NCBI RefSeq assembly: GCF_014638275.1
Contig: NZ_BMFJ01000002.1
Span: 806,001 to 870,000 of the forward strand
DNA: 64,000 nucleotides
Direction of reading: 5' to 3'
From: Primorskyibacter flagellatus
GTDB taxonomy: Bacteria > Pseudomonadota > Alphaproteobacteria > Rhodobacterales > Rhodobacteraceae
Shown here piece by piece: positions 1 to 64,000 of this stretch. Within the stretch, counting starts at the first letter, position 1; each line of letters begins with the position of its first letter. The notes below the pieces were generated by a model, which saw nothing but the letters and a program-made list of their open reading frames with translations, did not search any database and was not told where the DNA came from. Both the position numbers and the translations under genes were made by a program.

Positions 1-501
1 GGCACGCACAACCACCTGCTCAGGCTCGGAGAGGCGGAGTTTCTCGAGGTCATCTCGGTGAACCCCGACGCCCCCGCGCCCGACCGCCCGCGCTGGTTCG
101 GTCTGGACCGCCCGGTCCGGACCCCGCGCCTGTCGCACTGGGTTGTCCGCTGCGCCGACATGAATGTCGCCCGCCCGCGTCTGCCCGATTTCCTCGGTCC
201 CGCGATCCCCGTGACGCGCGGCGCGCTCAGCTGGCTGCTGACCGTGCCCGACGACGGCAGCCTGCCGCTGGACGGCACCTTTCCCAGCCTGATCGAATGG
301 AAGGCCGATCCGCTGCCCCCGACGAAGATGCAGGGCGCGGGGGCTGACCTGATCGAACTGACCGTAAGCCATCCGGAAGGCGTCAGAACAGGCTCTGTTC
401 TGCGCGATCTGCTGCCCGATCCCCGTATCCGTTACATCAACGGTCCAGTCGGCCTTTCGGCGGTCATCTCCGTGAACGGCACCGCGCGACGGCTGTCCTA
501 G
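1..501 (+). CDS. VOC-superfamily (glyoxalase-like) protein, 5' end outside window
   Basis: The frame is open from base 1 and ends at a TAG (499-501), so the true start is upstream and only the last 166 residues are seen. The first residues include THNHLLRLG and EFLEVISVNP, the pattern of glyoxalase-like VOC proteins in which a histidine and a strand-borne glutamate bind metal. A second strand region (LSHWVVR) follows around residue 45. The rest is consistent with a single-domain cytoplasmic protein with no membrane segment. The substrate cannot be inferred. The family call is moderately sure, the exact function unknown. Confidence 0.7.
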   Translation, partial: GTHNHLLRLGEAEFLEVISVNPDAPAPDRPRWFGLDRPVRTPRLSHWVVRCADMNVARPRLPDFLGPAIPVTRGALSWLLTVPDDGSLPLDGTFPSLIEWKADPLPPTKMQGAGADLIELTVSHPEGVRTGSVLRDLLPDPRIRYINGPVGLSAVISVNGTARRLS

Positions 502-550
502 ACAGCGACGCCAAAGCGCTTCATCCTCCGCCCCGAGGATGGAGGACAGG

Positions 551-937
551 ATGCAGGACAGCAAGGAATACGGCGGCCACCTGAAATTTTCGACCGAGGT
601 GCTCTCGCCGGAAGAAGCGCGCGGCACCATGCCGGTGCAGCCCGGCGTGCTGAACCCCTTCGGCACGGTCCACGCTGGCGCGCTGGTGTGGTTCGCCGAT
701 GTCACCGCGACGCGGCTGGCGCTTCAGGGCGCGGATGTGTCCGGGGGCATGTCGGGCTTTCCGCTGGCGATCAACCTTCAGGCGCAGCTGATGTCGAACG
801 TCACCGAAGGCACGCTGACCGCCCGGTCGCGCTTCGTGAAGAAGGGGCGGACGCTCAAGATCGTGCGGACCGAGGTGAGGAGCGCCGAGGGCGTGCTGCT
901 GATCGAACTGACGAGCAGCCATATTTCCTCGCGTTAG
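551..937 (+). CDS. PaaI-type hotdog thioesterase
   Basis: A 128-residue single hotdog domain. The segment LNPFGTVHAGALVWFADVTAT is the N-x-x-G-x-x-H-x-G signature of the PaaI/YdiI thioesterase family (catalytic Asn/Gly/His region), followed by the central helix. Such enzymes hydrolyse acyl- or aryl-CoA thioesters in the cytoplasm; the substrate here is not predictable. An ATG also exists in frame at 539, but GGAGG at 541-545 sits five bases before the ATG at 551, so 551 is the better start. A strong hairpin follows at 948-971. It probably stands alone or follows the VOC gene by 49 bases. Confidence 0.8.
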   Translation: MQDSKEYGGHLKFSTEVLSPEEARGTMPVQPGVLNPFGTVHAGALVWFADVTATRLALQGADVSGGMSGFPLAINLQAQLMSNVTEGTLTARSRFVKKGRTLKIVRTEVRSAEGVLLIELTSSHISSR

Positions 938-947
938 AGACACAAAA

Positions 948-971
948 GGGGCGCGGCCATCGCCGCGCCCC
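948..971 (-). terminator. Intrinsic terminator between convergent genes
   Basis: GGGGCGCGGC and GCCGCGCCCC form a perfect 10-bp stem with a 4-base loop. Read on the minus strand the stem is followed by TTTTGTG, so it best serves the minus-strand hsp20 gene. The symmetric stem may also stop the plus-strand thioesterase transcript, although there is no T-run on that side. Confidence 0.8.
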
Positions 972-1027
972 AGTGTGAAATCGAGGGTAAGTCCCGGAGT
1001 TGTTCCGGCGGTACTCCGCCCTTTGCG

Positions 1028-1498
1028 TCAGACGGTTTCCTGTGCCGAGAGCGCCTTCGCCTCGACCGTCTCACCCTTTTGCGAGGTGATCTCGATCCGG
1101 CGGGGTTTCAGCGCCTCGGGTACTTCGCGCACCAGGTCGATGTGCAGCATGCCATCGGCATGGGTCGCACCCGTCACCTTGACATGATCGGCAAGGTGGA
1201 AGCGGCGTTCGAAGGCACGGTTGGCGATGCCACGGTGCAGGTAGGTGCGCTTGTCCTCATCCGCCTTCTTGGCGGTGACGATCAGGGCATGTTCCTTGAC
1301 CTCGATCCCAAGCTCGTCGGCGGCGAAACCCGCGACGGCGATCGTGATCCGGTAGCTGTCCTGATCCAGCTTTTCGATGTTGTAGGGCGGGTAGGTCGGC
1401 TGTGCGACCTCGGTGCTCAGCACCCGGTCCATCATGTCGGCGATCTGGTCGAATCCGACGGTGGCGCGGTAAAGCGGGGCAAGATCAAAGTTACGCAT
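1028..1498 (-). CDS. Small heat-shock protein (Hsp20/IbpA type)
   Basis: 156 residues; an ATP-independent holdase chaperone that binds unfolding proteins. An N-terminal arm (MRNFDLAPLYRATVGFD) precedes an alpha-crystallin domain from about residue 34 (YPPYNIEK) to 130, with the strand pair YRITIAVAGF and the loop before FERRFHLADHVKV. The C-terminal tail lacks a clear I-x-I but has the related RRIEITS. In-frame ATGs at 1513, 1510 and 1504 are less likely: the ATG at 1498 has GAGG six bases upstream and gives the usual family N-terminus. A sigma-32-like promoter lies at 1591-1619 and the leader can be folded as a thermosensor, so heat induction is expected. A terminator follows at 948-971. Confidence 0.92.
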   Translation of the reverse strand: MRNFDLAPLYRATVGFDQIADMMDRVLSTEVAQPTYPPYNIEKLDQDSYRITIAVAGFAADELGIEVKEHALIVTAKKADEDKRTYLHRGIANRAFERRFHLADHVKVTGATHADGMLHIDLVREVPEALKPRRIEITSQKGETVEAKALSAQETV

Positions 1499-1584
1499 GG
1501 TCATCCTCATCAAAGCGATAACGGTTGGGCCTTCCCGTCAGGGACAGGCCGTGTTGGCACGGGACCCGTTGTGGCGTCCCGACA
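1499..1584 (-). promoter_or_regulatory. Leader of hsp20, possible ROSE-like RNA thermometer
   Basis: The untranslated leader between the sigma-32 promoter and the ATG is about 85 bases, long for this compact genome. TCGCT (1514-1518) lies just before the AGGA of the ribosome site (1504-1507), with TTTGATG between. The arrangement resembles the U-Y-G-C-U / anti-Shine-Dalgarno hairpin of ROSE elements, which occur in leaders of alphaproteobacterial small heat-shock genes. Upstream GC-rich inverted repeats (for example ACGGGTCCCGT) could form the earlier stems. This is inference from pattern, not a folding calculation. Confidence 0.4.
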
Positions 1585-1590
1585 CCGGGG

Positions 1591-1619
1591 ATCTGGGGTC
1601 CCCGCGTCATCGTTTCAAG
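1591..1619 (-). promoter_or_regulatory. Sigma-32 (RpoH) promoter of hsp20
   Basis: On the minus strand CTTGAAA (1619-1613) is followed after 14 bases by CCCCAGAT (1598-1591). This matches the heat-shock sigma-32 consensus CTTGAAA-N14-CCCCATnT with one mismatch in the -10 element. It lies 93 bases before the hsp20 start, just beyond the 3' end of the neighbouring protease gene. Confidence 0.75.
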
Positions 1620-1630
1620 AGGGTCGGCGA

Positions 1631-2470
1631 TCAGTTGCCGGGTCGCACGAACTTCGCCCCGATGCCGGACCGCGCCGCCGCGCCGCCCACGGTGATCCGG
1701 TTGGTCCGCGGCGCCGGGGCAAGGTTGGACCCGCCGCCCGCGTCGAGATCCGCCATAAGATGCGAAATCTGCCCGAGGTCTGTGCCAAGCGACACGTTCT
1801 CGCCCTCCACTTCCGCCTTGGCGGACACGACCGACACGATACGCGGTTCGCCGCCCGACAGGGAAAACACCGGCGCGCCCGAGGAACCGAAATCGACGTC
1901 GCAGGACATGATCAGGACGCCTTCCTGCCGGGTGATGACGGAACAGATTTCCTGCAGGCTCGGCGCCTCTGCCCGGTCATGGGCATAGGAGACGACGGCG
2001 ATCTGGTCGTTCCGCCGGGGCTGGACGGACAGGTTGAACGGCACGACAGAGGTATTGCGGATCGGCTGATACAGCTCCAGCAGGGCCACGTCGTCGCGCA
2101 CCCGGTCGGGCGTCACGTCGGCGTCATAGCGATAGGTCTCGGGCACCACCGCGCGGCGCACCTGCCGATAGGCAGAGGCACGGCCGTTCCGCCACCCGGC
2201 AAGGAATTCGATCCGCTCGGGGTCGAACCGCTGGCCGGTGTGCTTGTCGAACAGGCAATGCGCGGCGGTCAGCACCAGATCCTCGCGGATCAGCGCCCCG
2301 GTGCAGAACCCCCGCCCGTCGATGTCGAGCCGCCCGACCGCTTCCCATCCCCGGCTGTCGTCCCCGGTGTTGAGGGTCACGAGCGCACTGCCCTCTGCCA
2401 CGACGGCACGGGCCAGAGAAAGCACAAGCGTAAGGGTCAGGGCCAGGCCCGGTATGAGGCGATACATCAT
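1631..2470 (-). CDS. Secreted trypsin-like serine protease (S1 family)
   Basis: 279 residues. An N-terminal signal peptide (RLIPGLALTLTLVLSLARAVVA, cleavage near AVVA-EG) indicates export to the periplasm or outside. The chymotrypsin-fold triad is visible: His in VLTAAHC (about residue 70), Asp in RDDVALLEL (about 127) and Ser in FGSSGAPV (about 200; GSSGAP replaces the common GDSGGP). Cysteines near the His and Ser motifs may form disulfides. The last 60 residues are an Ala/Gly-rich extension without recognised domain. The next ATG, at 2467, would shorten it by one residue. Family call firm; substrate unknown. Confidence 0.88.
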   Translation of the reverse strand: MMYRLIPGLALTLTLVLSLARAVVAEGSALVTLNTGDDSRGWEAVGRLDIDGRGFCTGALIREDLVLTAAHCLFDKHTGQRFDPERIEFLAGWRNGRASAYRQVRRAVVPETYRYDADVTPDRVRDDVALLELYQPIRNTSVVPFNLSVQPRRNDQIAVVSYAHDRAEAPSLQEICSVITRQEGVLIMSCDVDFGSSGAPVFSLSGGEPRIVSVVSAKAEVEGENVSLGTDLGQISHLMADLDAGGGSNLAPAPRTNRITVGGAAARSGIGAKFVRPGN

Positions 2471-2538
2471 CTTCTACCCGCAGATGGTTTCCCTGACCCT
2501 AGGGGAGCCGTGGGGCGAAAATGCGGCGCGGGCGCGCT

Positions 2539-3828
2539 TCAGCGGGGTTTCAATGCGGCGGGTTTCGGACCGCCCGTCGCCCAGTCCAGCAGTTCGACCG
2601 TATGCAGCACCGGCACCCCGGTTCCGGACCCGATCTGCATCATGCAGCCGATGTTTCCGGCGGCTATGACGTCGGGCTTCACCGCCTCCAGCGTGCTGAC
2701 CTTTCGCGCCTTGAGCTGCGCAGAGATCTCGGGTTGCAGCAGGTTGTACGTCCCCGCCGACCCGCAGCACAGGTGGCTGTCCGCCGGCACCGCCACGGTG
2801 AACCCCGCGCCGGTCAGCAGCGCTCTGGGCGTATCCTTGATCTTTTGCCCGTGCTGCAGCGAACAGGCGGCGTGATAGCCGATGCGAAGCGGCTCCGGCG
2901 CAGTCGCCGGAAGGTCCAGATCGGCCAGCACCTCCGTGATGTCCTTCGCGATGGCCGACACCCGCGCCGCATCCGTCGCCAGCGCATCGTTGCGGAACAT
3001 GTGCCCGTAGTCCTTCACCGTCGTGCCGCAACCGCTCGTATTGATGACGATGGCGTCCAGCCCCTCGCCATCCATCTCTGCCACCCAGGCCCGGATATTG
3101 CGCGCGGCCGAGGCATGGGACAGGTCCTCCTTCCCCATGTGGTGGGTGAGCGCGCCGCAGCAGCCTTCGCCCTTGGGGATCACGACCTCGACCCCGTGGC
3201 GGGTCAGCAGGCGGATGGTGGCGTCGTTGATGTCGGTGTTCAGCGCCTTTTGCGCACAGCCGGTCATCAGCGCCACCCGCCGGACCTTTGCCCCCTGGGC
3301 CGAATGCGTCTGCGGATCGTCGTTGCGCGACGGAGAGGGCAGGCGGCGCGGCGCCATCCCGACCATCGCCCTCAGCCGCGCATCCGGTATCAGCCGCCGG
3401 AACGGCCGCGCCAGCCCGGCTGCAAACAGTGCCAGCCGGAACCGCGTCGGATGCGGGATCACCCGCGAGAGGATCCAGCGCAGCGCCCGGTCATCCCATC
3501 TGCGCTTGTATGTCCTGTCGATATAGGCGCGCGCATGATCGACGAGATGCATGTAGTGTACGCCGCTCGGGCAGGTCGTCATGCAGGCAAGGCAGGACAG
3601 GCAGCGGTCGATATGCTTGACCGTTTTCGCATCCGGCACACGCTCGTTCTCAAGCATGTCCTTGATGAGGTAGATGCGCCCGCGTGGGCTGTCGAGTTCG
3701 TCGCCAAGCACCTGGTAAGTCGGGCATGTCGCCGTGCAGAAGCCGCAGTGCACGCAGGCCCTCAGGATCTGGTTGGCCCGCGCGGTGCCGGGATCGGACA
3801 GCTGTTCCGGTGTGAATTCCGTCCGCAT
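2539..3828 (-). CDS. glcF: Glycolate oxidase iron-sulfur subunit GlcF
   Basis: 429 residues. It passes electrons from the GlcD/GlcE flavin subunits toward the membrane quinone pool during glycolate oxidation to glyoxylate. Two ferredoxin-type clusters are visible near the N-terminus (ACVHCGFCTATCP and RCLSCLACMTTCP), followed by two CCG domains (GEGCCGALTHH and HLCCGSAGTYN) typical of heterodisulfide-reductase-like subunits. An upstream in-frame ATG at 3966 would add 46 unconserved residues inside the neighbouring gene. The ATG at 3828 forms a TGATG coupling with the preceding gene and gives the normal MRTEFTPEQL start. Last gene of glcD-glcE-membrane protein-glcF. Confidence 0.95.
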   Translation of the reverse strand: MRTEFTPEQLSDPGTARANQILRACVHCGFCTATCPTYQVLGDELDSPRGRIYLIKDMLENERVPDAKTVKHIDRCLSCLACMTTCPSGVHYMHLVDHARAYIDRTYKRRWDDRALRWILSRVIPHPTRFRLALFAAGLARPFRRLIPDARLRAMVGMAPRRLPSPSRNDDPQTHSAQGAKVRRVALMTGCAQKALNTDINDATIRLLTRHGVEVVIPKGEGCCGALTHHMGKEDLSHASAARNIRAWVAEMDGEGLDAIVINTSGCGTTVKDYGHMFRNDALATDAARVSAIAKDITEVLADLDLPATAPEPLRIGYHAACSLQHGQKIKDTPRALLTGAGFTVAVPADSHLCCGSAGTYNLLQPEISAQLKARKVSTLEAVKPDVIAAGNIGCMMQIGSGTGVPVLHTVELLDWATGGPKPAALKPR

Positions 3829-4181
3829 CAGGCCAGCGCCTTCGCCACGAGGAAACCGAATACCGGCGCGAGCGTGGCGAACGTGCCCGCCACGACCGGC
3901 CAGGGATAGCTGCCCGACGCCCGGCGCAGGATCCACTGAACCGCAAGCGCCACGATGCCGATCCACCCGACCCAGAGCAGGGTAAGCGCCACGTAGACCC
4001 GCGTCCCGTGTTCGGCGGCATCGATCGGCAGCAGCCGGATCATGGCAACGCCCGTACCGCCAAGCAGGATCACCCCGGCGATCAGCATCGGAAAGAACCG
4101 CCGGTTCGGACCGCGCCGGATCAGCGCAGTGAACAGGCCAACCCCGAGGATGGCCACAAGGATCAGGAACAGGGTCTGCAT
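3828..4181 (-). CDS. Small multi-span membrane protein inside the glc operon
   Basis: 117 residues, with about four hydrophobic segments: residues 3-19, 31-48, 63-83 and 95-113. It has no recognised catalytic motif. It is coupled on both sides: its ATG (4181) overlaps the TGA of glcE and its TGA (3828-3830) overlaps the ATG of glcF, both as TGATG. This tight coupling suggests the protein is made in step with the glycolate oxidase subunits and could anchor the complex to the membrane or link it to quinone; that role is inference. A GTG at 4184 is an alternative start one codon earlier. Confidence 0.75.
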   Translation of the reverse strand: MQTLFLILVAILGVGLFTALIRRGPNRRFFPMLIAGVILLGGTGVAMIRLLPIDAAEHGTRVYVALTLLWVGWIGIVALAVQWILRRASGSYPWPVVAGTFATLAPVFGFLVAKALA

Positions 4182-5377
4182 CACGCCGCGCCCTCCTTCA
4201 GACCGGACCCGGTCGGGCCGGGCCCCATCAGACCGGGCCCCATCAGACCGGGGTTGAAAATGCCTTTCGGATCGAACCGGACACGCAGTCCGGCGGCAAT
4301 CCTCTCAAGCGGCGCGGGCTGCGGCTGAAACACCGGAACAGCGGCCCGCAGCGCCGTATTTCCCCGGATCAGGGTCGCATGTCCGCCAAGCGCCGCGCAT
4401 TGCCCCCGGATCAGGTCCGCCCCCGCATCGCCCGTTTCCTCCGTCAGCAGCCAGAGCAGCCCGCCGCTCCAGTCCGCCACGACCGCGTGGGTCAGCCCCT
4501 GGGCCCGAAGCGCGTCGCAGAACCCGGCAGCCGCGGTCGGTCGCGTCGACACCCGCCAGACCGCGCCGGCCTTCCCGGCAAAGGGCGTCACATCGCGCAC
4601 CCGTCGCCAGAGTGTCGCGCTCTCTTCGCCCTCGACGACCGTGTCCGCGCCAAGCAGGTCCCGCAGCCGCCCCGCGCGATAGCTGACGGACCCCGCCATG
4701 CCCTCGATCCGGATCAGCCGTTCGCCTGTGCCGCCTGTCGCATCCGGCGACAGCCAGGCCGCGCCCGACACGTCGAAGGGCGTGCCCATGGCGCGGGTCA
4801 GGTCGGCGACCGCCTCCGCCATGTCCTGCCCGCGCAGCACCAGCGTCGCCTCGGCCTGCGGCACCGCCTGCACCTTGAGGCTGACCTCGCTCAGCACGCC
4901 GAGCGTTCCGTGACTGCCCGCCATCAGCTTGACGAGGTCATAGCCCGTCACGTTCTTCATCACCCGCCCGCCGTTCTTCACCAGATCGCCCGCGCCGGTC
5001 ACAAAGCGCACGCCCAGCATGTGATCCCGCGCCGCGCCCGCCTGCACCCGCCGCGGACCCGAGACATTGGCCGCCGCCACGCCCCCGATGGTCGGCACGC
5101 CGGTCGTCCCCAGAAGCGGCCGGTGATCCATCGGCTCGAACGCAAGTCTCTGCCCCTTTTCCCCAAGGATAGTGTCTATTTCCGACAGCGGAGTCCCCGC
5201 CCCGGCAACCAGCGTCAGCGCCCCCGGTTCATACAGCCGGATGCCATGCAGGCCCGTGGTGTCCAGCGCCTGTCCCGCACCGGCCATGCCGCGCGTGTTG
5301 CCGCCCTGCACCGACAGCGGCGCATTGGCCGCGCGGATCAGATCGGCCAGTTCGGCCTCGCTCTCGGGTCGCGCCAT
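4181..5377 (-). CDS. glcE: Glycolate oxidase FAD-binding subunit GlcE
   Basis: 398 residues, slightly longer than typical GlcE. The FAD_binding_4 (PCMH) fold occupies the N-terminal half: PLSVQGGNTRGMAGAG, then TTGVPTIGGVAAANVSGPRR and VMKNVTGYDLVKLMAGSHGTLGV, the conserved GlcE pyrophosphate-binding segments. The C-terminus ends FDPKGIFNPG and then carries a duplicated GLMGP-GLMGP tail made by a 15-bp tandem repeat. It works with GlcD and GlcF as glycolate dehydrogenase (phosphoglycolate salvage or growth on glycolate). It starts three bases after the glcD stop and is overlapped by the membrane-protein gene downstream. Confidence 0.94.
   Translation of the reverse strand: MARPESEAELADLIRAANAPLSVQGGNTRGMAGAGQALDTTGLHGIRLYEPGALTLVAGAGTPLSEIDTILGEKGQRLAFEPMDHRPLLGTTGVPTIGGVAAANVSGPRRVQAGAARDHMLGVRFVTGAGDLVKNGGRVMKNVTGYDLVKLMAGSHGTLGVLSEVSLKVQAVPQAEATLVLRGQDMAEAVADLTRAMGTPFDVSGAAWLSPDATGGTGERLIRIEGMAGSVSYRAGRLRDLLGADTVVEGEESATLWRRVRDVTPFAGKAGAVWRVSTRPTAAAGFCDALRAQGLTHAVVADWSGGLLWLLTEETGDAGADLIRGQCAALGGHATLIRGNTALRAAVPVFQPQPAPLERIAAGLRVRFDPKGIFNPGLMGPGLMGPGPTGSGLKEGAA
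4220..4249. repeat. 15-bp perfect tandem repeat in 3' end of glcE
   Basis: GGGCCCCATCAGACC occurs twice head to tail (4220-4234, 4235-4249), with a degenerate copy before it. Being a multiple of three, it keeps the reading frame and encodes the repeated Gly-Leu-Met-Gly-Pro at the GlcE C-terminus. Likely a slippage-prone length-variable tail. Confidence 0.85.
5169..5180 (+). repeat. ATAG-N3-CTATT motif, copy 1 (in glcE)
   Basis: ATAG-TGT-CTATT at 5169-5180, a near-palindrome inside glcE on the opposite strand to the gene. It forces the AT-rich codons ATA and ACT in a GC-rich gene. Related copies are at 34417, 41502 and 45139 (see findings). Function unknown. Confidence 0.4.
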
Positions 5378-5380
5378 GGC

Positions 5381-6811
5381 TCAGCCCCGCCGCGTAACGG
5401 AGGTATCGAGCGGGAAGACCTTCGCCGGGTTCAGCAGCCACTTCGGGTCGAATACATCCTTCACCGCCATCTGCGCCTCAAGATCGGCGGGCGCGTACTG
5501 GTGCCCCATGAGATCGCGCTTCTCCACGCCGACTCCGTGCTCTCCGGTCAGGCAGCCGCCGACCTCGACACAAAGCCTCAGGATCTCCGCCCCCATCTCC
5601 TCGCAGGTTTCAAGGTCACCATCCTTGTTGGCGTCGAACAGGATCAGCGGGTGCAGGTTGCCGTCGCCGGCATGAAACACGTTCGCGACCTTCAGCCCGT
5701 ACTGATCCGACAGCGCGCTCATGCGTTTCAGCACCACCGGCAGTTCACTGACCGGGATCGTGCCGTCGAGACACATGTAGTCGTTGATCTGCCCCATGGC
5801 CCCGAAGGCGGACTTGCGCCCCAGCCAGATCCGCGCGCTTTCGTCCGCCGAACGGCTTTCGCGCAGCTCGACCGGGTTGTGGCGTCGGGCGATGGCGGTG
5901 ATGACCTCAAGCTGTTCGGCGATCTCGGCGTCGGACCCTTCGACCTCCACGATGAGCAGTGCCTCGCAGTCTGGATACCCGGCTCCGGCAAAGGCTTCCG
6001 TCGCCTCGATGCAGGGGCGGTCCATGAACTCAATCGCCACGGGCAGGACACCGGCCTCGATAATGTCGCGGACACAGGCCCCGGCCACCTCGTTGTTATC
6101 GAACCCCATGAGGACGGGCCGCGCGCCTTCGGGCTTGGGCAGGATGCGCAGCACGGCCTCCGTCACGACCCCAAGCTGCCCTTCTGACCCGCAGATGACC
6201 CCAAGCAGGTCCAGTCCCCCGGCGTCCAGATACGGCCCGCCGATCGAGAGAACCTCGCCCTCCATCGTCACCATGGTCACACCAAGCAGGTTGTTCGTCG
6301 TCACCCCGTATTTCAGACAATGCGCCCCGCCCGAATTCATCGCGATGTTTCCGGCAATGGCACAGGCCAGCTGCGACGACGGGTCGGGGGCGTAGAAGAA
6401 GCCGTCGGCCTCCACCTCTCCGGTCACCGACAGGTTGGTGCGTCCGGTCTGGACGCGGATGAAGCGGTCCTCGTAGCTCCGCTCCAGCACCGCTGTCATG
6501 CGCGCCACGCCGAGGATCACGCAATCCGCCGTTGGCAAAGCCCCCCCGGCGAGTGAGGTGCCAGATCCGCGCGGCACGACCGGCACGCCGAAGCGGTGGC
6601 AGACCCTGAGCACCGCCGCGACCTCCTCCGTCGTCGACGGCAATACGGCCAGCATCGGCGGGCAGCGATAGGCCGTCAGTGCGTCGCATTCGTAGGCCCG
6701 CGTCTCTGCCGGGTCCGAAATCACGGCATCGCCGGGCAGAACCGCCGCCAGCGCGGAAACCAGCGCGTCCTTCTGCGACAGGATCCGGGGGTCGGGAACG
6801 GGCATCTGCAT
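5381..6811 (-). CDS. glcD: Glycolate oxidase catalytic FAD subunit GlcD
   Basis: 476 residues, normal length. Catalytic flavoprotein oxidising glycolate (or D-lactate) to glyoxylate (pyruvate). The PCMH FAD-binding domain shows VPVVPRGSGTSLAGGALP near residue 80 and the PDPSSQLACAIAGNIAMNSGG segment near 145. The C-terminal FAD-oxidase domain carries NVFHAGDGNLHPLILFD (metal/substrate histidines) and CLTGEHGVGVEKR. First gene of the four-gene glc operon, transcribed divergently from a DUF599 gene. GAGG sits six bases before the ATG. No glcC-type regulator is adjacent. Confidence 0.96.
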   Translation of the reverse strand: MQMPVPDPRILSQKDALVSALAAVLPGDAVISDPAETRAYECDALTAYRCPPMLAVLPSTTEEVAAVLRVCHRFGVPVVPRGSGTSLAGGALPTADCVILGVARMTAVLERSYEDRFIRVQTGRTNLSVTGEVEADGFFYAPDPSSQLACAIAGNIAMNSGGAHCLKYGVTTNNLLGVTMVTMEGEVLSIGGPYLDAGGLDLLGVICGSEGQLGVVTEAVLRILPKPEGARPVLMGFDNNEVAGACVRDIIEAGVLPVAIEFMDRPCIEATEAFAGAGYPDCEALLIVEVEGSDAEIAEQLEVITAIARRHNPVELRESRSADESARIWLGRKSAFGAMGQINDYMCLDGTIPVSELPVVLKRMSALSDQYGLKVANVFHAGDGNLHPLILFDANKDGDLETCEEMGAEILRLCVEVGGCLTGEHGVGVEKRDLMGHQYAPADLEAQMAVKDVFDPKWLLNPAKVFPLDTSVTRRG

Positions 6812-6820
6812 GGCGGGCCT

Positions 6821-6831
6821 CGCAAATTGCG
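6821..6831. promoter_or_regulatory. Inverted repeat upstream of glcD
   Basis: CGCAA-A-TTGCG, perfect 5-bp arms with a one-base centre, lies 10 bases before the glcD start in the 89-base divergent region. It could be an operator or simply part of the leader; nothing else supports a specific regulator. Confidence 0.2.
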
Positions 6832-6900
6832 GGAGTGGTCGGGTTCTAGCCCCTCACGGCACGCATTGGCAAGGCGCACGGGACCGGGCTAACTGGGCAC

Positions 6901-7611
6901 ATGACCTGGATGGACCGCCTTTCGCTCTTCACCCCGCTGGACTTCGCCGCGCTGGCCCTGATCCTGCTCGCCTGGCAGATCACCGGTTGGCGGATCGAAC
7001 ATCCCCCGGCCTCGCGCCCCTCCGTCTCGCTGCTCATGGCGGAATACCGGCGCGAATGGATGCGGCAGATGGTGACCCGTTCCCCCCGCATCTTCGACGC
7101 GCAGACCCTGTCCACCCTGCGGCAGAGCACCTCCTTCTTCGCCTCGGCCAGCCTCATCGCCCTGGGAGGAGTCCTCGCCGCGGTGGCCAATACCGAACAG
7201 CTCATGGGCCTCGCCAACCAGATCACGCTGGAATCCCACCCGGCCATCGTGTGGGAGATCAAGCTGATCGCCTCACTCGTCTTCCTGCTGAACGCCTTCC
7301 TGAAATTCGTATGGTCCAACCGGCTTTTCGGCTATTGCGCAGTGCTCATGGGCGCGGTGCCGAACGATCCGGACGATCCGAACGCCCTGCCCCGCGCAGC
7401 CAAGGCGGCGGCCATCAATGTCGCGGCGGCGCGCAGTTTCAACCGGGGGCTGCGGTCGGTCTACTTCGCGCTTGGCTCTGCCGCGTGGTTGCTTGGACCC
7501 GAGGCGCTGATCCTTGGCACAGCCGTGGTATGCGCCGTCCTGCTGCGGCGCGAATTCTATTCCCAGTCGCGCAACGCCCTTGCCGATGCCACCGACCGCA
7601 CGCCAGTGTGA
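6901..7611 (+). CDS. DUF599 family membrane protein
   Basis: 236 residues matching the DUF599 pattern. Hydrophobic segments lie near residues 10-27, 80-98 (SLIALGGVLAAVA), 118-138 (IKLIASLVFLLNAFLKFVW) and 185-215. The conserved core R-Q-S-T-S-F-F-A-S is followed by a loop and the segment KFVWSNRLFGYCAVLMGAVP. Function unknown for the family; inner-membrane location expected. Divergent from glcD, with 89 bases between the start codons. The next gene begins 46 bases downstream and could be co-transcribed. Confidence 0.85.
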   Translation: MTWMDRLSLFTPLDFAALALILLAWQITGWRIEHPPASRPSVSLLMAEYRREWMRQMVTRSPRIFDAQTLSTLRQSTSFFASASLIALGGVLAAVANTEQLMGLANQITLESHPAIVWEIKLIASLVFLLNAFLKFVWSNRLFGYCAVLMGAVPNDPDDPNALPRAAKAAAINVAAARSFNRGLRSVYFALGSAAWLLGPEALILGTAVVCAVLLRREFYSQSRNALADATDRTPV

Positions 7612-7657
7612 CCGCTCCGCGCTTTCCAATCCGGCCGGCGCGCGTGTAAGCAGGGGC

Positions 7658-8008
7658 ATGACCCGCCTCCTCCTCCTCCTGGGGCTCGCCCCGACCCTCG
7701 CCCTGGCGGACCCGCCGACGATTCTCGATGCCAAGGCGCATCCCTCTGGCATGGGATGGAAGATCAGCGTGACGCTGGTGCACGGCGACGAAGGCTGGGA
7801 CCATTTCGCCGATGGCTGGGAGGTGCTCGACATGGCCGGCAATTCGCTTGGCTTCCGGGAGCTCATGCATCCCCATGGCCATAACCAGCCTTTCACGCGG
7901 TCGCTGTCATCGGTGATGATCCCGGACGGCACCCGGAAGGTGCGGATCCGTGCCCGCTGCTCTGACGGAAGCTGGAGCGAAAAGGACTATATCCTCAAAC
8001 TCGACTAA
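7658..8008 (+). CDS. Hypothetical exported protein
   Basis: 116 residues. MTRLLLLLGLAPTLALA-DPP is a clear signal peptide, so the mature ~98-residue protein is periplasmic or secreted. The mature part is mostly predicted beta (WKISVTLVHG, VRIRARCSDGSWSEKDYILKL) and contains a His-rich turn (HPHGHNQ), suggesting a small beta-sandwich, possibly metal binding. The frame is open further upstream, but only the ATG at 7658 yields a signal peptide. I do not recognise a family. It ends just before a small hairpin and converges on the CAP-domain gene. Confidence 0.7.
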   Translation: MTRLLLLLGLAPTLALADPPTILDAKAHPSGMGWKISVTLVHGDEGWDHFADGWEVLDMAGNSLGFRELMHPHGHNQPFTRSLSSVMIPDGTRKVRIRARCSDGSWSEKDYILKLD

Positions 8009-8031
8009 GTTTTGTCTCTGGTATGGGCCTT

Positions 8032-8048
8032 GGGGGGCATCGTCCCCC
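8032..8048. terminator. Possible weak bidirectional terminator
   Basis: GGGGGG (8032-8037) and CCCCC (8044-8048) form a short GC stem with a 6-7-base loop in the 51-base gap between two convergent genes. No T-run follows on either strand, so the call is tentative. Confidence 0.3.
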
Positions 8049-8059
8049 GACAGATCGCG

Positions 8060-8602
8060 TCAGGTGCCCGGAGTGAAACCGCCACCGCCGCCCATGATCA
8101 TGGTCCACCAGATCTTGCCGCTGTTCTCCTGGAACCAGGCAAAGCCCATGTCCTGCGCCCGCCGGTCAAGGATCACGCGGCGCGTGTCGTCCTGATCCAT
8201 CCAGGCCGCCAGCGTCTCAAGTTCGCTCTCGTAGGTTTCCGAGATATTCTCGCCGAGCATCGCGCCGCCGTAGCCGACCCGGCGCACCCGGTCGATCGGA
8301 GAGGACCCGTCCGACCCGAAATGCCAGGGCCGGTTCTGCCGCGCCATGTCCTGCGCATGCGTCGCCGCGGCGGCCGTCAGGCGCGCGTCGATCTGCACCG
8401 CCGGCGCGCCGGAGGCCGCGCGCAGGGCGTTGACCGCATCCAGCACCTCATAGGGGATCTTGGATTTCCCGTTGGCCGGGATGCGATAGAGCTTCGGCAG
8501 CGGTTTCCCGTCGGAACCAAGCTGCGGAGCCGTGGTCGTGGGCACCGGGGTGCAGGCCGAAAGGGCGACCAGCGCCGCAACGATGAAAAGGGAGAACCGC
8601 AT
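8060..8602 (-). CDS. CAP/SCP-domain lipoprotein
   Basis: 180 residues. A lipoprotein signal (MRFSLFIVAALVALSAC, lipobox L-S-A-C) places it in the membrane. The mature part is a CAP (cysteine-rich secretory/antigen 5/PR-1) domain: AVNALRAASGAPAVQIDARLTAAAATHAQDMA, the conserved histidine in RPWHFGSDGSSP, GENISE, and a C-terminal HxxE-like region replaced by DMGFAWFQENSGKIWWTMIMGG. Such bacterial CAP proteins are exported and of uncertain biochemical role. Monocistronic, divergent from the L,D-transpeptidase gene. Confidence 0.88.
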   Translation of the reverse strand: MRFSLFIVAALVALSACTPVPTTTAPQLGSDGKPLPKLYRIPANGKSKIPYEVLDAVNALRAASGAPAVQIDARLTAAAATHAQDMARQNRPWHFGSDGSSPIDRVRRVGYGGAMLGENISETYESELETLAAWMDQDDTRRVILDRRAQDMGFAWFQENSGKIWWTMIMGGGGGFTPGT

Positions 8603-8789
8603 CCGTGTCTGTCCTGCTAAAGCCGTGTTGGATCACACTTACCGAAAGCAACCGCCCACTTCAAACCCAGTTCCCTCAACATCGCGCGGAGGGCTGGCAA
8701 CTCTGCACCACCTACGATCCTTTGATTTGTCTCTGCGCGATTCATTCCATATCATGAGAGGTAACCCGAACCGATCCAGCAGGTCCGTC

Positions 8790-9398
8790 ATGAAACGCCA
8801 TGAAAACTCCCGCCGCGCCTTCCTGGCAGGCACCGCCGCCGTCCTGGCCACCCCCGCACTGTCCCAGACCAGCAACTATTCGACCCCCTTCGAAAATTCG
8901 ACCGAGGTCGAACGCGACCCGAACGAGGTGGTGCGTCACAATATCTCGAGCTTCCGCTCGCTCGACTGGCAGCCCTACTTCTCCAACACCCGCAACGGCG
9001 CGATTCTCGTCGATGTCGACAGCCGCGCCCTGCACTACTGGTCCGAGGATCAGTCGATCTACAAGCTCTATCCCACCTCCGTCCCGCTGACCGAGGAACT
9101 GACGCGCAAGGGCCGCACCACCGTCATCCAGAAGGTTGTCGCCCCGACCTGGCGTCCGACTCCGAACATGCGCGAGCGCAACCCGGAGTGGCCCGCAGTC
9201 GTCGAAGGCGGAGCGCCGGACAATCCGCTTGGACCGCTCGCATTGTATCTCGGCTGGACCTACTACCGCATCCACGGCACCCACGACACACGCAAGATCG
9301 GACGCCGGTCCTCCAACGGCTGCATCGGCCTTTACAATGAACATATTACAGAGCTTTTCGAGCTCGCGCGCGTAGGGACGCAGGTGTTGCTAATTTGA
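8790..9398 (+). CDS. L,D-transpeptidase (YkuD family)
   Basis: 202 residues. The N-terminus (NSRRAFLAGTAAVLATPALS) has a twin-arginine-like signal. The YkuD catalytic motif is seen as RIHGTHDTRKIGRRSSNGCIGLYN, with the His and the nucleophilic Cys in S-x-G-C-I near residue 180. These enzymes form 3-3 cross-links in peptidoglycan or attach proteins to it, in the periplasm. The frame is open upstream to 8532, but the ATG at 8790 starts the signal peptide. The 187-base region upstream is AT-richer than its surroundings and probably holds the divergent promoters; I could not fix a -35/-10 pair. Confidence 0.9.
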   Translation: MKRHENSRRAFLAGTAAVLATPALSQTSNYSTPFENSTEVERDPNEVVRHNISSFRSLDWQPYFSNTRNGAILVDVDSRALHYWSEDQSIYKLYPTSVPLTEELTRKGRTTVIQKVVAPTWRPTPNMRERNPEWPAVVEGGAPDNPLGPLALYLGWTYYRIHGTHDTRKIGRRSSNGCIGLYNEHITELFELARVGTQVLLI

Positions 9399-9538
9399 CG
9401 ACATTGCGGCACCGCAGCATCACGCTGGCCTAACAAGGATTTGCAATCGCCGGAATTTGCTGCTTAGAACGAGTTACGAGGTAAGTCTTGGGTGCCGGAT
9501 TGGTGTGTGTGCCGTCCGGCGAATATCTGGAGGATACT

Positions 9539-9718
9539 ATGAAGAAACTCGTTCTCGCCGCCGCTCTGGCAGCTGCAGCTTCGACCGCAACCGCAGGCTC
9601 CCTGGCCGAGCCGGTTATCGAAGCTCCCGTTGTTGTCGAAGAAACCACTTCCTCTTCGTCCGGCATCCTGATCCCGCTCCTGCTGCTCGCAATCGTCGCA
9701 GCTGCCGTTGCGAACTGA
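9539..9718 (+). CDS. Small exported or membrane-inserted protein, unknown
   Basis: 59 residues. MKKLVLAAALAAAASTATAGS is a signal peptide. A short acidic/Ser-rich linker (PVIEAPVVVEETTSSSSG) follows, then a C-terminal hydrophobic helix ILIPLLLLAIVAAAVAN. The mature form would be a ~40-residue peptide anchored by its tail. GGAGG lies seven bases before the ATG and a strong intrinsic terminator follows, so it is a real, separately transcribed gene. I do not recognise a family. Confidence 0.75.
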   Translation: MKKLVLAAALAAAASTATAGSLAEPVIEAPVVVEETTSSSSGILIPLLLLAIVAAAVAN

Positions 9719-9743
9719 GATCAGCTGAAGCAATTCAGGGAAA

Positions 9744-9770
9744 CGGCGGTGCCTCGGCGCCGCCGTTTTC
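9744..9770 (+). terminator. Intrinsic terminator after the small exported protein
   Basis: CGGCGG-TGCCTCGGCG-CCGCCG forms a GC-rich stem (up to 10 pairs with one G-T), immediately followed by TTTTCGTTT on the plus strand. Confidence 0.85.
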
Positions 9771-9839
9771 GTTTGTGCATCCGGTCGCCGCTTGGTCGTG
9801 TTCCTGCCAGATGCGCCCGCGCAGCGGACCGGGCAGCGC

Positions 9840-10880
9840 TCAGTCCACCCAGCCCCGCAGTTCCGCCCCGATACGGCCCGCAAGCGCCGCGATATGGGGC
9901 GGATCGTCGTTCAGGCAGGGAATGTAGGTAAAGCTCTCGCCCCCCGCATGTTCGAAACTCTCGCGGATTTCCTCGTTGATCTCTTCCAGCGTCTCGATGC
10001 AGTCCGCTGAAAACGCCGGCGCGATGACCGCGATCCGCGTCTTGCCGGCTTCCGCCAGACGCGCGACCTCCTCCACCGTGTAGGGCTTCAGCCACTCCTC
10101 CGGGCCGAACTTGGACTGGAAGGTCGTGATCACGCGCTCCTTCTCCCATCCCAGACGTTCCCGCAGCAGCCGCGTCGTCTTCTGACACTGGCAGTGATAG
10201 GGATCACCTTCCGTCAGGTACCGGAACGGCAAGCCATGGTAGGAACACACCAGCACATCCGGCAACGTATCCCCGACCGCCCGCTCCACCGACTGGGCGA
10301 GCGCATCGACATAGGCCGGATCCTCGAAATAGGGCGGGAGGGTGCGCGACGCGGGCTGCCACTTCTCTGCCATCAGCGCGCGGAAGAACTGATCGTTCGC
10401 CGTCGCCGTCGTCGCCCCGGCGTATTGCGGATAAAGCGGGCAGAACAGAATCTTCGTACATCCCGCCGCCACCATCGCCCGCACCTTTGACGGGGTCGAC
10501 GGGTTGCCGTAGCGCATGCAGAAATCGACCATGACCCGGTCGCCATACCTCTCTGCCAGCACCGTCTTCAGCGCAGAAACCTGCTGCTTCGTGATCGTCA
10601 TCAGGGGCGATTCGTCGGCTTCCGTGTTCCAGATCGACCGGTAGGCCGCGCCGGATTTCGACGGGCGCACCGACAGCACGATGCCCTGCAGGATCGGCTG
10701 CCACTTCCACGCCGGATAGTCGATGACCCGCTTGTCGGACAGGAACTCCGACAGGTAGCGCCGCATCGACCAGTAGTCCGTGCCGTCCGGGGTCCCGAGA
10801 TTGGCGATCAGGACACCGACCTTCTCTTTCGGCAGGACGGGGTGGTCGGCGGGGGCATGGCTGGGGCGCGCGTCGGTCAT
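9840..10880 (-). CDS. hemH: Ferrochelatase HemH
   Basis: 346 residues. Inserts ferrous iron into protoporphyrin IX, the last step of haem synthesis. Seen: VGVLIANLGTPDGTDYWSMRRYL at the N-terminus, CPLYPQYAGATTAT, the catalytic-histidine segment VLVCSYHGLPFRYL, QSKFGPEEWLKPY and the C-terminal glutamates in IAPAFSADCIETLEEINEE. Two ATGs (10886, 10880) are close; AGGGA suits 10880. The frame extends to 10961 but those residues are not family-like. hemJ, the protoporphyrinogen oxidase that precedes this step, is elsewhere in the window (52765). Confidence 0.96.
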   Translation of the reverse strand: MTDARPSHAPADHPVLPKEKVGVLIANLGTPDGTDYWSMRRYLSEFLSDKRVIDYPAWKWQPILQGIVLSVRPSKSGAAYRSIWNTEADESPLMTITKQQVSALKTVLAERYGDRVMVDFCMRYGNPSTPSKVRAMVAAGCTKILFCPLYPQYAGATTATANDQFFRALMAEKWQPASRTLPPYFEDPAYVDALAQSVERAVGDTLPDVLVCSYHGLPFRYLTEGDPYHCQCQKTTRLLRERLGWEKERVITTFQSKFGPEEWLKPYTVEEVARLAEAGKTRIAVIAPAFSADCIETLEEINEEIRESFEHAGGESFTYIPCLNDDPPHIAALAGRIGAELRGWVD

Positions 10881-10932
10881 GGTCATTCCCTGGCAATCGT
10901 TTCCGGGGGAGGTAAAGACTTCGCGCCCCCGG

Positions 10933-11754
10933 TCAATCCTTGAGAGGCGTTTCCCGCACATTCAGCGCATCGGCGAGACGCTGAGTCGCAGATCCCGGGC
11001 GCAGCGGTTTCGGCTGGCTGTCGTCCGGAGCCCATCCCGTCAGGGTGATGAGTTCGAACGTCGCCCGTACCCGTTCGCCCGCACCATACGCTTCGGCATA
11101 GACCTCTGCCGCCCGCGCCATCACCGCCCGGCGCGTCGGATGTCGAAGCCGGCCTTGCAGCGCATTCCCTTCGCCCATGGTGCGCAGCTCCCGCATCAGC
11201 GCGAAGGCAGAGGCATAGCTGACCTCCAGAACCTGCCCGTCCGCCACCGGCAGCGCCAGTCCTGCCCGCTGCAACAGGGCGCCTAGGTCCCGGATCTCTG
11301 CCATCGGGGCGACGCGGGGGGACAGGCCACCGGTCACCTCGGACTCCGCCTGCGCCAGTGCAGCGCGCAATTCGGTCAGGGTCTGACCGCCGGGAAAGAT
11401 CCCGAGGAACAGCCCGTCGGGCCGCAACGCCCGCGCGCATTGGATCAGCTGGCCGACAGGATCGTCGGCCCAGTGCAGCGCCATGGCGTGAACGACAAGG
11501 TCATGCGCCCCCGGCTCGAGGTCCAGAACCTCCGTATCCGGAACGATGCGCGCCTCCGGTCCCAGCAGTTTCTGCCACTTTTCCGGAAATCCCGTCACGA
11601 TCGCGGGCGCCGTAAAGGCCCTGTTAACCATGGTCAGGCGATCCTGAAGATCCTCGATGGCGATGTCGTGCAGGAACAGCGCCTCCTCCCGCACCCTGCG
11701 GCGGTTGCGGGTCAGGGCGGCACGGTCGGTCAGGCGGGGCGGCGAAGCGGTCAT
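10933..11754 (-). CDS. SAM-dependent methyltransferase (BioC/NDUFAF5-like)
   Basis: 273 residues. The pattern is that of the class I methyltransferase group including mitochondrial NDUFAF5 and BioC: an N-terminal LTRNRRRVREEALFLHDIAIEDLQDRL, VVHAMALHWADDPVGQLIQCARALRPDGLFLG (motifs II-III) and GGQTLTELRAALAQAE. The usual glycine-rich SAM loop (D-x-G-x-G) is weak here (VTGFPEKWQKLLGPEA), as in NDUFAF5-type proteins. The ATG at 11754 is chosen; an earlier ATG would add 127 unrelated residues over comF. Divergent from comF with 12 bases between the starts. The exact methyl acceptor is not predictable. Confidence 0.8.
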   Translation of the reverse strand: MTASPPRLTDRAALTRNRRRVREEALFLHDIAIEDLQDRLTMVNRAFTAPAIVTGFPEKWQKLLGPEARIVPDTEVLDLEPGAHDLVVHAMALHWADDPVGQLIQCARALRPDGLFLGIFPGGQTLTELRAALAQAESEVTGGLSPRVAPMAEIRDLGALLQRAGLALPVADGQVLEVSYASAFALMRELRTMGEGNALQGRLRHPTRRAVMARAAEVYAEAYGAGERVRATFELITLTGWAPDDSQPKPLRPGSATQRLADALNVRETPLKD

Positions 11755-11766
11755 GGAGCGATAGAT

Positions 11767-12501
11767 ATGCGGGCGGCGGCGGTACTGCAAACGGGGTTGC
11801 GGCTGATCTACCCGACGACCTGCCTGACATGCGACGCGCTCGTCGACGCCGACCATGGCCTCTGCGGCCCCTGCTGGCGGGATACACCCTTCGTCTCCGC
11901 CCCGCTCTGCGAAGGCTGCGGCGCCCCTCTCAAAGGGGATCACACCGCCGCCGGAGAGCTCTGCGACGACTGCCTGCGTACCGAACGGCCCTGGACCGCC
12001 GGGCGCACCGCGATGCTCTATGCAGGAAACGCGCGGAAACTGGTGCTCGCACTGAAACATGGCGACCGCGTGGACATCGCCCGACCCGCTGCAACCTGGA
12101 TGGCCGCCGCGGCGCACGACATCGTACAGCCTCATACCCTAGTCACCGCCGTCCCGCTGCACTGGCAGCGCCGTATCCGCAGGCGCTACAACCAGTCGGT
12201 GTTACTGGCGCGCGGGGTCGCGAAGGCGCTCGACCTCGGCCTCTGCCCCGACCTTCTGATCCGCCCTGCCGCCACACCGGTTCTGGACGGGATGAGTCCC
12301 GATGACCGCTTCTCAGCCATGTCCCGCGCGCTGACGATCAACGACCGGAAGGCCGAACTGGCGCGCCACCGCCCGGTCCTTGTGGTCGATGACGTGATGA
12401 CCTCCGGCGCGACCCTTGCCGCCGCAACCGGGGCGCTGCTGAGGGCCGGTGCGGCAGAGGTTTCCGTGCTGACACTGGCGCGCGCGGTCAAAGACGCCTA
12501 G
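11767..12501 (+). CDS. comF: ComF family phosphoribosyltransferase-like protein
   Basis: 244 residues. An N-terminal zinc-finger part with pairs TTCLTCDA, GLCGPCW, CEGCGAPL and CDDCLR precedes a type I phosphoribosyltransferase fold with the PRPP loop VLVVDDVMTSGATLAAA near residue 210. RRRYNQSVLLARGVAK is the ComF hallmark. ComF/GntX proteins are linked to DNA uptake or use; the biochemical activity is unsettled. Divergent from the methyltransferase gene and followed by grxC after a hairpin. Confidence 0.92.
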   Translation: MRAAAVLQTGLRLIYPTTCLTCDALVDADHGLCGPCWRDTPFVSAPLCEGCGAPLKGDHTAAGELCDDCLRTERPWTAGRTAMLYAGNARKLVLALKHGDRVDIARPAATWMAAAAHDIVQPHTLVTAVPLHWQRRIRRRYNQSVLLARGVAKALDLGLCPDLLIRPAATPVLDGMSPDDRFSAMSRALTINDRKAELARHRPVLVVDDVMTSGATLAAATGALLRAGAAEVSVLTLARAVKDA

Positions 12502-12503
12502 AT

Positions 12504-12524
12504 TCCGGGGGAACAACCCCCGGA
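12504..12524 (+). promoter_or_regulatory. Hairpin covering the grxC ribosome site
   Basis: TCCGGGGG (12504-12511) and CCCCCGGA (12517-12524) pair perfectly around AACAA. The 3' arm includes the GGA of GGAG, the only Shine-Dalgarno-like sequence before the grxC ATG at 12532. It may limit translation of grxC or act as an attenuating stop for comF; there is no T-run. Confidence 0.45.
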
Positions 12525-12531
12525 GACACCC

Positions 12532-12786
12532 ATGAAACCCGTTGTGATCTACACGACCCCGATCTGCGGCTACTGCGCCGCCGCGAAGCGCCTGCTCGAC
12601 AGCAAGGACGTTGAATATACCGAAATAGACGTCATGACCGACGCCACGAAGAAGCAGGAGATGATGCAGCGCGCCGGTCGTCACACCGTCCCGCAGATCT
12701 TCATCGGCGACAACCACGTGGGCGGCTGCGACGATCTCTACGCGCTGGAACGTTCCGGCAAGCTCGACCCGATGCTGGCCGCCTGA
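12532..12786 (+). CDS. grxC: Glutaredoxin 3 (GrxC)
   Basis: 84 residues, normal length for monomeric dithiol glutaredoxin. The active site CGYC lies at residues 11-14 (TTPICGYCAAAKRLL), with the cis-proline TVPQIFIGDNHVGGCDDL binding glutathione. It reduces disulfides and glutathione mixed disulfides in the cytoplasm. It lies between comF and a nitrilase-family gene; with the MarR gene these form a probable four-gene plus-strand unit. Confidence 0.96.
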   Translation: MKPVVIYTTPICGYCAAAKRLLDSKDVEYTEIDVMTDATKKQEMMQRAGRHTVPQIFIGDNHVGGCDDLYALERSGKLDPMLAA

Positions 12787-12798
12787 ACGGGGACGACC

Positions 12799-13632
12799 AT
12801 GAAGGCCGCGCTGCTCCAGATCACCTCCTCGGACATGCCCGAGGAAAACCTTGCCACCCTGCGCGCCATGGTGCGCGACGCGGCCGCACAGGGCGCGGGG
12901 TTCGTCCTGACGCCCGAGGTGTCGAACTGCGTGTCCACCAGCCGCAGCCACCAGAACGAGGTTCTGGAGCCGGAGGAGGGCAACAGCTTCCTCGCCGGGA
13001 TGCGGGAGGAGGCGAAGGCGCAGGGCGTCTGGCTCCTCCTCGGCTCCATCGGGGTGAAGACGACGGATGCGGACGGACGTTTCGCCAACCGTTCCTTCCT
13101 GATCTCGCCCGAGGGGGAGGTCGTCGCGTGGTACGACAAGATCCACATGTTCGACGTGGACGTATCGGAAACCGAAACCTACCGCGAAAGCGCCGGTTAC
13201 CGCCCCGGTACCCGTGCCGTGCTGGCCGATGCCGGTTTCGCGAAGATCGGCATGACCGTCTGCTATGACCTGCGTTTTGCCAAGCTCTACCGCACGCTTG
13301 CCCATGCCGGGGCGCAGATCCTGACCGTTCCCGCCGCCTTCTCGCCGGTCACCGGCGCCGCGCACTGGGAACCGATCCTCCGGACCCGCGCCATCGAAAC
13401 CGGTTGCTTCGTGCTGGCCCCGGCGCAATGCGGCACCCATGCCGCGACCGCTGGCAAGCAGCGCAGCACCCATGGTCATTCCCTTGCCATCGCGCCCTGG
13501 GGTGAGGTATTGCTGGACGCGGGGACCGATCCCGGCATCTACATGGTCGACCTCGACCTGTCCCGCGTGGACGACGCGCGCCGCCGCGTCCCCTCCCTCA
13601 CCCACGACCGGGAGTTCACGCTGGACGCATGA
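12799..13632 (+). CDS. Carbon-nitrogen hydrolase (Nit1/Nit2-like amidase)
   Basis: 277 residues. The nitrilase-superfamily triad is visible: Glu in VLTPEVSN (about residue 40), Lys in WYDKIHMFDVD (about 113) and Cys in GMTVCYDLRFAKLY (about 155). The closest known group is Nit1/Nit2, which includes deaminated glutathione amidase and omega-amidase. The position directly after grxC fits a role in repairing damaged glutathione; this is inference from context. Its stop overlaps the MarR start as ATGA. Confidence 0.9.
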   Translation: MKAALLQITSSDMPEENLATLRAMVRDAAAQGAGFVLTPEVSNCVSTSRSHQNEVLEPEEGNSFLAGMREEAKAQGVWLLLGSIGVKTTDADGRFANRSFLISPEGEVVAWYDKIHMFDVDVSETETYRESAGYRPGTRAVLADAGFAKIGMTVCYDLRFAKLYRTLAHAGAQILTVPAAFSPVTGAAHWEPILRTRAIETGCFVLAPAQCGTHAATAGKQRSTHGHSLAIAPWGEVLLDAGTDPGIYMVDLDLSRVDDARRRVPSLTHDREFTLDA

Positions 13633-14063
13633 CGGACCCGACCAATGCCCTCGCCATCGCCCTGTTCAGCGAAATCCTGACCGCCGACCAGCTGGTCCGC
13701 AACCGCCTGTCGAAGGTCCTGCCCAAGGGAATGGAGATCTCCCATTTCTCCGTCCTCAACCATCTCGCCCATGTGGAGGAGGAGCGCACCCCCGCGCAGC
13801 TGGCCCAGACCTTCCACGTCACGCGCGGGGCGATGACCAACACGCTGAGCAAGCTGGAATGGGCCGGTTATGTCCATATACGCCCGGACTGGGACGACGC
13901 CCGGCGCAAGCTTGTCGGCATTTCCCGCGCCGGGCGGCTGGCGCGCGACACCGCGCTCGAAGCCATCGCGCCCATGGTGGAAGAGGTGATCGGCGACCTC
14001 GGCACCGAAAAGGTCCGCGCGGTTCTGCCGATCCTTCGCGAATTGCGCAGCAGGCTTGACTGA
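13629..14063 (+). CDS. MarR-family transcriptional regulator
   Basis: 144 residues, one winged-helix domain: ISHFSVLNHLAHVEEERTPAQLAQTFHVTRGAMTNTLSKLEWAGYVHIRPDWDDARRKLVGIS is the recognition helix and wing (about residues 38-100), with dimerisation helices at both ends. MarR proteins usually respond to small phenolics or oxidants and repress nearby genes. It is translationally coupled (ATGA) to the nitrilase gene. No operator could be assigned. Confidence 0.92.
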   Translation: MTDPTNALAIALFSEILTADQLVRNRLSKVLPKGMEISHFSVLNHLAHVEEERTPAQLAQTFHVTRGAMTNTLSKLEWAGYVHIRPDWDDARRKLVGISRAGRLARDTALEAIAPMVEEVIGDLGTEKVRAVLPILRELRSRLD

Positions 14064-14074
14064 TCTGGACCGAC

Positions 14075-14827
14075 CTAACGGCGGACCGCGGCGGTCACGT
14101 AGTTCACCGACATATCGCGGTCCGAAATCCGCCACTGCCAGGACACCGGGTTGAACACGAAACCCTTGCGGTCCACCGGGTCCAGCCCGGCACGGCGCAT
14201 CAGGTCGAAAAGTTCGTCCGGGGTGATGAATTTCTTCCAGTCGTGCGTACCGCGCGGCAGCCAGCGCATGATGACCTCGGCCCCGACAATCGCCATGGCA
14301 AAGCTCTTGGGATTGCGGTTGATCGTGGAACAGATGTGCAGCCCGCCGGGTTTCAGCAGATCGTGACACGCTGTCAGATAGGCCAGCGGATCCGCAACAT
14401 GCTCCACAACTTCCATGTTGAGAACGACGTCAAACGACTCGCCCGCAGCGGCCAGCGCTTCTGCCGTCGTATGGCGATAATCGATCACCAGATCGGACTG
14501 CACCGCATGGACCTGTGCCACGGGGATGTTCCGCTCTGCCGCGTCGGCACCCACAACCGTCGCCCCAAGCCGCGCCATCGGTTCACACAGCAGCCCGCCA
14601 CCGCAGCCGATGTCGAGAAGCCGCAGCCCCTCGAAGGGACGTTCACCGCCCAGCTCCCGCCCGAACTCGGCGGCGATCTGGCGCGTGATATAGTCCAGCC
14701 GGACCGGGTTCATCATGTGCAGCGGCTTGAACTTCCCGTCCGGATTCCACCAGTCCGCCGCCATCGCTTCGAACTTGGCGACCTCGGCCGGGTCGATGGT
14801 GGCGGAGGGCTGGGCGGTTGATTGCAT
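14075..14827 (-). CDS. ubiG: Ubiquinone O-methyltransferase UbiG
   Basis: 250 residues. Performs both O-methylations in ubiquinone synthesis. Motif I is [26 protein letters not shown] near residue 72. The UbiG signatures [22 protein letters not shown] (N-terminus), NMEVVEHV and the late segment [11 protein letters not shown] are all present. A C-terminal [19 protein letters not shown] completes the family. Divergent from pip; convergent with the MarR gene, 11 bases apart. Confidence 0.97.
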
Positions 14828-14837
14828 TTCCCGATCC

Positions 14838-14869
14838 TTGGGGTCATTCTGGTTGCCAACCTATATAGG
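14838..14869 (+). promoter_or_regulatory. Putative promoter of pip, overlapping a CCTATATAGG palindrome
   Basis: TTGGGG (14838-14843), a 17-base spacer and CTATAT (14861-14866) resemble a sigma-70 promoter. The -10 is embedded in the palindrome CCTATATAGG (14860-14869), so the same bases could serve ubiG on the other strand. Transcription would start within a few bases of the pip ATG (14877), and no Shine-Dalgarno is visible before it. Confidence 0.4.
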
Positions 14870-14876
14870 GCAGAAC

Positions 14877-15860
14877 ATGGACAAGTCCTCGGGCCAAAAG
14901 AGCGCAGCGTCTTATCTCTTCCCGCCGATCGACCCCTTCGATCAGCGCATGCTGGACGTCGGCGATGGTCACACGGTCTACATGGAACAGTCCGGCAACC
15001 CCGAAGGTGCGCCCGTGGTTGTCCTGCACGGCGGTCCGGGTGGCGGATGCAGCCCGGCGATGCGCCGCTACTTCGACCCCGCCCACTACCGCGTGATCCT
15101 GTTCGACCAGCGGGGGTGCGGACGCTCCCGTCCGCACGCCTCCGTTACCGACAACACCACCTGGCACCTAGTGGCGGATATCGAGAAGATCCGCGAAACG
15201 CTTGGCATCGACACCTGGGTCGTCTTCGGCGGGAGCTGGGGCGCGACACTCGCCCTGATCTACGCCCAGGCCCATCCCGATCGCGTCACCCACCTCGTCC
15301 TGCGCGGCGTCTTCCTGATGACGCGGGCGGAGCTTGACTGGTTCTACCAGGGCGGCGCGGGCAGCTTCTGGCCCGAAGCCTGGGCGCGCTTCTGCGACCC
15401 TATTCCGCCCGAAGAACGCCATGACATGATCGCCGCCTACCACCGTCGCCTGTTCAGCGGCGACCTGAAGGAGGAGACGGCGTTCGGTCGCGTCTGGTCC
15501 GCCTGGGAAAACTCCCTCGCCTCCATGCGCACCGCCGGTCACGGAGGCGAGGCACCCGGCGACTACGCCCGCGCCTTCGCCCGGCTGGAGAACCATTATT
15601 TCACGAACTTCGGCTGGCTCGAGACGGATGGCCAGATCCTTTCCAACATGGACCGGATTGCCCATATCCCCGGCGTGATCGTGCAGGGCCGCTACGACAT
15701 GATCTGCCCGCCCGCGACCGCCTACCGGCTGGCGGCGGACTGGCCGCACGGAGAACTTCAGATCGTCGGCGACGCCGGCCATGCCCTGTCCGAACCCGGC
15801 ATTTCCGCCGAACTGGTGCGCGCAACCAACCGTATCGCCTCCGGCTCTCTCGGCAGCTGA
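14877..15860 (+). CDS. pip: Prolyl iminopeptidase
   Basis: 327 residues, alpha/beta-hydrolase fold, peptidase family S33. Removes N-terminal proline from peptides in the cytoplasm. Seen: oxyanion segment LHGGPGGGCSPAM, nucleophile Ser in VFGGSWGATLAL (about residue 120), QRGCGRSRPHA, Asp in GRYDMICPP and His in GDAGHALSE. The frame is open further upstream, but the ATG at 14877 matches family N-termini (YLFPPIDPFDQRMLDVGDGH). Its TGA overlaps the next start as TGATG, so the GrdB-like protein is co-translated. Confidence 0.95.
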   Translation: MDKSSGQKSAASYLFPPIDPFDQRMLDVGDGHTVYMEQSGNPEGAPVVVLHGGPGGGCSPAMRRYFDPAHYRVILFDQRGCGRSRPHASVTDNTTWHLVADIEKIRETLGIDTWVVFGGSWGATLALIYAQAHPDRVTHLVLRGVFLMTRAELDWFYQGGAGSFWPEAWARFCDPIPPEERHDMIAAYHRRLFSGDLKEETAFGRVWSAWENSLASMRTAGHGGEAPGDYARAFARLENHYFTNFGWLETDGQILSNMDRIAHIPGVIVQGRYDMICPPATAYRLAADWPHGELQIVGDAGHALSEPGISAELVRATNRIASGSLGS

Positions 15861-16756
15861 TGAGCGCGCCTGTCCCCTACATGCAACGCACCCGCGACTG
15901 GTATCTCGCGCTTGGCTTCGACAATCCCTACGTCTGGGCCCACAACACCCAAGTTCCGTTCACGCCCCTGAAAAAGCCGGTGTCAGAGACGAAACTGGCG
16001 CTCATCACCACCGCCTCCCCCTTTCAGCCTGACAAGGGCGATCAGGGTCCCGGCGCGCCCTACAACGCCAGCGCAAAGTTTTACGAGGTCTATTCCGGCA
16101 ACGTTCGTCAGGACCACGACCTGCGGATTTCCCATGTTGCCATCGACCGCGATCACACCAGCATGGAGGATTCCGGCACCTGGTTCCCTCTGCCCGCCCT
16201 GCGTGCGGTCGAGGGGCGGTTGTTCCGATCGCTGACCCCCCGGTTCCACGGCCTGCCCACCAACCGGTCGCAGCGTCATACGCTGGACGTCGACGCACCC
16301 GAGATCCTGAAACGCTGCCGCGAGGACGGGGCGGAGGCCGCGCTCTTCGTCCCCAACTGCCCCGTCTGCCATCAGTCTGTCACGCTGGTCGCGCGTCACC
16401 TGGAGGCCGCCGGGATCCCGACCGTCATCATGGGATGTGCGCGCGATGTCGTGGAACATGCCGGGGCGCCGCGGTTCCTTTTCTCCGATTTCCCGCTCGG
16501 CAATTCCGCAGGGAAACCGCACGATCCGCAATCGCAGGCAAAGACGCTGGCACTGGCTCTCGCAACGCTCGACACCGTTACCGGCCCCGGCGAAACAGTC
16601 TCTAATCCGCAGATTTGGGCCGAGAACGACGATTGGAAACACGACTATTCCAACCCGGCCACACGGTCGGCCGGGGAGATGGCCGCGCACCGCGCCAAGG
16701 CCCATGCGGACCGGGAAATCGCCCGGCAGGTGCGTGAACCCGCGGTCAGGTCCTGA
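15860..16756 (+). CDS. GrdB-like protein (glycine/sarcosine/betaine reductase B family), Cys form
   Basis: 298 residues. It resembles the GrdB/PrdB selenoprotein family in the core: RISHVAIDRDHT, the Cys pair in FVPNCPVCHQSVTLVAR and the following HLEAAGIPTVIMGCARD, equivalent to the active-site and AGIPV segments of clostridial reductases. The usual selenocysteine place is occupied by ordinary Cys codons. The protein has no membrane segment. Anaerobic glycine reductase partners (GrdA, GrdC/D) are not in the window, so the role in this organism is unclear. It is coupled by TGATG to pip and overlaps the convergent sulfotransferase-like gene by 11 bases. Confidence 0.65.
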   Translation: MSAPVPYMQRTRDWYLALGFDNPYVWAHNTQVPFTPLKKPVSETKLALITTASPFQPDKGDQGPGAPYNASAKFYEVYSGNVRQDHDLRISHVAIDRDHTSMEDSGTWFPLPALRAVEGRLFRSLTPRFHGLPTNRSQRHTLDVDAPEILKRCREDGAEAALFVPNCPVCHQSVTLVARHLEAAGIPTVIMGCARDVVEHAGAPRFLFSDFPLGNSAGKPHDPQSQAKTLALALATLDTVTGPGETVSNPQIWAENDDWKHDYSNPATRSAGEMAAHRAKAHADREIARQVREPAVRS

Positions 16757-17459
16757 GCTTTACCGCCGCCAGTTTCTCGTAATACGGCATCGCCTTGTCG
16801 GCCATCGCAGCCATGTCGCCCGACAGGTCTGGCAGCGCGCCTTCGGCCCCCGCGAACCCGGTCGACCGATGCACCGCGTCGTACCAGACCGGCGCCCATA
16901 CCCCGTCGCAGGGCTTCGGCCCGGCCTCCCACGACAGCATCGCCGGATCCCAGTCGATCCCGATCCGGGAACACAACGCCCGCAGCACGCCTTCCGGGTC
17001 TGCCCGCACGTCCGATCCTTCGACCACCACCGGCGCAATTCCCTGCGCCACCAGATCGTCGTAAATCCCGGCCAGCTGAACCGCCCCGATATCCTCCAGC
17101 CCCGCCTCCGCGAACCCCTTGGTGAAAGATGCCACCACCCGTGCCGGGTGCCGGATCAGCAGCACATGGGCCATCCCGCCCCACCAGTCCCGCCGGATAC
17201 CGGGCAGCATGTGCTGCGCCATGTGCTTGTGATAGACATGGGGGGTCGAATCCGCCTGCAACAGGGTCGAAATCACCGCCTCCGGGTCCTGCGACTGGGA
17301 GGTGAGAACCTCCTCCCGCATCGGGTGCATCTTGCCGGTTGCGGCCAGGTAAGCGGCATAAAAGGGTTCGTCGACCGCGCCACAGTCTGCGCGGTTGGCA
17401 AAGGCATACATCAGCGCGGTGGAAATGTTGCGCGGTCCGGACCAGCAGGCGATTTTCAT
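16746..17459 (-). CDS. Sulfotransferase-family P-loop protein
   Basis: 237 residues. The N-terminus CWSGPRNISTALMYAFANR fits the PAPS 5'-phosphosulfate loop, and VLLIRHPARVVASF (about residue 100) fits the 3'-phosphate site with its R-x-P-x5-S pattern. A possible catalytic His lies in YHKHMAQHM. The ATG at 17459 overlaps the stop of the upstream aminotransferase gene as ATGA, so the two products are made together. Substrate unknown. Earlier in-frame starts lie inside the aminotransferase and are rejected. Confidence 0.75.
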   Translation of the reverse strand: MKIACWSGPRNISTALMYAFANRADCGAVDEPFYAAYLAATGKMHPMREEVLTSQSQDPEAVISTLLQADSTPHVYHKHMAQHMLPGIRRDWWGGMAHVLLIRHPARVVASFTKGFAEAGLEDIGAVQLAGIYDDLVAQGIAPVVVEGSDVRADPEGVLRALCSRIGIDWDPAMLSWEAGPKPCDGVWAPVWYDAVHRSTGFAGAEGALPDLSGDMAAMADKAMPYYEKLAAVKLRT

Positions 17460-18352
17460 TGCGCGACCAGTTCCTTGTAAAGCGTCCGGATGCGCCGCGT
17501 CACCGGCCCCGCCTCTCCGGACCCGATCACCCGCCCGTCGATCATGCCGACCGGGGTCTGCGCGCCGAAGGTGCCGGTCAGGAAGGCTTCTTCGGCCGAA
17601 TAGCATTCGACGAGTGAGAAATTCTTCTCGAACACGGGGATATTCGCGCTCCGGCAGACCTCGATCACCTTCGCACGCGTGATCCCGTTCATGCAGTAGT
17701 CGCCGGTCGAGGTCCACACCTCCCCCCGCCGCACGATGAAGAAGTTGCAGGCATTGGTCGTGTTCACGAAGCCATGCACGTCCAGCATCAGCGCCTCGTC
17801 CGCGCCGGCCTTTTCGGCGGCGATGCAGGCCAGCACACAGTTCAGCTTGGAATGCGAATTCAGCTTCGGATCCTGGCTCATCGGAAGGCCCCGGATGTGC
17901 GGCACGGTGGCCAGACGCAGGGCCCGCCCGATCTTCGGCACCGAATGCTCCATGATGATGGCCACCGTCGGACCCGACCGCGACAGCGAGGGGTGCTGGA
18001 AGGGACGCACCTTTCGCCCGCGCGTCACCATCAGCCGGGCATGGGCGTCGGTCTCCATCCCGTTGGCGGTGCGCAGCGACTCCAGCGCGGTGACGACCCC
18101 TGCGCGATCCAGCCCGATGTCGAGGTCGATCGCCTTCGCCGCTTCGAACAGCCGGTCGAGGTGATCGTCAAGGAAGGCCCACCTGCCGTCGTACAGCCGC
18201 AGCCCCTCCCATACCCCGTCGCCAAGCAGGAAGCCGCTGTCATAGACACTGACCACGGCCTCCTCGGCCCCGACGATCCGGCCGTTGAGATAGAATTTCA
18301 GCGTCGCGTTGCGCGGATCCTCCGCTGCGTCGTGGGTCGTCTGGTCCTGCAT
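17456..18352 (-). CDS. Branched-chain/D-amino-acid aminotransferase family (PLP fold type IV)
   Basis: 298 residues. Typical fold-type IV transaminase: FYLNGRIVGAEEAVVSVYDSGFLLGDGVWEGLR at the N-terminus, FLDDHLDRLFEAA, catalytic Lys in LNSHSKLNCVLA (about residue 163) and GFVNTTNACNFFIVRRGEVWT followed by GITRAKVIEVCR for the PLP phosphate. It could be a BCAT, D-amino acid transaminase or aminodeoxychorismate-lyase-like enzyme; the sequence alone does not separate them. Translationally coupled to the sulfotransferase-like gene. The frame extends to 18487 but the ATG at 18352 gives the family start. Confidence 0.85.
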   Translation of the reverse strand: MQDQTTHDAAEDPRNATLKFYLNGRIVGAEEAVVSVYDSGFLLGDGVWEGLRLYDGRWAFLDDHLDRLFEAAKAIDLDIGLDRAGVVTALESLRTANGMETDAHARLMVTRGRKVRPFQHPSLSRSGPTVAIIMEHSVPKIGRALRLATVPHIRGLPMSQDPKLNSHSKLNCVLACIAAEKAGADEALMLDVHGFVNTTNACNFFIVRRGEVWTSTGDYCMNGITRAKVIEVCRSANIPVFEKNFSLVECYSAEEAFLTGTFGAQTPVGMIDGRVIGSGEAGPVTRRIRTLYKELVAQ

Positions 18353-18412
18353 CCCGGTCTCCTGTCGGTCCGCCCGGCAGGCTAGAGCCGCGCGCGGCAG
18401 ATGCAAGACAGC

Positions 18413-18442
18413 GAAAGACCGCGGAACTGGCCGCGGTCTTTC
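18413..18442 (-). terminator. Terminator hairpin downstream of the DUF7282 gene
   Basis: GAAAGACCGCGG and CCGCGGTCTTTC pair perfectly over 12 bp around AACTGG. It lies after the stop of the minus-strand gene at 18521 and before the aminotransferase start, separating the two units. The A/T outer pairs replace a free T-run. Confidence 0.7.
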
Positions 18443-18520
18443 AGGGTGGTCCGGTGAACAACAATCAGAGGACAGGAGCCGCACCACCCGCTTCCGGGCA
18501 TGAGGGTGCCCGGAATGGCG

Positions 18521-18934
18521 TCACTCCGCGGTGATGGTGGTCATCACGAGGTTGCCGTCCGGCTTGATCGGACCGTCTTCCTTCGCGCCGAGCGTGTATT
18601 CGAACACGCCCGTCTTCATGCCGCCCGCTTCGGAATGCACCATCAGCATGAGCATGTCACCGGACTTCACCTCTTCGGTGAGGATCGCCGCGACGTCCAT
18701 GTTCTCGCCCATCTTCAGCGGCGCATAACCGACAACCGGGCCCGGCTTCATCTCTGCATCGGTGCGATGCACGACCAGCCAGCCGTTTTCGCCGGCCACG
18801 ACCTTGGACGCGGTCACGGTGCCGCCGGACACATCCTGGTCCATGCCTTCGACCATGGGCGCCATGCCGTGGCTCGCGGCGAAGGCGGTTCCTGCGGACA
18901 GGATCAGGGTGGCGGCTGCAATGCGGAATTTCAT
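18521..18934 (-). CDS. Exported DUF7282-type beta-sandwich protein
   Basis: 137 residues. MKFRIAAATLILSAGTAFA is a signal peptide. The mature part has one domain with the pattern VSGGTVTASKVVAGENGWLVVHR, PGPVVGYAPLKMGENMDVAAIL, typical of the DUF7282 fold found in exported archaeal and bacterial proteins, and is Met-rich (MLMLMVHSEAGGMKTG). Function unknown. GGGAGA before the ATG supports 18934 over an upstream in-frame ATG. It appears monocistronic, with a hairpin after it. Confidence 0.7.
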   Translation of the reverse strand: MKFRIAAATLILSAGTAFAASHGMAPMVEGMDQDVSGGTVTASKVVAGENGWLVVHRTDAEMKPGPVVGYAPLKMGENMDVAAILTEEVKSGDMLMLMVHSEAGGMKTGVFEYTLGAKEDGPIKPDGNLVMTTITAE

Positions 18935-19009
18935 AAGGTGTCTCCCTTTCTCTAAACTTCGCCCGTTGCGGGGCTTGGTCAGAGTCACGAAACACCGCGT
19001 GTCAGAGTT

Positions 19010-19888
19010 TCACGGACTGAGGAAAAATTTTTCGACCTCGTCGCGCGTCGGGATCACATCTGCCGTGCCGAGCCGCGTGACCATCACCGCCCCGGCCTTC
19101 AGCGCCAGCGCCAGCGCATCCCCCATCCCCGCCCCCTGGTCGAGCGCGCCGACAAGATAGCCGGTAAAGGTGTCCCCCGCGCCGGTGGTATCCGTGACCG
19201 TCACGCGAGGCGCGGGAAAATCACGCGAAACCCCTGAAACAGTGTCGAACCAGCGGCATCCGCGCGCGCCAAGGGTCACCACTACATGCGCAACCGGCAA
19301 CGCCTCGGGCGAAAGTCCGGTGGCGGTCTCAAGCTGCGCTGCCTCCACCTCGTTCAGGACCAGCAGGTCGGCATGGGGCAGCATCGCCTGCGCGGCCTCC
19401 ACATCGAAGGGCGCGGCGGCATAGGCCACCCGCAGACCGCGCGCTTTCGCCTTGTGCGCGAAATCGGCCTGCAGATTTGTCTCGTTCTGGCAGAGCACCC
19501 AGTCGCCCGGTGCGGCTGTCCCAAGCGCAGCCGCCAGATCGCCTGTCTCGATAAGATGATTGGCGGCGGGCCAGATGACGATCCGGTTCTCGCCCTCCGT
19601 ATCCAGCAGGATGATCGCGTGACCCGAGGTTTCCCCCCGCTCCACCAGGTGCGCCACCCCGACGCCGTAACCGGCCAGCCGGTCGCGCATCCACGTCCCG
19701 TCCGCGCCAACCGCGCCGATGTGATGAACGACAGAACCCGCCCGCGCCAGCGCCACGGACATGTTCGCGCCCTTGCCGCCCAGTCCGCGCTGGAACGCAT
19801 CTGCGGTCATCGTCTCCCCTGGCTCCAGAGGTCGCGGCAGTCGATAGACCTGGTCCGCATTGACCGAGCCAAGGTTCCACACCGCCAT
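19010..19888 (-). CDS. PfkB-family sugar kinase (ribokinase-like)
   Basis: 292 residues. Phosphorylates a sugar or nucleoside with ATP. N-terminal signature GGKGANMSVALARAG (residues about 37-51) and C-terminal signature DTTGAGDTFTGYLVGA (about 233) with catalytic Asp are both clear; NEVEAAQLETATG is the ribokinase-type segment. Closest to ribokinase, but no ribose transporter or pentose gene is adjacent, so the substrate is open. Single gene between the DUF7282 gene and the end of the CoA-transferase operon. Confidence 0.88.
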   Translation of the reverse strand: MAVWNLGSVNADQVYRLPRPLEPGETMTADAFQRGLGGKGANMSVALARAGSVVHHIGAVGADGTWMRDRLAGYGVGVAHLVERGETSGHAIILLDTEGENRIVIWPAANHLIETGDLAAALGTAAPGDWVLCQNETNLQADFAHKAKARGLRVAYAAAPFDVEAAQAMLPHADLLVLNEVEAAQLETATGLSPEALPVAHVVVTLGARGCRWFDTVSGVSRDFPAPRVTVTDTTGAGDTFTGYLVGALDQGAGMGDALALALKAGAVMVTRLGTADVIPTRDEVEKFFLSP

Positions 19889-19968
19889 CTCTCAACCCCC
19901 TGCAAGCGACCTCGCGGTCGGTTGTAGGAGCAGAGTCCCGCGCGCGCAATCGACCCCGCGTCCGGAGT

Positions 19969-21177
19969 CTAATAGAGCAGACGGCCCTCTGACTGATCCC
20001 TTACCACATCCTCGTCCAGTTCCAGCAGATCGGTAGCGATCTCTGCCGTATGCTCCCCCAGCTTCGGCGCGGGGCCGCGCAGGGTCGAGGGGCTGCGGGA
20101 AAACCGGTAGGGCGGCGCGTTGTACAGCATCTCACCCACGCCTTCGGTGACCATGCGCTGCCAGTGATTGCGGTGGCGCAGCTGTTCGTCGCGGTCGGTG
20201 ACGTCTGCGGCGGTCTGCACGACGCCGCAGGCCACGCCACGTCCCTGAAGCGCCGCCATCAGATCGTACCCGTCCCTGTCCCGCGTGTGCGCCGCAATGG
20301 CGTCATCCAGCGCATCGCGATGTGTCATCCGCTGATCGGCCGTGCGGAACCTGCCTTCCTCCGGCACGCCCAGCACCTCGCAGAGCGCGGCCCATTCCCG
20401 GTCGTCCCGCACCACGATCGCCAGCCAGCGGTCCTCGCCCGCCACCGGATAGACTCCGTGCGGCGCGACATCCCTCTGCCGGTTCCCCTGCGGAGGCCGG
20501 TTGCCGCGCAGGTTGGCCGCTGTCACTTCCGGACCGAGCATGGCGATCATCGGTTCGGTCTGGGCGACGTCGATCTTCTGGCCCTGCCCTGTGCGCCGGA
20601 CATGGCGGAGAGCCGCCAGCGCGGCAAAGGCGGCATGGCAGGGGTTCGGGATATGGTCGGGATAGTTCGTCCCCGTCCCCGCCGGTTCCTTGCCCGGCAG
20701 TCCCGACACCCAGTGCAGCCCGGTCAGCGCGCCGATGGTCAGCCCGTAGCCGAGGTAGGACTTCTCCGGCCCCTCCTGCCCCTGCATCGACATGCCCATC
20801 CAGATGATTTTCGGATTGACCGCCTTCAGCTCCTCATACCCCAGCCCGAAGCGTTCCATCACGCCGGGGGTGAAGTTGTTGGTGACCAGATCGCTCTTCC
20901 GGATGAGCCTCAGGATCGCCTCCCGCGCGTCCGGGTGCTTCATGTTGATCGTCAGGCTCTTCTTGCTGGAGTTCCGGTCGGCGAAATAGCCCGAGCGGTC
21001 CACCCCCTTGATCCCATCCTTGAACGGAGGCGCAACCCGCAGGCTGTCCAGCTGTGCGTTGGATTCGATCTTGATGACCTCCGCACCCATGTCCGAGAGG
21101 ATCTTGGTCGTGTAGGACCCGGCGCCGATCCAGCAGAAATCGGCGACACGGATGCCTTCGAGTGGTCGTCCCGTCAT
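19969..21177 (-). CDS. Family III CoA-transferase (CaiB/Frc/BbsF type), catalytic subunit
   Basis: 402 residues. N-terminal RPLEGIRVADFCWIGAGSYTTKILSDMGAEVIKIES binds CoA; RNSSKKSLTINMKHPDAREAIL and TNNFTPGVMERFGLGYEEL are family segments. The predicted catalytic Asp is in NYPDHIPNPCHAAFAALAAL, followed by RRTGQGQKIDVAQTE. It moves CoA from a donor to an organic acid by a glutamyl- or aspartyl-CoA anhydride. Last gene of the minus-strand catabolic operon; its ATG overlaps the stop of the second CoA-transferase as ATGA, pointing to a heteromeric enzyme. Confidence 0.88.
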   Translation of the reverse strand: MTGRPLEGIRVADFCWIGAGSYTTKILSDMGAEVIKIESNAQLDSLRVAPPFKDGIKGVDRSGYFADRNSSKKSLTINMKHPDAREAILRLIRKSDLVTNNFTPGVMERFGLGYEELKAVNPKIIWMGMSMQGQEGPEKSYLGYGLTIGALTGLHWVSGLPGKEPAGTGTNYPDHIPNPCHAAFAALAALRHVRRTGQGQKIDVAQTEPMIAMLGPEVTAANLRGNRPPQGNRQRDVAPHGVYPVAGEDRWLAIVVRDDREWAALCEVLGVPEEGRFRTADQRMTHRDALDDAIAAHTRDRDGYDLMAALQGRGVACGVVQTAADVTDRDEQLRHRNHWQRMVTEGVGEMLYNAPPYRFSRSPSTLRGPAPKLGEHTAEIATDLLELDEDVVRDQSEGRLLY

Positions 21178-22394
21178 GCCTTGGCCCTTCTTGTCGGTTG
21201 GTCTGCGGCCCCGGCCAGCGTGGCCAGCACCTCCTCCGTATGCTCGCCAAGGGCGGGCGCGGGGTCTCCGGCGACCCATGGTGTTGCCTCAAGCCGATAG
21301 GGTGCGCCGGGCATCAGCAGGTCGGTTCCGGGCAGCGCATTGGCGACCGACACGAAGAACTCCCGGAACTGAAGCTGTTTGTTGTCCTTGAGGTCCGCCG
21401 GCCCGTTCACGGGGGCTAGCGGGACCCGCCGGCGCTGCGCTTCGGCATACAGTTCCGCACGGGTCTGACTGCGGGCGTAGCTCTCGAACGTCCTGCGGAA
21501 CTGGTCCTTCGCGCCCCGCGTCCGAAGGAATGGAATGCCGAACCATTCGTCGCCGAACAGCACCTCCGCCCCGTCGGCCCCGACATCCGCCATCCACTGA
21601 CGCGTGTTGATCCAGAACTTGGTGGCCGCGACGCCCCCGGCAAGCAGATAGACCTGCCCGTCGGCACAGTCGAAGGTCCCCGCCCCGGCCTGCCGCTGAT
21701 CCCCGGCATAGCGCTGACGCACCGTTCCTTCGAGGTCATAGAACTGCACCGCGTTCTCAAGCGCCATCACCACGGATTCCTGGATGGAGGTGTCGATGTC
21801 CTGCCCCTCCCCCGTCATCTCTGCCCCGGTGAGCGCGACCATGCAGGCCACGGCCGCAAAGAGGTTCCCGCAAAGAACTGCCTGACCACCGCCCGCCGCG
21901 ACGGGCGCCTCGCCCGGATAGCCGCCAAGGAACAGCAGACCTCCCATGGCCAGCAGCGTCAGATCCTCGGCCTTGTACTGCGCGAACGGTCCGGTCTGTC
22001 CGAAGGCCGACAGCCGCGACAGCACCAGCGCCGGGTTGCGCTGGCGCAGCACGTCGCCGGTCAGTCCAAGCCGCTCCAACTCTCCGGGACCGAAGCTTTC
22101 CAGAACCAGGTCGCTGGCCGCGGCGAGGTCAAGGAATGCGTCCCGCCCCTCCGCCGTCTCCAGGTCGAGAACGATACCGCGTTTGCCGAGGTTTTCATAA
22201 GCGAAGCGAATGCTCCGGTCAGGACCGGGTCTGTCGTCCAGAAACGGCCCGATGCCGCGTGACGGTGCGCCCTGCGGCGGCTCCACCAGGATCACATCCG
22301 CACCGAGCCCTGCAAACATCTTGCCTGCATAGTTCCCGAAAGGACCTGCGAGGTCGAGGACGCGCAGGCCCTCCAGAGCTTTTGGAGCCGTCAT
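21174..22394 (-). CDS. Family III CoA-transferase, partner subunit lacking the catalytic Asp
   Basis: 406 residues with the same fold as its neighbour: LEGLRVLDLAGPFGNYAGKMFAGLGADVILVEPPQG at the N-terminus, then NLGKRGIVLDLETAEGRDAFLDLA and LVLESFGPGELERLGL. At the place where family members carry the catalytic Asp it reads AAGGGQAVLCGNLFAAVACMVAL, without Asp. It is therefore likely a non-catalytic or structural subunit of a heteromer, as described for the benzylsuccinate CoA-transferase pair BbsE/BbsF. Overlaps its neighbours on both sides by ATGA. Confidence 0.85.
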   Translation of the reverse strand: MTAPKALEGLRVLDLAGPFGNYAGKMFAGLGADVILVEPPQGAPSRGIGPFLDDRPGPDRSIRFAYENLGKRGIVLDLETAEGRDAFLDLAAASDLVLESFGPGELERLGLTGDVLRQRNPALVLSRLSAFGQTGPFAQYKAEDLTLLAMGGLLFLGGYPGEAPVAAGGGQAVLCGNLFAAVACMVALTGAEMTGEGQDIDTSIQESVVMALENAVQFYDLEGTVRQRYAGDQRQAGAGTFDCADGQVYLLAGGVAATKFWINTRQWMADVGADGAEVLFGDEWFGIPFLRTRGAKDQFRRTFESYARSQTRAELYAEAQRRRVPLAPVNGPADLKDNKQLQFREFFVSVANALPGTDLLMPGAPYRLEATPWVAGDPAPALGEHTEEVLATLAGAADQPTRRAKA

Positions 22395-23512
22395 GCCAGG
22401 GCTTCCTTCCTGCTGGATCTGAGATAGGCGCGGCCCTCCGCCAGCCGCCGCGCGGTGCGCTTGATCTCGGCCCGCTGCACGGTCCCGTCCGCCGCGACGG
22501 CGGCATGCACGTCGATCACACCGCCGGGATGCCGGATGCGCAGGGCAGCTCCTTCGGCCACAGGCTGCGGTATGGTCAGCGCGGTGATGGTCCCCGGAAT
22601 GCGCGCAGCGACGCCGGTACAGGCGGTGACTGTCCCGGCGAAGGCCCGCGAAGTCGCACCGTTCGCATAAAGCCGGGCGGCAAGATCCGCCTCCTCCTCC
22701 GGCCTGGCCTGATCCAGCATCACGCAGATCGGACTGGCGGGGGCGGGGCGTTCGTCAAAGTAATCCCCGATGCCAAGCCGATGCGCGACGGCGCGCCGGA
22801 TCGCCTTGATCCGGGGCTGGGCGACAGGATGCACGTCCAGTTCCTGCGGGGTTTCACGCGCTGTGAGGCCGACATCCCTGGCCCGAACGAACACGACGAG
22901 GTTGGCGCAGTCCACCACCGACACCTGCACCACCTCTCCGTCCAGATCCGGCACGAAGAGGTCGGTCAGCGCCTCACCGAACGGCAGAAGCTTGCCCGTG
23001 ATCGCCCCCGCCGCCCCGGCAAAATCAAGCGGGATCGGCGCGCCGGTGCCCGGCACCCCGGCGATGGCATAATCGCCCTCTTCCACCACCGCGCCATTCG
23101 CGCAGGGCACATGCGCCACGATGATCTTACCGGTATTCTCGTTCAGGATCCGCACCGCGACGGTCCCGGTCGTCGCGGGCACCAGCCCGTTGTAGACCGC
23201 CCATGTCCCGGCGGACGCGCTGAGGTTCCCACAGTTCAGCAGGTAATCCACCCGCGGATTGTCGATCCCGACCTGGCCGAACAGATAGGTCACGTCATGA
23301 TCCGGCCCGCGCGGAGGCCCCATGACCGCCGCCTTGCTGGTCAGCTTGTCCGCCCCGCCAAGCCCGTCGATCTGGCGCATGTCGGGGCTGCCGAACAGTT
23401 CGGATAGCAGCGCCGACAGGTCCTCCCGGTCCTCCGGCACATCGTCGCGATGCAGAAACACGCCTTTCGACGTGCCGCCGCGCATCAGGGTGAAGGGAAT
23501 GGTGCGGGTCAT
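22391..23512 (-). CDS. PrpF-family isomerase
   Basis: 373 residues, full length for PrpF (2-methylaconitate cis-trans isomerase) and GalD (4-oxalomesaconate tautomerase). Typical start PFTLMRGGTSKGVFLHRDDVP. The catalytic Cys region is YLLNCGNLSASAGTWAVYNGLV (about residue 104), with the second site in ARIPGTITALTIP. The diaminopimelate-epimerase-like fold moves a proton to shift a double bond in a polycarboxylic acid. Position between acyl-CoA dehydrogenase and CoA-transferases suggests it prepares an unsaturated acid for CoA activation. Coupled by ATGA to the downstream gene. Confidence 0.88.
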   Translation of the reverse strand: MTRTIPFTLMRGGTSKGVFLHRDDVPEDREDLSALLSELFGSPDMRQIDGLGGADKLTSKAAVMGPPRGPDHDVTYLFGQVGIDNPRVDYLLNCGNLSASAGTWAVYNGLVPATTGTVAVRILNENTGKIIVAHVPCANGAVVEEGDYAIAGVPGTGAPIPLDFAGAAGAITGKLLPFGEALTDLFVPDLDGEVVQVSVVDCANLVVFVRARDVGLTARETPQELDVHPVAQPRIKAIRRAVAHRLGIGDYFDERPAPASPICVMLDQARPEEEADLAARLYANGATSRAFAGTVTACTGVAARIPGTITALTIPQPVAEGAALRIRHPGGVIDVHAAVAADGTVQRAEIKRTARRLAEGRAYLRSSRKEALA

Positions 23513-23515
23513 GCG

Positions 23516-24703
23516 CTACGCCTCCGGCCGGCCGTTGCGGAGAAGGTCGCGCGCGATGGTCCAGCGGTGGATCTCGCTCGCCCCCTCCACGATGCGGAAG
23601 ACGCGGAGGATCCGGCTCATGTATTCCAGCGGCAGTTCCTTCGACAGGCCCATGCCGCCGTGCAGCTGGATCGCCCGGTCGACAACGCGCGTCGCCATTT
23701 CCGTCGCCTGGATCTTGACCATGGCGGCCTCCCGCCGGACATCCTTTTCGCCCTGATCGATCCGCCAGGCGAGCCGGTAGGTCGCCAGCCGCGCCATCTC
23801 GAGCTCCTGCCAGCTGTCGGAAATCCAGAACTGCGTGTTCTGCCGGTCCGCCAGCGGCGCGCCGAAGGTCTTCCGCCGGTTGGCATGTTCGATCATCATG
23901 TCGATCGCCCGGCTGGCAAGGCCAAGGGACCTCGCCGCAATCTCCATCCGCCGGATGCCAAGCCGGTTGGACAGGGGCACGAAGGCCTGCCCGACCTCGC
24001 CAAGCACCTGTTCGTCGCCCAGCTCCACGTCCTGAAAATGAACGGCATAGGGATGATATTCACCGATCATCGGAAAGGAGGTCGGAATCGTCACGCCCGG
24101 CGTGTCCCGGTCCACGAGGAAGGCCGTCATCCCGCCGCGCTTGCGCTTCTCGGGGTCTGTCACGGCGATGACGATCATGAAGTCCGACCGCCGCGCGTTG
24201 GAAATCCAGATCTTCTCTCCGTTCAGTACCCACTTGTCCCCGCGCCGGTCGGCCCGCGTCTTGATCGCGGCAGCATCGGACCCGGCTTCCGGTTCGGACA
24301 GGGCGAGGCAGGATTTCTTCTCTCCGTTCACATACGGATCGAGATACCGCATCGCCTGATCCGGCGTGCACTGCTGCTTGAGGTAATAGAGGTTCGGGCT
24401 GTCCGGCGGCAGCACCAGCGGCACGATGGAATGCTTCATCTGTTCGATGACCACGCATTTCATCAGTGCGCCGAGATCCTGCCCGCCGAATTCCTCGGGC
24501 GCGTCGATGCCCCAGAGGCCAAGCGCCTGCGTCTGGCGCTGAAGATCGTCCTCCACCTCCTTCGGCAGGATCGGATCGTCGGTCATGCCGCGTTCCACCT
24601 CCCGCCGGATCACCAGCGGTTCCAGCGGGATCAGCTTGTCGCGGACAAAGCGTTTCACCACGTCCTGCGTCATCAGCACGTCTTCGGGCAGGTTGAAATC
24701 CAT
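23516..24703 (-). CDS. Acyl-CoA dehydrogenase
   Basis: 395 residues, single ACAD unit. Seen: CLALSEPEAGSDAAAIKTRADRRGDKWVLNGEKIWISNA (flavin and substrate loops), RKTFGAPLADRQNTQFWISD, QLHGGMGLSKELPLEYMSR and the catalytic-base segment RIVEGASEIHR. Oxidises an acyl-CoA to the 2-enoyl-CoA with FAD. It lies in the operon upstream of the CoA-transferases and downstream of the thiolase-like/DUF35 pair; spacing to both neighbours is three bases. Chain specificity cannot be read. Confidence 0.94.
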   Translation of the reverse strand: MDFNLPEDVLMTQDVVKRFVRDKLIPLEPLVIRREVERGMTDDPILPKEVEDDLQRQTQALGLWGIDAPEEFGGQDLGALMKCVVIEQMKHSIVPLVLPPDSPNLYYLKQQCTPDQAMRYLDPYVNGEKKSCLALSEPEAGSDAAAIKTRADRRGDKWVLNGEKIWISNARRSDFMIVIAVTDPEKRKRGGMTAFLVDRDTPGVTIPTSFPMIGEYHPYAVHFQDVELGDEQVLGEVGQAFVPLSNRLGIRRMEIAARSLGLASRAIDMMIEHANRRKTFGAPLADRQNTQFWISDSWQELEMARLATYRLAWRIDQGEKDVRREAAMVKIQATEMATRVVDRAIQLHGGMGLSKELPLEYMSRILRVFRIVEGASEIHRWTIARDLLRNGRPEA

Positions 24704-24706
24704 CGC

Positions 24707-25117
24707 TCAGCCCTCCGCCGGGGTGAAGCGCGGGATGGAGATCTCGTCCGTCACCCTGTCGAAGGTCACCTGCACCCGGTCTCCGACCTTCACCGCGTCA
24801 TTGGCCACGCCGGTCACGTTGGAGATCATGCGCGGCCCCTCGTCCAGCTGGATCAGCGCGACGTTGTAGGGCAGGTCGCCTTCGAAGGCGGCGTTATATT
24901 TCTGGTGGAAGACGATGTAGGAATAGACCTCGCCCTTGCCCGAAACCTCTGTCCATTCAGAGTCGTAGGACAGGCAGTTCGGACAGACATGCGAGACCGG
25001 ATAGCGGACATGGTCGCAGTCGCTGCACTTCTGAAGACACAGCCGTCCCTGATGCGCGGCCTCCCAGAACGGGCGGTTGACGTCGTCGAGTTCGGGAAGC
25101 GGTTTGTTGTAGCTCAT
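24707..25117 (-). CDS. DUF35 zinc-ribbon/OB-fold protein (acyl-CoA binding partner)
   Basis: 136 residues. A rubredoxin-like zinc ribbon, CSDCDHVRYPVSHVCPNC (C-x2-C-x11-C-x2-C, about residues 36-53), precedes an OB fold (EVYSYIVFHQKYN... YNVALIQLDEGPRMISNVTG). DUF35 proteins bind thiolase-like partners and help position acyl-CoA, as in Ltp2/ChsH2 retro-aldolases and archaeal HMG-CoA synthesis. The gene sits directly after the thiolase-like gene, so the two probably form one complex. Confidence 0.92.
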   Translation of the reverse strand: MSYNKPLPELDDVNRPFWEAAHQGRLCLQKCSDCDHVRYPVSHVCPNCLSYDSEWTEVSGKGEVYSYIVFHQKYNAAFEGDLPYNVALIQLDEGPRMISNVTGVANDAVKVGDRVQVTFDRVTDEISIPRFTPAEG

Positions 25118-25129
25118 CTCTCTTACCCC

Positions 25130-26275
25130 TCAGGCCGCACGCAGGATCATGGCGTTGGAACAGTTCAGCGTCATGCCGCGCCCGGTGACGAGGCAGACCT
25201 CCGCCCCCTTCACCTGCCGCGCGTCGCATTCGCCGCGCATCTGGCGCACGCCTTCGACGATGTGCAGCCAGCCCTCCATGTAGCTTTCCGACAGGTTACC
25301 CCCGGCGGTGTTCACCGGAAGTTCTCCACCAAGCTGGATGCGCCCGCCCTCGACAAAGCTGCCCGCCTCTCCGACGCCGCAGAACCCGGCGTGTTCCAGC
25401 CAGAGCAGGACGCTCATGGTGAAGTTGTCGTAAAGCTGGGCCACGTCGATGTCCTTCGGGGCCATGCCCGCCATCTTGAAGGCACGACCAAGCGCTTCCT
25501 TCTGATGCGGCACGTACCACCAGTCCTCCCGCTCCATGTTGCGGGTCGTGTAGGCCTGTCCCATGCCGGAAATCGTCACGACCGGCTTGGCCATGTCCTT
25601 CGCGCGTTCCTTGGAGGTCACGATGATGCAGACCCCGCCGTCGGAAATCAGGCAGCAGTCGAGCAGGTGGAAGGGTTCCACGATCCAGCGCGAATTCTGG
25701 TGATCCTCGATGGTGATCGGGTCGCGCATCACCGCATCGGGATTCATGGAGGCATGGCGTCGGCAGGCCACCGCGACCTCGCCCAATTGCCGGGAGGTTG
25801 TGCCGTAAAGCGCCATGTGCCGGCTGGCCGCAATCGCGGAGTTCGCCGCCGCGCCGTACATCCCCCAGATGCCCCAGCTGTCGCCCCAGCCGGAGGCGCG
25901 GTTGAACCGCGAACCGCCCGTCTTGGCCGCATCGCCGAAGACGCAGGCGACGGTTGTCGCATGCCCCGCCTCGATCGCCATGACCGCCATCTGCACGAGC
26001 GCGCCCGCCGTGCCGCCGCCCATGGTCATGGAGCCGGTGAACTTGGGGTCGATGCCAAGCGCCTCACCCACCCGCAGGTAATTCAGTGATGCTTCCGGAG
26101 AGCTCGTGCCCGGCATCGTCAGCAGCCCGTCGATATCGCCCTTCTTCAGACCCGCATCGTCAATGGCCCGCTTGAACGCCTCAACGCTCAGCATCAGCGA
26201 ACTGACGCCCGGCATCTTGCCCTGCTTGGTCTTTCCGACGCCCACGATGGCGCACTTGTCTCGTAGATCGGACAT
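25130..26275 (-). CDS. Thiolase-fold protein (SCP-x/Ltp2-like), nucleophilic Cys missing
   Basis: 381 residues. Thiolase superfamily, lipid-transfer-type: CAIVGVGKTKQGKMPGVSSLML at the start, DVAQLYDNFTMSVLLWLE and VNTAGGNLSESYMEGWLHIVEGVRQMRG near the end. The place of the usual thiolase Cys reads GSMTMGGGTAGALVQMAV, with no Cys. With its DUF35 neighbour this favours a retro-aldolase or other C-C lyase rather than a true thiolase, as reported for steroid side-chain aldolases. That assignment is inference; the family is clear. Confidence 0.85.
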   Translation of the reverse strand: MSDLRDKCAIVGVGKTKQGKMPGVSSLMLSVEAFKRAIDDAGLKKGDIDGLLTMPGTSSPEASLNYLRVGEALGIDPKFTGSMTMGGGTAGALVQMAVMAIEAGHATTVACVFGDAAKTGGSRFNRASGWGDSWGIWGMYGAAANSAIAASRHMALYGTTSRQLGEVAVACRRHASMNPDAVMRDPITIEDHQNSRWIVEPFHLLDCCLISDGGVCIIVTSKERAKDMAKPVVTISGMGQAYTTRNMEREDWWYVPHQKEALGRAFKMAGMAPKDIDVAQLYDNFTMSVLLWLEHAGFCGVGEAGSFVEGGRIQLGGELPVNTAGGNLSESYMEGWLHIVEGVRQMRGECDARQVKGAEVCLVTGRGMTLNCSNAMILRAA

Positions 26276-26301
26276 GTCTTGTCTCTCTTTCCGTTGTAAT
26301 C

Positions 26302-27078
26302 TCAGCGTCCGCGGTAAACCGGCGGGCGTTTTTCCTGGAATGCCTTCCGGCCCTCCAGCCGGTCCTCGCTGTCGCGGAGCGCCCCCCAGGCCAGACGTTC
26401 GTAATTGACGGCGGCGATCAGCGGCATTTCCGACCCGTCCCGCACCAGCCGCTTGATTGCCTTGACCGAAAGCGGCGCGTTGGCCGCGATCCGTCCCGCG
26501 ATCCGGTGTGCTTCCTCCAGCAGCTTGTCAGGCGCGACGACGCGGCTCACCAGACCCATGCGCAGGGCCTCCGCGGCATCGACCGGGTCGCCGGTCAGCA
26601 TCATCAGCATCGCATCCGATTGCCCTATGGCCCGTGGCAGCCGCTGCGACCCGCCTGCACCGGGCAGGGACCCGACCCGCACCTCGGACAGGCCGAAGCG
26701 GGCGTTTTCCGACGCGATGCGGATGTCGCAGGCCAGCGCCAGTTCCAGACCGCCGCCCATGGCATAGCCGTTCACAGCCGCAATGATCGGCGTGTCGAAC
26801 TCCATCCCGGCCAGCAGGTGATCCCGGCTGGCCATGCCGAAGAACAGCTGCGCAAAGCTTTCCTCGGGCGGGGGCGTCTTCTTCAGGTCGGACCCGGTGC
26901 AGAACGCCTTCTCTCCGGTCCCGGTCAGGATCGCGACGCGGATCTCGTCATCCGTCGCCAGCCTCTGCCAGATCTCCCGCAACTCGTCCTTGGAGGCGGG
27001 GTCGAGCGAATTCATCGCCTCCGGCCGGTTCAGGGTGACGGTCGCGATGCCGTCTGTGATGTCGAATTGTACTGACAC
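26302..27078 (-). CDS. Enoyl-CoA hydratase/isomerase
   Basis: 258 residues, crotonase fold. CoA-binding and oxyanion segments are AFCTGSDLKK and NGYAMGGGLELALACDIRIAS; the two acid/base glutamates of hydratases are present in GGGLELALACD and FGLSEVRVGSLPGAGGSQRLPR. Adds water to a 2-enoyl-CoA, the step after the acyl-CoA dehydrogenase of this operon. Lies between tctA and the thiolase-like gene, 16 and 26 bases away. Confidence 0.93.
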   Translation of the reverse strand: MSVQFDITDGIATVTLNRPEAMNSLDPASKDELREIWQRLATDDEIRVAILTGTGEKAFCTGSDLKKTPPPEESFAQLFFGMASRDHLLAGMEFDTPIIAAVNGYAMGGGLELALACDIRIASENARFGLSEVRVGSLPGAGGSQRLPRAIGQSDAMLMMLTGDPVDAAEALRMGLVSRVVAPDKLLEEAHRIAGRIAANAPLSVKAIKRLVRDGSEMPLIAAVNYERLAWGALRDSEDRLEGRKAFQEKRPPVYRGR

Positions 27079-27094
27079 GTCGTGATCCTTTCCC

Positions 27095-28612
27095 TTAATC
27101 CGCTTCCAGCGTGCCGCGCCGGGCCGACATCCGTTGCCAGACCTTCGCCAGCGGCACGGTCAGCATCAGCACGAGGACCACGATCCACAGGATCACGGAG
27201 ATCGCGCTTTCCACGAAGATCGTCAGGTCCCCGTTGCTGAGGTACAGCGCCTCGCGGAAGTGTTTCTCGATGATCGGGCCCAGCATCAGCGCCACCACCA
27301 GCGGAGCGAGGTGAAAGCCCATCTTCCGCAGGAAATATCCGACCAGCCCCATCCCGCAGAGCACCCAGACATCGAAGATCGCGTTGTGCACGCTGAACGC
27401 CCCGATCGATGCGATCACGATGATGAGCGAGATCAGGATATGCGTCGGAATGGTGAGCATCTTCACCCAGATGCCGACCATCGGGATGTTCAGCACCAGC
27501 AGCATGATGTTCCCGATATAGCAGGACACGATCACCCCCCAGAAGATGTCGGGGTGCTGGATCAGCAGCAGCGGACCCGGCTGGATGCCCTGCACCATCA
27601 TCGCGGCGATCATCAGCGCCCCGACGGTGGAGAACGGCAGGCCAAGCGCCAGCAGCGGAACCAGCGAGGACGTCGCCGCCGCGTTGTTGGCGGCCTCCGG
27701 TCCGCAGATGCCCTCGACAGCGCCGGTGCCCAGCTTGTCGCGGTTCTTCGACACGGCCTTCTCAAGCCGGTAGGCGGCAAAGCTCGACATCGTGGCCGAC
27801 GGTCCCGGCAGCAGCCCGAACAGGAAGCCGATGATCGTGCCACGCCCCCAGGGCAGCCAGGACCGGTTGACCTCTTCGCGGGTCGGAACAAGGTCGCGCC
27901 ACCCGACCGCAGGCGGCCGGATGCGGTTGGCATAGCGGTCCACCATCATCAGGATTTCGGCCACGCCGAAGGCTCCGACGACAACCGGAACAAGGCTGAA
28001 CCCATGCAGCAGGTCCTGCGTGCCGAAGGTGAACCGGTCGTAACCCGACACGGCCTCCACCCCCACGGTGGACATGGCCAGCCCCAGCACCATCGGCAGG
28101 AAACCCGAGGCAAAGGAGCCCCCGGTAATCCGCGACAGCACCAGCAGCCCGCCGGCGGTCAGCGCAAAGAATTCGGACGGACCGAAGACGATGGCGATCT
28201 CCGACAGCACCGGAGAGAACAGAAGCACCCCGATCACGGCGATGGTCCCGCCGACGAAGCTCGCCACCGCCGTCAGCGTCAGCGCGGCCCCGCCCCGGCC
28301 CTTCAGCGTCATCTGGTGCCCGTCGATGGCCGTAACGATGGACGGCGCCTCGCCGGGGATGTTGATCAGGATGCCGGTGGTGGACCCGCCGTAGAGCGAA
28401 CCGTAGTAGATCCCTGCCATCATGATCAGACCCACGGTCGGATCGAAGGTGAAGGTCAGGGGAAGGATAAGCGCGACCCCGGCCACCGGACCAAGCCCCG
28501 GCAGAACGCCGATGGCGGTGCCAAGCAGCGCACCCATGAGCGCGGCCAGCAGGTTGGCGGGCACGGTGGCGACACCGAGGCCGTAGATCAGACCTTGAAG
28601 AGCTTCGGACAT
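27095..28612 (-). CDS. tctA: Tripartite tricarboxylate transporter, large membrane subunit TctA
   Basis: 505 residues, about 12 transmembrane segments. Family signatures: LGVLPGLGPVAGVALILPLTFTFDP, YYGSLYGGSTTGILINIPGEAPSIVTAIDGH and the second pseudo-symmetric block FLFGLLPGPSATMSSFAAYRLEKAVSK. Works with TctB and the periplasmic TctC to import carboxylates using a cation gradient. The ATG at 28612 begins MSEALQGLIYGLG, the usual start; an earlier in-frame ATG overlaps tctB. Confidence 0.96.
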   Translation of the reverse strand: MSEALQGLIYGLGVATVPANLLAALMGALLGTAIGVLPGLGPVAGVALILPLTFTFDPTVGLIMMAGIYYGSLYGGSTTGILINIPGEAPSIVTAIDGHQMTLKGRGGAALTLTAVASFVGGTIAVIGVLLFSPVLSEIAIVFGPSEFFALTAGGLLVLSRITGGSFASGFLPMVLGLAMSTVGVEAVSGYDRFTFGTQDLLHGFSLVPVVVGAFGVAEILMMVDRYANRIRPPAVGWRDLVPTREEVNRSWLPWGRGTIIGFLFGLLPGPSATMSSFAAYRLEKAVSKNRDKLGTGAVEGICGPEAANNAAATSSLVPLLALGLPFSTVGALMIAAMMVQGIQPGPLLLIQHPDIFWGVIVSCYIGNIMLLVLNIPMVGIWVKMLTIPTHILISLIIVIASIGAFSVHNAIFDVWVLCGMGLVGYFLRKMGFHLAPLVVALMLGPIIEKHFREALYLSNGDLTIFVESAISVILWIVVLVLMLTVPLAKVWQRMSARRGTLEAD

Positions 28613-28619
28613 GGTGTGC

Positions 28620-29099
28620 TCAGACTCCGAGGATTCCGCGCGGCAGCGGCACGCCGAGCAGCTTGACGAAGGCAAGCCACGCAAACAGCGTCAGCCCCGC
28701 CGACCAGAGAAACTGCTTCCACCACGGCATGCCCGACAGGCTGGCGAGCACGATGAAGATGGTCACGAAAGGGGAAATGATCCGGCCCAGGAAGGGCAGG
28801 GTGACGGCGAGGAACAGCAGTGCGCCGAACACGGCGATGCACTGGCGCAGCGGCTTGCCCGCCGGCAGATAGAACGTCTCGTCCTGGCTCAGCATGGCAT
28901 ATCCGTCCGCCAGGGTGATGACCGCGGCAATGAAGATCAGCGCCGCGATAAAGAGCGGGAACAGCGCCGGACCCGGCGCGCCCATCTCTCCCACTGGCAG
29001 GTCAAGCGCCTGCCAGAGGTAGATACCGCCCACGACAAAGGCGATCACACCGGTCACGATGCGGGCCTTCGCCGTGGAGAAATCGCGCGAGTCCGACAT
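28620..29099 (-). CDS. tctB: Tripartite tricarboxylate transporter, small membrane subunit TctB
   Basis: 159 residues with four hydrophobic segments (around residues 15-30, 43-61, 86-102 plus 105-120, and 126-150). The GAPGPALFPLFIAALIFIAAV motif is the conserved G-x-x-x-FP region of TctB. Lies between tctC and tctA, with short gaps of 5 and 7 bases. Confidence 0.9.
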   Translation of the reverse strand: MSDSRDFSTAKARIVTGVIAFVVGGIYLWQALDLPVGEMGAPGPALFPLFIAALIFIAAVITLADGYAMLSQDETFYLPAGKPLRQCIAVFGALLFLAVTLPFLGRIISPFVTIFIVLASLSGMPWWKQFLWSAGLTLFAWLAFVKLLGVPLPRGILGV

Positions 29100-29104
29100 C
29101 TGGA

Positions 29105-30073
29105 TCAGCCGCCGATGAACGCGAGGATCTGGGCGAAGATCTCGCTGTACTCACGCAGCTCCTGCTCAGCTTCTTCCGGCGTCTTCGGGTCGAGCTGGTA
29201 GGAGTTGGTTTCCGCGAACTTCACGAAATCCCCGGCCTGTACGGCCTGCGCGGATGCCTCGATCAGCTTCCGCTTCACGTCGTCCGGCATCCCGTTCGGC
29301 GCGATCACGTAGTAGGAGGCGGGCAGGTATTGCTTGTAGCCCAGCTCGCTGACCGGCGTCGCTTCGGGGAAGGCCTCGTAGACCTTGTCGTTGAACACGC
29401 CAAGCGCCCGGATCTTGCCCGCATCCACATAGCTGCGGATCGACGGCCCGTACCCGACGGAGGCTTCGACCCGGCCCGACAGCACCGCCGTCAGCGCCTC
29501 ACCGCCGCCGCCCGAGAAGGGCACGGTCCGGATGTCGATGTCCTCGTTGTTGGCGTTGATGTATTGCACCACCAGATCCGGCGCCGTCCGCAGGCCCGAC
29601 ACGGAAACCCGCACTTCGCCCGGTTTCGCCTTCACCTCGTTCATGAACTCTTCCAGCGTCTGCCACGGCGCATCGGCCGACACGTAGAGAACCGCGGGAA
29701 GATCGACGAGCTTCACCAGGATCTCGTAGTCATCCGGAGAGGCATAGGCGAGGTTGTCCTTGTCCAGCGGCTGATACGCCAGAGAGGAGTTGGAACCGAG
29801 CCCGATCATGTAGCCATCCGGGTCCGACTTCACGACGTCGCCGGTGCCGATTGTGGCCGACCCGCCGGGGCGGTTTTCCACGACGACGTTGCGGTCGAGG
29901 ATCTTCGACAGCTCTGCCGAGAACGCCCGTCCGATCGGATCGGTGGACCCGCCCGGGTTGTAGGGTACAACGAATGTCAGGTCGCGGTCCGGGTAGGACT
30001 GCGCGACAGCGCCCGTCGCGAGTGTGGTAAGAGAGACCGCGCCCGCGGCCAGTATCGTATTCAAGATTTTCAT
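29105..30073 (-). CDS. tctC: Tripartite tricarboxylate transporter solute-binding protein TctC
   Basis: 322 residues. MKILNTILAAGAVSLTTLATGAVA is a signal peptide. The Bug/TctC family features are PDRDLTFVVPYNPGGSTDPIGRAFSAEL, VVENRPGGSATIGTGDVVKSDPDGY and LGVFNDKVYEAFPEATPVSELGY. The periplasmic receptor determines the ligand, generally a carboxylate; the exact acid is not readable. It is the second gene of the operon after the flavin reductase. Confidence 0.95.
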   Translation of the reverse strand: MKILNTILAAGAVSLTTLATGAVAQSYPDRDLTFVVPYNPGGSTDPIGRAFSAELSKILDRNVVVENRPGGSATIGTGDVVKSDPDGYMIGLGSNSSLAYQPLDKDNLAYASPDDYEILVKLVDLPAVLYVSADAPWQTLEEFMNEVKAKPGEVRVSVSGLRTAPDLVVQYINANNEDIDIRTVPFSGGGGEALTAVLSGRVEASVGYGPSIRSYVDAGKIRALGVFNDKVYEAFPEATPVSELGYKQYLPASYYVIAPNGMPDDVKRKLIEASAQAVQAGDFVKFAETNSYQLDPKTPEEAEQELREYSEIFAQILAFIGG

Positions 30074-30105
30074 AGTTTCCTCCCTATTATCTTGATGTTT
30101 GTCAG

Positions 30106-30732
30106 TTAAATTCGCACCCGCTCGGGCGGCAGCTGCTCTACCACCTCGCCCAGCCCGGCCCAGTCACGGTAGCCAAGCCGGCAGACCGGCTGCATCAGGC
30201 GCAGGTCGATGCGCCCGTCGGTGAGCACGTCGTCCCGGATGTGGATCCCGATGACTTCGCCCACGACGATCATGTTGCTCCGCCCCGCCTTGCGCGCGGG
30301 CAGCGGCACGTTGGTGTAGTGACGGCACTCCAGGCTGACCGGCGCCTCCGCCACCCTGTCGGGCCCGACCAGCCGCGACGCGGCAGAGGCGACCGAGACC
30401 TGTTCGAACTCGTCTTCCTCCGGCGCGAACTGGGCAGAGGACAGGTTCACCGCCTCGCGTTGCGCCCAGCTTGCGAGGTTCACGACGAATTCACCGGTGT
30501 CCTCGATGTTGCAGAAGGTGTCCTTGGCCCGCCCTTCGGCGTTCCGCCCCGGCATCCCGAGCGCCACCATAGGAGGCGCCCAGGAAAACGCGTTGAAGAA
30601 GCTGAACGGCGCGAGGTTGCGCACGCCTGCCGGGCTCCTGGTCGAAACCCAGGCGATCGGACGCGGCACGATGCACGCCTTGAAGGGATCGTGCGGTAGC
30701 CCGTGCGGATCGATTTCCGGCCTGTAGAACAT
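30106..30732 (-). CDS. Flavin reductase-like FMN-binding split-barrel protein
   Basis: 208 residues. Split-barrel flavin-binding domain: CIVPRPIAWVSTRSPAGVRNLAPFSFFNAFSWAPPMVALG near the N-terminus, then DTFCNIEDTGEFVVNLAS and VVGEVIGIHI. Members reduce FMN with NAD(P)H or bind FMN for a partner oxygenase; no oxygenase is seen here. GGGAGG before the ATG at 30732 defines the start and sits beside a hairpin. First gene of the left catabolic arm; a LysR-type site is centred 84 bases upstream. Confidence 0.9.
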   Translation of the reverse strand: MFYRPEIDPHGLPHDPFKACIVPRPIAWVSTRSPAGVRNLAPFSFFNAFSWAPPMVALGMPGRNAEGRAKDTFCNIEDTGEFVVNLASWAQREAVNLSSAQFAPEEDEFEQVSVASAASRLVGPDRVAEAPVSLECRHYTNVPLPARKAGRSNMIVVGEVIGIHIRDDVLTDGRIDLRLMQPVCRLGYRDWAGLGEVVEQLPPERVRI

Positions 30733-30739
30733 TGCTCCT

Positions 30740-30767
30740 CCCGAGAACATGCAGGCATTCTCACGGG
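30740..30767 (-). promoter_or_regulatory. Leader hairpin next to the ribosome site of the flavin reductase gene
   Basis: On the minus strand CCCG-T-GAGAA pairs with TTCTCGGG around a 10-base loop: nine base pairs and one bulged T. The 3' arm ends in the GGG of the GGGAGG ribosome site for the ATG at 30732. It could tune translation of the first gene of the operon; no folding energy was computed. Confidence 0.4.
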
Positions 30768-30808
30768 AACGGACCGGACGGTACAACCGATTACTTTGGC
30801 GACGGCTG

Positions 30809-30823
30809 TTGAGAAAAATTCAA
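30809..30823. promoter_or_regulatory. LysR-type operator, left arm
   Basis: TTGAGAAAAATTCAA: 15-bp inverted repeat with TTGA/TCAA arms and the T-N11-A core of LysR sites. It is centred at 30816, 84 bases before the start codon of the left operon (30732). Its twin is at 31773-31787. Confidence 0.6.
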
Positions 30824-30856
30824 ATGTGTGCGCTGCGGCGCAGCGATGCCAAAGCC

Positions 30857-31753
30857 TTATCCTTCCAGGATCTCGGCCTCCGCGACAATCCAGTCGCGGA
30901 ACTCCGACAGCTCTTTCGGGTTGTCGTGATCTTCCGGATAAATGAGGAAAAACCCGCCGTTGGCCCGCATGGAGAAGTCGATCGGTGCCGCCAGACGACC
31001 CGCACTCAGATCGTCCCGGACCAGCGCCCGCTGACCAAGAGCAAAGCCAAGTTTCTGCTCTGCAGCGCTGTAGGCGAGAATGGAACTCTCGAACCGCATC
31101 CCGGAATAAGGATCGACCGACGTGACATTCGCGGCCTCCAGATACCGCCGCCAGTCCTCGATTCGGACCAGCGAATGAAGCAGCGTCGACTGCGCCAGAT
31201 CGGCCGGGCTCCGAAAGTTTCCCGAAGCCGCAAGCGCCGGGCTGCACACCGGAACGAGGTCGGTCTTGACCAGTGGGATCGCGATGCACCCGGGCCATTC
31301 CGTGCCGGTCCCGTAGCGGATCGCGATGTCGATGTCGCCCGACCGGAAATCCACGGGCTTCAGTGAGGTGGTGAGGATCACATCCGGTCCGGACCGCTCT
31401 GCATGATACGATGACAGTCGCGGCACCAGCCAGCGCATCGAAAAGGTCATGGAGGACCATATCCGCAGCGGCCGGCGCTCCCCCCGGCTTAGTAACCGTT
31501 CCGTCGCGCCATGCAGTTGACTGAACAGAAGGGTCGATATTTCAAGGTACTGTCGACCGCTGGTTGTCAGCTTCGCTTCGCGCGCCGTGCGTTCAAACAG
31601 GTCGAGCCCCAGGAAGGTTTCCAGGTTCTTGATCTGACGGCTGATCGCACCGGGCGTCACGCAGAGTTCGTCCGCCGCCGCGGTAAAGCTCTTCAGCCGC
31701 GCGGCAGCTTCAAAGCTGCGAAGGGCATTCAGGGGGGGCAGTTTCCAGACCAT
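30857..31753 (-). CDS. LysR-family transcriptional regulator (GcvA-like)
   Basis: 298 residues. Winged helix-turn-helix at the N-terminus: LPPLNALRSFEAAARLKSFTAAADELCVTPGAISRQIKNLETFLGLDLFER, the GcvA-subgroup pattern, followed by a periplasmic-binding-like effector domain (PLRIWSSMTFSMRWLVPRL and beyond). AAGGA precedes the ATG at 31753; an ATG five codons upstream (31768) is less likely. The gene sits between two catabolic arms and is flanked on both sides by the same 15-bp inverted repeat, so it probably controls both, with a pathway metabolite as effector. Confidence 0.92.
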   Translation of the reverse strand: MVWKLPPLNALRSFEAAARLKSFTAAADELCVTPGAISRQIKNLETFLGLDLFERTAREAKLTTSGRQYLEISTLLFSQLHGATERLLSRGERRPLRIWSSMTFSMRWLVPRLSSYHAERSGPDVILTTSLKPVDFRSGDIDIAIRYGTGTEWPGCIAIPLVKTDLVPVCSPALAASGNFRSPADLAQSTLLHSLVRIEDWRRYLEAANVTSVDPYSGMRFESSILAYSAAEQKLGFALGQRALVRDDLSAGRLAAPIDFSMRANGGFFLIYPEDHDNPKELSEFRDWIVAEAEILEG

Positions 31754-31772
31754 GACCGTCCTTGGCACAGGG

Positions 31773-31787
31773 TTGAGATTTTCTCAA
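31773..31787. promoter_or_regulatory. LysR-type operator, right arm
   Basis: TTGAGATTTTCTCAA: perfect 6-bp arms (TTGAGA/TCTCAA) around TTT, with a T-N11-A core. It lies 20 bases before the lysR start and is centred at 31780, 84 bases before the start of the right operon (31864). Likely binds the adjacent LysR protein and may also autoregulate it. Confidence 0.7.
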
Positions 31788-31863
31788 ATATGGGTACACA
31801 AAACTCGTTTGACCGCCAACCCGCATTTCCGCTTCACTCGCCCCGCAAGAGGAGGAGAAGCCG

Positions 31864-32940
31864 ATGGTGTCCGTGTCCCGGACGGCGCTGGCGTCGTTCA
31901 TGACAGAGATACTCCGCTCCGGCGGCATGGACCCGGAGTCCGCCGCCGTGGCCGCCGACTGTTTCGCTGAGGCCGACGCTTCGGGTGTCAGCACGCATGG
32001 TGCGGCACGGCTCGCGGCCTATCACGATGCGCTCATGCGCGGGCAGATCAACGCACGCCCGGACATTCGGACCGAACGCGACGCGGTTTTCCTGCGCATC
32101 GACGGCGACAACGGGCTTGGCCCCGCCGTCGCCGCCCGGATGGCCCGCGCCGCCTGCGACGTGGCGAAGGAAACCGGCATGTGCCTTGCCACCGTGCGCC
32201 ACTCCAATCATTTCGGCATCGCCTCCTACTACGCGGACATGGCGACCCGGCAGGGCATGATCGCCATGGTCTTTTCCAACGCCTCCCCAACCGTCGCCCC
32301 CTTTGGCGGCCGCGAGGCGCGGCTTGGCACCAACCCGGTTGCACTGGCCGCACCCGGTGGCACCAGGGAAGACGGTTTCACGCTGGACATGGCGACTTCT
32401 GTCGTGTCGCGCGGCCGCATCCGCCAGATGGGCGGCGACGACGCCACCGTGCCCGACGACTGGGCCGTAACCGCAACCGGCGATCCCGCCCGCACCGTGG
32501 CCGAGGTCATGAGCGGTGCCCTCCGGCCCTTCGGCGGTGCGCGCGGATCCGGCATCGCGCTGTTCGTCGACCTGATGGCCGGGGTCCTGTCGAACGGCAG
32601 TTTCGGCACCGATCTCGGCACCATGTACAGCGATGGAAACCGCCCCTCCGGAACCGGTCACGCGATGATCGTGATCGACGCGGAACGCGCGCTTGGTTCC
32701 GGGGATTGGGGGGAGCGGTTCGACGCCTTCGCCCGCGGCATCCGCACCAGCCGGCCGGACCTTGACCACGACGCCGTATCCCTGCCCGGGGACCGCCGCG
32801 CCCGCACACGCAACGAAACCGCCCGCACCGGCATCCCGCTACGCGGGGCTGTCTGGGATTCCCTGCGCGATCTGTCGGATCGAACCGGCATCCCGTTGCC
32901 CGAACACAGGCCGGATCAGATGCAAGGAATGACCGCATGA
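31864..32940 (+). CDS. Malate/L-lactate dehydrogenase family oxidoreductase (Ldh2 type)
   Basis: 358 residues. Non-Rossmann NAD(P)-dependent dehydrogenase family (COG2055) that includes malate, sulfolactate, ureidoglycolate and piperidine-2-carboxylate enzymes. Seen: ADASGVSTHGAARLAAYHDALMRGQIN, DGDNGLGPAVAARMAR, catalytic His segment VRHSNHFGIASYYADMA and GTNPVALAAPGG. First gene of the right catabolic arm, preceded by a strong GAGGAGG site and the LysR operator. Its stop overlaps the PrpD-family start as ATGA. The substrate is probably a 2-hydroxy or 2-keto acid. Confidence 0.92.
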   Translation: MVSVSRTALASFMTEILRSGGMDPESAAVAADCFAEADASGVSTHGAARLAAYHDALMRGQINARPDIRTERDAVFLRIDGDNGLGPAVAARMARAACDVAKETGMCLATVRHSNHFGIASYYADMATRQGMIAMVFSNASPTVAPFGGREARLGTNPVALAAPGGTREDGFTLDMATSVVSRGRIRQMGGDDATVPDDWAVTATGDPARTVAEVMSGALRPFGGARGSGIALFVDLMAGVLSNGSFGTDLGTMYSDGNRPSGTGHAMIVIDAERALGSGDWGERFDAFARGIRTSRPDLDHDAVSLPGDRRARTRNETARTGIPLRGAVWDSLRDLSDRTGIPLPEHRPDQMQGMTA

Positions 32941-34307
32941 AGGATACGGAGACCGCCGCCGCCACCCGGAAAATCGCCCGGTTCATCGCGGAAAACCCCG
33001 ATTTCGGGTCTGATGACACCTGCCGCCTGCTGGCCCGGCGCGCCCTTCTCGACACGATGGCCTGCGCCATCGGCGGGTCCGGCGAACCGGCCTCGCGCGC
33101 CGCGCTTACTCTCGCGACAGAGGGTCCGCAGGGCCGGGCGCGGGTCTGGGCCACCGGCCATCGTGCCACGACCGAACTCGCGGCTTTCGCCAATGGCGTA
33201 TCGGGGCATGTTCTGGATTTCGACGACGTCACCGCCCCGATGCGCGGCCATCCCAGCATCGCGCTGCTTCCCGCCCTGATCGCCGTGGCGGAAGAGCGTG
33301 TGCTGACCATGGATCGCGTTGACCGCGCCTATGCCGTCGGTTTTGAACTGATCTGCCGCTTCAGCCACGCCGCCGCCGACGGGCACTATGCGCGGGGCTG
33401 GCACACGACACCGACCATCGGCGGACTTGGCGCGGTGGCGGCACTGGCCCATCTGCTTGGCCTGTCTGAAACGCAGACCCGCCACGCCTTCGGTCTCGCC
33501 CTGACGCAGCTGGCGGGCACGCGCGGCAACTTCGGTTCCATGGCCAAGAGCGTTCAGGCCGGGCAGGCCTCCCGCGCTGCACTGTTTGCGGTGCGCCTTG
33601 CCGAACTCGGCTTCGACGCGGCGGACGACTCCCTGGACGGCGACCAGGGGTTCCTGACCCTCTACACGAACGAATCCGGGTTTGGTGACCATCTGGAGGG
33701 GTTGGGCACAGGGGAACCGGAGCTGCTCCGCTCGGGTATCGAGGTGAAGAAATATCCGCTGTGCTACGCGACACACCGCGCGGTCGACGGGCTGCTGGAC
33801 CTGATGAAGGAGACCCCCGGTCTCACCCTCGCCTCTGTCGTCAGCGCTCGGATCCACGGCTCCCCCCGCGCCTTCGTGCCGCTGATCCATTCCCGCCCCC
33901 GCACCGGGCTGGAGGGCAAGTTCAGCATGGAATACGCGGTTGCCGCCGCCCTGTCTGATGGGGAGATCACGCTCGCCTCCTTCACCGATGACCGGGTACA
34001 AAGGCCGGAGGTCCAGGCGGCGTTCGACCGCATCACGGTCTCCGCCGATACCGAAGGGTCGCTCCTCCCTCGCTGGACCGACATCTCCCTCACGCTCGCG
34101 GATGGCCGCATCCTCACGAAACGGGTGGAGGTTCTGCGCGGCAGCGCCGATCACCCCCTGACGGAAGCAGAGCTGATGGCGAAGGTCGCGGACTGCTGCC
34201 GCCATGCGGGCGGCCGGATCGATCCGGAGAAGCTGGGACGCACCATCCTCGACAGCACGGACCTGCGGGTGTCGGATCTTCTGGACAGCGTTCTGCCGCG
34301 TGGGTGA
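32937..34307 (+). CDS. MmgE/PrpD family protein
   Basis: 456 residues, complete. Family members are 2-methylcitrate dehydratase, cis-aconitate decarboxylase and iminodisuccinate epimerase. Seen: LLDTMACAIGGSGEPAS, VSGHVLDFDDVTAPMRGHPSIALLPAL (active-site D-D and H), RGWHTTPTIGGLGAVAALAHLLGL and VKKYPLCYATHRAVDGLLDL. The enzyme acts on a polycarboxylate by proton abstraction. Coupled by ATGA to the dehydrogenase upstream and overlapping the next gene by 8 bases. Confidence 0.9.
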   Translation: MKDTETAAATRKIARFIAENPDFGSDDTCRLLARRALLDTMACAIGGSGEPASRAALTLATEGPQGRARVWATGHRATTELAAFANGVSGHVLDFDDVTAPMRGHPSIALLPALIAVAEERVLTMDRVDRAYAVGFELICRFSHAAADGHYARGWHTTPTIGGLGAVAALAHLLGLSETQTRHAFGLALTQLAGTRGNFGSMAKSVQAGQASRAALFAVRLAELGFDAADDSLDGDQGFLTLYTNESGFGDHLEGLGTGEPELLRSGIEVKKYPLCYATHRAVDGLLDLMKETPGLTLASVVSARIHGSPRAFVPLIHSRPRTGLEGKFSMEYAVAAALSDGEITLASFTDDRVQRPEVQAAFDRITVSADTEGSLLPRWTDISLTLADGRILTKRVEVLRGSADHPLTEAELMAKVADCCRHAGGRIDPEKLGRTILDSTDLRVSDLLDSVLPRG

Positions 34308-35352
34308 CCTGCTTCGAATAGCCCTGACGCTTGCCATCGGCACCGTTGGCGGCGCCATCTTCTTCTGGCTCAACCTGCCGCTGCCGTGGCTTCTCGGCGC
34401 GATGCTGTCGGTCACAATAGTCTCTATTGGCGGTTTCGAGATGAAATCCCGGATCGAACTGCGCAACATGGGCCTCGCCGTTCTGGGCGTTTTCATCGGC
34501 TCCGGCTACGGACCGCACGCCTTCGACGGGATCGCGACCTGGGTCCCGACCATCCTCGGCACCATGCTTGTCACGACCATCGCGGGCAGTGCCGGGATCT
34601 GGTACCTGAAGTCGCGCGCGCATCAGGATTCCGCCACCGCCTATTTCTCTGCCATGCCCGGGGGTATGAACGAGATGGTCGTGGTCGGCGAACGCTTTGG
34701 CGCCGACATCCGCTATGTCGCACTGTCCCATGCCGTGCGCGTTCTGGTCACGATCTCTTTCGTCGCCTTTGCTTTCCGGATCATGGACGGTTACGTCCCC
34801 GATCCCAGTGTTCGCGGTCAGGATCATCCCTTCATCCTGTCACAACAACTGATGCTGCTTGCCGTGGCCGTGACCGGTGCGCTGGTCGGGCGCCTGCTGC
34901 GCCTGCCCGCGCCGTTCTTCTTCGGGCCGATCCTGTTCAGCATCGCCGCCCATGGCTTCGGGCTCGAAGGACAGCCGCCCGCGCTGTTGCAGGCCGCCGC
35001 GCAGGTTGTGGTCGGCTCCACCCTCGGCAGCCGGTTTGTCGGGGTGACGGCGCGCGACATTTCCTCGACGATGTGGCGGAGTTGCATCGTCACCGGCATC
35101 CAGCTGTCCGCCGCGCTTGGTGTGGCGGCGGTTCTGGGTCAGCTACTGCCCTGGGGCACCAAGACCATCTTCCTCGCCTTCGCGCCCGCGGGGATTGCCG
35201 AGATGACGATCACCGCCATCGCGCTCGGCTATGACGCACCGTTCGTGGCGGCGCATCAGCTGGCGCGGGTCATCCTCGTCTTTGCCCTGTCGCCGCTCGT
35301 CTTCGGCTATCTTAGGCGACGCGCGCTATTCAAAGGAAAACAGACACCATGA
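34300..35352 (+). CDS. AbrB-family membrane protein (putative transporter)
   Basis: 350 residues, about 10 hydrophobic segments. Duplicated AbrB/'ammonia monooxygenase' domain: the repeat features LPWLLGAMLSV and LPAPFFFGPILFS, and the conserved FSAMPGGMNEMVVVGERFGAD followed later by FLAFAPAGIAEMTITAIALG. A role in export or import of a pathway acid is inferred from context. GTG at 34300 is taken as start because it gives a short lead into the first membrane segment; the open frame before it is part of the prpD-like gene. ATGA overlap with the next gene. Confidence 0.82.
   Translation: MGDLLRIALTLAIGTVGGAIFFWLNLPLPWLLGAMLSVTIVSIGGFEMKSRIELRNMGLAVLGVFIGSGYGPHAFDGIATWVPTILGTMLVTTIAGSAGIWYLKSRAHQDSATAYFSAMPGGMNEMVVVGERFGADIRYVALSHAVRVLVTISFVAFAFRIMDGYVPDPSVRGQDHPFILSQQLMLLAVAVTGALVGRLLRLPAPFFFGPILFSIAAHGFGLEGQPPALLQAAAQVVVGSTLGSRFVGVTARDISSTMWRSCIVTGIQLSAALGVAAVLGQLLPWGTKTIFLAFAPAGIAEMTITAIALGYDAPFVAAHQLARVILVFALSPLVFGYLRRRALFKGKQTP
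34417..34428 (+). repeat. ATAG-N3-CTATT motif, copy 2 (in abrB-like gene)
   Basis: ATAG-TCT-CTATT; with its flanks CACAATAGTCTCTATTGGCG it matches the copy in hemW at 19 of 20 bases although genes and reading frames differ. It forces the rare codons ACA, ATA, TCT and ATT. Confidence 0.45.
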
Positions 35353-36221
35353 CCGAAAGCCTGACCCTCACCGCACCGACCGAAGCCACCCGGAAACTGG
35401 ATGCACAGGCAGAGCGGCGCGAGACCCCGCTGCCCGGTGGCGGCCGAATGGTCTGGCGCACCTGGGGCACCGGCCCGTCCCTTGTCCTGCTGCACGGCGG
35501 TCACGGCAGCTGGATGCACTGGGCTGCCGTCATTCCGTACCTGTCGCAACGCTGGACGCTGGTTGTGCCCGACCTGCCCGGTTTCGGTCAAAGCGACGAC
35601 ATCTCCGGCGATCCCCCGATCGAAACCATCGGTCAGGCGGTCGCCGAAGGGGCCATGCAGATCATCCCCGACGGACCGATCCGGATCGCAGGCTTCTCTT
35701 TCGGCGGCGTTCTTGGCGGCCATGTCGGCAAGGGCTGCGGTGACCGGCTGGCGCATCTGGTAATCATCGGATCAAGCGGGATGAAGCTGACACGCCCGGA
35801 CATGGAGAAGCTGCACAACTGGAAGGCTGTACCTGAAGACGAACGGGACGCGATCCACCGCCGCAATCTTGGCATCCTGATGATTTCACCCTCAAGCGAG
35901 ATCACGGACGAGATGGTCGCGATCCAGCGCGCCAACACCATGATGGCGCGGGGGCGAAGCCGGTCCTTCTCCGTCACGACGACGCTTCTGGACGTGCTGC
36001 GCGACTACCGCCCGCCGCTGGACGGTATCTGGGGTGCGGAGGATGCGACCGCCAAAGGCCACCTGCACGAACGGCGCGACGCGCTCAGGGTGCTCGACCC
36101 GACCAGCGACTTCGTGGAAATCCCCGATGCCGGTCACTGGGTTGCCATGGACCGGCCCGAGGCGCTGACCCGCGCGCTCGAGAAACTGCTTCTTAAACGC
36201 ATGGGCCGGGCGGGGACCTGA
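35349..36221 (+). CDS. Alpha/beta hydrolase
   Basis: 290 residues. LVLLHGGHGSWMHW is the oxyanion HG segment, IAGFSFGGVLGGH the nucleophile elbow (Ser at about residue 117), and PDAGHWVAMDRPEAL carries the catalytic His near the C-terminus; the acid residue is likely Asp in GIWGAEDATA. Related to MhpC/BchO-type hydrolases. Last gene of the right arm, coupled by ATGA. It may hydrolyse an ester, lactone or C-C bond of the pathway; unspecified. Confidence 0.88.
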   Translation: MTESLTLTAPTEATRKLDAQAERRETPLPGGGRMVWRTWGTGPSLVLLHGGHGSWMHWAAVIPYLSQRWTLVVPDLPGFGQSDDISGDPPIETIGQAVAEGAMQIIPDGPIRIAGFSFGGVLGGHVGKGCGDRLAHLVIIGSSGMKLTRPDMEKLHNWKAVPEDERDAIHRRNLGILMISPSSEITDEMVAIQRANTMMARGRSRSFSVTTTLLDVLRDYRPPLDGIWGAEDATAKGHLHERRDALRVLDPTSDFVEIPDAGHWVAMDRPEALTRALEKLLLKRMGRAGT

Positions 36222-36233
36222 CCCCCGGAAGGC

Positions 36234-38495
36234 TCAGTTCACCTTGCTCGCCGCCAGCAGCGCCATGTTCATGATGTCGTTGACGGTCGCGTTGGTCGAA
36301 CAGATCTGGATCGGCTTGTCGACGCCCGACAGGATCGGCCCGATCACCGTCGCCCCCGCCATCTCCTGCATCAGTTTTACACTGATACTGGCGGAATGGC
36401 GCGCCGGCACAACGAGGATGTTCGCGTTGTCCGTCAGCCGGGCGAAGGGAAACTGCGACCGGGCGCGGGCGTTCAGGGCCACATCGACGGTCATCTCGCC
36501 CTCATATTCGAAATCGACGCCCCGCTCTTCCAGCACACGCGGGGCGATATGCATCTTCTCCGCCCGCTCCGACACCGGATAGCCGAAGGTGGAGAAGCTG
36601 ACGAAGGCAACCCGCGGCTCCAGCCCCAGATCACGCGCTACCTCGGCACAGCGTTCGGCGATATCCGCAAGGTCTTCCTCATCCGGCCATTCATGCACGA
36701 GCGTGTCCGAGATCAGCACGATCCGCCCCTTGTGGATCACCGCCGTCACACCCGCCACACCATGCGCCGCATCCGCATCGAACACGTGGTTGATCAGTTC
36801 CAGCACATGCGCCGACTTGCGCGTCGCCCCGGTGACAAGCCCGTCACCATGCCCGTGCGCCAGCATCAGGGCCGAGAAGACGTGCCGGTCGCGCGCCGCC
36901 AGCCTGTGCACGTCGTGCTGGTCCATACCCTTGCGGTTCAGCCGGTTGTAAAGAAACGCCTTGTACGTCTCCAGATGTTCGGTCTTCGCCGCATTGGTGA
37001 TTGTCAGTTCCTCGAACGCATCGCCAAGCCCGGCCGCTTCCAGCTTCTTCTGCACATCGGCGTCGCGCCCGACGACAATTGCCTCGCCCAGACCGGCCCG
37101 CTGATACTGCACCGCCGCCCGCAGCACACGCGGATCGTCGCCCTCCGCAAAGATCATCCGCGCCTGCGCGTTCCGCGCCCGCGTGTTGATCGACCGCAGG
37201 ATCGAGGCCGTGGGATCCATCCGGCTTTTCAGGTTCAGCTCATAGGCTTCCATATCGATGATCGGCCGCCGCGCCGCGCCCGTGTCCATCCCGGCCCGCG
37301 CAACGGCGGGGGGGATGCGATGGATCAGCCGGGGATCGAAGGGGGTCGGAATGATGTAGTCGCGCCCGAAGGTCAGCGCCCGTCCATAGGCCATCGCCAC
37401 CTCGTCCGGCACGTCCTCGCGCGCCAGTTCGGCCAGCGCCTCCGCACAGGCAATCTTCATCTCGTCGTTGATCGCGCGGGCATGGATGTCGAGCGCACCG
37501 CGGAACAGATAGGGAAACCCGAGCACGTTGTTCACCTGGTTTGGATAGTCGCTGCGCCCGGTGGCGACGATCACATCCTCGCGCACCTCGTGCACCTCTT
37601 CCGGGGTCACCTCCGGATCCGGGTTCGCCATGGCGAAGATCACGGCATCCTTGGCCATGCTCATCACCATCTCCTGCGTCACCGCGCCCTTGACCGACAC
37701 GCCAAGGAAGACGTCGGCCCCCTTCATCGCCTCTTCCAGCGTGCGCAGTTCCGTCTTCACGGCATGGGCCGACTTCCACTGGTTCATCCCGTCGGTCCGG
37801 CCCTGCCAGATCACGCCCTTGGTGTCGCAGACAATGCAGTTGTCGTGCCGCGCGCCCATCCGCTTGAGCAGTTCGATGCAGGCGATCCCCGCAGCGCCGG
37901 CCCCGTTGAGCACGATCTTCACATCCTCGATCGCCTTGCCCGAGATCTTCAGCGCATTGATAAGCCCCGCCGCACAGATCACCGCCGTCCCGTGCTGGTC
38001 GTCGTGGAAGACGGGGATGTCCATCTCCTCCTTCAACCGTTGCTCGATGATGAAGCACTCCGGCGCCTTGATGTCCTCAAGGTTGATGCCGCCAAAGCTG
38101 GGCCCCATCAGCTTGACCGCGTTGATGAAGGCCTCCGTATCCTCGGTATCCAGCTCCAGGTCGATGGAGTTCACATCGGCGAACCGCTTGAACAGAACCG
38201 ACTTCCCTTCCATCACCGGCTTGGAGGCCAGGGCCCCGAGGTTCCCCAGCCCCAGCACCGCCGTCCCGTTGGAAATGACCGCCACAAGGTTCCCCTTGTT
38301 CGTATAGTCATAAACGGTTTCCGGGTTCTCGAAGATCGCCTCGCAGGGAACGGCGACGCCGGGCGAATAGGCCAGCGACAGGTCGCGCTGCGTCGTCATC
38401 GGCACCGTCGCCTGCACCTCCCACTTGCCGGGGGTCGGCTCCAGATGGAATGCAAGCGCATCCTCGCGCGTGATGCGGGACTTCGGTTTCGACAT
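36234..38495 (-). CDS. maeB: NADP-dependent malic enzyme with phosphotransacetylase-like C-terminus (MaeB)
   Basis: 753 residues. Residues 1-430 form the malic enzyme: [29 protein letters not shown] (metal and catalytic region) and [11 protein letters not shown]-type nucleotide loop ([18 protein letters not shown]). Residues from 440 resemble phosphotransacetylase ([33 protein letters not shown]) and are usually regulatory, not catalytic. Decarboxylates malate to pyruvate with NADPH. Single gene, divergent from mutS with 120 bases between. Confidence 0.96.
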
Positions 38496-38615
38496 GGGGC
38501 CTCTCCTCCTGCGGCTCAGGCGTCTTACACGGGGCGCACGCCCCGCTCAACCATTTCGCCTTTCACGCCCGACTCCCGCTGGTTAAGGTCGGGTCCGACA
38601 GACCGGAGGGCCGCC

Positions 38616-41264
38616 TTGAACACGCAAGTCACGCCGATGATGGCGCAGTATCTGGAGATCAAGTCCGGCACCCCCGACGCGCTGCTTTTCTACCGCATGG
38701 GCGACTTCTACGAGATGTTCTTCGATGACGCCGTCGCCGCGTCCGAGGCGCTCGACATCGCGCTTACCAAACGCGGCAAGCACCTGGACGAGGACATCCC
38801 CATGTGTGGAGTCCCCGTGCATTCCGCCGAGAACTACCTGCTGACCCTGATCCGCAAGGGCTTTCGCGTCGCCGTGTGCGAACAGATGGAAGACCCGGCA
38901 GAGGCCAAGAAACGCGGTTCCAAATCCGTCGTCCGGCGAGAGGTCGTCCGCCTCGTCACCCCCGGCACACTGACGGAGGAGTCGCTGCTTGACGCCCGCC
39001 GCCACAACTTCCTCGCCGCTTTCACGGTTGTCCGGGACGAGGCCGCCCTGTCCTGGGTCGATATCTCCACCGGCGCGTTTCACGTGATGCCCCTGCCGCC
39101 GGTCCGGCTTGGCCCCGAACTGGCCCGGCTCGCCCCGTCCGAACTGCTGATCCCGGACGAGATTGAGGCTGATTACCGTGAAACAGTCTCTGATTTCGGG
39201 ATTTCCCTGACGCCCCTGTCCCGCGGCTCTTTCGACTCCACCGGCGCCACCGACCGGCTGATCCGGCTGTTCAAGGTGTCCTCCCTCGACGCCTTCGGCA
39301 CCTTCAGCCGAGCCGAGGTTTCAGCCATGGGCGCGATCACCGACTACCTCGACATCACCCAGAAGGGGCAGCTTCCCCTCCTGCGCAAACCGCAGCGCGA
39401 AACGACCGAACGGGTGATGCAGATCGACGCCGCGACGCGCCGGAACCTGGAACTCACCCGCGCGCTTTCCGGCGGACGGGCCGGCTCCCTGCTGCACGCC
39501 ATCGACCGGACGGTCACGCCGGGGGGTGCGCGACTGCTGGAACGCCGCCTCTCCAGCCCCTCACGCGACCTTGCCACGATCCACGCCCGCCTCGCTGCCG
39601 TCGATTTCATGGTGGAACAGAGACGCATGGCCACAGATCTGCGCGACGCCCTCCGCCGTGTGCCCGACCTGGACCGCGCGCTCTCCCGCCTTGCCATCGA
39701 CCGGGCCGGGCCGCGCGACCTCGCCGCCGTGCGCAACGCGCTGACGCAGGCCGAACAGATTGCCGGCACCCTCGCCAGAACCGACCTGCCCCCGCTCCTT
39801 GCCGAGGCGTCGGCAAACCTCACCGGCCACAACGGCCTTCTTGCCCTGCTTAACTCCGCCCTCGTCGCCGAACCGCCGCTGCTGACCCGCGATGGCGGTT
39901 TCATCGCCCCCGGCTTCGACACCGATCTCGATGATGCCCGCCAGCTGCGCGACGAGGGGCGCGGCGTCATAGCACGGATGCAGACCGAATACGCCGATCA
40001 GACCGGGATTGCCGCGCTCAAGATCAAGCACAACAACGTTCTCGGCTACTTCATCGAGGTCACCTCGACCCACGCCGACAAGATGCTCGCCGAGCCACTG
40101 GACGAGGTCTTCAAACACCGACAAACCACCGCCAACCAGCTCCGCTTCACCACGCCCGACCTGTCCGAGATGGAGACCAGGATCCTGAACGCCGGTGGCC
40201 GCGCGCTTGATATCGAAAAGCGGCTCTATGAGACCCTGAAACAGGCAATCATCGACAAATCCTCTGACCTTGCGGACACCGCCCGCGCCCTGTCGGACCT
40301 CGACCTCGCTACCGCCCTGGCCGATCTTTCGACCGCAGAGAACTGGGCCCGCCCCCGCGTCACCGCCGACCGTACGTTGAAGATCATCGGCGGCCGCCAC
40401 CCGGTTGTCGAACAGTCCCTCCGCCGCGACGGTGCGCCGTTCATCGCCAACGAGACCGACCTCTCCGGCGATCCCTCTTCCATCTGGCTGCTCACCGGCC
40501 CGAACATGGCCGGTAAATCCACCTTCCTGCGCCAGACCGCCCTGATCGTGCTGCTCGCACAGATCGGCAGCCATGTCCCCGCGACCGAAGCCGAGATCGG
40601 CCTCGTCTCTCAACTCTTCTCCCGCGTCGGCGCCTCCGACGACCTCGCGCGTGGACGCTCCACTTTCATGGTCGAGATGGTCGAAACCGCCGCGATCCTG
40701 AACCAGGCCGACGACCGCGCACTTGTCATCCTGGACGAGATCGGCCGGGGCACCGCCACCTACGACGGCCTCTCCATCGCCTGGGCCACGCTCGAACACC
40801 TGCACGAGGTCAACCAGAGCCGCGCCCTCTTCGCGACCCATTACCACGAGATGACCGCCCTCGCCGGCAAGCTGTCGGGCGTCGAAAACGCCACCGTCGC
40901 CGTTCGCGAACATGACGGAGACGTGATCTTCCTGCACGAGGTCGTTCGCGGTGCCGCCGATCGCAGCTACGGCGTTCAGGTCGCCCGCCTCGCCGGTCTG
41001 CCCGACTCCGTCGTCGCCCGCGCGCGTGAGGTTCTGAACGCGCTGGAGAAAGGCGAACGTGAGGGCGGAGCAAAGCCCAAGGCGATCATCGACGACCTGC
41101 CGCTTTTCGCCGCCGCCGCTCCACGTGAAACCCCGAAATCAGAGCCGATTCCGCCTCAATACGCCGAAGTCGCCAAACTGCTCGACTCGACGCATCCCGA
41201 CGAACTCTCCCCAAAAGAAGCGCTCGACCTGCTCTACAAACTGAAAGAGGCGTCGCGCCAGTAG
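38616..41264 (+). CDS. mutS: DNA mismatch repair protein MutS
   Basis: 882 residues. Recognises mismatches and small loops. The mismatch-wedge motif is [15 protein letters not shown] (F-x-E) at about residue 30; the Walker A loop is [20 protein letters not shown] near 620, with [16 protein letters not shown] (Walker B/signature) and [14 protein letters not shown]. The frame is open far upstream opposite maeB, but GGAGGG at 38605-38610 points to the TTG at 38616 ([16 protein letters not shown]), matching family length. No mutL nearby. Confidence 0.95.
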
Positions 41265-41280
41265 CGCCACGCCCCCCTTC

Positions 41281-41326
41281 ATCTTGCCGAAAATACTCTC
41301 GCCGAAGGCAGTCCGACGAAGTCGGA
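41281..41326. terminator. Gap between mutS and grpE with small hairpin
   Basis: TCCGAC-GAA-GTCGGA (41312-41326) forms a 6-bp stem in the 62-base gap between convergent mutS and grpE. The preceding TCTTGCCGAAAATACTC resembles short AT-containing elements I recall at 3' ends in Roseobacter genomes; only one copy is in this window. Probably a weak bidirectional stop. Confidence 0.35.
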
Positions 41327-41887
41327 TCAGCTCGCCGGCATCGACGACACGCCGACCTGCGCCGGGCGCAGCAGGCGGTCCGAGAGCCAGAACCCCTCGG
41401 CGGACACCTGGATGATCTCTCCGGCCTTGGTCCCCGGCACCGGCGCTTCGAACATCGCCTCGTGAATATTCGGATCGAACCGGTCACCCACTTCGGGCGC
41501 GATAGGCTCTATTCCGTGCTTCTTAAAGGTGTTCACCAGCTCCCGCATGGTCAGCTCGACGCCTTCGACCAAAGCGGCATTCGCCTCTGTCTTTTCGCCC
41601 GCCGCATCCAGCGCGCGCATCAGGTTGTCGTAGATCGGCAGCAGGTCGCGGGCCAGTTTTGCCCCGCCATAAGCCTCTGCCTCCCGGCGCTGCTTGTCCG
41701 CCCGCTTGCGCGAATTCTCCGCATCCGCCAGCGCCCGCATCCACTTGTCCTTGAGCGAATCCCGCTCCGCCCGCAGCGCGTCGATCTCCATCGCCTCGTC
41801 GGAAAACTCTTCCAGTTCATCCGCGTAGGTCTCGGCCTCGGCCGATTCGATGTCGTCGAGGAAATCGTCGTTCTCAGGGTCTGCCAT
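41327..41887 (-). CDS. grpE: Nucleotide exchange factor GrpE
   Basis: 186 residues. A long acidic and helical N-terminus (about residues 1-100, coiled coil; KDKWMRALADAENSRKRADKQRREAEAYG) precedes the compact beta domain (TFKKHGIEPIAPEVGDRFDPNIHEAMFEAPV). Releases ADP from DnaK. Ten bases downstream of hrcA, so hrcA-grpE is one heat-shock unit; no CIRCE repeat is visible before hrcA. Confidence 0.96.
   Translation of the reverse strand: MADPENDDFLDDIESAEAETYADELEEFSDEAMEIDALRAERDSLKDKWMRALADAENSRKRADKQRREAEAYGGAKLARDLLPIYDNLMRALDAAGEKTEANAALVEGVELTMRELVNTFKKHGIEPIAPEVGDRFDPNIHEAMFEAPVPGTKAGEIIQVSAEGFWLSDRLLRPAQVGVSSMPAS
41502..41513 (+). repeat. ATAG-N3-CTATT motif, copy 3 (in grpE)
   Basis: ATAG-GCT-CTATT inside grpE, read on the strand opposite to the gene; forces ATA and CCT codons. 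One of four related sites described in the findings. Confidence 0.4.
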
Positions 41888-41896
41888 GTCTCACCT

Positions 41897-42961
41897 CTAA
41901 CTCCGGTCCGCGATCATCCGGCCGACAAGCTGCGCCGTGTAATCGACGATCGGAACAATCCGTCCATAGTTCAGTCGCGTGGGTCCGATGACCCCGACCG
42001 CACCGATAATCTTCCGGTCCGCGTTCATATATGGAGAGACCACCAGAGAGGAACCCGAAAGTGAAAAAAGTTTGTTCTCCGACCCGATGAAGATGCGCAC
42101 GCCCTCGCCTTCCTCGGTCAGTTCCAGAAATTCGGCAATGTCCCGCTTGCGTTCGAGGTCGTCGAAGAGCACGCGGATCCGCTCAAGGTCCTCTTCCGCC
42201 GCGTCGTCGCCCAGAAGGTTCGCCCTGCCCCGCACGATCAGCCGCTCGTAGCGCGACCCCTGGTCGTTCCACTCTGCCCAGCCCGAATCGATCAGGTCCC
42301 GCGCCAGCGCATCGATCTCCTGCCGCCGCGCCACGATCTCCTGCTTGATAACGCGGGAGAGTTCGCTGATCGTCCGTCCCTCTGCCAGAGCGTTGAGGAA
42401 ATTCGCAGCTTCGCGCATCGAACTTGGCGTCTGGCCGGGCGGCGGGGTAAACAGACGGTTCTCCACATGCCCGTCGGCGAAAACCAGCACGACAAGCGCA
42501 CGGTCATGCCCCAGCCCGACGAATTCGATGTGCTTGATCGGCGCCTCGTGTTTCGGTGCCAGCACCAGCGAGGCACCATGCGTCGCGCCCGACAGGGCAG
42601 ACCCGATCCGGTCCAGCATCCCGCCGACGTCCCCCGCGCCGTTGCCGACCGTGGCGTCGATCATCTCCCGGTCCGCCTCGCCCAGGTCCCCGACCTCCAG
42701 GAGCCCGTCCACGAACATCCGCAGACCCTGTTGCGTGGGAATCCGCCCCGCCGAGACATGCGGAGAGCCGAGCAGCCCGAGATATTCAAGGTCCTGCATC
42801 ACGTTGCGGATCGTCGCCGCACTGACCTTTTCGCTCATCACGCGGGTCAGGGTACGCGACCCGACGGGTTCGCCATTGCTGAGATACCCTTCGACCACGC
42901 GACGAAAGACTTCGCGCGAGCGGTCGTTCAGGTCTCCGAGGATCTTTGTCGTATCGTTCAT
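41897..42961 (-). CDS. hrcA: Heat-inducible transcription repressor HrcA
   Basis: 354 residues. N-terminal winged helix (RSREVFRRVVEGYLSNGEPVGSRTLTRVMSEKVSAATIRNVMQDLEYLGLL) binds CIRCE operators; the GAF-like core and C-terminal SLVVSPYMNADRKIIGAVGVIGPTRLNYGRIVPIVDYTA segment are typical. Normally represses groESL and dnaK class genes, which are not in this window. Divergent from rph, 91 bases apart; followed by grpE. Confidence 0.96.
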   Translation of the reverse strand: MNDTTKILGDLNDRSREVFRRVVEGYLSNGEPVGSRTLTRVMSEKVSAATIRNVMQDLEYLGLLGSPHVSAGRIPTQQGLRMFVDGLLEVGDLGEADREMIDATVGNGAGDVGGMLDRIGSALSGATHGASLVLAPKHEAPIKHIEFVGLGHDRALVVLVFADGHVENRLFTPPPGQTPSSMREAANFLNALAEGRTISELSRVIKQEIVARRQEIDALARDLIDSGWAEWNDQGSRYERLIVRGRANLLGDDAAEEDLERIRVLFDDLERKRDIAEFLELTEEGEGVRIFIGSENKLFSLSGSSLVVSPYMNADRKIIGAVGVIGPTRLNYGRIVPIVDYTAQLVGRMIADRS

Positions 42962-43052
42962 GCCACGCCAAACTCTGCCATCATGAGCCTAGTCCGGGGT
43001 TGCCTTCCCGGTCACGCCGGGACTATGCCACACCCAGCCAGGAGAGGACCCC

Positions 43053-43766
43053 ATGCGACCATCAGGACGAGAATTAAGCGAAATGCGCGCGGTTTCAATC
43101 GAAACCGGGTTCACGAAACACGCCGAAGGCTCCTGCCTGATCAAGGTTGGTGACACCCACGTGATCTGCACCGCCACGGTAGAGGATCGCGTGCCCCCCT
43201 TCATCAAGGGATCGGGCCTTGGCTGGGTCACCGCTGAATACGGCATGCTGCCCCGGTCCACCACGTCCCGCATGCGGCGGGAGGCATCGTTGGGCAAGCA
43301 GGGCGGCCGCACCGTGGAAATCCAGCGCCTGATCGGCCGCGCCCTCCGGGCCGGGGTCGACCGGGTTGCCCTTGGCGAACGCCAGATCTCTATCGACTGC
43401 GATGTGATCCAGGCCGACGGCGGCACCCGCTGCGCGTCGATCACCGGGGGCTGGGTCGCCCTGCGCCTTGCCGTGAACAAGCTGATGAAGGCGGGCGACA
43501 TCATCACCGATCCGCTGGTCGATCCCGTCGCCGCCGTGTCCTGCGGGATCTACGCGGGCCAGCCCGTGCTCGACCTCGATTACCCCGAGGATTCCGAAGC
43601 CGGCGTGGATGGCAACTTCATCATGACGGGCTCCAAGCGCCTGATCGAGGTGCAGATGTCCGCCGAGGGCGCGACCTATTCCCGCGACCAGATGAACCAG
43701 CTGCTCGACCTCGCCGAAAAAGGCGTGTCGGAACTGGTCGCGATCCAGCAGGCCGCGACGAGCTGA
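43053..43766 (+). CDS. rph: Ribonuclease PH
   Basis: 237 residues, normal length. Phosphorolytic 3'-5' exonuclease trimming tRNA 3' ends. Typical [41 protein letters not shown] start, the active-site [16 protein letters not shown] (phosphate-binding Arg) and [22 protein letters not shown] lies before the ATG. First gene of rph-rdgB-hemW-ybaN, a compact plus-strand operon. Confidence 0.97.
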
Positions 43767-43769
43767 CGG

Positions 43770-44378
43770 ATGCGCAGGTTCGACGGGGATCAGCTGGTCA
43801 TCGCAAGCCACAACAAGGGCAAGCTGCGCGAAATCGCGGAGCTTCTGACGCCATTTGGCATCACCGTCACCTCCGCCGCCGATCACGGGCTCGAGGAACC
43901 CGAGGAGACGGAAAGCACCTTTGTCGGCAACGCCCGGATCAAGGCGCATTATGCGGCAAAGGCCACCGGCCTGCCCGCCCTGTCCGATGACAGCGGAATC
44001 ACTGTCGATGCGCTGGACGGTGCACCCGGAGTGTACACCGCCGATTGGGCAGAAACGCCCGCAGGCCGCGATTTCCCCATGGCCATGACCAAGGTCTGGT
44101 CATTGCTTGAAGAAAGGAACGCCCCCTTTCCCCGCACCGCCGCTTTCCGCGCCACGCTGGTTCTCGCCTGGCCCGATGGTCATGACGAGGTGTTCGAAGG
44201 CATCGCGAAGGGTCAGGTCGTCTGGCCCATGCGCGGCCACCTTGGGTTTGGTTTCGACCCGGTCTTCCTCCCGGACGGAGAGACGGAAACCTTCGGAGAG
44301 ATGGACCCCGCAAAGAAGCGCGACATGACGCACCGCGCCGACGCTTTCCGCAAGCTTGTGGCGGGCTGCTTTGCCTGA
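43770..44378 (+). CDS. rdgB: XTP/dITP pyrophosphatase RdgB (HAM1 family)
   Basis: 202 residues. Hydrolyses dITP, XTP and other deaminated nucleotides to monophosphate. Family motifs: LVIASHNKGKLREIAELL (residues 10-27), EPEETESTFVGNARIKAHYAA, ALSDDSGITVDALDGAPGVYTADWA and FGFDPVFLPDGETETFGEM followed by KRDMTHRADAF. Starts three bases after rph and overlaps hemW. Confidence 0.97.
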   Translation: MRRFDGDQLVIASHNKGKLREIAELLTPFGITVTSAADHGLEEPEETESTFVGNARIKAHYAAKATGLPALSDDSGITVDALDGAPGVYTADWAETPAGRDFPMAMTKVWSLLEERNAPFPRTAAFRATLVLAWPDGHDEVFEGIAKGQVVWPMRGHLGFGFDPVFLPDGETETFGEMDPAKKRDMTHRADAFRKLVAGCFA

Positions 44379-45525
44379 CGACTGGGAGTCCGGCGGCTTT
44401 GGCATCTACATTCACTGGCCCTTCTGCCAGGCCAAGTGTCCCTACTGCGACTTCAACTCACATGTCGCACGCGAAATCGACCAATCCCGCTGGTTCAGAG
44501 CCTATATCGCCGAAATCGACCGTCACGCGGAGGAGGTCCCCAGTCGCACGGTTTCGTCCGTTTTCTTCGGGGGCGGCACACCCAGCCTGATGGATCCCGA
44601 TCTCGTCGACGGCATCCTCTCCCGCATCCGCCACCACTGGCCCCACGCCAATGATCCCGAAATCACGCTGGAGGCAAACCCCGGTTCGGTCGAGGCCGGG
44701 CGCTTCCGTGCCTACCGAGATGCCGGCATCACACGCGTCTCCATGGGCCTGCAGGCGCTGAACGACCGAGACCTGCAACGCTTGGGCCGCGTTCACACGG
44801 TGAGCGAGGCGCTGGAGGCTTTCGACATTGCCCGCGATTGCTTTGACCGGGTCAGCTTTGACATGATCTACGCCCGTCAGGACCAGACCCCGGACGCCTG
44901 GAGAATTGAGCTGAAACAGGCTCTAAACAAGGCGATTGATCACGTTTCCCTGTATCAGTTGACGATCGAGGACGGCACTGCCTTTGGCGACCGTTATCGC
45001 ATCGGCAAGCTGAGAGGTCTTCCCGACGAAGACTCCGCGGCCGAGATGTATGACATCACGCAGGAGGAAACGGACGCCGCCGGCTTCCATTGTTACGAAG
45101 TCAGCAACCACGCCCGGCCAGGGGCTGAATCCCGTCACAACAGTCTCTATTGGCGCTACGGCGATTACCTCGGCATCGGCCCCGGCGCCCATGGCCGCGT
45201 AACGCTCGCAGGTCAACGCACGGCAACCGAAGCGATCCGCATGCCCGACGCCTGGCTCCGGGCTGCGGCGACCGGAGGCGCCGACCGGAACAGAACCCCG
45301 CTCACCCAAGCAGATCAGGCGACGGAGTTCCTTCTGATGGGGTTACGCCTGACCACTGGTGTCGACCTTGACCGCTACGAACGCCTCTCAGGCTCGCCCC
45401 TCTCGCAAACCGTTCTGAAAGACCTATCTGATATGGGCATGATCGAAACGGAGCGACGCTGGCTGCGCGTGACATCTTCCGGTCGCATCGTGCTGAACGC
45501 GGTGATTGCAAAACTGCTGGAGTAG
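44371..45525 (+). CDS. hemW: HemW, radical SAM haem chaperone (coproporphyrinogen dehydrogenase-like)
   Basis: 384 residues. The radical-SAM motif C-x3-C-x2-C is in FCQAKCPYCDFNSHV (about residues 19-33). GGGTPSLM, EANPGSVEAG, RVSMGLQALNDRDLQRLGRVH and HVSLYQLTIEDGTAF fit the HemW/HemN family; HemW delivers haem and is not a true coproporphyrinogen dehydrogenase. TTG at 44371 is preferred (an earlier TTG at 44356 would add five residues); it overlaps the rdgB stop by 8 bases and no clear Shine-Dalgarno is seen, as expected for coupling. Confidence 0.93.
   Translation: MPDDWESGGFGIYIHWPFCQAKCPYCDFNSHVAREIDQSRWFRAYIAEIDRHAEEVPSRTVSSVFFGGGTPSLMDPDLVDGILSRIRHHWPHANDPEITLEANPGSVEAGRFRAYRDAGITRVSMGLQALNDRDLQRLGRVHTVSEALEAFDIARDCFDRVSFDMIYARQDQTPDAWRIELKQALNKAIDHVSLYQLTIEDGTAFGDRYRIGKLRGLPDEDSAAEMYDITQEETDAAGFHCYEVSNHARPGAESRHNSLYWRYGDYLGIGPGAHGRVTLAGQRTATEAIRMPDAWLRAAATGGADRNRTPLTQADQATEFLLMGLRLTTGVDLDRYERLSGSPLSQTVLKDLSDMGMIETERRWLRVTSSGRIVLNAVIAKLLE
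45139..45151 (+). repeat. ATAG-N3-CTATT motif, variant copy 4 (in hemW)
   Basis: AACAG-TCT-CTATT, one mismatch from the perfect inverted repeat, in the strand of hemW. Extended over CACAACAGTCTCTATTGGCG it matches the copy at 34413-34432 in 19 of 20 positions. Confidence 0.4.
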
Positions 45526-45528
45526 GCG

Positions 45529-45888
45529 ATGCGCATCCTCTGGGCGACCCTCGGCTTCCTGAGCCTCGCCTGCGGGCTGATCGGGGTGGTGCTGCCGCTT
45601 GTCCCGACAGTTCCCTTCATGCTGCTCGCCGCATTCTTCTTTGCTCGATCTTCCGAACGCATGTCACACTGGCTGACGTCGCACCCGACCTTCGGCCCCG
45701 CGATCACCGACTGGCAGACAAGCGGCGCTGTTTCCCTTCACGGAAAACGAATGGCAACCATCGCCTGCGCCGTTGTGCTTGTGACCTCTGTGATCCTGGG
45801 GCTGCGCCCCGGTCTGATCGCAATTCAGACCGTGACCCTGTCCTGCGTTATGATCTTTCTCTGGACCCGGCCTACCGCCCGCCGCTGA
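45529..45888 (+). CDS. YbaN/DUF454 small membrane protein
   Basis: 119 residues with hydrophobic segments near 3-22 (LWATLGFLSLACGLIGVVLPLVPTVPF), 25-40, 74-90 and 96-112. VPTVPFMLLAAFFFARSSERMSHWLTSHPTFGPAI is the DUF454 signature (PTxPFLLLAA-FxxxRSS). Function unknown, inner membrane. Three bases after hemW; its 3' end overlaps the convergent parB 3' end by 17 bases. Confidence 0.88.
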   Translation: MRILWATLGFLSLACGLIGVVLPLVPTVPFMLLAAFFFARSSERMSHWLTSHPTFGPAITDWQTSGAVSLHGKRMATIACAVVLVTSVILGLRPGLIAIQTVTLSCVMIFLWTRPTARR

Positions 45889-46765
45889 GAATACGGCAAA
45901 GCTCATCAAGCTCTTCCAGATTCTCGTACCGGATACTGACGGACCCACTCTCCCCTCCCGCCTGGTGAGTGATTGCGACCTTCATGCCAAGCGCGGCGGA
46001 CAGGTCCCCTTCAAGCGCCCGCGTGTCCGAATCCTTCGACGTCGTTTCGCGTGGTTTTGCCGGTTTAGTCTCTGTTTTGACCTGCGAAGCCAGCCGCTCT
46101 GTCTCTCGCACCGATAGCCCGCCCGCAACAACGCGCGCAGCCAGCGCCGAAGGCGACTCCGCCGTGATCAGCGCGCGCGCGTGCCCGGCCGAAAGCTTTC
46201 CGTCCTTGAGCATGGCCAGCACATCTTCCGGCAGGTTCAGCAGGCGCAGCAGGTTGGCGATGTAGCTCCGGCTCTTCCCAAGGGCTTCCGCCAGCTTTTC
46301 TTGCGTATGACCGAACCGGTCCATCAATTGGCGATAGCCCGCGGCTTCCTCCACCGGGTTCAGATCCGCCCGTTGGATGTTTTCTATGATCGCGACTTCA
46401 AGAACTTCGGTATCGTCATAGTCGCGCAACAGCACAGGAACCTCGTGCAGCTTCGCCATCTGCGCCGCCCGCCAGCGCCGCTCACCCGCGACGATCTCGT
46501 ATCCGTCGTCCTTCTGACGGACGATCAGGGGCTGAATGATCCCTTTTTCTTCGATCGACTTGGCCAGCTCTTCAAGCTGCTCCGCGGTAAAGGTCCGCCG
46601 CGGCTGGTTGGGGTTTGGCACCACCTGTTCGATCGGGACCAGCAAATCCGGGCGACGCGGACCGGACTCAGCAACCTCCGACTGCGCGGTTTGATCTGCC
46701 GAGACATCCGCCATGAGGGCGGAAAGTCCGCGACCAAGACCCCTGTTCTTCTGACGATTGCTCAT
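45872..46765 (-). CDS. parB: Chromosome partitioning protein ParB
   Basis: 297 residues. NRGLGRGLSALMADV at the N-terminus (ParA-stimulating region), the CTPase/ParB domain VVPNPNQPRRTFTAEQLEELAKSI with GERRWRAAQMAKL, the helix-turn-helix TQEKLAEALGKSRSYIANLLRLLNLP that binds parS, and a short C-terminal dimer domain. Loads at parS (two perfect sites at 48150 and 50034) and spreads to condense the origin region. Downstream of parA by 9 bases. Confidence 0.97.
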   Translation of the reverse strand: MSNRQKNRGLGRGLSALMADVSADQTAQSEVAESGPRRPDLLVPIEQVVPNPNQPRRTFTAEQLEELAKSIEEKGIIQPLIVRQKDDGYEIVAGERRWRAAQMAKLHEVPVLLRDYDDTEVLEVAIIENIQRADLNPVEEAAGYRQLMDRFGHTQEKLAEALGKSRSYIANLLRLLNLPEDVLAMLKDGKLSAGHARALITAESPSALAARVVAGGLSVRETERLASQVKTETKPAKPRETTSKDSDTRALEGDLSAALGMKVAITHQAGGESGSVSIRYENLEELDELCRILSGGR

Positions 46766-46774
46766 ATGTCCCCC

Positions 46775-47584
46775 TCAGGCCTCGGCCGGTTCATTGTTCT
46801 TCAGAAATTCCTGCGCAAGCTCACGATAGGCCTGCGCGCCCTTCGACGCACTGTCAAACTCCAGCACCGGCATGGCATAGGACGGCGCCTCGCTGACGCG
46901 GACGTTGCGCGGGATCTTGGTCTGAAACACCATCTCGCCCAGGTTATCGCGCGCGTCTGCCTCGACCTGCTGCGACAGGTTGTTACGTGAATCAAACATG
47001 GTCAGAACGACACCCTCCATCCGCAGCCCGGGATTGGCCGACTGACGGACCTCACGGATCGTCAGCATAAGCTGGGACAGGCCTTCCAGCGCGAAAAATT
47101 CGCTTTGCAACGGTACCAGCACCGAATGCGCGGCTACCATCGCATTGACCGTGAGCAGGTTCAACGAAGGCGGGCAGTCGATCAGGATGAAGTCGAACTC
47201 ATGCGCCTCCATCGCCGGCTGTCGCAGGGCGTCATGCAGGAGAAAGCTGCGCTTTTCATTTGCGATCAACTCCATATCGGCCGAGCTCAGGTCGACGGTG
47301 GACGGAACAATCGACACGCCTTCAACCGCAGTCTTCAGAATGACCTCATCGAGATCCGCGTCGTCCAGCAAAAGTTCATAGGTCGTGTTGGCCCGATCCT
47401 CCAGCTCGATCCCCAACCCGGTCGATGCGTTGCCCTGCGGGTCGAGGTCGATAATCAGGACGTTACTGCCAAACTCCGCCAGAGCGGCCGCCAGGTTGAT
47501 CGTCGTCGTGGTCTTTCCCACCCCGCCCTTCTGGTTTGCGATGGCGACAATCTTGGGTCCGTTCACGACCAGAAGATCAGACAT
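46775..47584 (-). CDS. parA: Chromosome partitioning ATPase ParA
   Basis: 269 residues. Deviant Walker A IANQKGGVGKTTTTINLAAALAE near the N-terminus, Walker A' IIDLDPQGNASTGLG, and DFILIDCPPSLNLLTVNAMVAA. Soj-type, without an N-terminal regulatory domain. Segregates the origin with ParB and parS. Its start overlaps the rsmG stop by 8 bases, giving the order mnmG-rsmG-parA-parB. Confidence 0.97.
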   Translation of the reverse strand: MSDLLVVNGPKIVAIANQKGGVGKTTTTINLAAALAEFGSNVLIIDLDPQGNASTGLGIELEDRANTTYELLLDDADLDEVILKTAVEGVSIVPSTVDLSSADMELIANEKRSFLLHDALRQPAMEAHEFDFILIDCPPSLNLLTVNAMVAAHSVLVPLQSEFFALEGLSQLMLTIREVRQSANPGLRMEGVVLTMFDSRNNLSQQVEADARDNLGEMVFQTKIPRNVRVSEAPSYAMPVLEFDSASKGAQAYRELAQEFLKNNEPAEA

Positions 47585-48176
47585 GCTCGATTTCCTTGAT
47601 TCTCAGAATAACGGCCTCAGGATCGGTTTTACTCGGCAGAACTTCGTGTTGGAAGCGCCAACGCACCTGTGCATCCGCTATCTCATTCCTCCACTGCCGG
47701 CCTTTCGGGAACAGGGCTGTACCATCCGGTGACATATGAATTTGTGCCATGTCCAGTAGTTGATCGAGAGGCGCGAGCGCTCTAGCAGACAGAATATCAG
47801 CACCCAGTGGTTCGGCCTGCTCTATCCTCTGGCTGATGACAGTGGCCTTCAAACCGATCTCCCGCAACACGGTATTCAGGAAAACACATTTGCGCTGATC
47901 GGATTCAATCAGATGAAACCGGGCACTTGGATGTTTTTCGGCTCCAATGATCACGGCGACGAGCCCGGGAAAGCCTCCGCCGCTGCCGATGTCGAGCCAG
48001 TCCCGTTTACCACTTGGAGCCGCGTTATAGACTTGTACGGAATCCACGATATGCCGATCCCAGAGATCGGGAATGGTTCCACGCGACACCAAGTTAATGG
48101 ACGGATTCCATTTGCGTAGAAGATCCGCGAAGATGGTCAGTCTCTCGAGTGTTTCACGTGAAACACCGTCGATCAC
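47577..48176 (-). CDS. rsmG: 16S rRNA m7G527 methyltransferase RsmG (GidB)
   Basis: 199 residues. Methylates G527 of 16S rRNA using SAM. Motif [20 protein letters not shown] (about residue 60) binds SAM; the N-terminal [27 protein letters not shown] is typical. GTG at 48176 overlaps the mnmG stop as GTGA, with GGGAG nine bases before it. Residues 4-9 (GVSRET) are encoded by a perfect parS site, so this coding start doubles as a centromere element. Confidence 0.96.
48150..48165. other. parS: parS site 1, inside rsmG
   Basis: TGTTTCACGTGAAACA, the perfect 16-bp palindrome bound by ParB (extended symmetry GTGTTTCAC/GTGAAACAC over 18 bp). It is read through as codons 4-9 of rsmG and lies 2.0 kb from parA and about 5 kb from the putative origin. 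Confidence 0.95.
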
Positions 48177-50041
48177 GCCGACTTCTCCCGAACCTCCCGC
48201 CGCAAACGGGCGAGGATAACGGTCAGCGCCGCCGGGGTCATTCCCTCAACCAACGCTGCCTGGGCGAGGTTCTCAGGCCGACGCAATTTCAACTTCGCCT
48301 TAAGCTCGGTAGACAGGCCTTCAAGCCGATCGTAATCAAAGTCTTTCGCGATTTCCCGCGATTCATCGCGGCGCACAGCCTCGGCGTCCTGAGCCTGCCT
48401 CGCGATGTAGTTCACGTAAAGCGCATCGCGGCACAGCTGCTCCTTGGTGTCCTGGGGTATGTCGCTAACGTCAGGACAAAGCTTTTCGATTTGATCGAAG
48501 CCAACATCCGGAAACGCTAACAGCTGATACGCCGAGCGCCTTTGCCCATCTTCGCTGATTTTGATACCAGCAGAAGCAATCTCGCGCGGTGTATAGGATG
48601 CACCTTCCAAGATAGCCCGCCCGGATTCAAGCTGTTCCATTTTGTCCAGGAATTGCGCCCTGCGTGTATCAGATACACAACCGATATCCAATCCTCGACC
48701 AGTCAGCCGCTGATCCGCGTTGTCGGCCCGTAGGGACAGCCGGAATTCCGCTCGCGATGTAAACATCCGGTATGGTTCTGTCACACCTCTGGACGTAAGA
48801 TCATCGATCATCACACCGATATAGCTCTCTGCCCTGCTGAAATGCACCGGGTCCCGACCCAAGGCTGAACTGGCCGCATTCAGACCTGCCACCAGACCCT
48901 GGGCAGCTGCTTCCTCATATCCCGTTGTGCCGTTGATCTGTCCGGCAAGGAACAGCCCCGGGACACTTTTGACCTGCAGGCTCAGATCTAGCGCACGGGG
49001 ATCAACGTAGTCATACTCGATCGCATAGCCAGGCTGCAGGATAACAGCATTTTCAAGACCCTGGATGGATCGGACATAATCTTCCTGCACATCCTCGGGA
49101 AGAGAAGTCGAAATTCCGTTCGGATAGACAGTAGGGTCGTCAACGCCCTCAGGCTCAAGGAAAATCTGATGGGACGTCTTCTCGGCGAACCGAACCACCT
49201 TGTCCTCGATCGACGGGCAATACCGGGGGCCGACACCTTCTATGTGACCTCCATACATTGCCGAGCGATTGAGATTGCCCCGAATGATGTCGTGTGTGCG
49301 CGCATTGGTATGCGTGATACCGCAAGAGACTTGGCGAGCAGAAACACCCTTCGACAGGAAAGAGAACAGGACGGGTTCATCATCGCCCGGCTGGGATTCC
49401 AGCACGGACCAGTCGATAGTTCGCCCATCCAGACGGGGCGGCGTACCAGTCTTCAAGCGCCCCAGAGGGAGATCAAAGCCGTCCAGACGCTCCGCAAGAG
49501 CGACCGAAGGACGATCTCCCATCCTGCCACCCGAGCGACGCACATCTCCAATATGGATAACGCCCCGCAGGAACGTTCCCGTCGTCAATACAACGGCGGC
49601 GGACGAAATTTCGGACCCATCCCCAAGCACGACGCCGGACACCGTGGAACCGCTCATTATTAAATCGACAACTTCTCCTTCGACAATGGTTAGGTTCTCG
49701 GTTTGCTCCATCTCAGCCAGCATTTCCGTCCGATAGATCTTCCGATCGGCCTGCGCACGCGGCCCCTGTACGGCGGGACCCTTGCGCCGGTTCAATAGTC
49801 GGAACTGGATCCCGGCCAGGTCTGCGACACGACCCATCACCCCGTCCAGCGCGTCGATCTCACGAACCAGGTGTCCTTTACCCAATCCTCCAATGGCCGG
49901 GTTACAGGACATCACCCCAATGCCGTCCCTCCGCAGGGTGATCAAAGCCGTAACTGAACCCAGGCGGGCTGCGGCCGCTGCCGCTTCGCAGCCGGCATGA
50001 CCTCCACCGATAACGATAACGTCGAAGTCAGAATGTTTCAC
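48173..50041 (-). CDS. mnmG: tRNA uridine-5-carboxymethylaminomethyl modification enzyme MnmG (GidA)
   Basis: 622 residues from the GTG at 50041. FAD-binding GIDA fold: [23 protein letters not shown] at the start, [42 protein letters not shown] and C-terminal [37 protein letters not shown]. Partners MnmE to modify the wobble uridine of tRNAs. AGGAGG lies eight bases before this GTG; an upstream GTG (50050, MFHVKH...) overlaps the ribosome site and is less likely. The spacer and first codons are a parS site. Confidence 0.94.
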
Positions 50042-50049
50042 GTGAAACA
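50034..50049. other. parS: parS site 2, at the mnmG start
   Basis: A second perfect TGTTTCACGTGAAACA. It fills the space between the AGGAGG ribosome site (50055-50050) and the mnmG start region, extending into the first codons. It lies about 3.4 kb from the putative origin. Confidence 0.95.
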
Positions 50050-50053
50050 CCTC

Positions 50054-51337
50054 CTACTTTCCGATGCAGAAGCTGGAAAAAATATCGTCAAGAAGCATCT
50101 CGACATCCACGCGACCTATCAGAGAATCGAGTGCACGGACAGCACTTCTCAACTCCTCCGCAGCGAGTTCAGGCATGATGCCTTCAATTTTCATTCCATC
50201 TGAAGCCGTTTCAATGTGCCCGGACGCGCGGACCATCGCAACACGATGCCGTTCCCGGATCGCCAACCCCGACCGAGCCGCGAGGACGCTCAAGCGGTTC
50301 TTTACCGAGTCCACGAGTTCAGCCAAACCGTGACCCGTAACGCCGGAAACGGACCCGGCAACCTCACCCGTCACATCAGCCTTGCCGACGACAACGATGT
50401 CCTCCGGAATAGGTGGAAACGCCGGTTCGTCCCCCGGCATCACCAGAAAGATCCGCAGGTCAGCGGCCTCGGCACGGTCGCGCGCACGCTCGACCCCGAT
50501 CGCCTCGACCCTGTCTGAGGTCTCCCTGAGCCCCGCGGTATCGAGGATCGTCACCGGCAACCCGCCGAGGTCCATTCGAACTTCAATCACGTCGCGCGTC
50601 GTCCCCGCCACCTCAGATGTGATTGCGGCGTCACGCCCCGCCAGCGCGTTCAACAAAGTCGACTTCCCGACGTTCGGAGCACCCACGATCGCCACTTCGA
50701 ACCCGCTCCGCACCCGCTCCGCAAAACTCGCGCCGTCGATTTCCTTCCTCAACCCTGACTGAACCCGGCTCAGCAACTCGAGAACCTCCGGAGACACATC
50801 CACCGGAACCTCTTCATCCGCGAAATCAATCGTCGCTTCGATCAAGGCGGCCGCACGGATCAGATCGCGACGCCAATCCCCCGCGTGCCGACCCAGTTCA
50901 CCGGACAGAACACGCTGAGCCTGCCGCCGTTGCGCCTCCGTCTCAGCGTCGATCAGATCCGCCAGGCCCTCTACTTGGGAAAGATCGAGACACCCGTTCT
51001 CCAGCGCACGCCTGGTGAATTCGCCCGGGTCTGCCTGCCGCAGGCCCGCCTGATTACCAAGTTCTGACAGGACCGATGCGATCACGGCCGTGGATCCGTG
51101 CAGATGCAACTCCGCGACGGCTTCCCCGGTAAAGCTTGCCCCTGCCTCAAACAAAAGGACCAGCGCTTCATCCAGATGCCCGACCAAGCCCGTCAACCTG
51201 CGCAACCCGGCGACGCGCGGCGCGGGAAGCGTCCCGGCAAGCCGCCGGACCGCCTCCCACGCCTCGGGGCCGGAGAGACGGACAATGGCGACGCCGGACT
51301 TGCCGGGCGCCGTTGCCAAGGCAAAGATCGTGTCCAT
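50054..51337 (-). CDS. mnmE: tRNA modification GTPase MnmE (TrmE)
   Basis: 427 residues. N-terminal tetrahydrofolate-binding domain ([24 protein letters not shown]), helical domain, then a GTPase with [25 protein letters not shown] (P-loop), [22 protein letters not shown] (G2/G3) and the terminal CIGK Cys that acts in catalysis. The G4 position reads VGKAD rather than the usual NKxD. Works with MnmG, whose gene follows after three bases. Confidence 0.95.
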
Positions 51338-51361
51338 GACAGCCCCTCCCGAGGCCCGGTC

Positions 51362-52633
51362 TTAGCCGTTCATTGACTCGAAAAATTCGCTGTTGGTCTT
51401 GGTCTGCTTCAGCTTGGATATCAGGAACTCGATCGCGTCCGTCGTCCCCATGGGGTTGAGGATGCGACGCAGGACGAAGGTCTTCTGCAGATCGATCTTG
51501 TCGGTCAGAAGGTCTTCCTTCCGCGTGCCGGACTTCAGGATATCCATTGCCGGGAACACGCGCTTGTCCGCAACCTTGCGATCCAGCACGATTTCCGAGT
51601 TGCCGGTGCCCTTGAATTCTTCAAAGATCACCTCGTCCATCCGCGAACCCGTATCGATCAGTGCCGTCGCGATGATCGTCAGCGATCCGCCCTCCTCGAT
51701 ATTCCGCGCGGCACCAAAGAACCGCTTCGGCCGCTGCAGCGCGTTCGCATCGACACCACCGGTCAGGACCTTGCCCGAAGACGGCACCACGGTGTTGAAC
51801 GCTCTACCAAGTCTTGTGATAGAGTCGAGTAGGATAACAACATCTCGTTTATGTTCGACCAGACGCTTCGCCTTTTCGATCACCATCTCCGAAACCGCCA
51901 CGTGCCGCGTCGCCGGTTCGTCGAAGGTGGAGGAGATGACTTCTCCCTTCACCGACCGCTGCATATCCGTGACCTCTTCCGGGCGCTCGTCGATCAGCAG
52001 GACGATCAGGTAGCACTCCGGATGGTTCGTCTCGATGGAATGCGCGATGTTCTGCAGCAGGACCGTCTTGCCGGTCCGTGGAGGCGCAACGATCAGCGAC
52101 CGCTGCCCCTTCCCGATCGGCGCCACCAGGTCGATGATCCTGGCGGAGCGGTCCTTGATCGTCGGATCCTCGATCTCCATCTTCAGGCGCTGATCCGGAT
52201 ACAGCGGCGTGAGGTTGTCGAAGGACACCTTGTGGCGCGCCTTCTCCGGATCCTCGAAGTTGATCTTCTGGACGGAGGTCAGGGCAAAGTAACGTTCATT
52301 CTCGTCCGGTTCCTTCATCAGCCCTTCCACCGTGTCACCGGTTCGGAGGGAATACTGGCGGATCATGTCGGGCGAGACGTAGATGTCATCCGGACCGGGC
52401 AGGTAGTTCGCCTCGGGAGACCGCAGGAACCCGAAACCGTCCTGCAGCACCTCGAGCACGCCGTCGCCGCCGATTTCCCAGTCATCGTCCGCATGCTCGC
52501 GGAGGATCTGGAACATCATCTCGCCCTTGCGCATGGTCGAGGCGTTCTCGATCTCAAGCTCCTCTGCCATGGACAGAAGGTCCTTGGGGCTCTTCGCCTT
52601 CAGGTCGGCAAGGTTCAGTCGTTGGACGGTCAT
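51362..52633 (-). CDS. rho: Transcription termination factor Rho
   Basis: 423 residues, normal length. N-terminal RNA-binding domain ([22 protein letters not shown] and the cold-shock-like [42 protein letters not shown]) and hexameric ATPase with [28 protein letters not shown] (Walker A) and [16 protein letters not shown]. Ends transcription by unwinding the RNA-DNA hybrid. 25 bases before mnmE; possibly co-transcribed. Its upstream 131-base gap to hemJ shows no clear promoter. Confidence 0.97.
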
Positions 52634-52764
52634 GCAATACTCCGGACGCGGCCGATGCCGGCGCGCAGGTCTTTCAGAATGGGGAATCGTTTCGCCCGGA
52701 CGGGCAACTTGGTCTGGGGAGATAGGGATCCCGGGCTCTCAAGTCAATCTTTCAGGACCGCCCG

Positions 52765-53211
52765 TCAGAACTTCACTACGACCGAGAGCACGATCACGAT
52801 CATCAGCACCGTCGGCAATTCGTTCATCATCCGGTACTGACGCCCGCTCACCTTATTGGTTCCCTTCTCCAGGTCCTTCCTGCGCAGCGCCAGCCAGTGA
52901 TGAAACCACGTCATCGCCAGCACCGCCGCAGCCTTGGTCCAGGGCCACACCATGGACCAGTCGACGATCCCCGGGGTGAACACGAGGCAGAGCCCGAACA
53001 CCCAGGTCGCGATGCTTGCCGGGTTCATGATGAGCCTGAGAAGTTTTTTCTCCATCATGCGGAACGTTTCTTCAATCCGCGCGTTATCGGACTGTTCCAC
53101 GTGATGCACGAAGAGCCGGGGAAGGTAGAACAACCCCGCCATCCAGGCGATCACGGACATGATGTGAAACGCCTTGATCCATGGGTAGAGGGTCGAGAGC
53201 ACGTCAGTCAT
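52765..53211 (-). CDS. hemJ: Protoporphyrinogen oxidase HemJ
   Basis: 148 residues with four hydrophobic segments. YPWIKAFHIMSVIAWMAGLFYLPRLFVHHVE near the N-terminus and MNPASIATWVFGLCLVF, WTKAAAVLAMTWFHHWL are the HemJ signatures with conserved histidines near residues 16 and 110 that bind haem. Converts protoporphyrinogen IX to protoporphyrin IX in the membrane. First of the minus-strand genes beside the putative origin; no hemE next to it. Confidence 0.93.
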   Translation of the reverse strand: MTDVLSTLYPWIKAFHIMSVIAWMAGLFYLPRLFVHHVEQSDNARIEETFRMMEKKLLRLIMNPASIATWVFGLCLVFTPGIVDWSMVWPWTKAAAVLAMTWFHHWLALRRKDLEKGTNKVSGRQYRMMNELPTVLMIVIVLSVVVKF

Positions 53212-53618
53212 TCCGTCCCAGTATTCCTAAAATAAAAAGAAGAAAAGATTGATGTAATATGTAGGGAAGGCGGATCCCGTGGATTACTGACTTTGCCACA
53301 GTCTTGCCAACATTTCGCCGCATCCTGTGGATGACCTTGTGCGAAAAATGCGGAACAGAAGTATACCTGTCAGAAAATTGTTTTATTATCAGTAACTTGT
53401 AAAATTTACGCTACGTCGCTTAGCTCGGGATAGAATCCGTGGCAACTTCGGGACGCATACAATCTTCCACGCCTCCAGGGTTATCCCGGCCAACAACGGG
53501 AGAGCTGTGTGAACCCGGCGGGACAACGGGGATGGATGCGCCCGCCTTGCCTTACCCCTGTTAATTCTTCAGAAACCATCCTTACCCGCACACAGAGATT
53601 TTCCCGGATCTTATCCAC
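53212..53618. other. oriC: Putative chromosomal replication origin (oriC)
   Basis: 407 bases without a gene, by far the longest gap here and the most AT-rich. It contains two AT-rich stretches (53228-53261, purine-rich; 53371-53410, with TTTTATTATC and AAAATTTAC), a perfect DnaA box TTATCCACA at its right edge (53611-53619), a one-mismatch box TGTGGATGA (53326-53334) and weaker ones at 53278 and 53481. One GANTC (53433) is present. Genes leave it in both directions, and parABS plus rho/mnm genes lie on one side, the order known around origins in Caulobacter and relatives. Origin activity itself is inferred. Confidence 0.65.
53326..53334 (-). promoter_or_regulatory. DnaA-box-like site (one mismatch)
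   Basis: Minus-strand TCATCCACA, one mismatch from TTATCCACA, in the middle of the gene-free gap. Confidence 0.5.
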
Positions 53619-53619
53619 A
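53611..53619 (+). promoter_or_regulatory. DnaA box, perfect
   Basis: TTATCCACA, identical to the high-affinity DnaA box. Its last A is the first base of the maf start codon. Confidence 0.75.
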
Positions 53620-54215
53620 TGCCCGACCTCATCCTCGCCTCCGGTTCTGCCATCCGGGCCGCGTTGCTGGGCCGCGCTCAGGTCCCGTTCCGCGTCCGCA
53701 CGGCGCCAGTCGACGAGGACGCCATCAAGGCCTCACTCCTGGCGGAAGGCACCCGCCCCCGTGACATCGCGGACGCCCTGGCCGAGGCCAAGGCGCAGCG
53801 GGTCGGTGTCAAGGAACCCGCTGCGCTGACGCTTGGGTGCGACCAGATCCTCGATCTCGATGGCACTGTATTTTCCAAGCCGGAGAGTCGGGAACAGGCC
53901 GCGGACCAGCTGTCCCGCCTGTCCGGCAAGACGCACAGGCTGCATTCCGCCGCGGTGATCTTTTACGACGCGCAGCCGGTCTGGCGGTTTGTCGGAGAGG
54001 CGCGGATGACCATGCGACCGCTGTCGCCCGCCTATATCTCTGATTACCTTGATCGTGGCTGGCCCGAGCTCGGCACATCCGTCGGCGTCTACCGGATCGA
54101 GGAGGAGGGCAGCCGCCTGTTCTCCCGCATCGACGGTGACTATTTCTCGATCCTCGGGCTCCCGCTTCTGCCCCTGCTCACCTTCCTCCAGGACCGCGAG
54201 GTCATCCGCACATGA
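53619..54215 (+). CDS. maf: Maf-family nucleotide pyrophosphatase
   Basis: 198 residues. Hydrolyses non-canonical or modified nucleoside triphosphates. Typical start LILASGSAIRAALLGRAQVPFRV, TLGCDQILDLDGTVFSKPESREQA and SGKTHRLHSAAVIF, then GVYRIEEEGSRLFSRIDGDYFSILGLPLLPLL at the end. ATG immediately follows the DnaA box and no clear ribosome site is seen. First gene to the right of the putative origin; ATGA overlap with aroE. Confidence 0.93.
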   Translation: MPDLILASGSAIRAALLGRAQVPFRVRTAPVDEDAIKASLLAEGTRPRDIADALAEAKAQRVGVKEPAALTLGCDQILDLDGTVFSKPESREQAADQLSRLSGKTHRLHSAAVIFYDAQPVWRFVGEARMTMRPLSPAYISDYLDRGWPELGTSVGVYRIEEEGSRLFSRIDGDYFSILGLPLLPLLTFLQDREVIRT

Positions 54216-55057
54216 CAGACCCGGCCCCCCTGCCCCGCGTGCCGCTCGCCGGAGTCATCGGACATCCGGTCGCGCATTCCAAGTCGCCTGCGCTTTTCCG
54301 CCACTGGCTCGACACCTACCAGTTGCCCGGCCACTACGTGCCACTGCACGTCCGCCCGGATGATCTGGAAACCGCGTTGGCCACCCTGCCCAAGCTCGGC
54401 TTCGTCGGCGCGAATGTGACGATCCCGCACAAGCAGCGCGCGCTGGAACTGGCCAACGTCGTTTCAGACCGTGCGGCGCTGATCGGTGCCGCCAACACGT
54501 TGATTTTCCGGCAGGATGGCGCTGTTCATGCCGACAATACGGACGGATACGGATTCGTCGAAAACCTGCGCCGCAATGCCCCGGACTGGGATCCCGAAGT
54601 AGGCCCGGCGCTTGTGCTCGGCGCTGGCGGCGCTGCCCGCGCGATCCTTGCCAGCCTGATCGACGCCGGTGTGCCCCGCATCGTCCTGTCGAACCGCACC
54701 CGCAGCCGCGCAGACGGGCTGGCCGAAGAGTTCGGCCGCCACATTGATGTGGTCGAATGGGTACAGGCCGCCGGAGAGATCGGGGACGCCGCGCTGATCG
54801 TCAACACCACGTCTCTCGGCATGACGGGCAAGGAACCGCTGCGCATGAAGCTCGACGCGCTGCACCCCGGCCAGCTGGTCACCGACATCGTATATGCCCC
54901 CCTGCGCACCCGGTTGCTGGAGGAAGCCGCCGCCGCCGGATGCCGGACCGTCGACGGGCTTGGCATGCTGCTCTACCAGGCGGTTCCCGGGTTCGAACGC
55001 TGGTTCGGCGTCAAGCCGGAGGTCACAGACGCCACCCGCGCAGCGGTGCTCGCATGA
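54212..55057 (+). CDS. aroE: Shikimate dehydrogenase AroE
   Basis: 281 residues. Reduces 3-dehydroshikimate to shikimate with NADPH. N-terminal substrate domain: AGVIGHPVAHSKSPALFRHWL and GFVGANVTIPHK (catalytic Lys), ANTLIF with DNTDGYGFV; NADP loop VLGAGGAARAILASL with SNRTRSRADGL. Translationally coupled on both sides. Confidence 0.97.
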   Translation: MTDPAPLPRVPLAGVIGHPVAHSKSPALFRHWLDTYQLPGHYVPLHVRPDDLETALATLPKLGFVGANVTIPHKQRALELANVVSDRAALIGAANTLIFRQDGAVHADNTDGYGFVENLRRNAPDWDPEVGPALVLGAGGAARAILASLIDAGVPRIVLSNRTRSRADGLAEEFGRHIDVVEWVQAAGEIGDAALIVNTTSLGMTGKEPLRMKLDALHPGQLVTDIVYAPLRTRLLEEAAAAGCRTVDGLGMLLYQAVPGFERWFGVKPEVTDATRAAVLA

Positions 55058-55647
55058 CTTTCCTGATCGGCCTCACAGGATCCATCGGCATGGGCAAATC
55101 CACAACCGCAAAGCTGTTTGCCGACGAAGGCTGTGCCGTCTGGGATGCCGACGCGGCGGTCCACCGGCTGTACGCCCCCGGCGGCGCGGCGGTGGAACCG
55201 ATGCGCGCCGCCTTTCCGCAGGCCGTGATCGACGGTGCGGTGTCGCGGGACGCGCTGAAGGCCGCGATCTCCGCCGACCGGACTGCTCTGCGTCGGATCG
55301 AAACGATCGTGCATCCGCTGGTGGCAGATGACCGTCAGGCCTTCATCGCCGCCGCCACGGCCGACATTATTGTGCTCGACATTCCCCTTCTGTTCGAGGG
55401 CGGCGGGCAGCGGATGGTGGACCTGACCGTCTGTGTCTCGGTCCCCGCCGAGATCCAGCGCGACAGGGTGCTGGCGCGCGGCACCATGACAGAAGACCAG
55501 TTCGAGATGATCCGAGCCAAGCAGATGCCCGATGCGGAAAAGCGTGCTCTGGCGGATCGGGTTGTCATCACCGATACTCTGGACCACGCCCGCCAGCAGG
55601 TCCGGGCCATTGTCGCAGAAGCCAGGGAAAAGCTGAAAGATGCGTGA
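55054..55647 (+). CDS. coaE: Dephospho-CoA kinase CoaE
   Basis: 197 residues. Last step of CoA synthesis. Walker A IGLTGSIGMGKSTTAKLFADEG at residues 4-25, VWDADAAVHRLYAPGGAAV, DIPLLFEGGGQRMVD. The ATG at 55054 overlaps the aroE stop as ATGA; longer frames upstream lie within aroE. Overlaps dnaQ by 8 bases. Confidence 0.97.
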   Translation: MTFLIGLTGSIGMGKSTTAKLFADEGCAVWDADAAVHRLYAPGGAAVEPMRAAFPQAVIDGAVSRDALKAAISADRTALRRIETIVHPLVADDRQAFIAAATADIIVLDIPLLFEGGGQRMVDLTVCVSVPAEIQRDRVLARGTMTEDQFEMIRAKQMPDAEKRALADRVVITDTLDHARQQVRAIVAEAREKLKDA

Positions 55648-56326
55648 GATTGTCCTCGATACCGAAACAACCGGCTTCGATCCCGAGCAGGGCGACCGGA
55701 TTGTGGAGATCGGCGGCGTCGAGCTCTGGAACCACGTCCCGACCGGAGAGACCTATCACGTTTACATCAACCCCGAACGCGGCATGCCGCAGGAGGCGTT
55801 CGAGGTTCACGGCCTTGGCGACGACTTCCTGCGCGACAAGCCGAAGTTCCGCGATGTCGCGCAGGGTTTTCTCGACTTCGTGAAGGACGCCAAGCTGGTG
55901 ATCCACAATGCCAGCTTCGACATGAAATTCCTCAACGCCGAGCTGGGCTGGCTGAACCTGCCGAAGCTGCCGTGGGATCAGGCGATCGACACGCTGGCCA
56001 TCGCGCGGCAGAAATTCCCCGGCTCCCCGGCCTCGCTCGACGCGTTGTGCCGCCGGTTCGGGATCGACAACTCCTCGCGCACGCTGCACGGCGCGCTGCT
56101 CGACTCCGAAATCCTGGCCGAGGTATACTTGGAATTGATTGGCGGAAGGCAACCGGACTTCGCGCTCGCCACCTCTGCCGGGTCGTCGGAAACCGGAACC
56201 GCAGATGACTGGCGGCCGCGGCCCCGCCCGACGCCGCTGCCGTCGCGGATCACGGAAAACGAAGCCGCCGCCCATGCTGCGTTTGTCGAAAAGCTGGGCG
56301 ACGGCGCTGTCTGGAAACGCTACTAG
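55640..56326 (+). CDS. dnaQ: DNA polymerase III epsilon subunit DnaQ (proofreading exonuclease)
   Basis: 228 residues. DEDDh exonuclease: Exo I REIVLDTETTGFDPEQGDRIVEIGGVEL (Asp and Glu), Exo II VIHNASFDMKFLN, Exo III with His in TLHGALLDSEILAEVYLEL. The C-terminal tail (about residues 180-228) contacts the polymerase alpha subunit. Stops 3 bases before the convergent secB stop. Confidence 0.97.
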   Translation: MREIVLDTETTGFDPEQGDRIVEIGGVELWNHVPTGETYHVYINPERGMPQEAFEVHGLGDDFLRDKPKFRDVAQGFLDFVKDAKLVIHNASFDMKFLNAELGWLNLPKLPWDQAIDTLAIARQKFPGSPASLDALCRRFGIDNSSRTLHGALLDSEILAEVYLELIGGRQPDFALATSAGSSETGTADDWRPRPRPTPLPSRITENEAAAHAAFVEKLGDGAVWKRY

Positions 56327-56329
56327 GCC

Positions 56330-56818
56330 TCAGGCCTGCGCGGTCTGCTCTGCCGCGCGGCGCTGGAGTTCGCTGCGATAGAGGTTCACGAAGTCGATAT
56401 TGTCGAGGTTCAGCGGCGGGAAGCCCCCGTCGCGGGTCACGTCGCTGACGATCCGGCGCACGAAGGGGAACAGCATCCGCGGGCATTCGATCAGCAGGAA
56501 GGGATGCATCTGGTCATCCGGCACGCCCTCGATGTTGAAGACCCCGGCGTATTCCAGTTCCAGCAGGAACAGCGCGTCGTCGGTGCCCTGGGCGACGGAT
56601 TTGACCGTCAGCTTCATCATCACTTCGTACTGGTTCGCCGTGTCGCGCTTTTTCGCGTCCAGCGCCACCTGCACCTTCACATCCGGCTGCACCTGGCCGG
56701 AGCCGGCCTTGCGGGCGAGGATGTTTTCAAAGGACATGTCGCGCACGAACTGCGTCAGCACGTTCAGCTTGATCTGAGGTGCCGCCTGCGCTGCTGCGCC
56801 ATTTCCGGTTTCGGCCAT
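56330..56818 (-). CDS. secB: Protein-export chaperone SecB
   Basis: 162 residues. Tetrameric chaperone that keeps precursors unfolded for SecA. Typical INVLTQFVRDMSFENIL, with LNVLTQFVRDMSFEN near residue 20, KRDTANQYEVMMKLTVKSVA, LLELEYAGVFNIEGVP and ECPRMLFPFVRRIVSDVTRDGGFPPLNLDNIDFVNLY. Convergent with dnaQ, followed upstream by fxsA in the same direction. Confidence 0.97.
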   Translation of the reverse strand: MAETGNGAAAQAAPQIKLNVLTQFVRDMSFENILARKAGSGQVQPDVKVQVALDAKKRDTANQYEVMMKLTVKSVAQGTDDALFLLELEYAGVFNIEGVPDDQMHPFLLIECPRMLFPFVRRIVSDVTRDGGFPPLNLDNIDFVNLYRSELQRRAAEQTAQA

Positions 56819-56885
56819 CTGTTCTCTCCGAATGTTGGGTCGATACGGCGTCTAACAGGAAGCGGCCCTTGCCTCAATGGCAGGT

Positions 56886-57365
56886 TCAGTGCCGGGTCCA
56901 GCCGGAAGGGTGATGTGTCGGACGCTTGGGCGGTTCGACTTCGTGATAGGTTCCGTCGATCACGTCGTCGCGGAAGGGCGGGCGTGGCCGCTGCCCCGGT
57001 CCCGAGGAAAAACTGGTCACCTTCACGTTGCGCCGCAGCCAGCGGAACGCGGCGTGCCGCGCCGGCGGTGTCAGCAGTGCAAGACCAAGCGCATCGGTGA
57101 AGAAGCCCGGTGTCAGTAGCAGCACGCCCGCCACAAGGATCATTGCCGCATCCGCCAGCGGTTCTGACGGATCGCGCATCTCCGAAAAGCTGCGCTTCAG
57201 ATTGTTCAGCGCCATCGCCCCCTGCGCCCGCATCAGGTAGGTTCCGAGGATCGCGGTCCCCAGAACGATGAGAAGCGTCCAGCCAAGCCCGATCAGCCCG
57301 CCGACCTGAATGAACAGCGCGATCTCGATCATGGGAACGGCGATGAAGGCCAGCAACAGCCACAT
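56886..57365 (-). CDS. fxsA: FxsA family membrane protein
   Basis: 159 residues. Three to four hydrophobic segments; MWLLLAFIAVPMIEIALFIQVGGLIGLGWTLLIVLGTAILGTYLMRAQG is the FxsA core, with a third helix VLLLTPGFFTDALGLALLTPPAR. E. coli FxsA overexpression relieves phage T7 exclusion; the normal role is unclear. Divergent from the Tim44-like gene. A 67-base gap separates it from secB. Confidence 0.92.
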   Translation of the reverse strand: MWLLLAFIAVPMIEIALFIQVGGLIGLGWTLLIVLGTAILGTYLMRAQGAMALNNLKRSFSEMRDPSEPLADAAMILVAGVLLLTPGFFTDALGLALLTPPARHAAFRWLRRNVKVTSFSSGPGQRPRPPFRDDVIDGTYHEVEPPKRPTHHPSGWTRH

Positions 57366-57477
57366 GGGTATCTCCTGTCGTCGGTGGTGCGGTAGACTTA
57401 CTGCAACCCGTCACCTACATAGGAAGGGAACCGGGCCGTTTCCATGGCCTGCGCGGAAGTGAGCCCAAGGGATAACG

Positions 57478-58137
57478 ATGAACTCTCCCATTCTTCAACT
57501 GCTGGTGCTGGCGGGTATCGCCATCTTCCTGATCCTGCGCCTGCGCTCCGTCCTCGGCACGCGGGAAGGATACGAAAAGCCCCCGGTCACCCAGCCCGGC
57601 CCCACGACGGAGCGTCGCGGCAGCTTTGAGGTGATCGACGGCGGCCCGGACCCCGACATCGTCGACCACGTCCCGGCCGACAGCCCCGCGGCCGGCGCGC
57701 TGGCCCGGATGAAGGCGCTGGAACCTTCATTCTCCGTCGGTGAATTCCTCGGCGGTGCACGCGGCGCTTACGAAATGATCCTGATGGGGTTCGAACGCGG
57801 CGAACTGGCCGAGATCAAGCCGTTCCTGTCCGATGACGTCTATGAATCCTTTGCCTTCGTGGTCGAGGATCGCGAAGTCAAGGGCCTGACGGTCGAGGCC
57901 GATTTCCTGGGAGTCAAGGAACTCCAGCTGGTCGACGCCGAGCTCGACGACGCCACGCAGGAGGCGGAACTGACCGTGCGCTTCGTCGGGCAGCTGACCT
58001 TTGCCGTGCGTGACCGCGCCGGCGAGGTGGTGGAAGGCGATCCCAAGACCGCCAAGACGCAGCGCGACATCTGGACCTTTGCCCGCCGGATGGGGACCGA
58101 CGATCCCAACTGGCAGCTGGTCGCCACCGGCGAATGA
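57478..58137 (+). CDS. Tim44/TimA-like membrane-anchored adaptor
   Basis: 219 residues. One N-terminal helix (ILQLLVLAGIAIFLILRLRSVLG) anchors it to the inner membrane. The C-terminal Tim44-like domain contains FLGGARGAYEMILMGFERGELAEIKPFLSDDVYESF and DIWTFARRMGTDDPNWQLVATGE, close to the mitochondrial Tim44 C-domain. In alphaproteobacteria it probably assists a membrane protein process. A GTG at 57463 is an in-frame alternative start five codons upstream of the ATG. ATGA overlap with mltA. Confidence 0.9.
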   Translation: MNSPILQLLVLAGIAIFLILRLRSVLGTREGYEKPPVTQPGPTTERRGSFEVIDGGPDPDIVDHVPADSPAAGALARMKALEPSFSVGEFLGGARGAYEMILMGFERGELAEIKPFLSDDVYESFAFVVEDREVKGLTVEADFLGVKELQLVDAELDDATQEAELTVRFVGQLTFAVRDRAGEVVEGDPKTAKTQRDIWTFARRMGTDDPNWQLVATGE

Positions 58138-59168
58138 CTCTGGCGCGGCTGGCTGCCCTGCTGGCCGCTCTGACCCTGCCCGGCACAGGGCAGGCCGAAC
58201 CGCCGTCCCTCACCGTTCTGGACTATTCGTCGCTGCGGGGCTGGGACGCAGACGACCACGCCGCCGCGCTGCGTGTGTTCCTCAACACCTGCCCCGACCT
58301 TTCTGCGCCCGACTGGCAGGCGCTGTGCACGGTCGCGGAGCAACAAACCAACGCCCGCACCTTCTTTGAACTGTTCTTCACCCCGGTTCTGGTCGAAGAC
58401 GGCAATCCCGCGCTCTTCACCGGCTATTTCGAACCGGAGCTCAACGGCTCTCTCACCCCGACCCCGCGCTACCGCCATCCGCTCTACCGCATGCCGCCCG
58501 AGGCTCGCCAGCAGCCCTGGCTGTCGCGCCGCGACATCGAAACTTCCGGAGTCCTGCAGGGAAGGGGGCTCGAGATCGCGTGGGTCGACGATCCCGTCGA
58601 ACTGTTCTTCCTGCAGATTCAGGGCTCCGGCCGCATCCGCCTGCCGGACGGAAAGGTGCTGCGCGTCGGCTATGGCGGCAAGAACGGTCAGGAATACAGC
58701 TCCATCGGGCAGGAACTGGTGCGGCGCGGCACCTATTCGGCGCATCAGGTTTCCGCGCAGGTCATCAAGAACTGGGTTCGCCGCAACCCGGAGGAGGGGG
58801 CGGAGCTGCTCCGCCACAACGCCTCCTACGTCTTTTTCCGGGTGGTCGACACGGTCGCGCCCGAGGACGGCCCCGTCGGTGCGATGAACCGTTCCGTCAC
58901 CGCCGGTCGCTCGGTCGCCGTCGATCCGTCCTACACGCCGCTCGGCGCGCCGGTCTGGGTGGAAAAGGACGGCACCCTGCCGATGAACCGGCTGATGGTC
59001 GCGCAGGACACCGGATCGGCCATCAAGGGGGCGCAGCGCGCGGATATCTTTGTCGGCACCGGCGACAAGGCGGGGCGTTTGGCCGGGCGGCTGAAGGATC
59101 CGGGGCGGATGGTCGTCCTCCTCCCCATCCAGCGCGCCTATGCCATGCTGCCGGGTGACAGCCTGTGA
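58134..59168 (+). CDS. mltA: Membrane-bound lytic transglycosylase A (MltA)
   Basis: 344 residues. Signal peptide MTLARLAALLAALTLPGTGQA; no lipobox Cys, unlike E. coli MltA. MltA domain with FTGYFEPELNGS, VDDPVELFFLQIQGSGRIRLPDGKVLRVGYGGKNGQEYSSIGQEL, and the 3D domain SVAVDPSYTPLGAPVWVEK, with catalytic Asp in VAQDTGSAIKGAQRADIFVGTGDKAG. Cleaves peptidoglycan glycan strands in the periplasm. ATGA overlaps with both neighbours. Confidence 0.94.
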   Translation: MTLARLAALLAALTLPGTGQAEPPSLTVLDYSSLRGWDADDHAAALRVFLNTCPDLSAPDWQALCTVAEQQTNARTFFELFFTPVLVEDGNPALFTGYFEPELNGSLTPTPRYRHPLYRMPPEARQQPWLSRRDIETSGVLQGRGLEIAWVDDPVELFFLQIQGSGRIRLPDGKVLRVGYGGKNGQEYSSIGQELVRRGTYSAHQVSAQVIKNWVRRNPEEGAELLRHNASYVFFRVVDTVAPEDGPVGAMNRSVTAGRSVAVDPSYTPLGAPVWVEKDGTLPMNRLMVAQDTGSAIKGAQRADIFVGTGDKAGRLAGRLKDPGRMVVLLPIQRAYAMLPGDSL

Positions 59169-59746
59169 GTCGCCGCCTGAAACCCGAGGAGCTTGAACTC
59201 TGGAACCGGGTCGCCGGCACCGCCGACCGGATCAACCGCCCCCTGTCGCGGACAGAGGAACAGCGGCCGAAGCCCAAGAAGCCCCGCGCCGCCGATCCCG
59301 ACCCCTTGCCGACCTTCCGCATCGGCCAGACGGCGCAGGGCAGGGGGCCCGGCCATGACCTCATGGGATCGGTCAGCGACCGCCTGACCGACGCGCCGCT
59401 TCGGATGGACCGCAAGATGCATACGAAGATGAAGCGCGGGAAACTCTCTCCGGATGCGCGCATCGATCTGCACGGCATGACGCTGGACCGTGCGCACCCT
59501 GCGCTTACCGGCTTCATCATGCGCGCCGCGAGCGATGGCAAACGGCTGGTTCTGGTCATCACCGGAAAGGGCAAGGATCGTGACTCCGACGGTCCGATCC
59601 CTGTCCGCCGCGGCATCCTGCGCCACCATGTCCCGCACTGGCTGAGCGTTCCGCCCTTGTCGCAGCTGATCCTGCAGGTCACGCCCGCCCACATCAGCCA
59701 TGGCGGCGGCGGGGCCTACTACGTGTACCTGCGCAGGCTGCGCTAG
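59165..59746 (+). CDS. Smr/MutS2-domain endonuclease-like protein
   Basis: 193 residues. A charged low-complexity N-terminal half (residues 1-95) precedes the Smr domain with RIDLHGMTLDRAHPALTGFI, VLVITGKGKDRD and the C-terminal HGG motif HISHGGGGAYYVYLRR. Smr domains nick DNA or cut RNA; the function of this stand-alone form (YdaL-like) is unclear. Coupled by ATGA to mltA; its 3' end overlaps the convergent DUF900 gene by 4 bases. Confidence 0.88.
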   Translation: MSRRLKPEELELWNRVAGTADRINRPLSRTEEQRPKPKKPRAADPDPLPTFRIGQTAQGRGPGHDLMGSVSDRLTDAPLRMDRKMHTKMKRGKLSPDARIDLHGMTLDRAHPALTGFIMRAASDGKRLVLVITGKGKDRDSDGPIPVRRGILRHHVPHWLSVPPLSQLILQVTPAHISHGGGGAYYVYLRRLR

Positions 59747-60843
59747 TTTCTCAGAAGCCCCGGCGACAGGATCAGCTGCGTCGCCTTGCTGACCGTGACC
59801 GCCACCCCCGGCAGTCCGCCGCGTGAATCCTGCCCCGCACGTGCGAAGCTCGTGCTCAGTTCCCGGCTGCGCGACAGCAGCGCGATCAGCGCCGGAGAGC
59901 TCACAGCCGTCATGTGCGACTGCGCCGCGGGGCCTGAAAACGCCGTAACGTCGACGATGGTGACGTCAAGGTCCGACAGGCTGTTCGCACTGTCCAGCGT
60001 CCCCAGCCTGTTCGAACGCCCGTTGATCCTGGACGACAGCATCAGCGCCCGGTCCTTCTGCGACACGAAGATGGCAAAGGGCTGCGGAAGGAAACGGATC
60101 CGCCCGGCCTGCGCATGGAACAGATCCGTGTCGATGTCGGGCGCGATCAGCACCACCCCGTCGAGAATGCGGTCCGGCAGGCCGGGGTTGGCGATCGCCA
60201 TCTGCCGCAGGCTCTCCATCACCAGCATCGCCCCCAGGGAATGGCCGACGATCACCACGTTGCGCGCGCCCGCGCGGGAGACGTCGCGCAACATCTCCTC
60301 CAGCCCGTCGCGCGCCAGAAGAACGCTGTCCCTGTCGTGGCTGTAGCCCAGGGGATGCGCCGCACTCGGCCAGGAAAACCCGACGGCGACACCCTTGAGC
60401 CCGAAATCGTGCGCCAGCTGCGCCGTACGGAAAACGCCGTCGCTGAATGAGGTGTTGTAGCCATGCACGAAGATCGTGATGTCCCGCTCCGCCGGCGCCA
60501 GCTCTGCCAGCGACCTGCGCAGGGTGCTCAGGAACGCTGCCTTGCTGCCGATCTCGTCGCTTCTGGTCAGCACGAAGTGACGACCAGGCACCGGATTGGA
60601 ATAGGACACCGGGACCGTTCCCGGCCGCCGGTCCCGCGGGATAGACACGCCGACGTCGAGATAGGTGAAAGCAGCGGCGCGCCCGCCACCGTAATTCCCC
60701 GCGGCGTCCCTTGCGCGGTTGGTGACAACCACGACCTTCTGATGATCGCCGACTGTCCCGGCCTCCGGAACAAGCAGCATGCGCGTTGGATCCGCACATC
60801 CGCAAAGCACGGCGACGACGATCAGATACAGGAACAGACGCAT
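59743..60843 (-). CDS. DUF900 alpha/beta-hydrolase lipoprotein
   Basis: 366 residues. Lipobox in MRLFLYLIVVAVLCGCAD (L-C-G-C) suggests a lipoprotein. The DUF900 alpha/beta-hydrolase domain shows ITIFVHGYNTSFSDGVFRTAQL, GFSWPSAAHPLGYSHDRDS and the nucleophile in VVIVGHSLGAMLVMESLRQM (about residue 200); Asp in IAPDIDTDLF. A C-terminal tail of about 60 residues is unannotated. Probably a periplasmic or outer-membrane esterase/lipase-like enzyme. Single gene. Confidence 0.82.
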   Translation of the reverse strand: MRLFLYLIVVAVLCGCADPTRMLLVPEAGTVGDHQKVVVVTNRARDAAGNYGGGRAAAFTYLDVGVSIPRDRRPGTVPVSYSNPVPGRHFVLTRSDEIGSKAAFLSTLRRSLAELAPAERDITIFVHGYNTSFSDGVFRTAQLAHDFGLKGVAVGFSWPSAAHPLGYSHDRDSVLLARDGLEEMLRDVSRAGARNVVIVGHSLGAMLVMESLRQMAIANPGLPDRILDGVVLIAPDIDTDLFHAQAGRIRFLPQPFAIFVSQKDRALMLSSRINGRSNRLGTLDSANSLSDLDVTIVDVTAFSGPAAQSHMTAVSSPALIALLSRSRELSTSFARAGQDSRGGLPGVAVTVSKATQLILSPGLLRN

Positions 60844-60912
60844 CAGGCAACCCGGGGTTCAGCCCCTCCGGGATACCCGCCCAGGCCCGGGAGCGCCAGA
60901 ATTTCGGCGCGA

Positions 60913-62220
60913 TCAGAGCACGTAGCGGCTCAGATCGGCAGACGCCGCCAGCTTGCCGATATTAGCCTCGACAAAGGCCGCATCGACCGAAATTTCTTCG
61001 CCGGTACGGTCGGGGGCGTGGAAGGACAGTTCCTCGAACACCCGTTCCATGATGGTATAGAGCCTGCGGGCGCCGATATTCTCGACCGACTGGTTCACGT
61101 CCGCCGCCATCCGGGCAAGCGCCGCGATCCCGTCTTCGGTAAAGGTCACCTTCACGCCTTCGGTTTCCATCAGCGCCGTGTACTGGCGGGTCAGGGCGTT
61201 GTCCGTCTCCGTCAGGATCGCCACAAAGTCGGCCTCTGTCAGCGATTTCAGCTCAACCCGGATCGGCAGCCGCCCCTGCAGTTCGGGCAGCAGGTCCGAC
61301 GGTTTCGCCACGTGAAACGCGCCCGACGCGATGAACAGGATATGGTCGGTCTTGACCGGCCCGTACTTGGTGGACACCGTCGTGCCTTCGATCAGCGGCA
61401 GCAGGTCGCGCTGCACGCCTTCGCGGCTGACGTCGGCCCCGCGCGCATCCGATCGGGCGCACACCTTGTCGATCTCGTCGAGGAAGACGATGCCGTTCTC
61501 CTCGACCGCCGTCAGCGCGGTGCGGTTCACCGTCTCGTCGTCCAGCAGCTTGTCGGCTTCCTCTCCGATCAGGACCTCATAGCTTTCGGCCACCGACAGC
61601 TTGCGTCGCACGGTCCGCCCGCCGAACGCCTTCCCGAAGATGTCGCCCAGGTTCATCATCCCCATCTGTCCGCCCGGTTGCCCCGGTATATCCAGCATCG
61701 GCATGGGGTTGGAGGTATCCGCCAGGTCCAGTTCGATCTCTGTATCGTCCAGCTCACCGTTGCGAAGCTTCTTGCGGAACATCTCCCGCGTGCCTTCGCG
61801 CGCATCCGTTCCGGCCAGCGCCTCGATCACCCGGTCCTCTGCCAGCTTGTGGGCCGAGGCGCGCACGTCCTCGCGCATCTGTTCCCGCACCATGGCGATG
61901 GCAGAGTCCATCAAATCGCGCACGATTTGTTCCACATCCCGCCCGACATAGCCGACCTCGGTAAACTTCGTCGCCTCCACCTTGATGAAGGGCGCGCGGG
62001 CCAGCTTGGCCAGGCGTCGCGAGATCTCCGTCTTGCCGACACCGGTCGGTCCGATCATCAGGATGTTCTTCGGAAACACCTCGTCCCGCAGGTCGTCCGC
62101 CAGCTTCGCCCGCCGCCAGCGCGACCGCAGGGCCACGGCAACGGCGCGTTTGGCGTCCTTCTGGCCGATGATGAACCGGTCAAGCTCCGATACGATTTCG
62201 CGCGGTGTCAGGTCGGTCAT
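60913..62220 (-). CDS. hslU: ATP-dependent protease ATPase subunit HslU
   Basis: 435 residues. Unfoldase of Hsl[37 protein letters not shown], then Walker [21 protein letters not shown] (about residue 60), Walker [12 protein letters not shown] and the GYVGRDVE pore loop; C-terminal ELSFHAPD and terminal SRYVL that docks into HslV. ATG at 62220; the open frame upstream runs across the gap to hslV and is not family-like. Separated from hslV by 212 bases containing a plus-strand BrnA-like fragment. Confidence 0.97.
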
Positions 62221-62283
62221 GTCAGTCCTTTCCGATATCCGGGGCAGATGTACGCATTTCGCGGGCTGGATTGAAGGGGCGGC

Positions 62284-62436
62284 TTGGTCTACCTCGTGGT
62301 CCCCCAACCCAGGCAGCGGGTCTCCCTTCGCGTCGACCAGGGCGTGCTCGATTTCTTCAAAACCGAAGGCAAGGGCTACCAGACCCGGATGAACGCCGTC
62401 CTTCGCGCCTATATGCAGGCGAAGAAGGCCGGTTAG
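62284..62436 (+). pseudogene. BrnA-type antitoxin C-terminal fragment or mini-gene
   Basis: 50 residues from a TTG to TAG. The segment [15 protein letters not shown]...[16 protein letters not shown] matches the ribbon-helix-helix C-terminus of BrnA antitoxins. The N-terminal half is missing: in the same frame a TGA lies at 62272, and no toxin (BrnT) gene is adjacent. AAGGGG before the TTG could support translation of a short protein. It lies in the gap between hslU and hslV, on the opposite strand to both, and its last four bases overlap hslV. Confidence 0.5.
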
Positions 62437-62999
62437 CCGATCGTCTCCACCGTCAGGTTGCCGTTGGTATAGACACAGATGTCCGCAGCGATGCCCATGG
62501 CTTTCCGGGCGATCTCCTCCGCCCCCAGATCGGTGTCGATCAAGGCCCGCGCCGCCGCCAGGGCATAGTTGCCGCCCGATCCGATGGCCGCAACGTCATG
62601 CTCCGGTTCCAGCACGTCGCCCGCGCCGGTGATGACCAGCAACTCCGACCCGTCGGTCACGATCAGCATCGCCTCGAGCTTCTGCAGGTACTTGTCCGTC
62701 CGCCAGTCCTTCGCAAGTTCCACGCTGGCCCGCTGCAGCTGGCCCGGCATCGCCTCGAGCTTTGCCTCCAGCCGTTCCAGAAGCGTGAAGGCATCCGCGG
62801 TCGACCCGGCAAATCCGCAGACCACGTCATGCCCGCCGGGCGACAGCCGGCGTACCTTGCGCGCCGTGCCCTTCATGACCGTCTGGCCCATGCTCACCTG
62901 CCCGTCCCCGGCGACAACCACTTGGCCGCTCTTGCGGACTCCGATGATGGTGGTGCCGTGCCAGCCGGGAAAGTCGCCTGATCCGTGATGATCCGCCAT
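62433..62999 (-). CDS. hslV: ATP-dependent protease peptidase subunit HslV
   Basis: 188 residues. Proteasome-like N-terminal nucleophile hydrolase: the nucleophilic Thr is in [16 protein letters not shown] (after processing), with [20 protein letters not shown] and [14 protein letters not shown]. Short N-terminal extension (about 15 residues) before the Thr is removed. AAAGGAGG lies seven bases before the ATG. Upstream of hslU, so hslVU share regulation despite the 212-base gap. Confidence 0.96.
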
Positions 63000-63061
63000 G
63001 CCGGTCCTCCTTTGCGTGACTGCCTATATGCGGTCGACGGAACAGGACCACAACCCCACCG

Positions 63062-63085
63062 TCTGGCCCGCCATCTGGCCCGCCA
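63062..63085. repeat. 12-bp perfect tandem repeat upstream of hslV
   Basis: TCTGGCCCGCCA occurs twice in a row (63062-63073, 63074-63085) in the 123-base divergent region between hslV and the next gene. Function not evident. Confidence 0.7.
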
Positions 63086-63122
63086 CCTTGCCGGTGGCCG
63101 ATGGCGGCAGTAGCGTCGCGGC

Positions 63123-64000
63123 ATGCCGCGCGCCGTCACCATTTACCTTGAAGAGCCTCTACTGCAGAGCGCCCGCGACGGCCGTCACAACTTCATCGGC
63201 CTTGTCACCGACGTGCTGCGGGACGCCGGGTACGGTGTCGCCTTCGCGCCCCTCGGCACGCCCTTTCGCGCCGATGCGCCCGCACTGACCCACATGGCCC
63301 CGCCGCCACCCGGCGGGCTGACGTTCCGCCGTGCCTACCACTACCCGTTCTGGGCCATCGAGACGACGGCAGAGCGGTGGAACTGGCATGTCGCGAGCCA
63401 ACCCTTCCAGCCGCAAAGCGTGGCCGATCAGCCCGCCCGCCGGACCTATGACCGCTGGCGCGAGCGCTTGTTTCCCGGCCTGACTGAAGCGCCGCAACGC
63501 GAGGGTCTGATATATGTGCCCCTTCAGGGCAGGCTGCTTGATCACCGGTCGTTTCAAAGCTGCACGCCGGTCGAGATGCTCTCCCTCACCCTCGCCGCCG
63601 ATCCCGCCCGCGATGTCGTCGCCACCCTGCACCCGAAGGAAACCTACGGTGCCGACGAGCTGGACGCGCTGCACAGCCTCGCCGCCCGGAACCCGCGCCT
63701 GACGATCCTGACCGGCGCGATGAAGGACATGCTGGCCCGCTGCGACTACGTGGTCACGATGAACTCCGCAGCCGCCTTCAACGCGTTCTTTTTCGGCAAG
63801 CCGTCGATCCTTTTTGCGAAGATCGACTTTCACCACATCTGCCTGACCGCCTCGCCTCAGGACTTGGGCGCATTCGATGGCATCGCGACGCATGCACCCG
63901 ACTATGCCCATTACCTTTGGTGGTTCTGGCAGGAAAACTGCATCAACGCCGGCCGTCCGGACGTCAAGGAGAGGATCCGCGAGGCCCTGATCCGTGGCGG
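63123..64000 (+). CDS. Capsule-polysaccharide-type (KpsS-like) protein, 3' end outside window
   Basis: 292 codons are visible and the frame runs off the window end. No signal peptide. TLHPKETYGADELDALHSL and the segment MLARCDYVVTMNSAAAFNAFFFGKPSILFAKIDFHHI, with S and K near residues 220-240, resemble the C-terminal part of KpsS/LpsZ-type capsule synthesis proteins and GT-B glycosyltransferase-like folds. The stop upstream at 63111 makes the ATG at 63123 the first start. No other capsule gene is in view; similarity is weak. Confidence 0.55.
   Translation, partial: MPRAVTIYLEEPLLQSARDGRHNFIGLVTDVLRDAGYGVAFAPLGTPFRADAPALTHMAPPPPGGLTFRRAYHYPFWAIETTAERWNWHVASQPFQPQSVADQPARRTYDRWRERLFPGLTEAPQREGLIYVPLQGRLLDHRSFQSCTPVEMLSLTLAADPARDVVATLHPKETYGADELDALHSLAARNPRLTILTGAMKDMLARCDYVVTMNSAAAFNAFFFGKPSILFAKIDFHHICLTASPQDLGAFDGIATHAPDYAHYLWWFWQENCINAGRPDVKERIREALIRG

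Follow-up and report, generated by a model that had tools for sequence, protein, structure and literature searches.

According to the available portion of one report, the general scheme for LysR-type regulators comprises a site at -65 and a site at -35, the latter having no known conserved sequence (PMC5603801). For E. coli GcvA, the excerpted accounts give more than one target unit (gcvA-gcvB and gcvTHP; PMC5002191, PMC3658693), with a strong dyad at -65 that overlaps the regulator's promoter, a weak dyad at -43 next to the -35 element, and the operator ATTAG-n5-CTAAT (PMC5002191). In the excerpt on PnpR from Pseudomonas sp. WBC-3, one LysR protein activates several catabolic operons via similar T-N11-A sites with the dyad GTT-N11-AAC, pnpR is at least 16 kb away, and a site mutation had no effect at one of the promoters (PMC5603801). 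For MmsR of Pseudomonas denitrificans, the parts of the reports available describe one target promoter with a strong upstream dyad (AATGTGCAA-N15-TTGCACATC) and a weak operator beside the -35 element, at which the catabolic genes are divergent from the regulator (PMC6441110, PMC4617489).

The locus described here would fit this -65/-35 scheme twice over. It was identified in a 64-kb stretch of Primorskyibacter flagellatus DNA (64,000 nucleotides, hereafter the window), where a lysR gene lies between two catabolic arms with the following features:

21174..30073, - strand: remainder of the left arm, with TctC, TctB, TctA transporter, enoyl-CoA hydratase, a thiolase-like/DUF35 pair, acyl-CoA dehydrogenase, PrpF and CoA-transferase III
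30106..30732, - strand: opening gene of the left arm, which codes for a flavin-reductase-like protein (Pfam PF01613, E 3.9e-21)
30781..30786, - strand: candidate -35 element for the left arm, TTGTAC, which overlaps the half-box; a tentative reading of the sequence
30784..30790, - strand: half-box TCGGTTG of site 1, 18 bp past the dyad; composite score 24.4
30809-30823, - strand: dyad of site 1, TTGAGAAAAATTCAA (TTGAATTTTTCTCAA on the - strand), oriented toward the left arm; predicted LysR site
30857..31753, - strand: lysR, GcvA-subfamily LysR-type regulator of 298 aa, ATG start assumed
31773-31787, + strand: dyad of site 2, TTGAGATTTTCTCAA (IR1), facing the right arm; predicted regulatory binding site
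31805..31811, + strand: half-box TCGTTTG of site 2, 17 bp past the dyad and conserved in homologues; composite score 24.0
31809..31814, + strand: candidate -35 element for the right arm, TTGACC, which overlaps the half-box; likewise a tentative reading
31864..32940, + strand: opening gene of the right arm, whose product resembles malate/L-lactate dehydrogenases (Ldh_2; Pfam PF02615, E 4.3e-102)
32937..36221, + strand: remainder of the right arm, with MmgE/PrpD, AbrB-type membrane protein and alpha/beta hydrolase (translations, Pfam and NCBIfam)

In the left arm, TctC, the enoyl-CoA hydratase, PrpF and the CoA-transferase III were assigned via Pfam, and the thiolase-like protein and the acyl-CoA dehydrogenase from NCBIfam matches under curated cut-offs; TctB, TctA (which had no NCBIfam match) and DUF35 were named by reading their translations. 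The close spacing of these genes suggests that the left arm would be a single transcript. lysR and the left arm share one orientation and are 124 bp apart; site 2 is therefore also just 27 bp upstream of the lysR ATG at 31753, or 12 bp upstream if the alternative in-frame GTG at 31768 is taken. The start codons at 30732 and 31864 are each preceded by a purine-rich Shine-Dalgarno-like stretch (GGGAGGAGCAATG and GAGGAGGAGAAGCCGATG, respectively), and Rfam at the gathering threshold found nothing within 29000-33000.

The regulator showed both domains of the LysR type above the gathering thresholds (HTH_1, PF00126, E 4.2e-20; LysR_substrate, PF03466, E 2.9e-28) and passed the NCBIfam model for GcvA (NF008352) narrowly, with 298.2 bits against a cut-off of 288, its closest solved structure being a glycine cleavage system transcriptional activator (8y6u, E 7.3e-57). 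The dyads here are TTGAG-N5-YTCAA and not the GcvA operator ATTAG-n5-CTAAT, with the spacing and the T-N11-A core kept; because the half-site differs, we regard the regulator as GcvA-like and not as GcvA itself. Like GcvA in the excerpts cited above, it is a GcvA-subfamily protein predicted to serve more than one target unit, with a 15-bp T-N11-A dyad that overlaps the regulator promoter (GcvA's being 65 bp from the target start) and a weaker second site beside the -35 element, which was here read from the sequence alone. Unlike GcvA, as far as those excerpts go, it has a TTGAG instead of an ATTAG half-site, a carboxylate/CoA catabolic cluster as its target instead of glycine cleavage, and a second operator located in the gap that separates lysR from the co-directional left arm. 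In the available text, PnpR resembles it in the use, here predicted, of similar T-N11-A sites by one LysR at several catabolic operons and differs in the distant regulator gene and the dyad, while MmsR resembles it in the divergent catabolic genes and the strong and weak site pair, and differs in the single promoter described and again in the dyad.

It had been proposed in an earlier note on this DNA that one LysR protein, through twin equidistant operators, joins the two arms into one regulon. Both TTGAG-N5-YTCAA 15-mers were indeed found at the positions listed with lysR between them, both carry the T-N11-A core (its T and A at positions 2 and 14), and their centres, 30816 and 31780, are exactly 84 bases from the ATG at 30732 (- strand) and the ATG at 31864 (+ strand). 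Site 2 is a T-N11-A dyad between a divergent regulator and its target, as in LysR divergent-promoter operators. The palindrome of site 1 is imperfect. The equal spacing, although exact, is less special than first taken: in a set of 18 operators located elsewhere than in the window and measured to start codons of our own assignment, those of the cluster on contig C4 of this genome lie 84, 85 and 102 bp from the start codon (n=3) and those of other genomes 100-157 bp (n=15). The 84-bp spacing is thus not a signal in itself, since it would follow from the geometry of operator and -35 element together with a short leader.

The dyad pattern is rare. TTGAG-N5-YTCAA gave three exact matches in the window, at two places, one of which matches on both strands, while 100 dinucleotide shuffles gave a mean of 0.09 matches and at most 2; allowing one mismatch yielded 4 matches against 3.21 expected, with no additional place. 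In the whole genome (4,612,182 bases) it was found at 3 places (5 matches over both strands), and the reversed control pattern at 1 place (1 match). The third place, C4:5475-5489, is 47 bp past the stop of a lysR paralogue.

Each dyad is one half of a larger composite, the other half being a TCGKTTG half-box 17-18 bp further toward the arm, which overlaps the possible -35 element. This longer composite around both dyads was absent from the earlier note. Given the dyad, the chance of a box as good as that of site 1 at a spacing of 17 or 18 is about 6e-5, as 4 of 127,980 positions reach that score. A promoter and terminator scan of 30600-32000 found none, hence no consensus sigma-70 promoter, and the -10 elements are weak by eye. 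The absence of a consensus promoter is common for activator-dependent promoters.

The looser core TTGA-N7-TCAA alone says little, since it occurs at 13 places in the 4.6 Mb against 8 for its reversed control. Only sites 1 and 2 are composites scoring at least 11 among these 13, the remaining 11 having been scanned in L034 and L049-L057. A C3 pair of such cores was considered and rejected, as the two lie in and beside multicopper-oxidase-like and efflux-protein-like genes and have no composite.

In a search for loci of the same gene order, the LysR protein was used as query against overlapping sets of 60, 394, 22, 289, 398 and 7 genomes at thresholds of 1e-60 to 1e-70, with scoring of some candidates only in the larger sets. 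The closest homologue among those scored was that of genome G589 (50% identical), and no close orthologue was found among them. Among 21 other genomes of the genus, one reached E 1e-60 (43% identical); a contig collection gave 4 loci, the best 38% identical; and in 315 plasmid records all matches were below 60% identical, the best among the matches listed being 47.8%. None of the fetched loci, most of which had about 1.5 kb on each side and which leave out 3 of the 23 matches from the search that yielded G589, matched the flavin reductase or Ldh_2. As no fetched locus has the same gene order, site 1 has no direct footprint.

Upstream regions of 37 homologues (31 from other genomes and 6 paralogues of this genome) were examined over 80 bp. 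TTGA-N7-TCAA was the commonest 4+4 dyad (4 of the 37, against a mean of 0.08 over the dyads tested), and the second commonest, TGAG-N5-CTCA (3 of the 37), is like the present site type shifted one base inward; many of the regions show, by eye, CAAACGA 17-18 bp further from lysR. A composite scoring at least 12 was detected in 13 of the 31 regions from other genomes, compared with a mean of 0.04 and a maximum of 1 in 100 shuffled sets, counts that are partly circular because the template came from inspection of these very rows alongside site 2; site 1 was not used in defining it. A composite model was then trained on 20 of these 31 regions (score at least 11, spacing 17 or 18), the other 11 having no composite that meets this rule and the genome of the window contributing none. 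Over the 64-kb window and on both strands, sites 1 and 2 ranked first and second, each facing its own arm, the next score being 9.7 bits. The reading of one LysR, two operators and one regulon is a prediction well supported by this result, in which a model trained on homologues picks exactly the two sites.

Two profile models were also built. R1, made from all columns of 15 homologue operators, found no match in the genome of the window at E values of 10 or less; with default filters it gave 5 matches in 19 sources, four of them its own training sites and neither site of the window among them, and also missed additional operators of G589 and G871. With filters off, sites 1 and 2 were its top two matches in the window (8.6 and 6.7 bits, E 0.24 and 0.96), and a third, at 5.7 bits, overlaps site 2. 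We would guess that the AT-rich columns of the R1 spacer count against this genome. R2 was built on 8 operators taken from three genomes other than this one and selected with the composite model or template. Its single match in this genome at E values of 10 or less was site 2 (E 0.0013); at site 1 it saw the dyad only, on the opposite strand (8.3 bits), and no composite. In 7 of its 8 training operators the spacer is 17, while that of site 1 is 18. Site 1 is supported less well than site 2 by R2, but not by the composite model or R1. Of 385 genomes of the class, scanned with stricter filters at which weak matches are lost, 4 gave an R2 match with E no greater than 0.01: that of the window, G589 (a training genome), G507 and G608. 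The last two were not used in training, and in both the match is directly beside a lysR gene whose product is 37 and 33% identical, respectively, to the LysR of the window.

With a composite score of at least 11, several clusters were found to have more than one predicted operator. There are 3 composites in the G589 cluster (2 outside the training set) and 4 in that of G871 (3 outside), the additional ones standing before genes that do not adjoin lysR. Two composites each occur in L020, L023, L024 and L036, one of those in L036 being beside a second lysR, and L059 has one, away from its lysR. No composite at this score was detected in the regulator loci L006, L007, L009, L011-L013, L017, L030, L042, L043 or L045-L048, nor in the wider stretches of L035, L038 and L060. 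The C4 cluster has 3 weaker composites (14.7, 13.8 and 12.9), of which 2 have TCGTTTGAC; in this region R2 gave 12.4 bits to the composite at 14675 and lower scores to the others. The third genomic place, TTGAGCGGACCTCAA on C4, which had first been taken for a third operator, has its TCGTTTG on the wrong side at a distance of 2 bp, with a composite score below 11. The candidate TTGAGATTTTGTCAT before the second C4 lysR was rejected as it has no box, and is probably a chance match, as many 8-of-10 matches are by our estimate. The clusters of G589, G871 and C4 have enoyl-CoA hydratases 60-63% identical to that of the window cluster, and their thiolase-like and DUF35 genes are 30-40% identical to its own. 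The two C4 LysR paralogues are 40 and 38% identical to the LysR of the window, and together with those of G589 and G871 they form one clade with it (support 97/87).

Among homologues the half-site difference goes with the recognition helix: TGA is present in 16 of 16 half-sites of regulators with an SR-type helix and in 12 of 28 of those with an SH-type helix. This table covers the 22 of 38 regulators that have a dyad, the LysR of the window included, and the match is suggestive only, since its entries are related to one another and the dyads of four of them (L017, L030, L042 and L044) were picked by eye or are below threshold.

It is highly probable, judging from these sequence features taken as a whole, that this carboxylic-acid/CoA-type catabolic cluster has both its arms under one GcvA-subfamily LysR activator, which acts through two near-identical predicted composite operators. 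A LysR dimer would sit on each TTGAG-N5-YTCAA dyad, about 64 bp from a transcription start predicted by hand from the tentative -35 element, and upon inducer binding a second dimer would extend to the TCGKTTG half-box next to the -35 element, recruiting RNA polymerase. Site 2 would drive the right arm and, given its distance from the lysR start codon, should repress lysR too. Site 1 would give the left arm an inducible promoter of its own; without it this arm, which follows lysR on the same strand, would be tied to the autorepressed transcription of lysR. Repression of lysR from site 2 would thus explain why a co-directional arm has its own operator.

We consider it improbable that only site 2 works, in the classical divergent arrangement, with site 1 as a relic or the site of another protein and the left arm transcribed with lysR. 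The short interval between these co-directional genes and the R2 result, in which site 2 and not site 1 is seen as a composite, would suit such an arrangement, but the composite score of site 1 is as high as that of site 2 (24.4 versus 24.0), R1 with filters off ranks it first, its box at the right spacing would rarely arise by chance, and G589 and G871 also have additional composites before genes away from lysR. Similarly unlikely is that the dyads are operators of one of the two C4 LysR paralogues, or that all three regulators share targets. These paralogues are of the same clade, and composites with TCGTTTGAC occur in their cluster, but those composites are weaker, lysR itself lies between the two sites of the window, and site 2 stands where such a site is usually found, ahead of the lysR gene itself. 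That the dyad match is due to chance, or to a general AT-rich promoter feature unrelated to LysR, is very improbable, for the core is barely enriched but the two places lie within 1 kb, flanking one lysR, with box, orientation and conservation in homologues.

The control of both arms by the LysR encoded between them would follow a textbook LysR mechanism. Its parts and the GcvA/LysR promoter scheme are already known, to which a second operator is added here; what is new is mainly the clarity with which distant relatives show the same switch. The member and the half-site variant are new to us, and the operator was not recognised in the titles and abstract openings of literature on the half-box letters and LysR. 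More tentatively, and with some doubt, the GcvA-like clade (the LysR proteins of the window, the two of C4, G589 and G871) may share a portable operator, TTGAG-N5-CTCAA-N17/18-TCGTTTGAC, copied before several transcription units in a family of CoA-dependent catabolic clusters and including a conserved activation half-site, with possible cross-talk among the three regulators of this genome that would make the window and C4 clusters one larger regulon. The analysis provides a predicted, testable operator for an uncharacterised GcvA-like branch, tied to this kind of catabolic cluster, and the conserved half-box together with the match of helix and half-site could let the targets of many unnamed LysR proteins be predicted from sequence.

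The same genome carries, on another contig (C4; region L034, coordinates 2700-15600), a second CoA-dependent catabolic cluster related to that of the window. It contains two lysR genes, with 38-40% identity to the window lysR, and three composite operators (of the kind formed in the window by the dyad TTGAG-N5-YTCAA and a TCGKTTG half-box 17-18 bp further toward the arm) at 4409, 10523 and 14676 in L034 coordinates, which are weaker than those of the window. Past the stop codon of a lysR in this region, TCGTTTGAC is immediately followed by TTGAGCGGACCTCAA (C4:5466-5489); both operator elements are present there, in an unusual order.

Two composite operators, with approximately 500 bp between them, were also identified upstream of lysR at loci from three other genomes (L020, L023 and L024), and a start codon lies behind each of these operators. 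The N-termini encoded behind the two operators of L020 resemble each other.

The left arm of the window cluster ends in a tandem of two CoA-transferase III genes (19969-22394), the second of which was named from reading its translation. Pairs of such genes are also found in the related clusters of G589 and G871, as those clusters read.

A match to the window lysR at E 1e-60 (43%) was present in just one of the 21 further genomes of the genus. Housekeeping genes, named maeB-like, mutS-like, grpE-like and hrcA-like from reading their translations, adjoin the end of the right arm (window 36234-42961). As the right arm ends beside them, the window cluster may have been inserted there as an accessory element.
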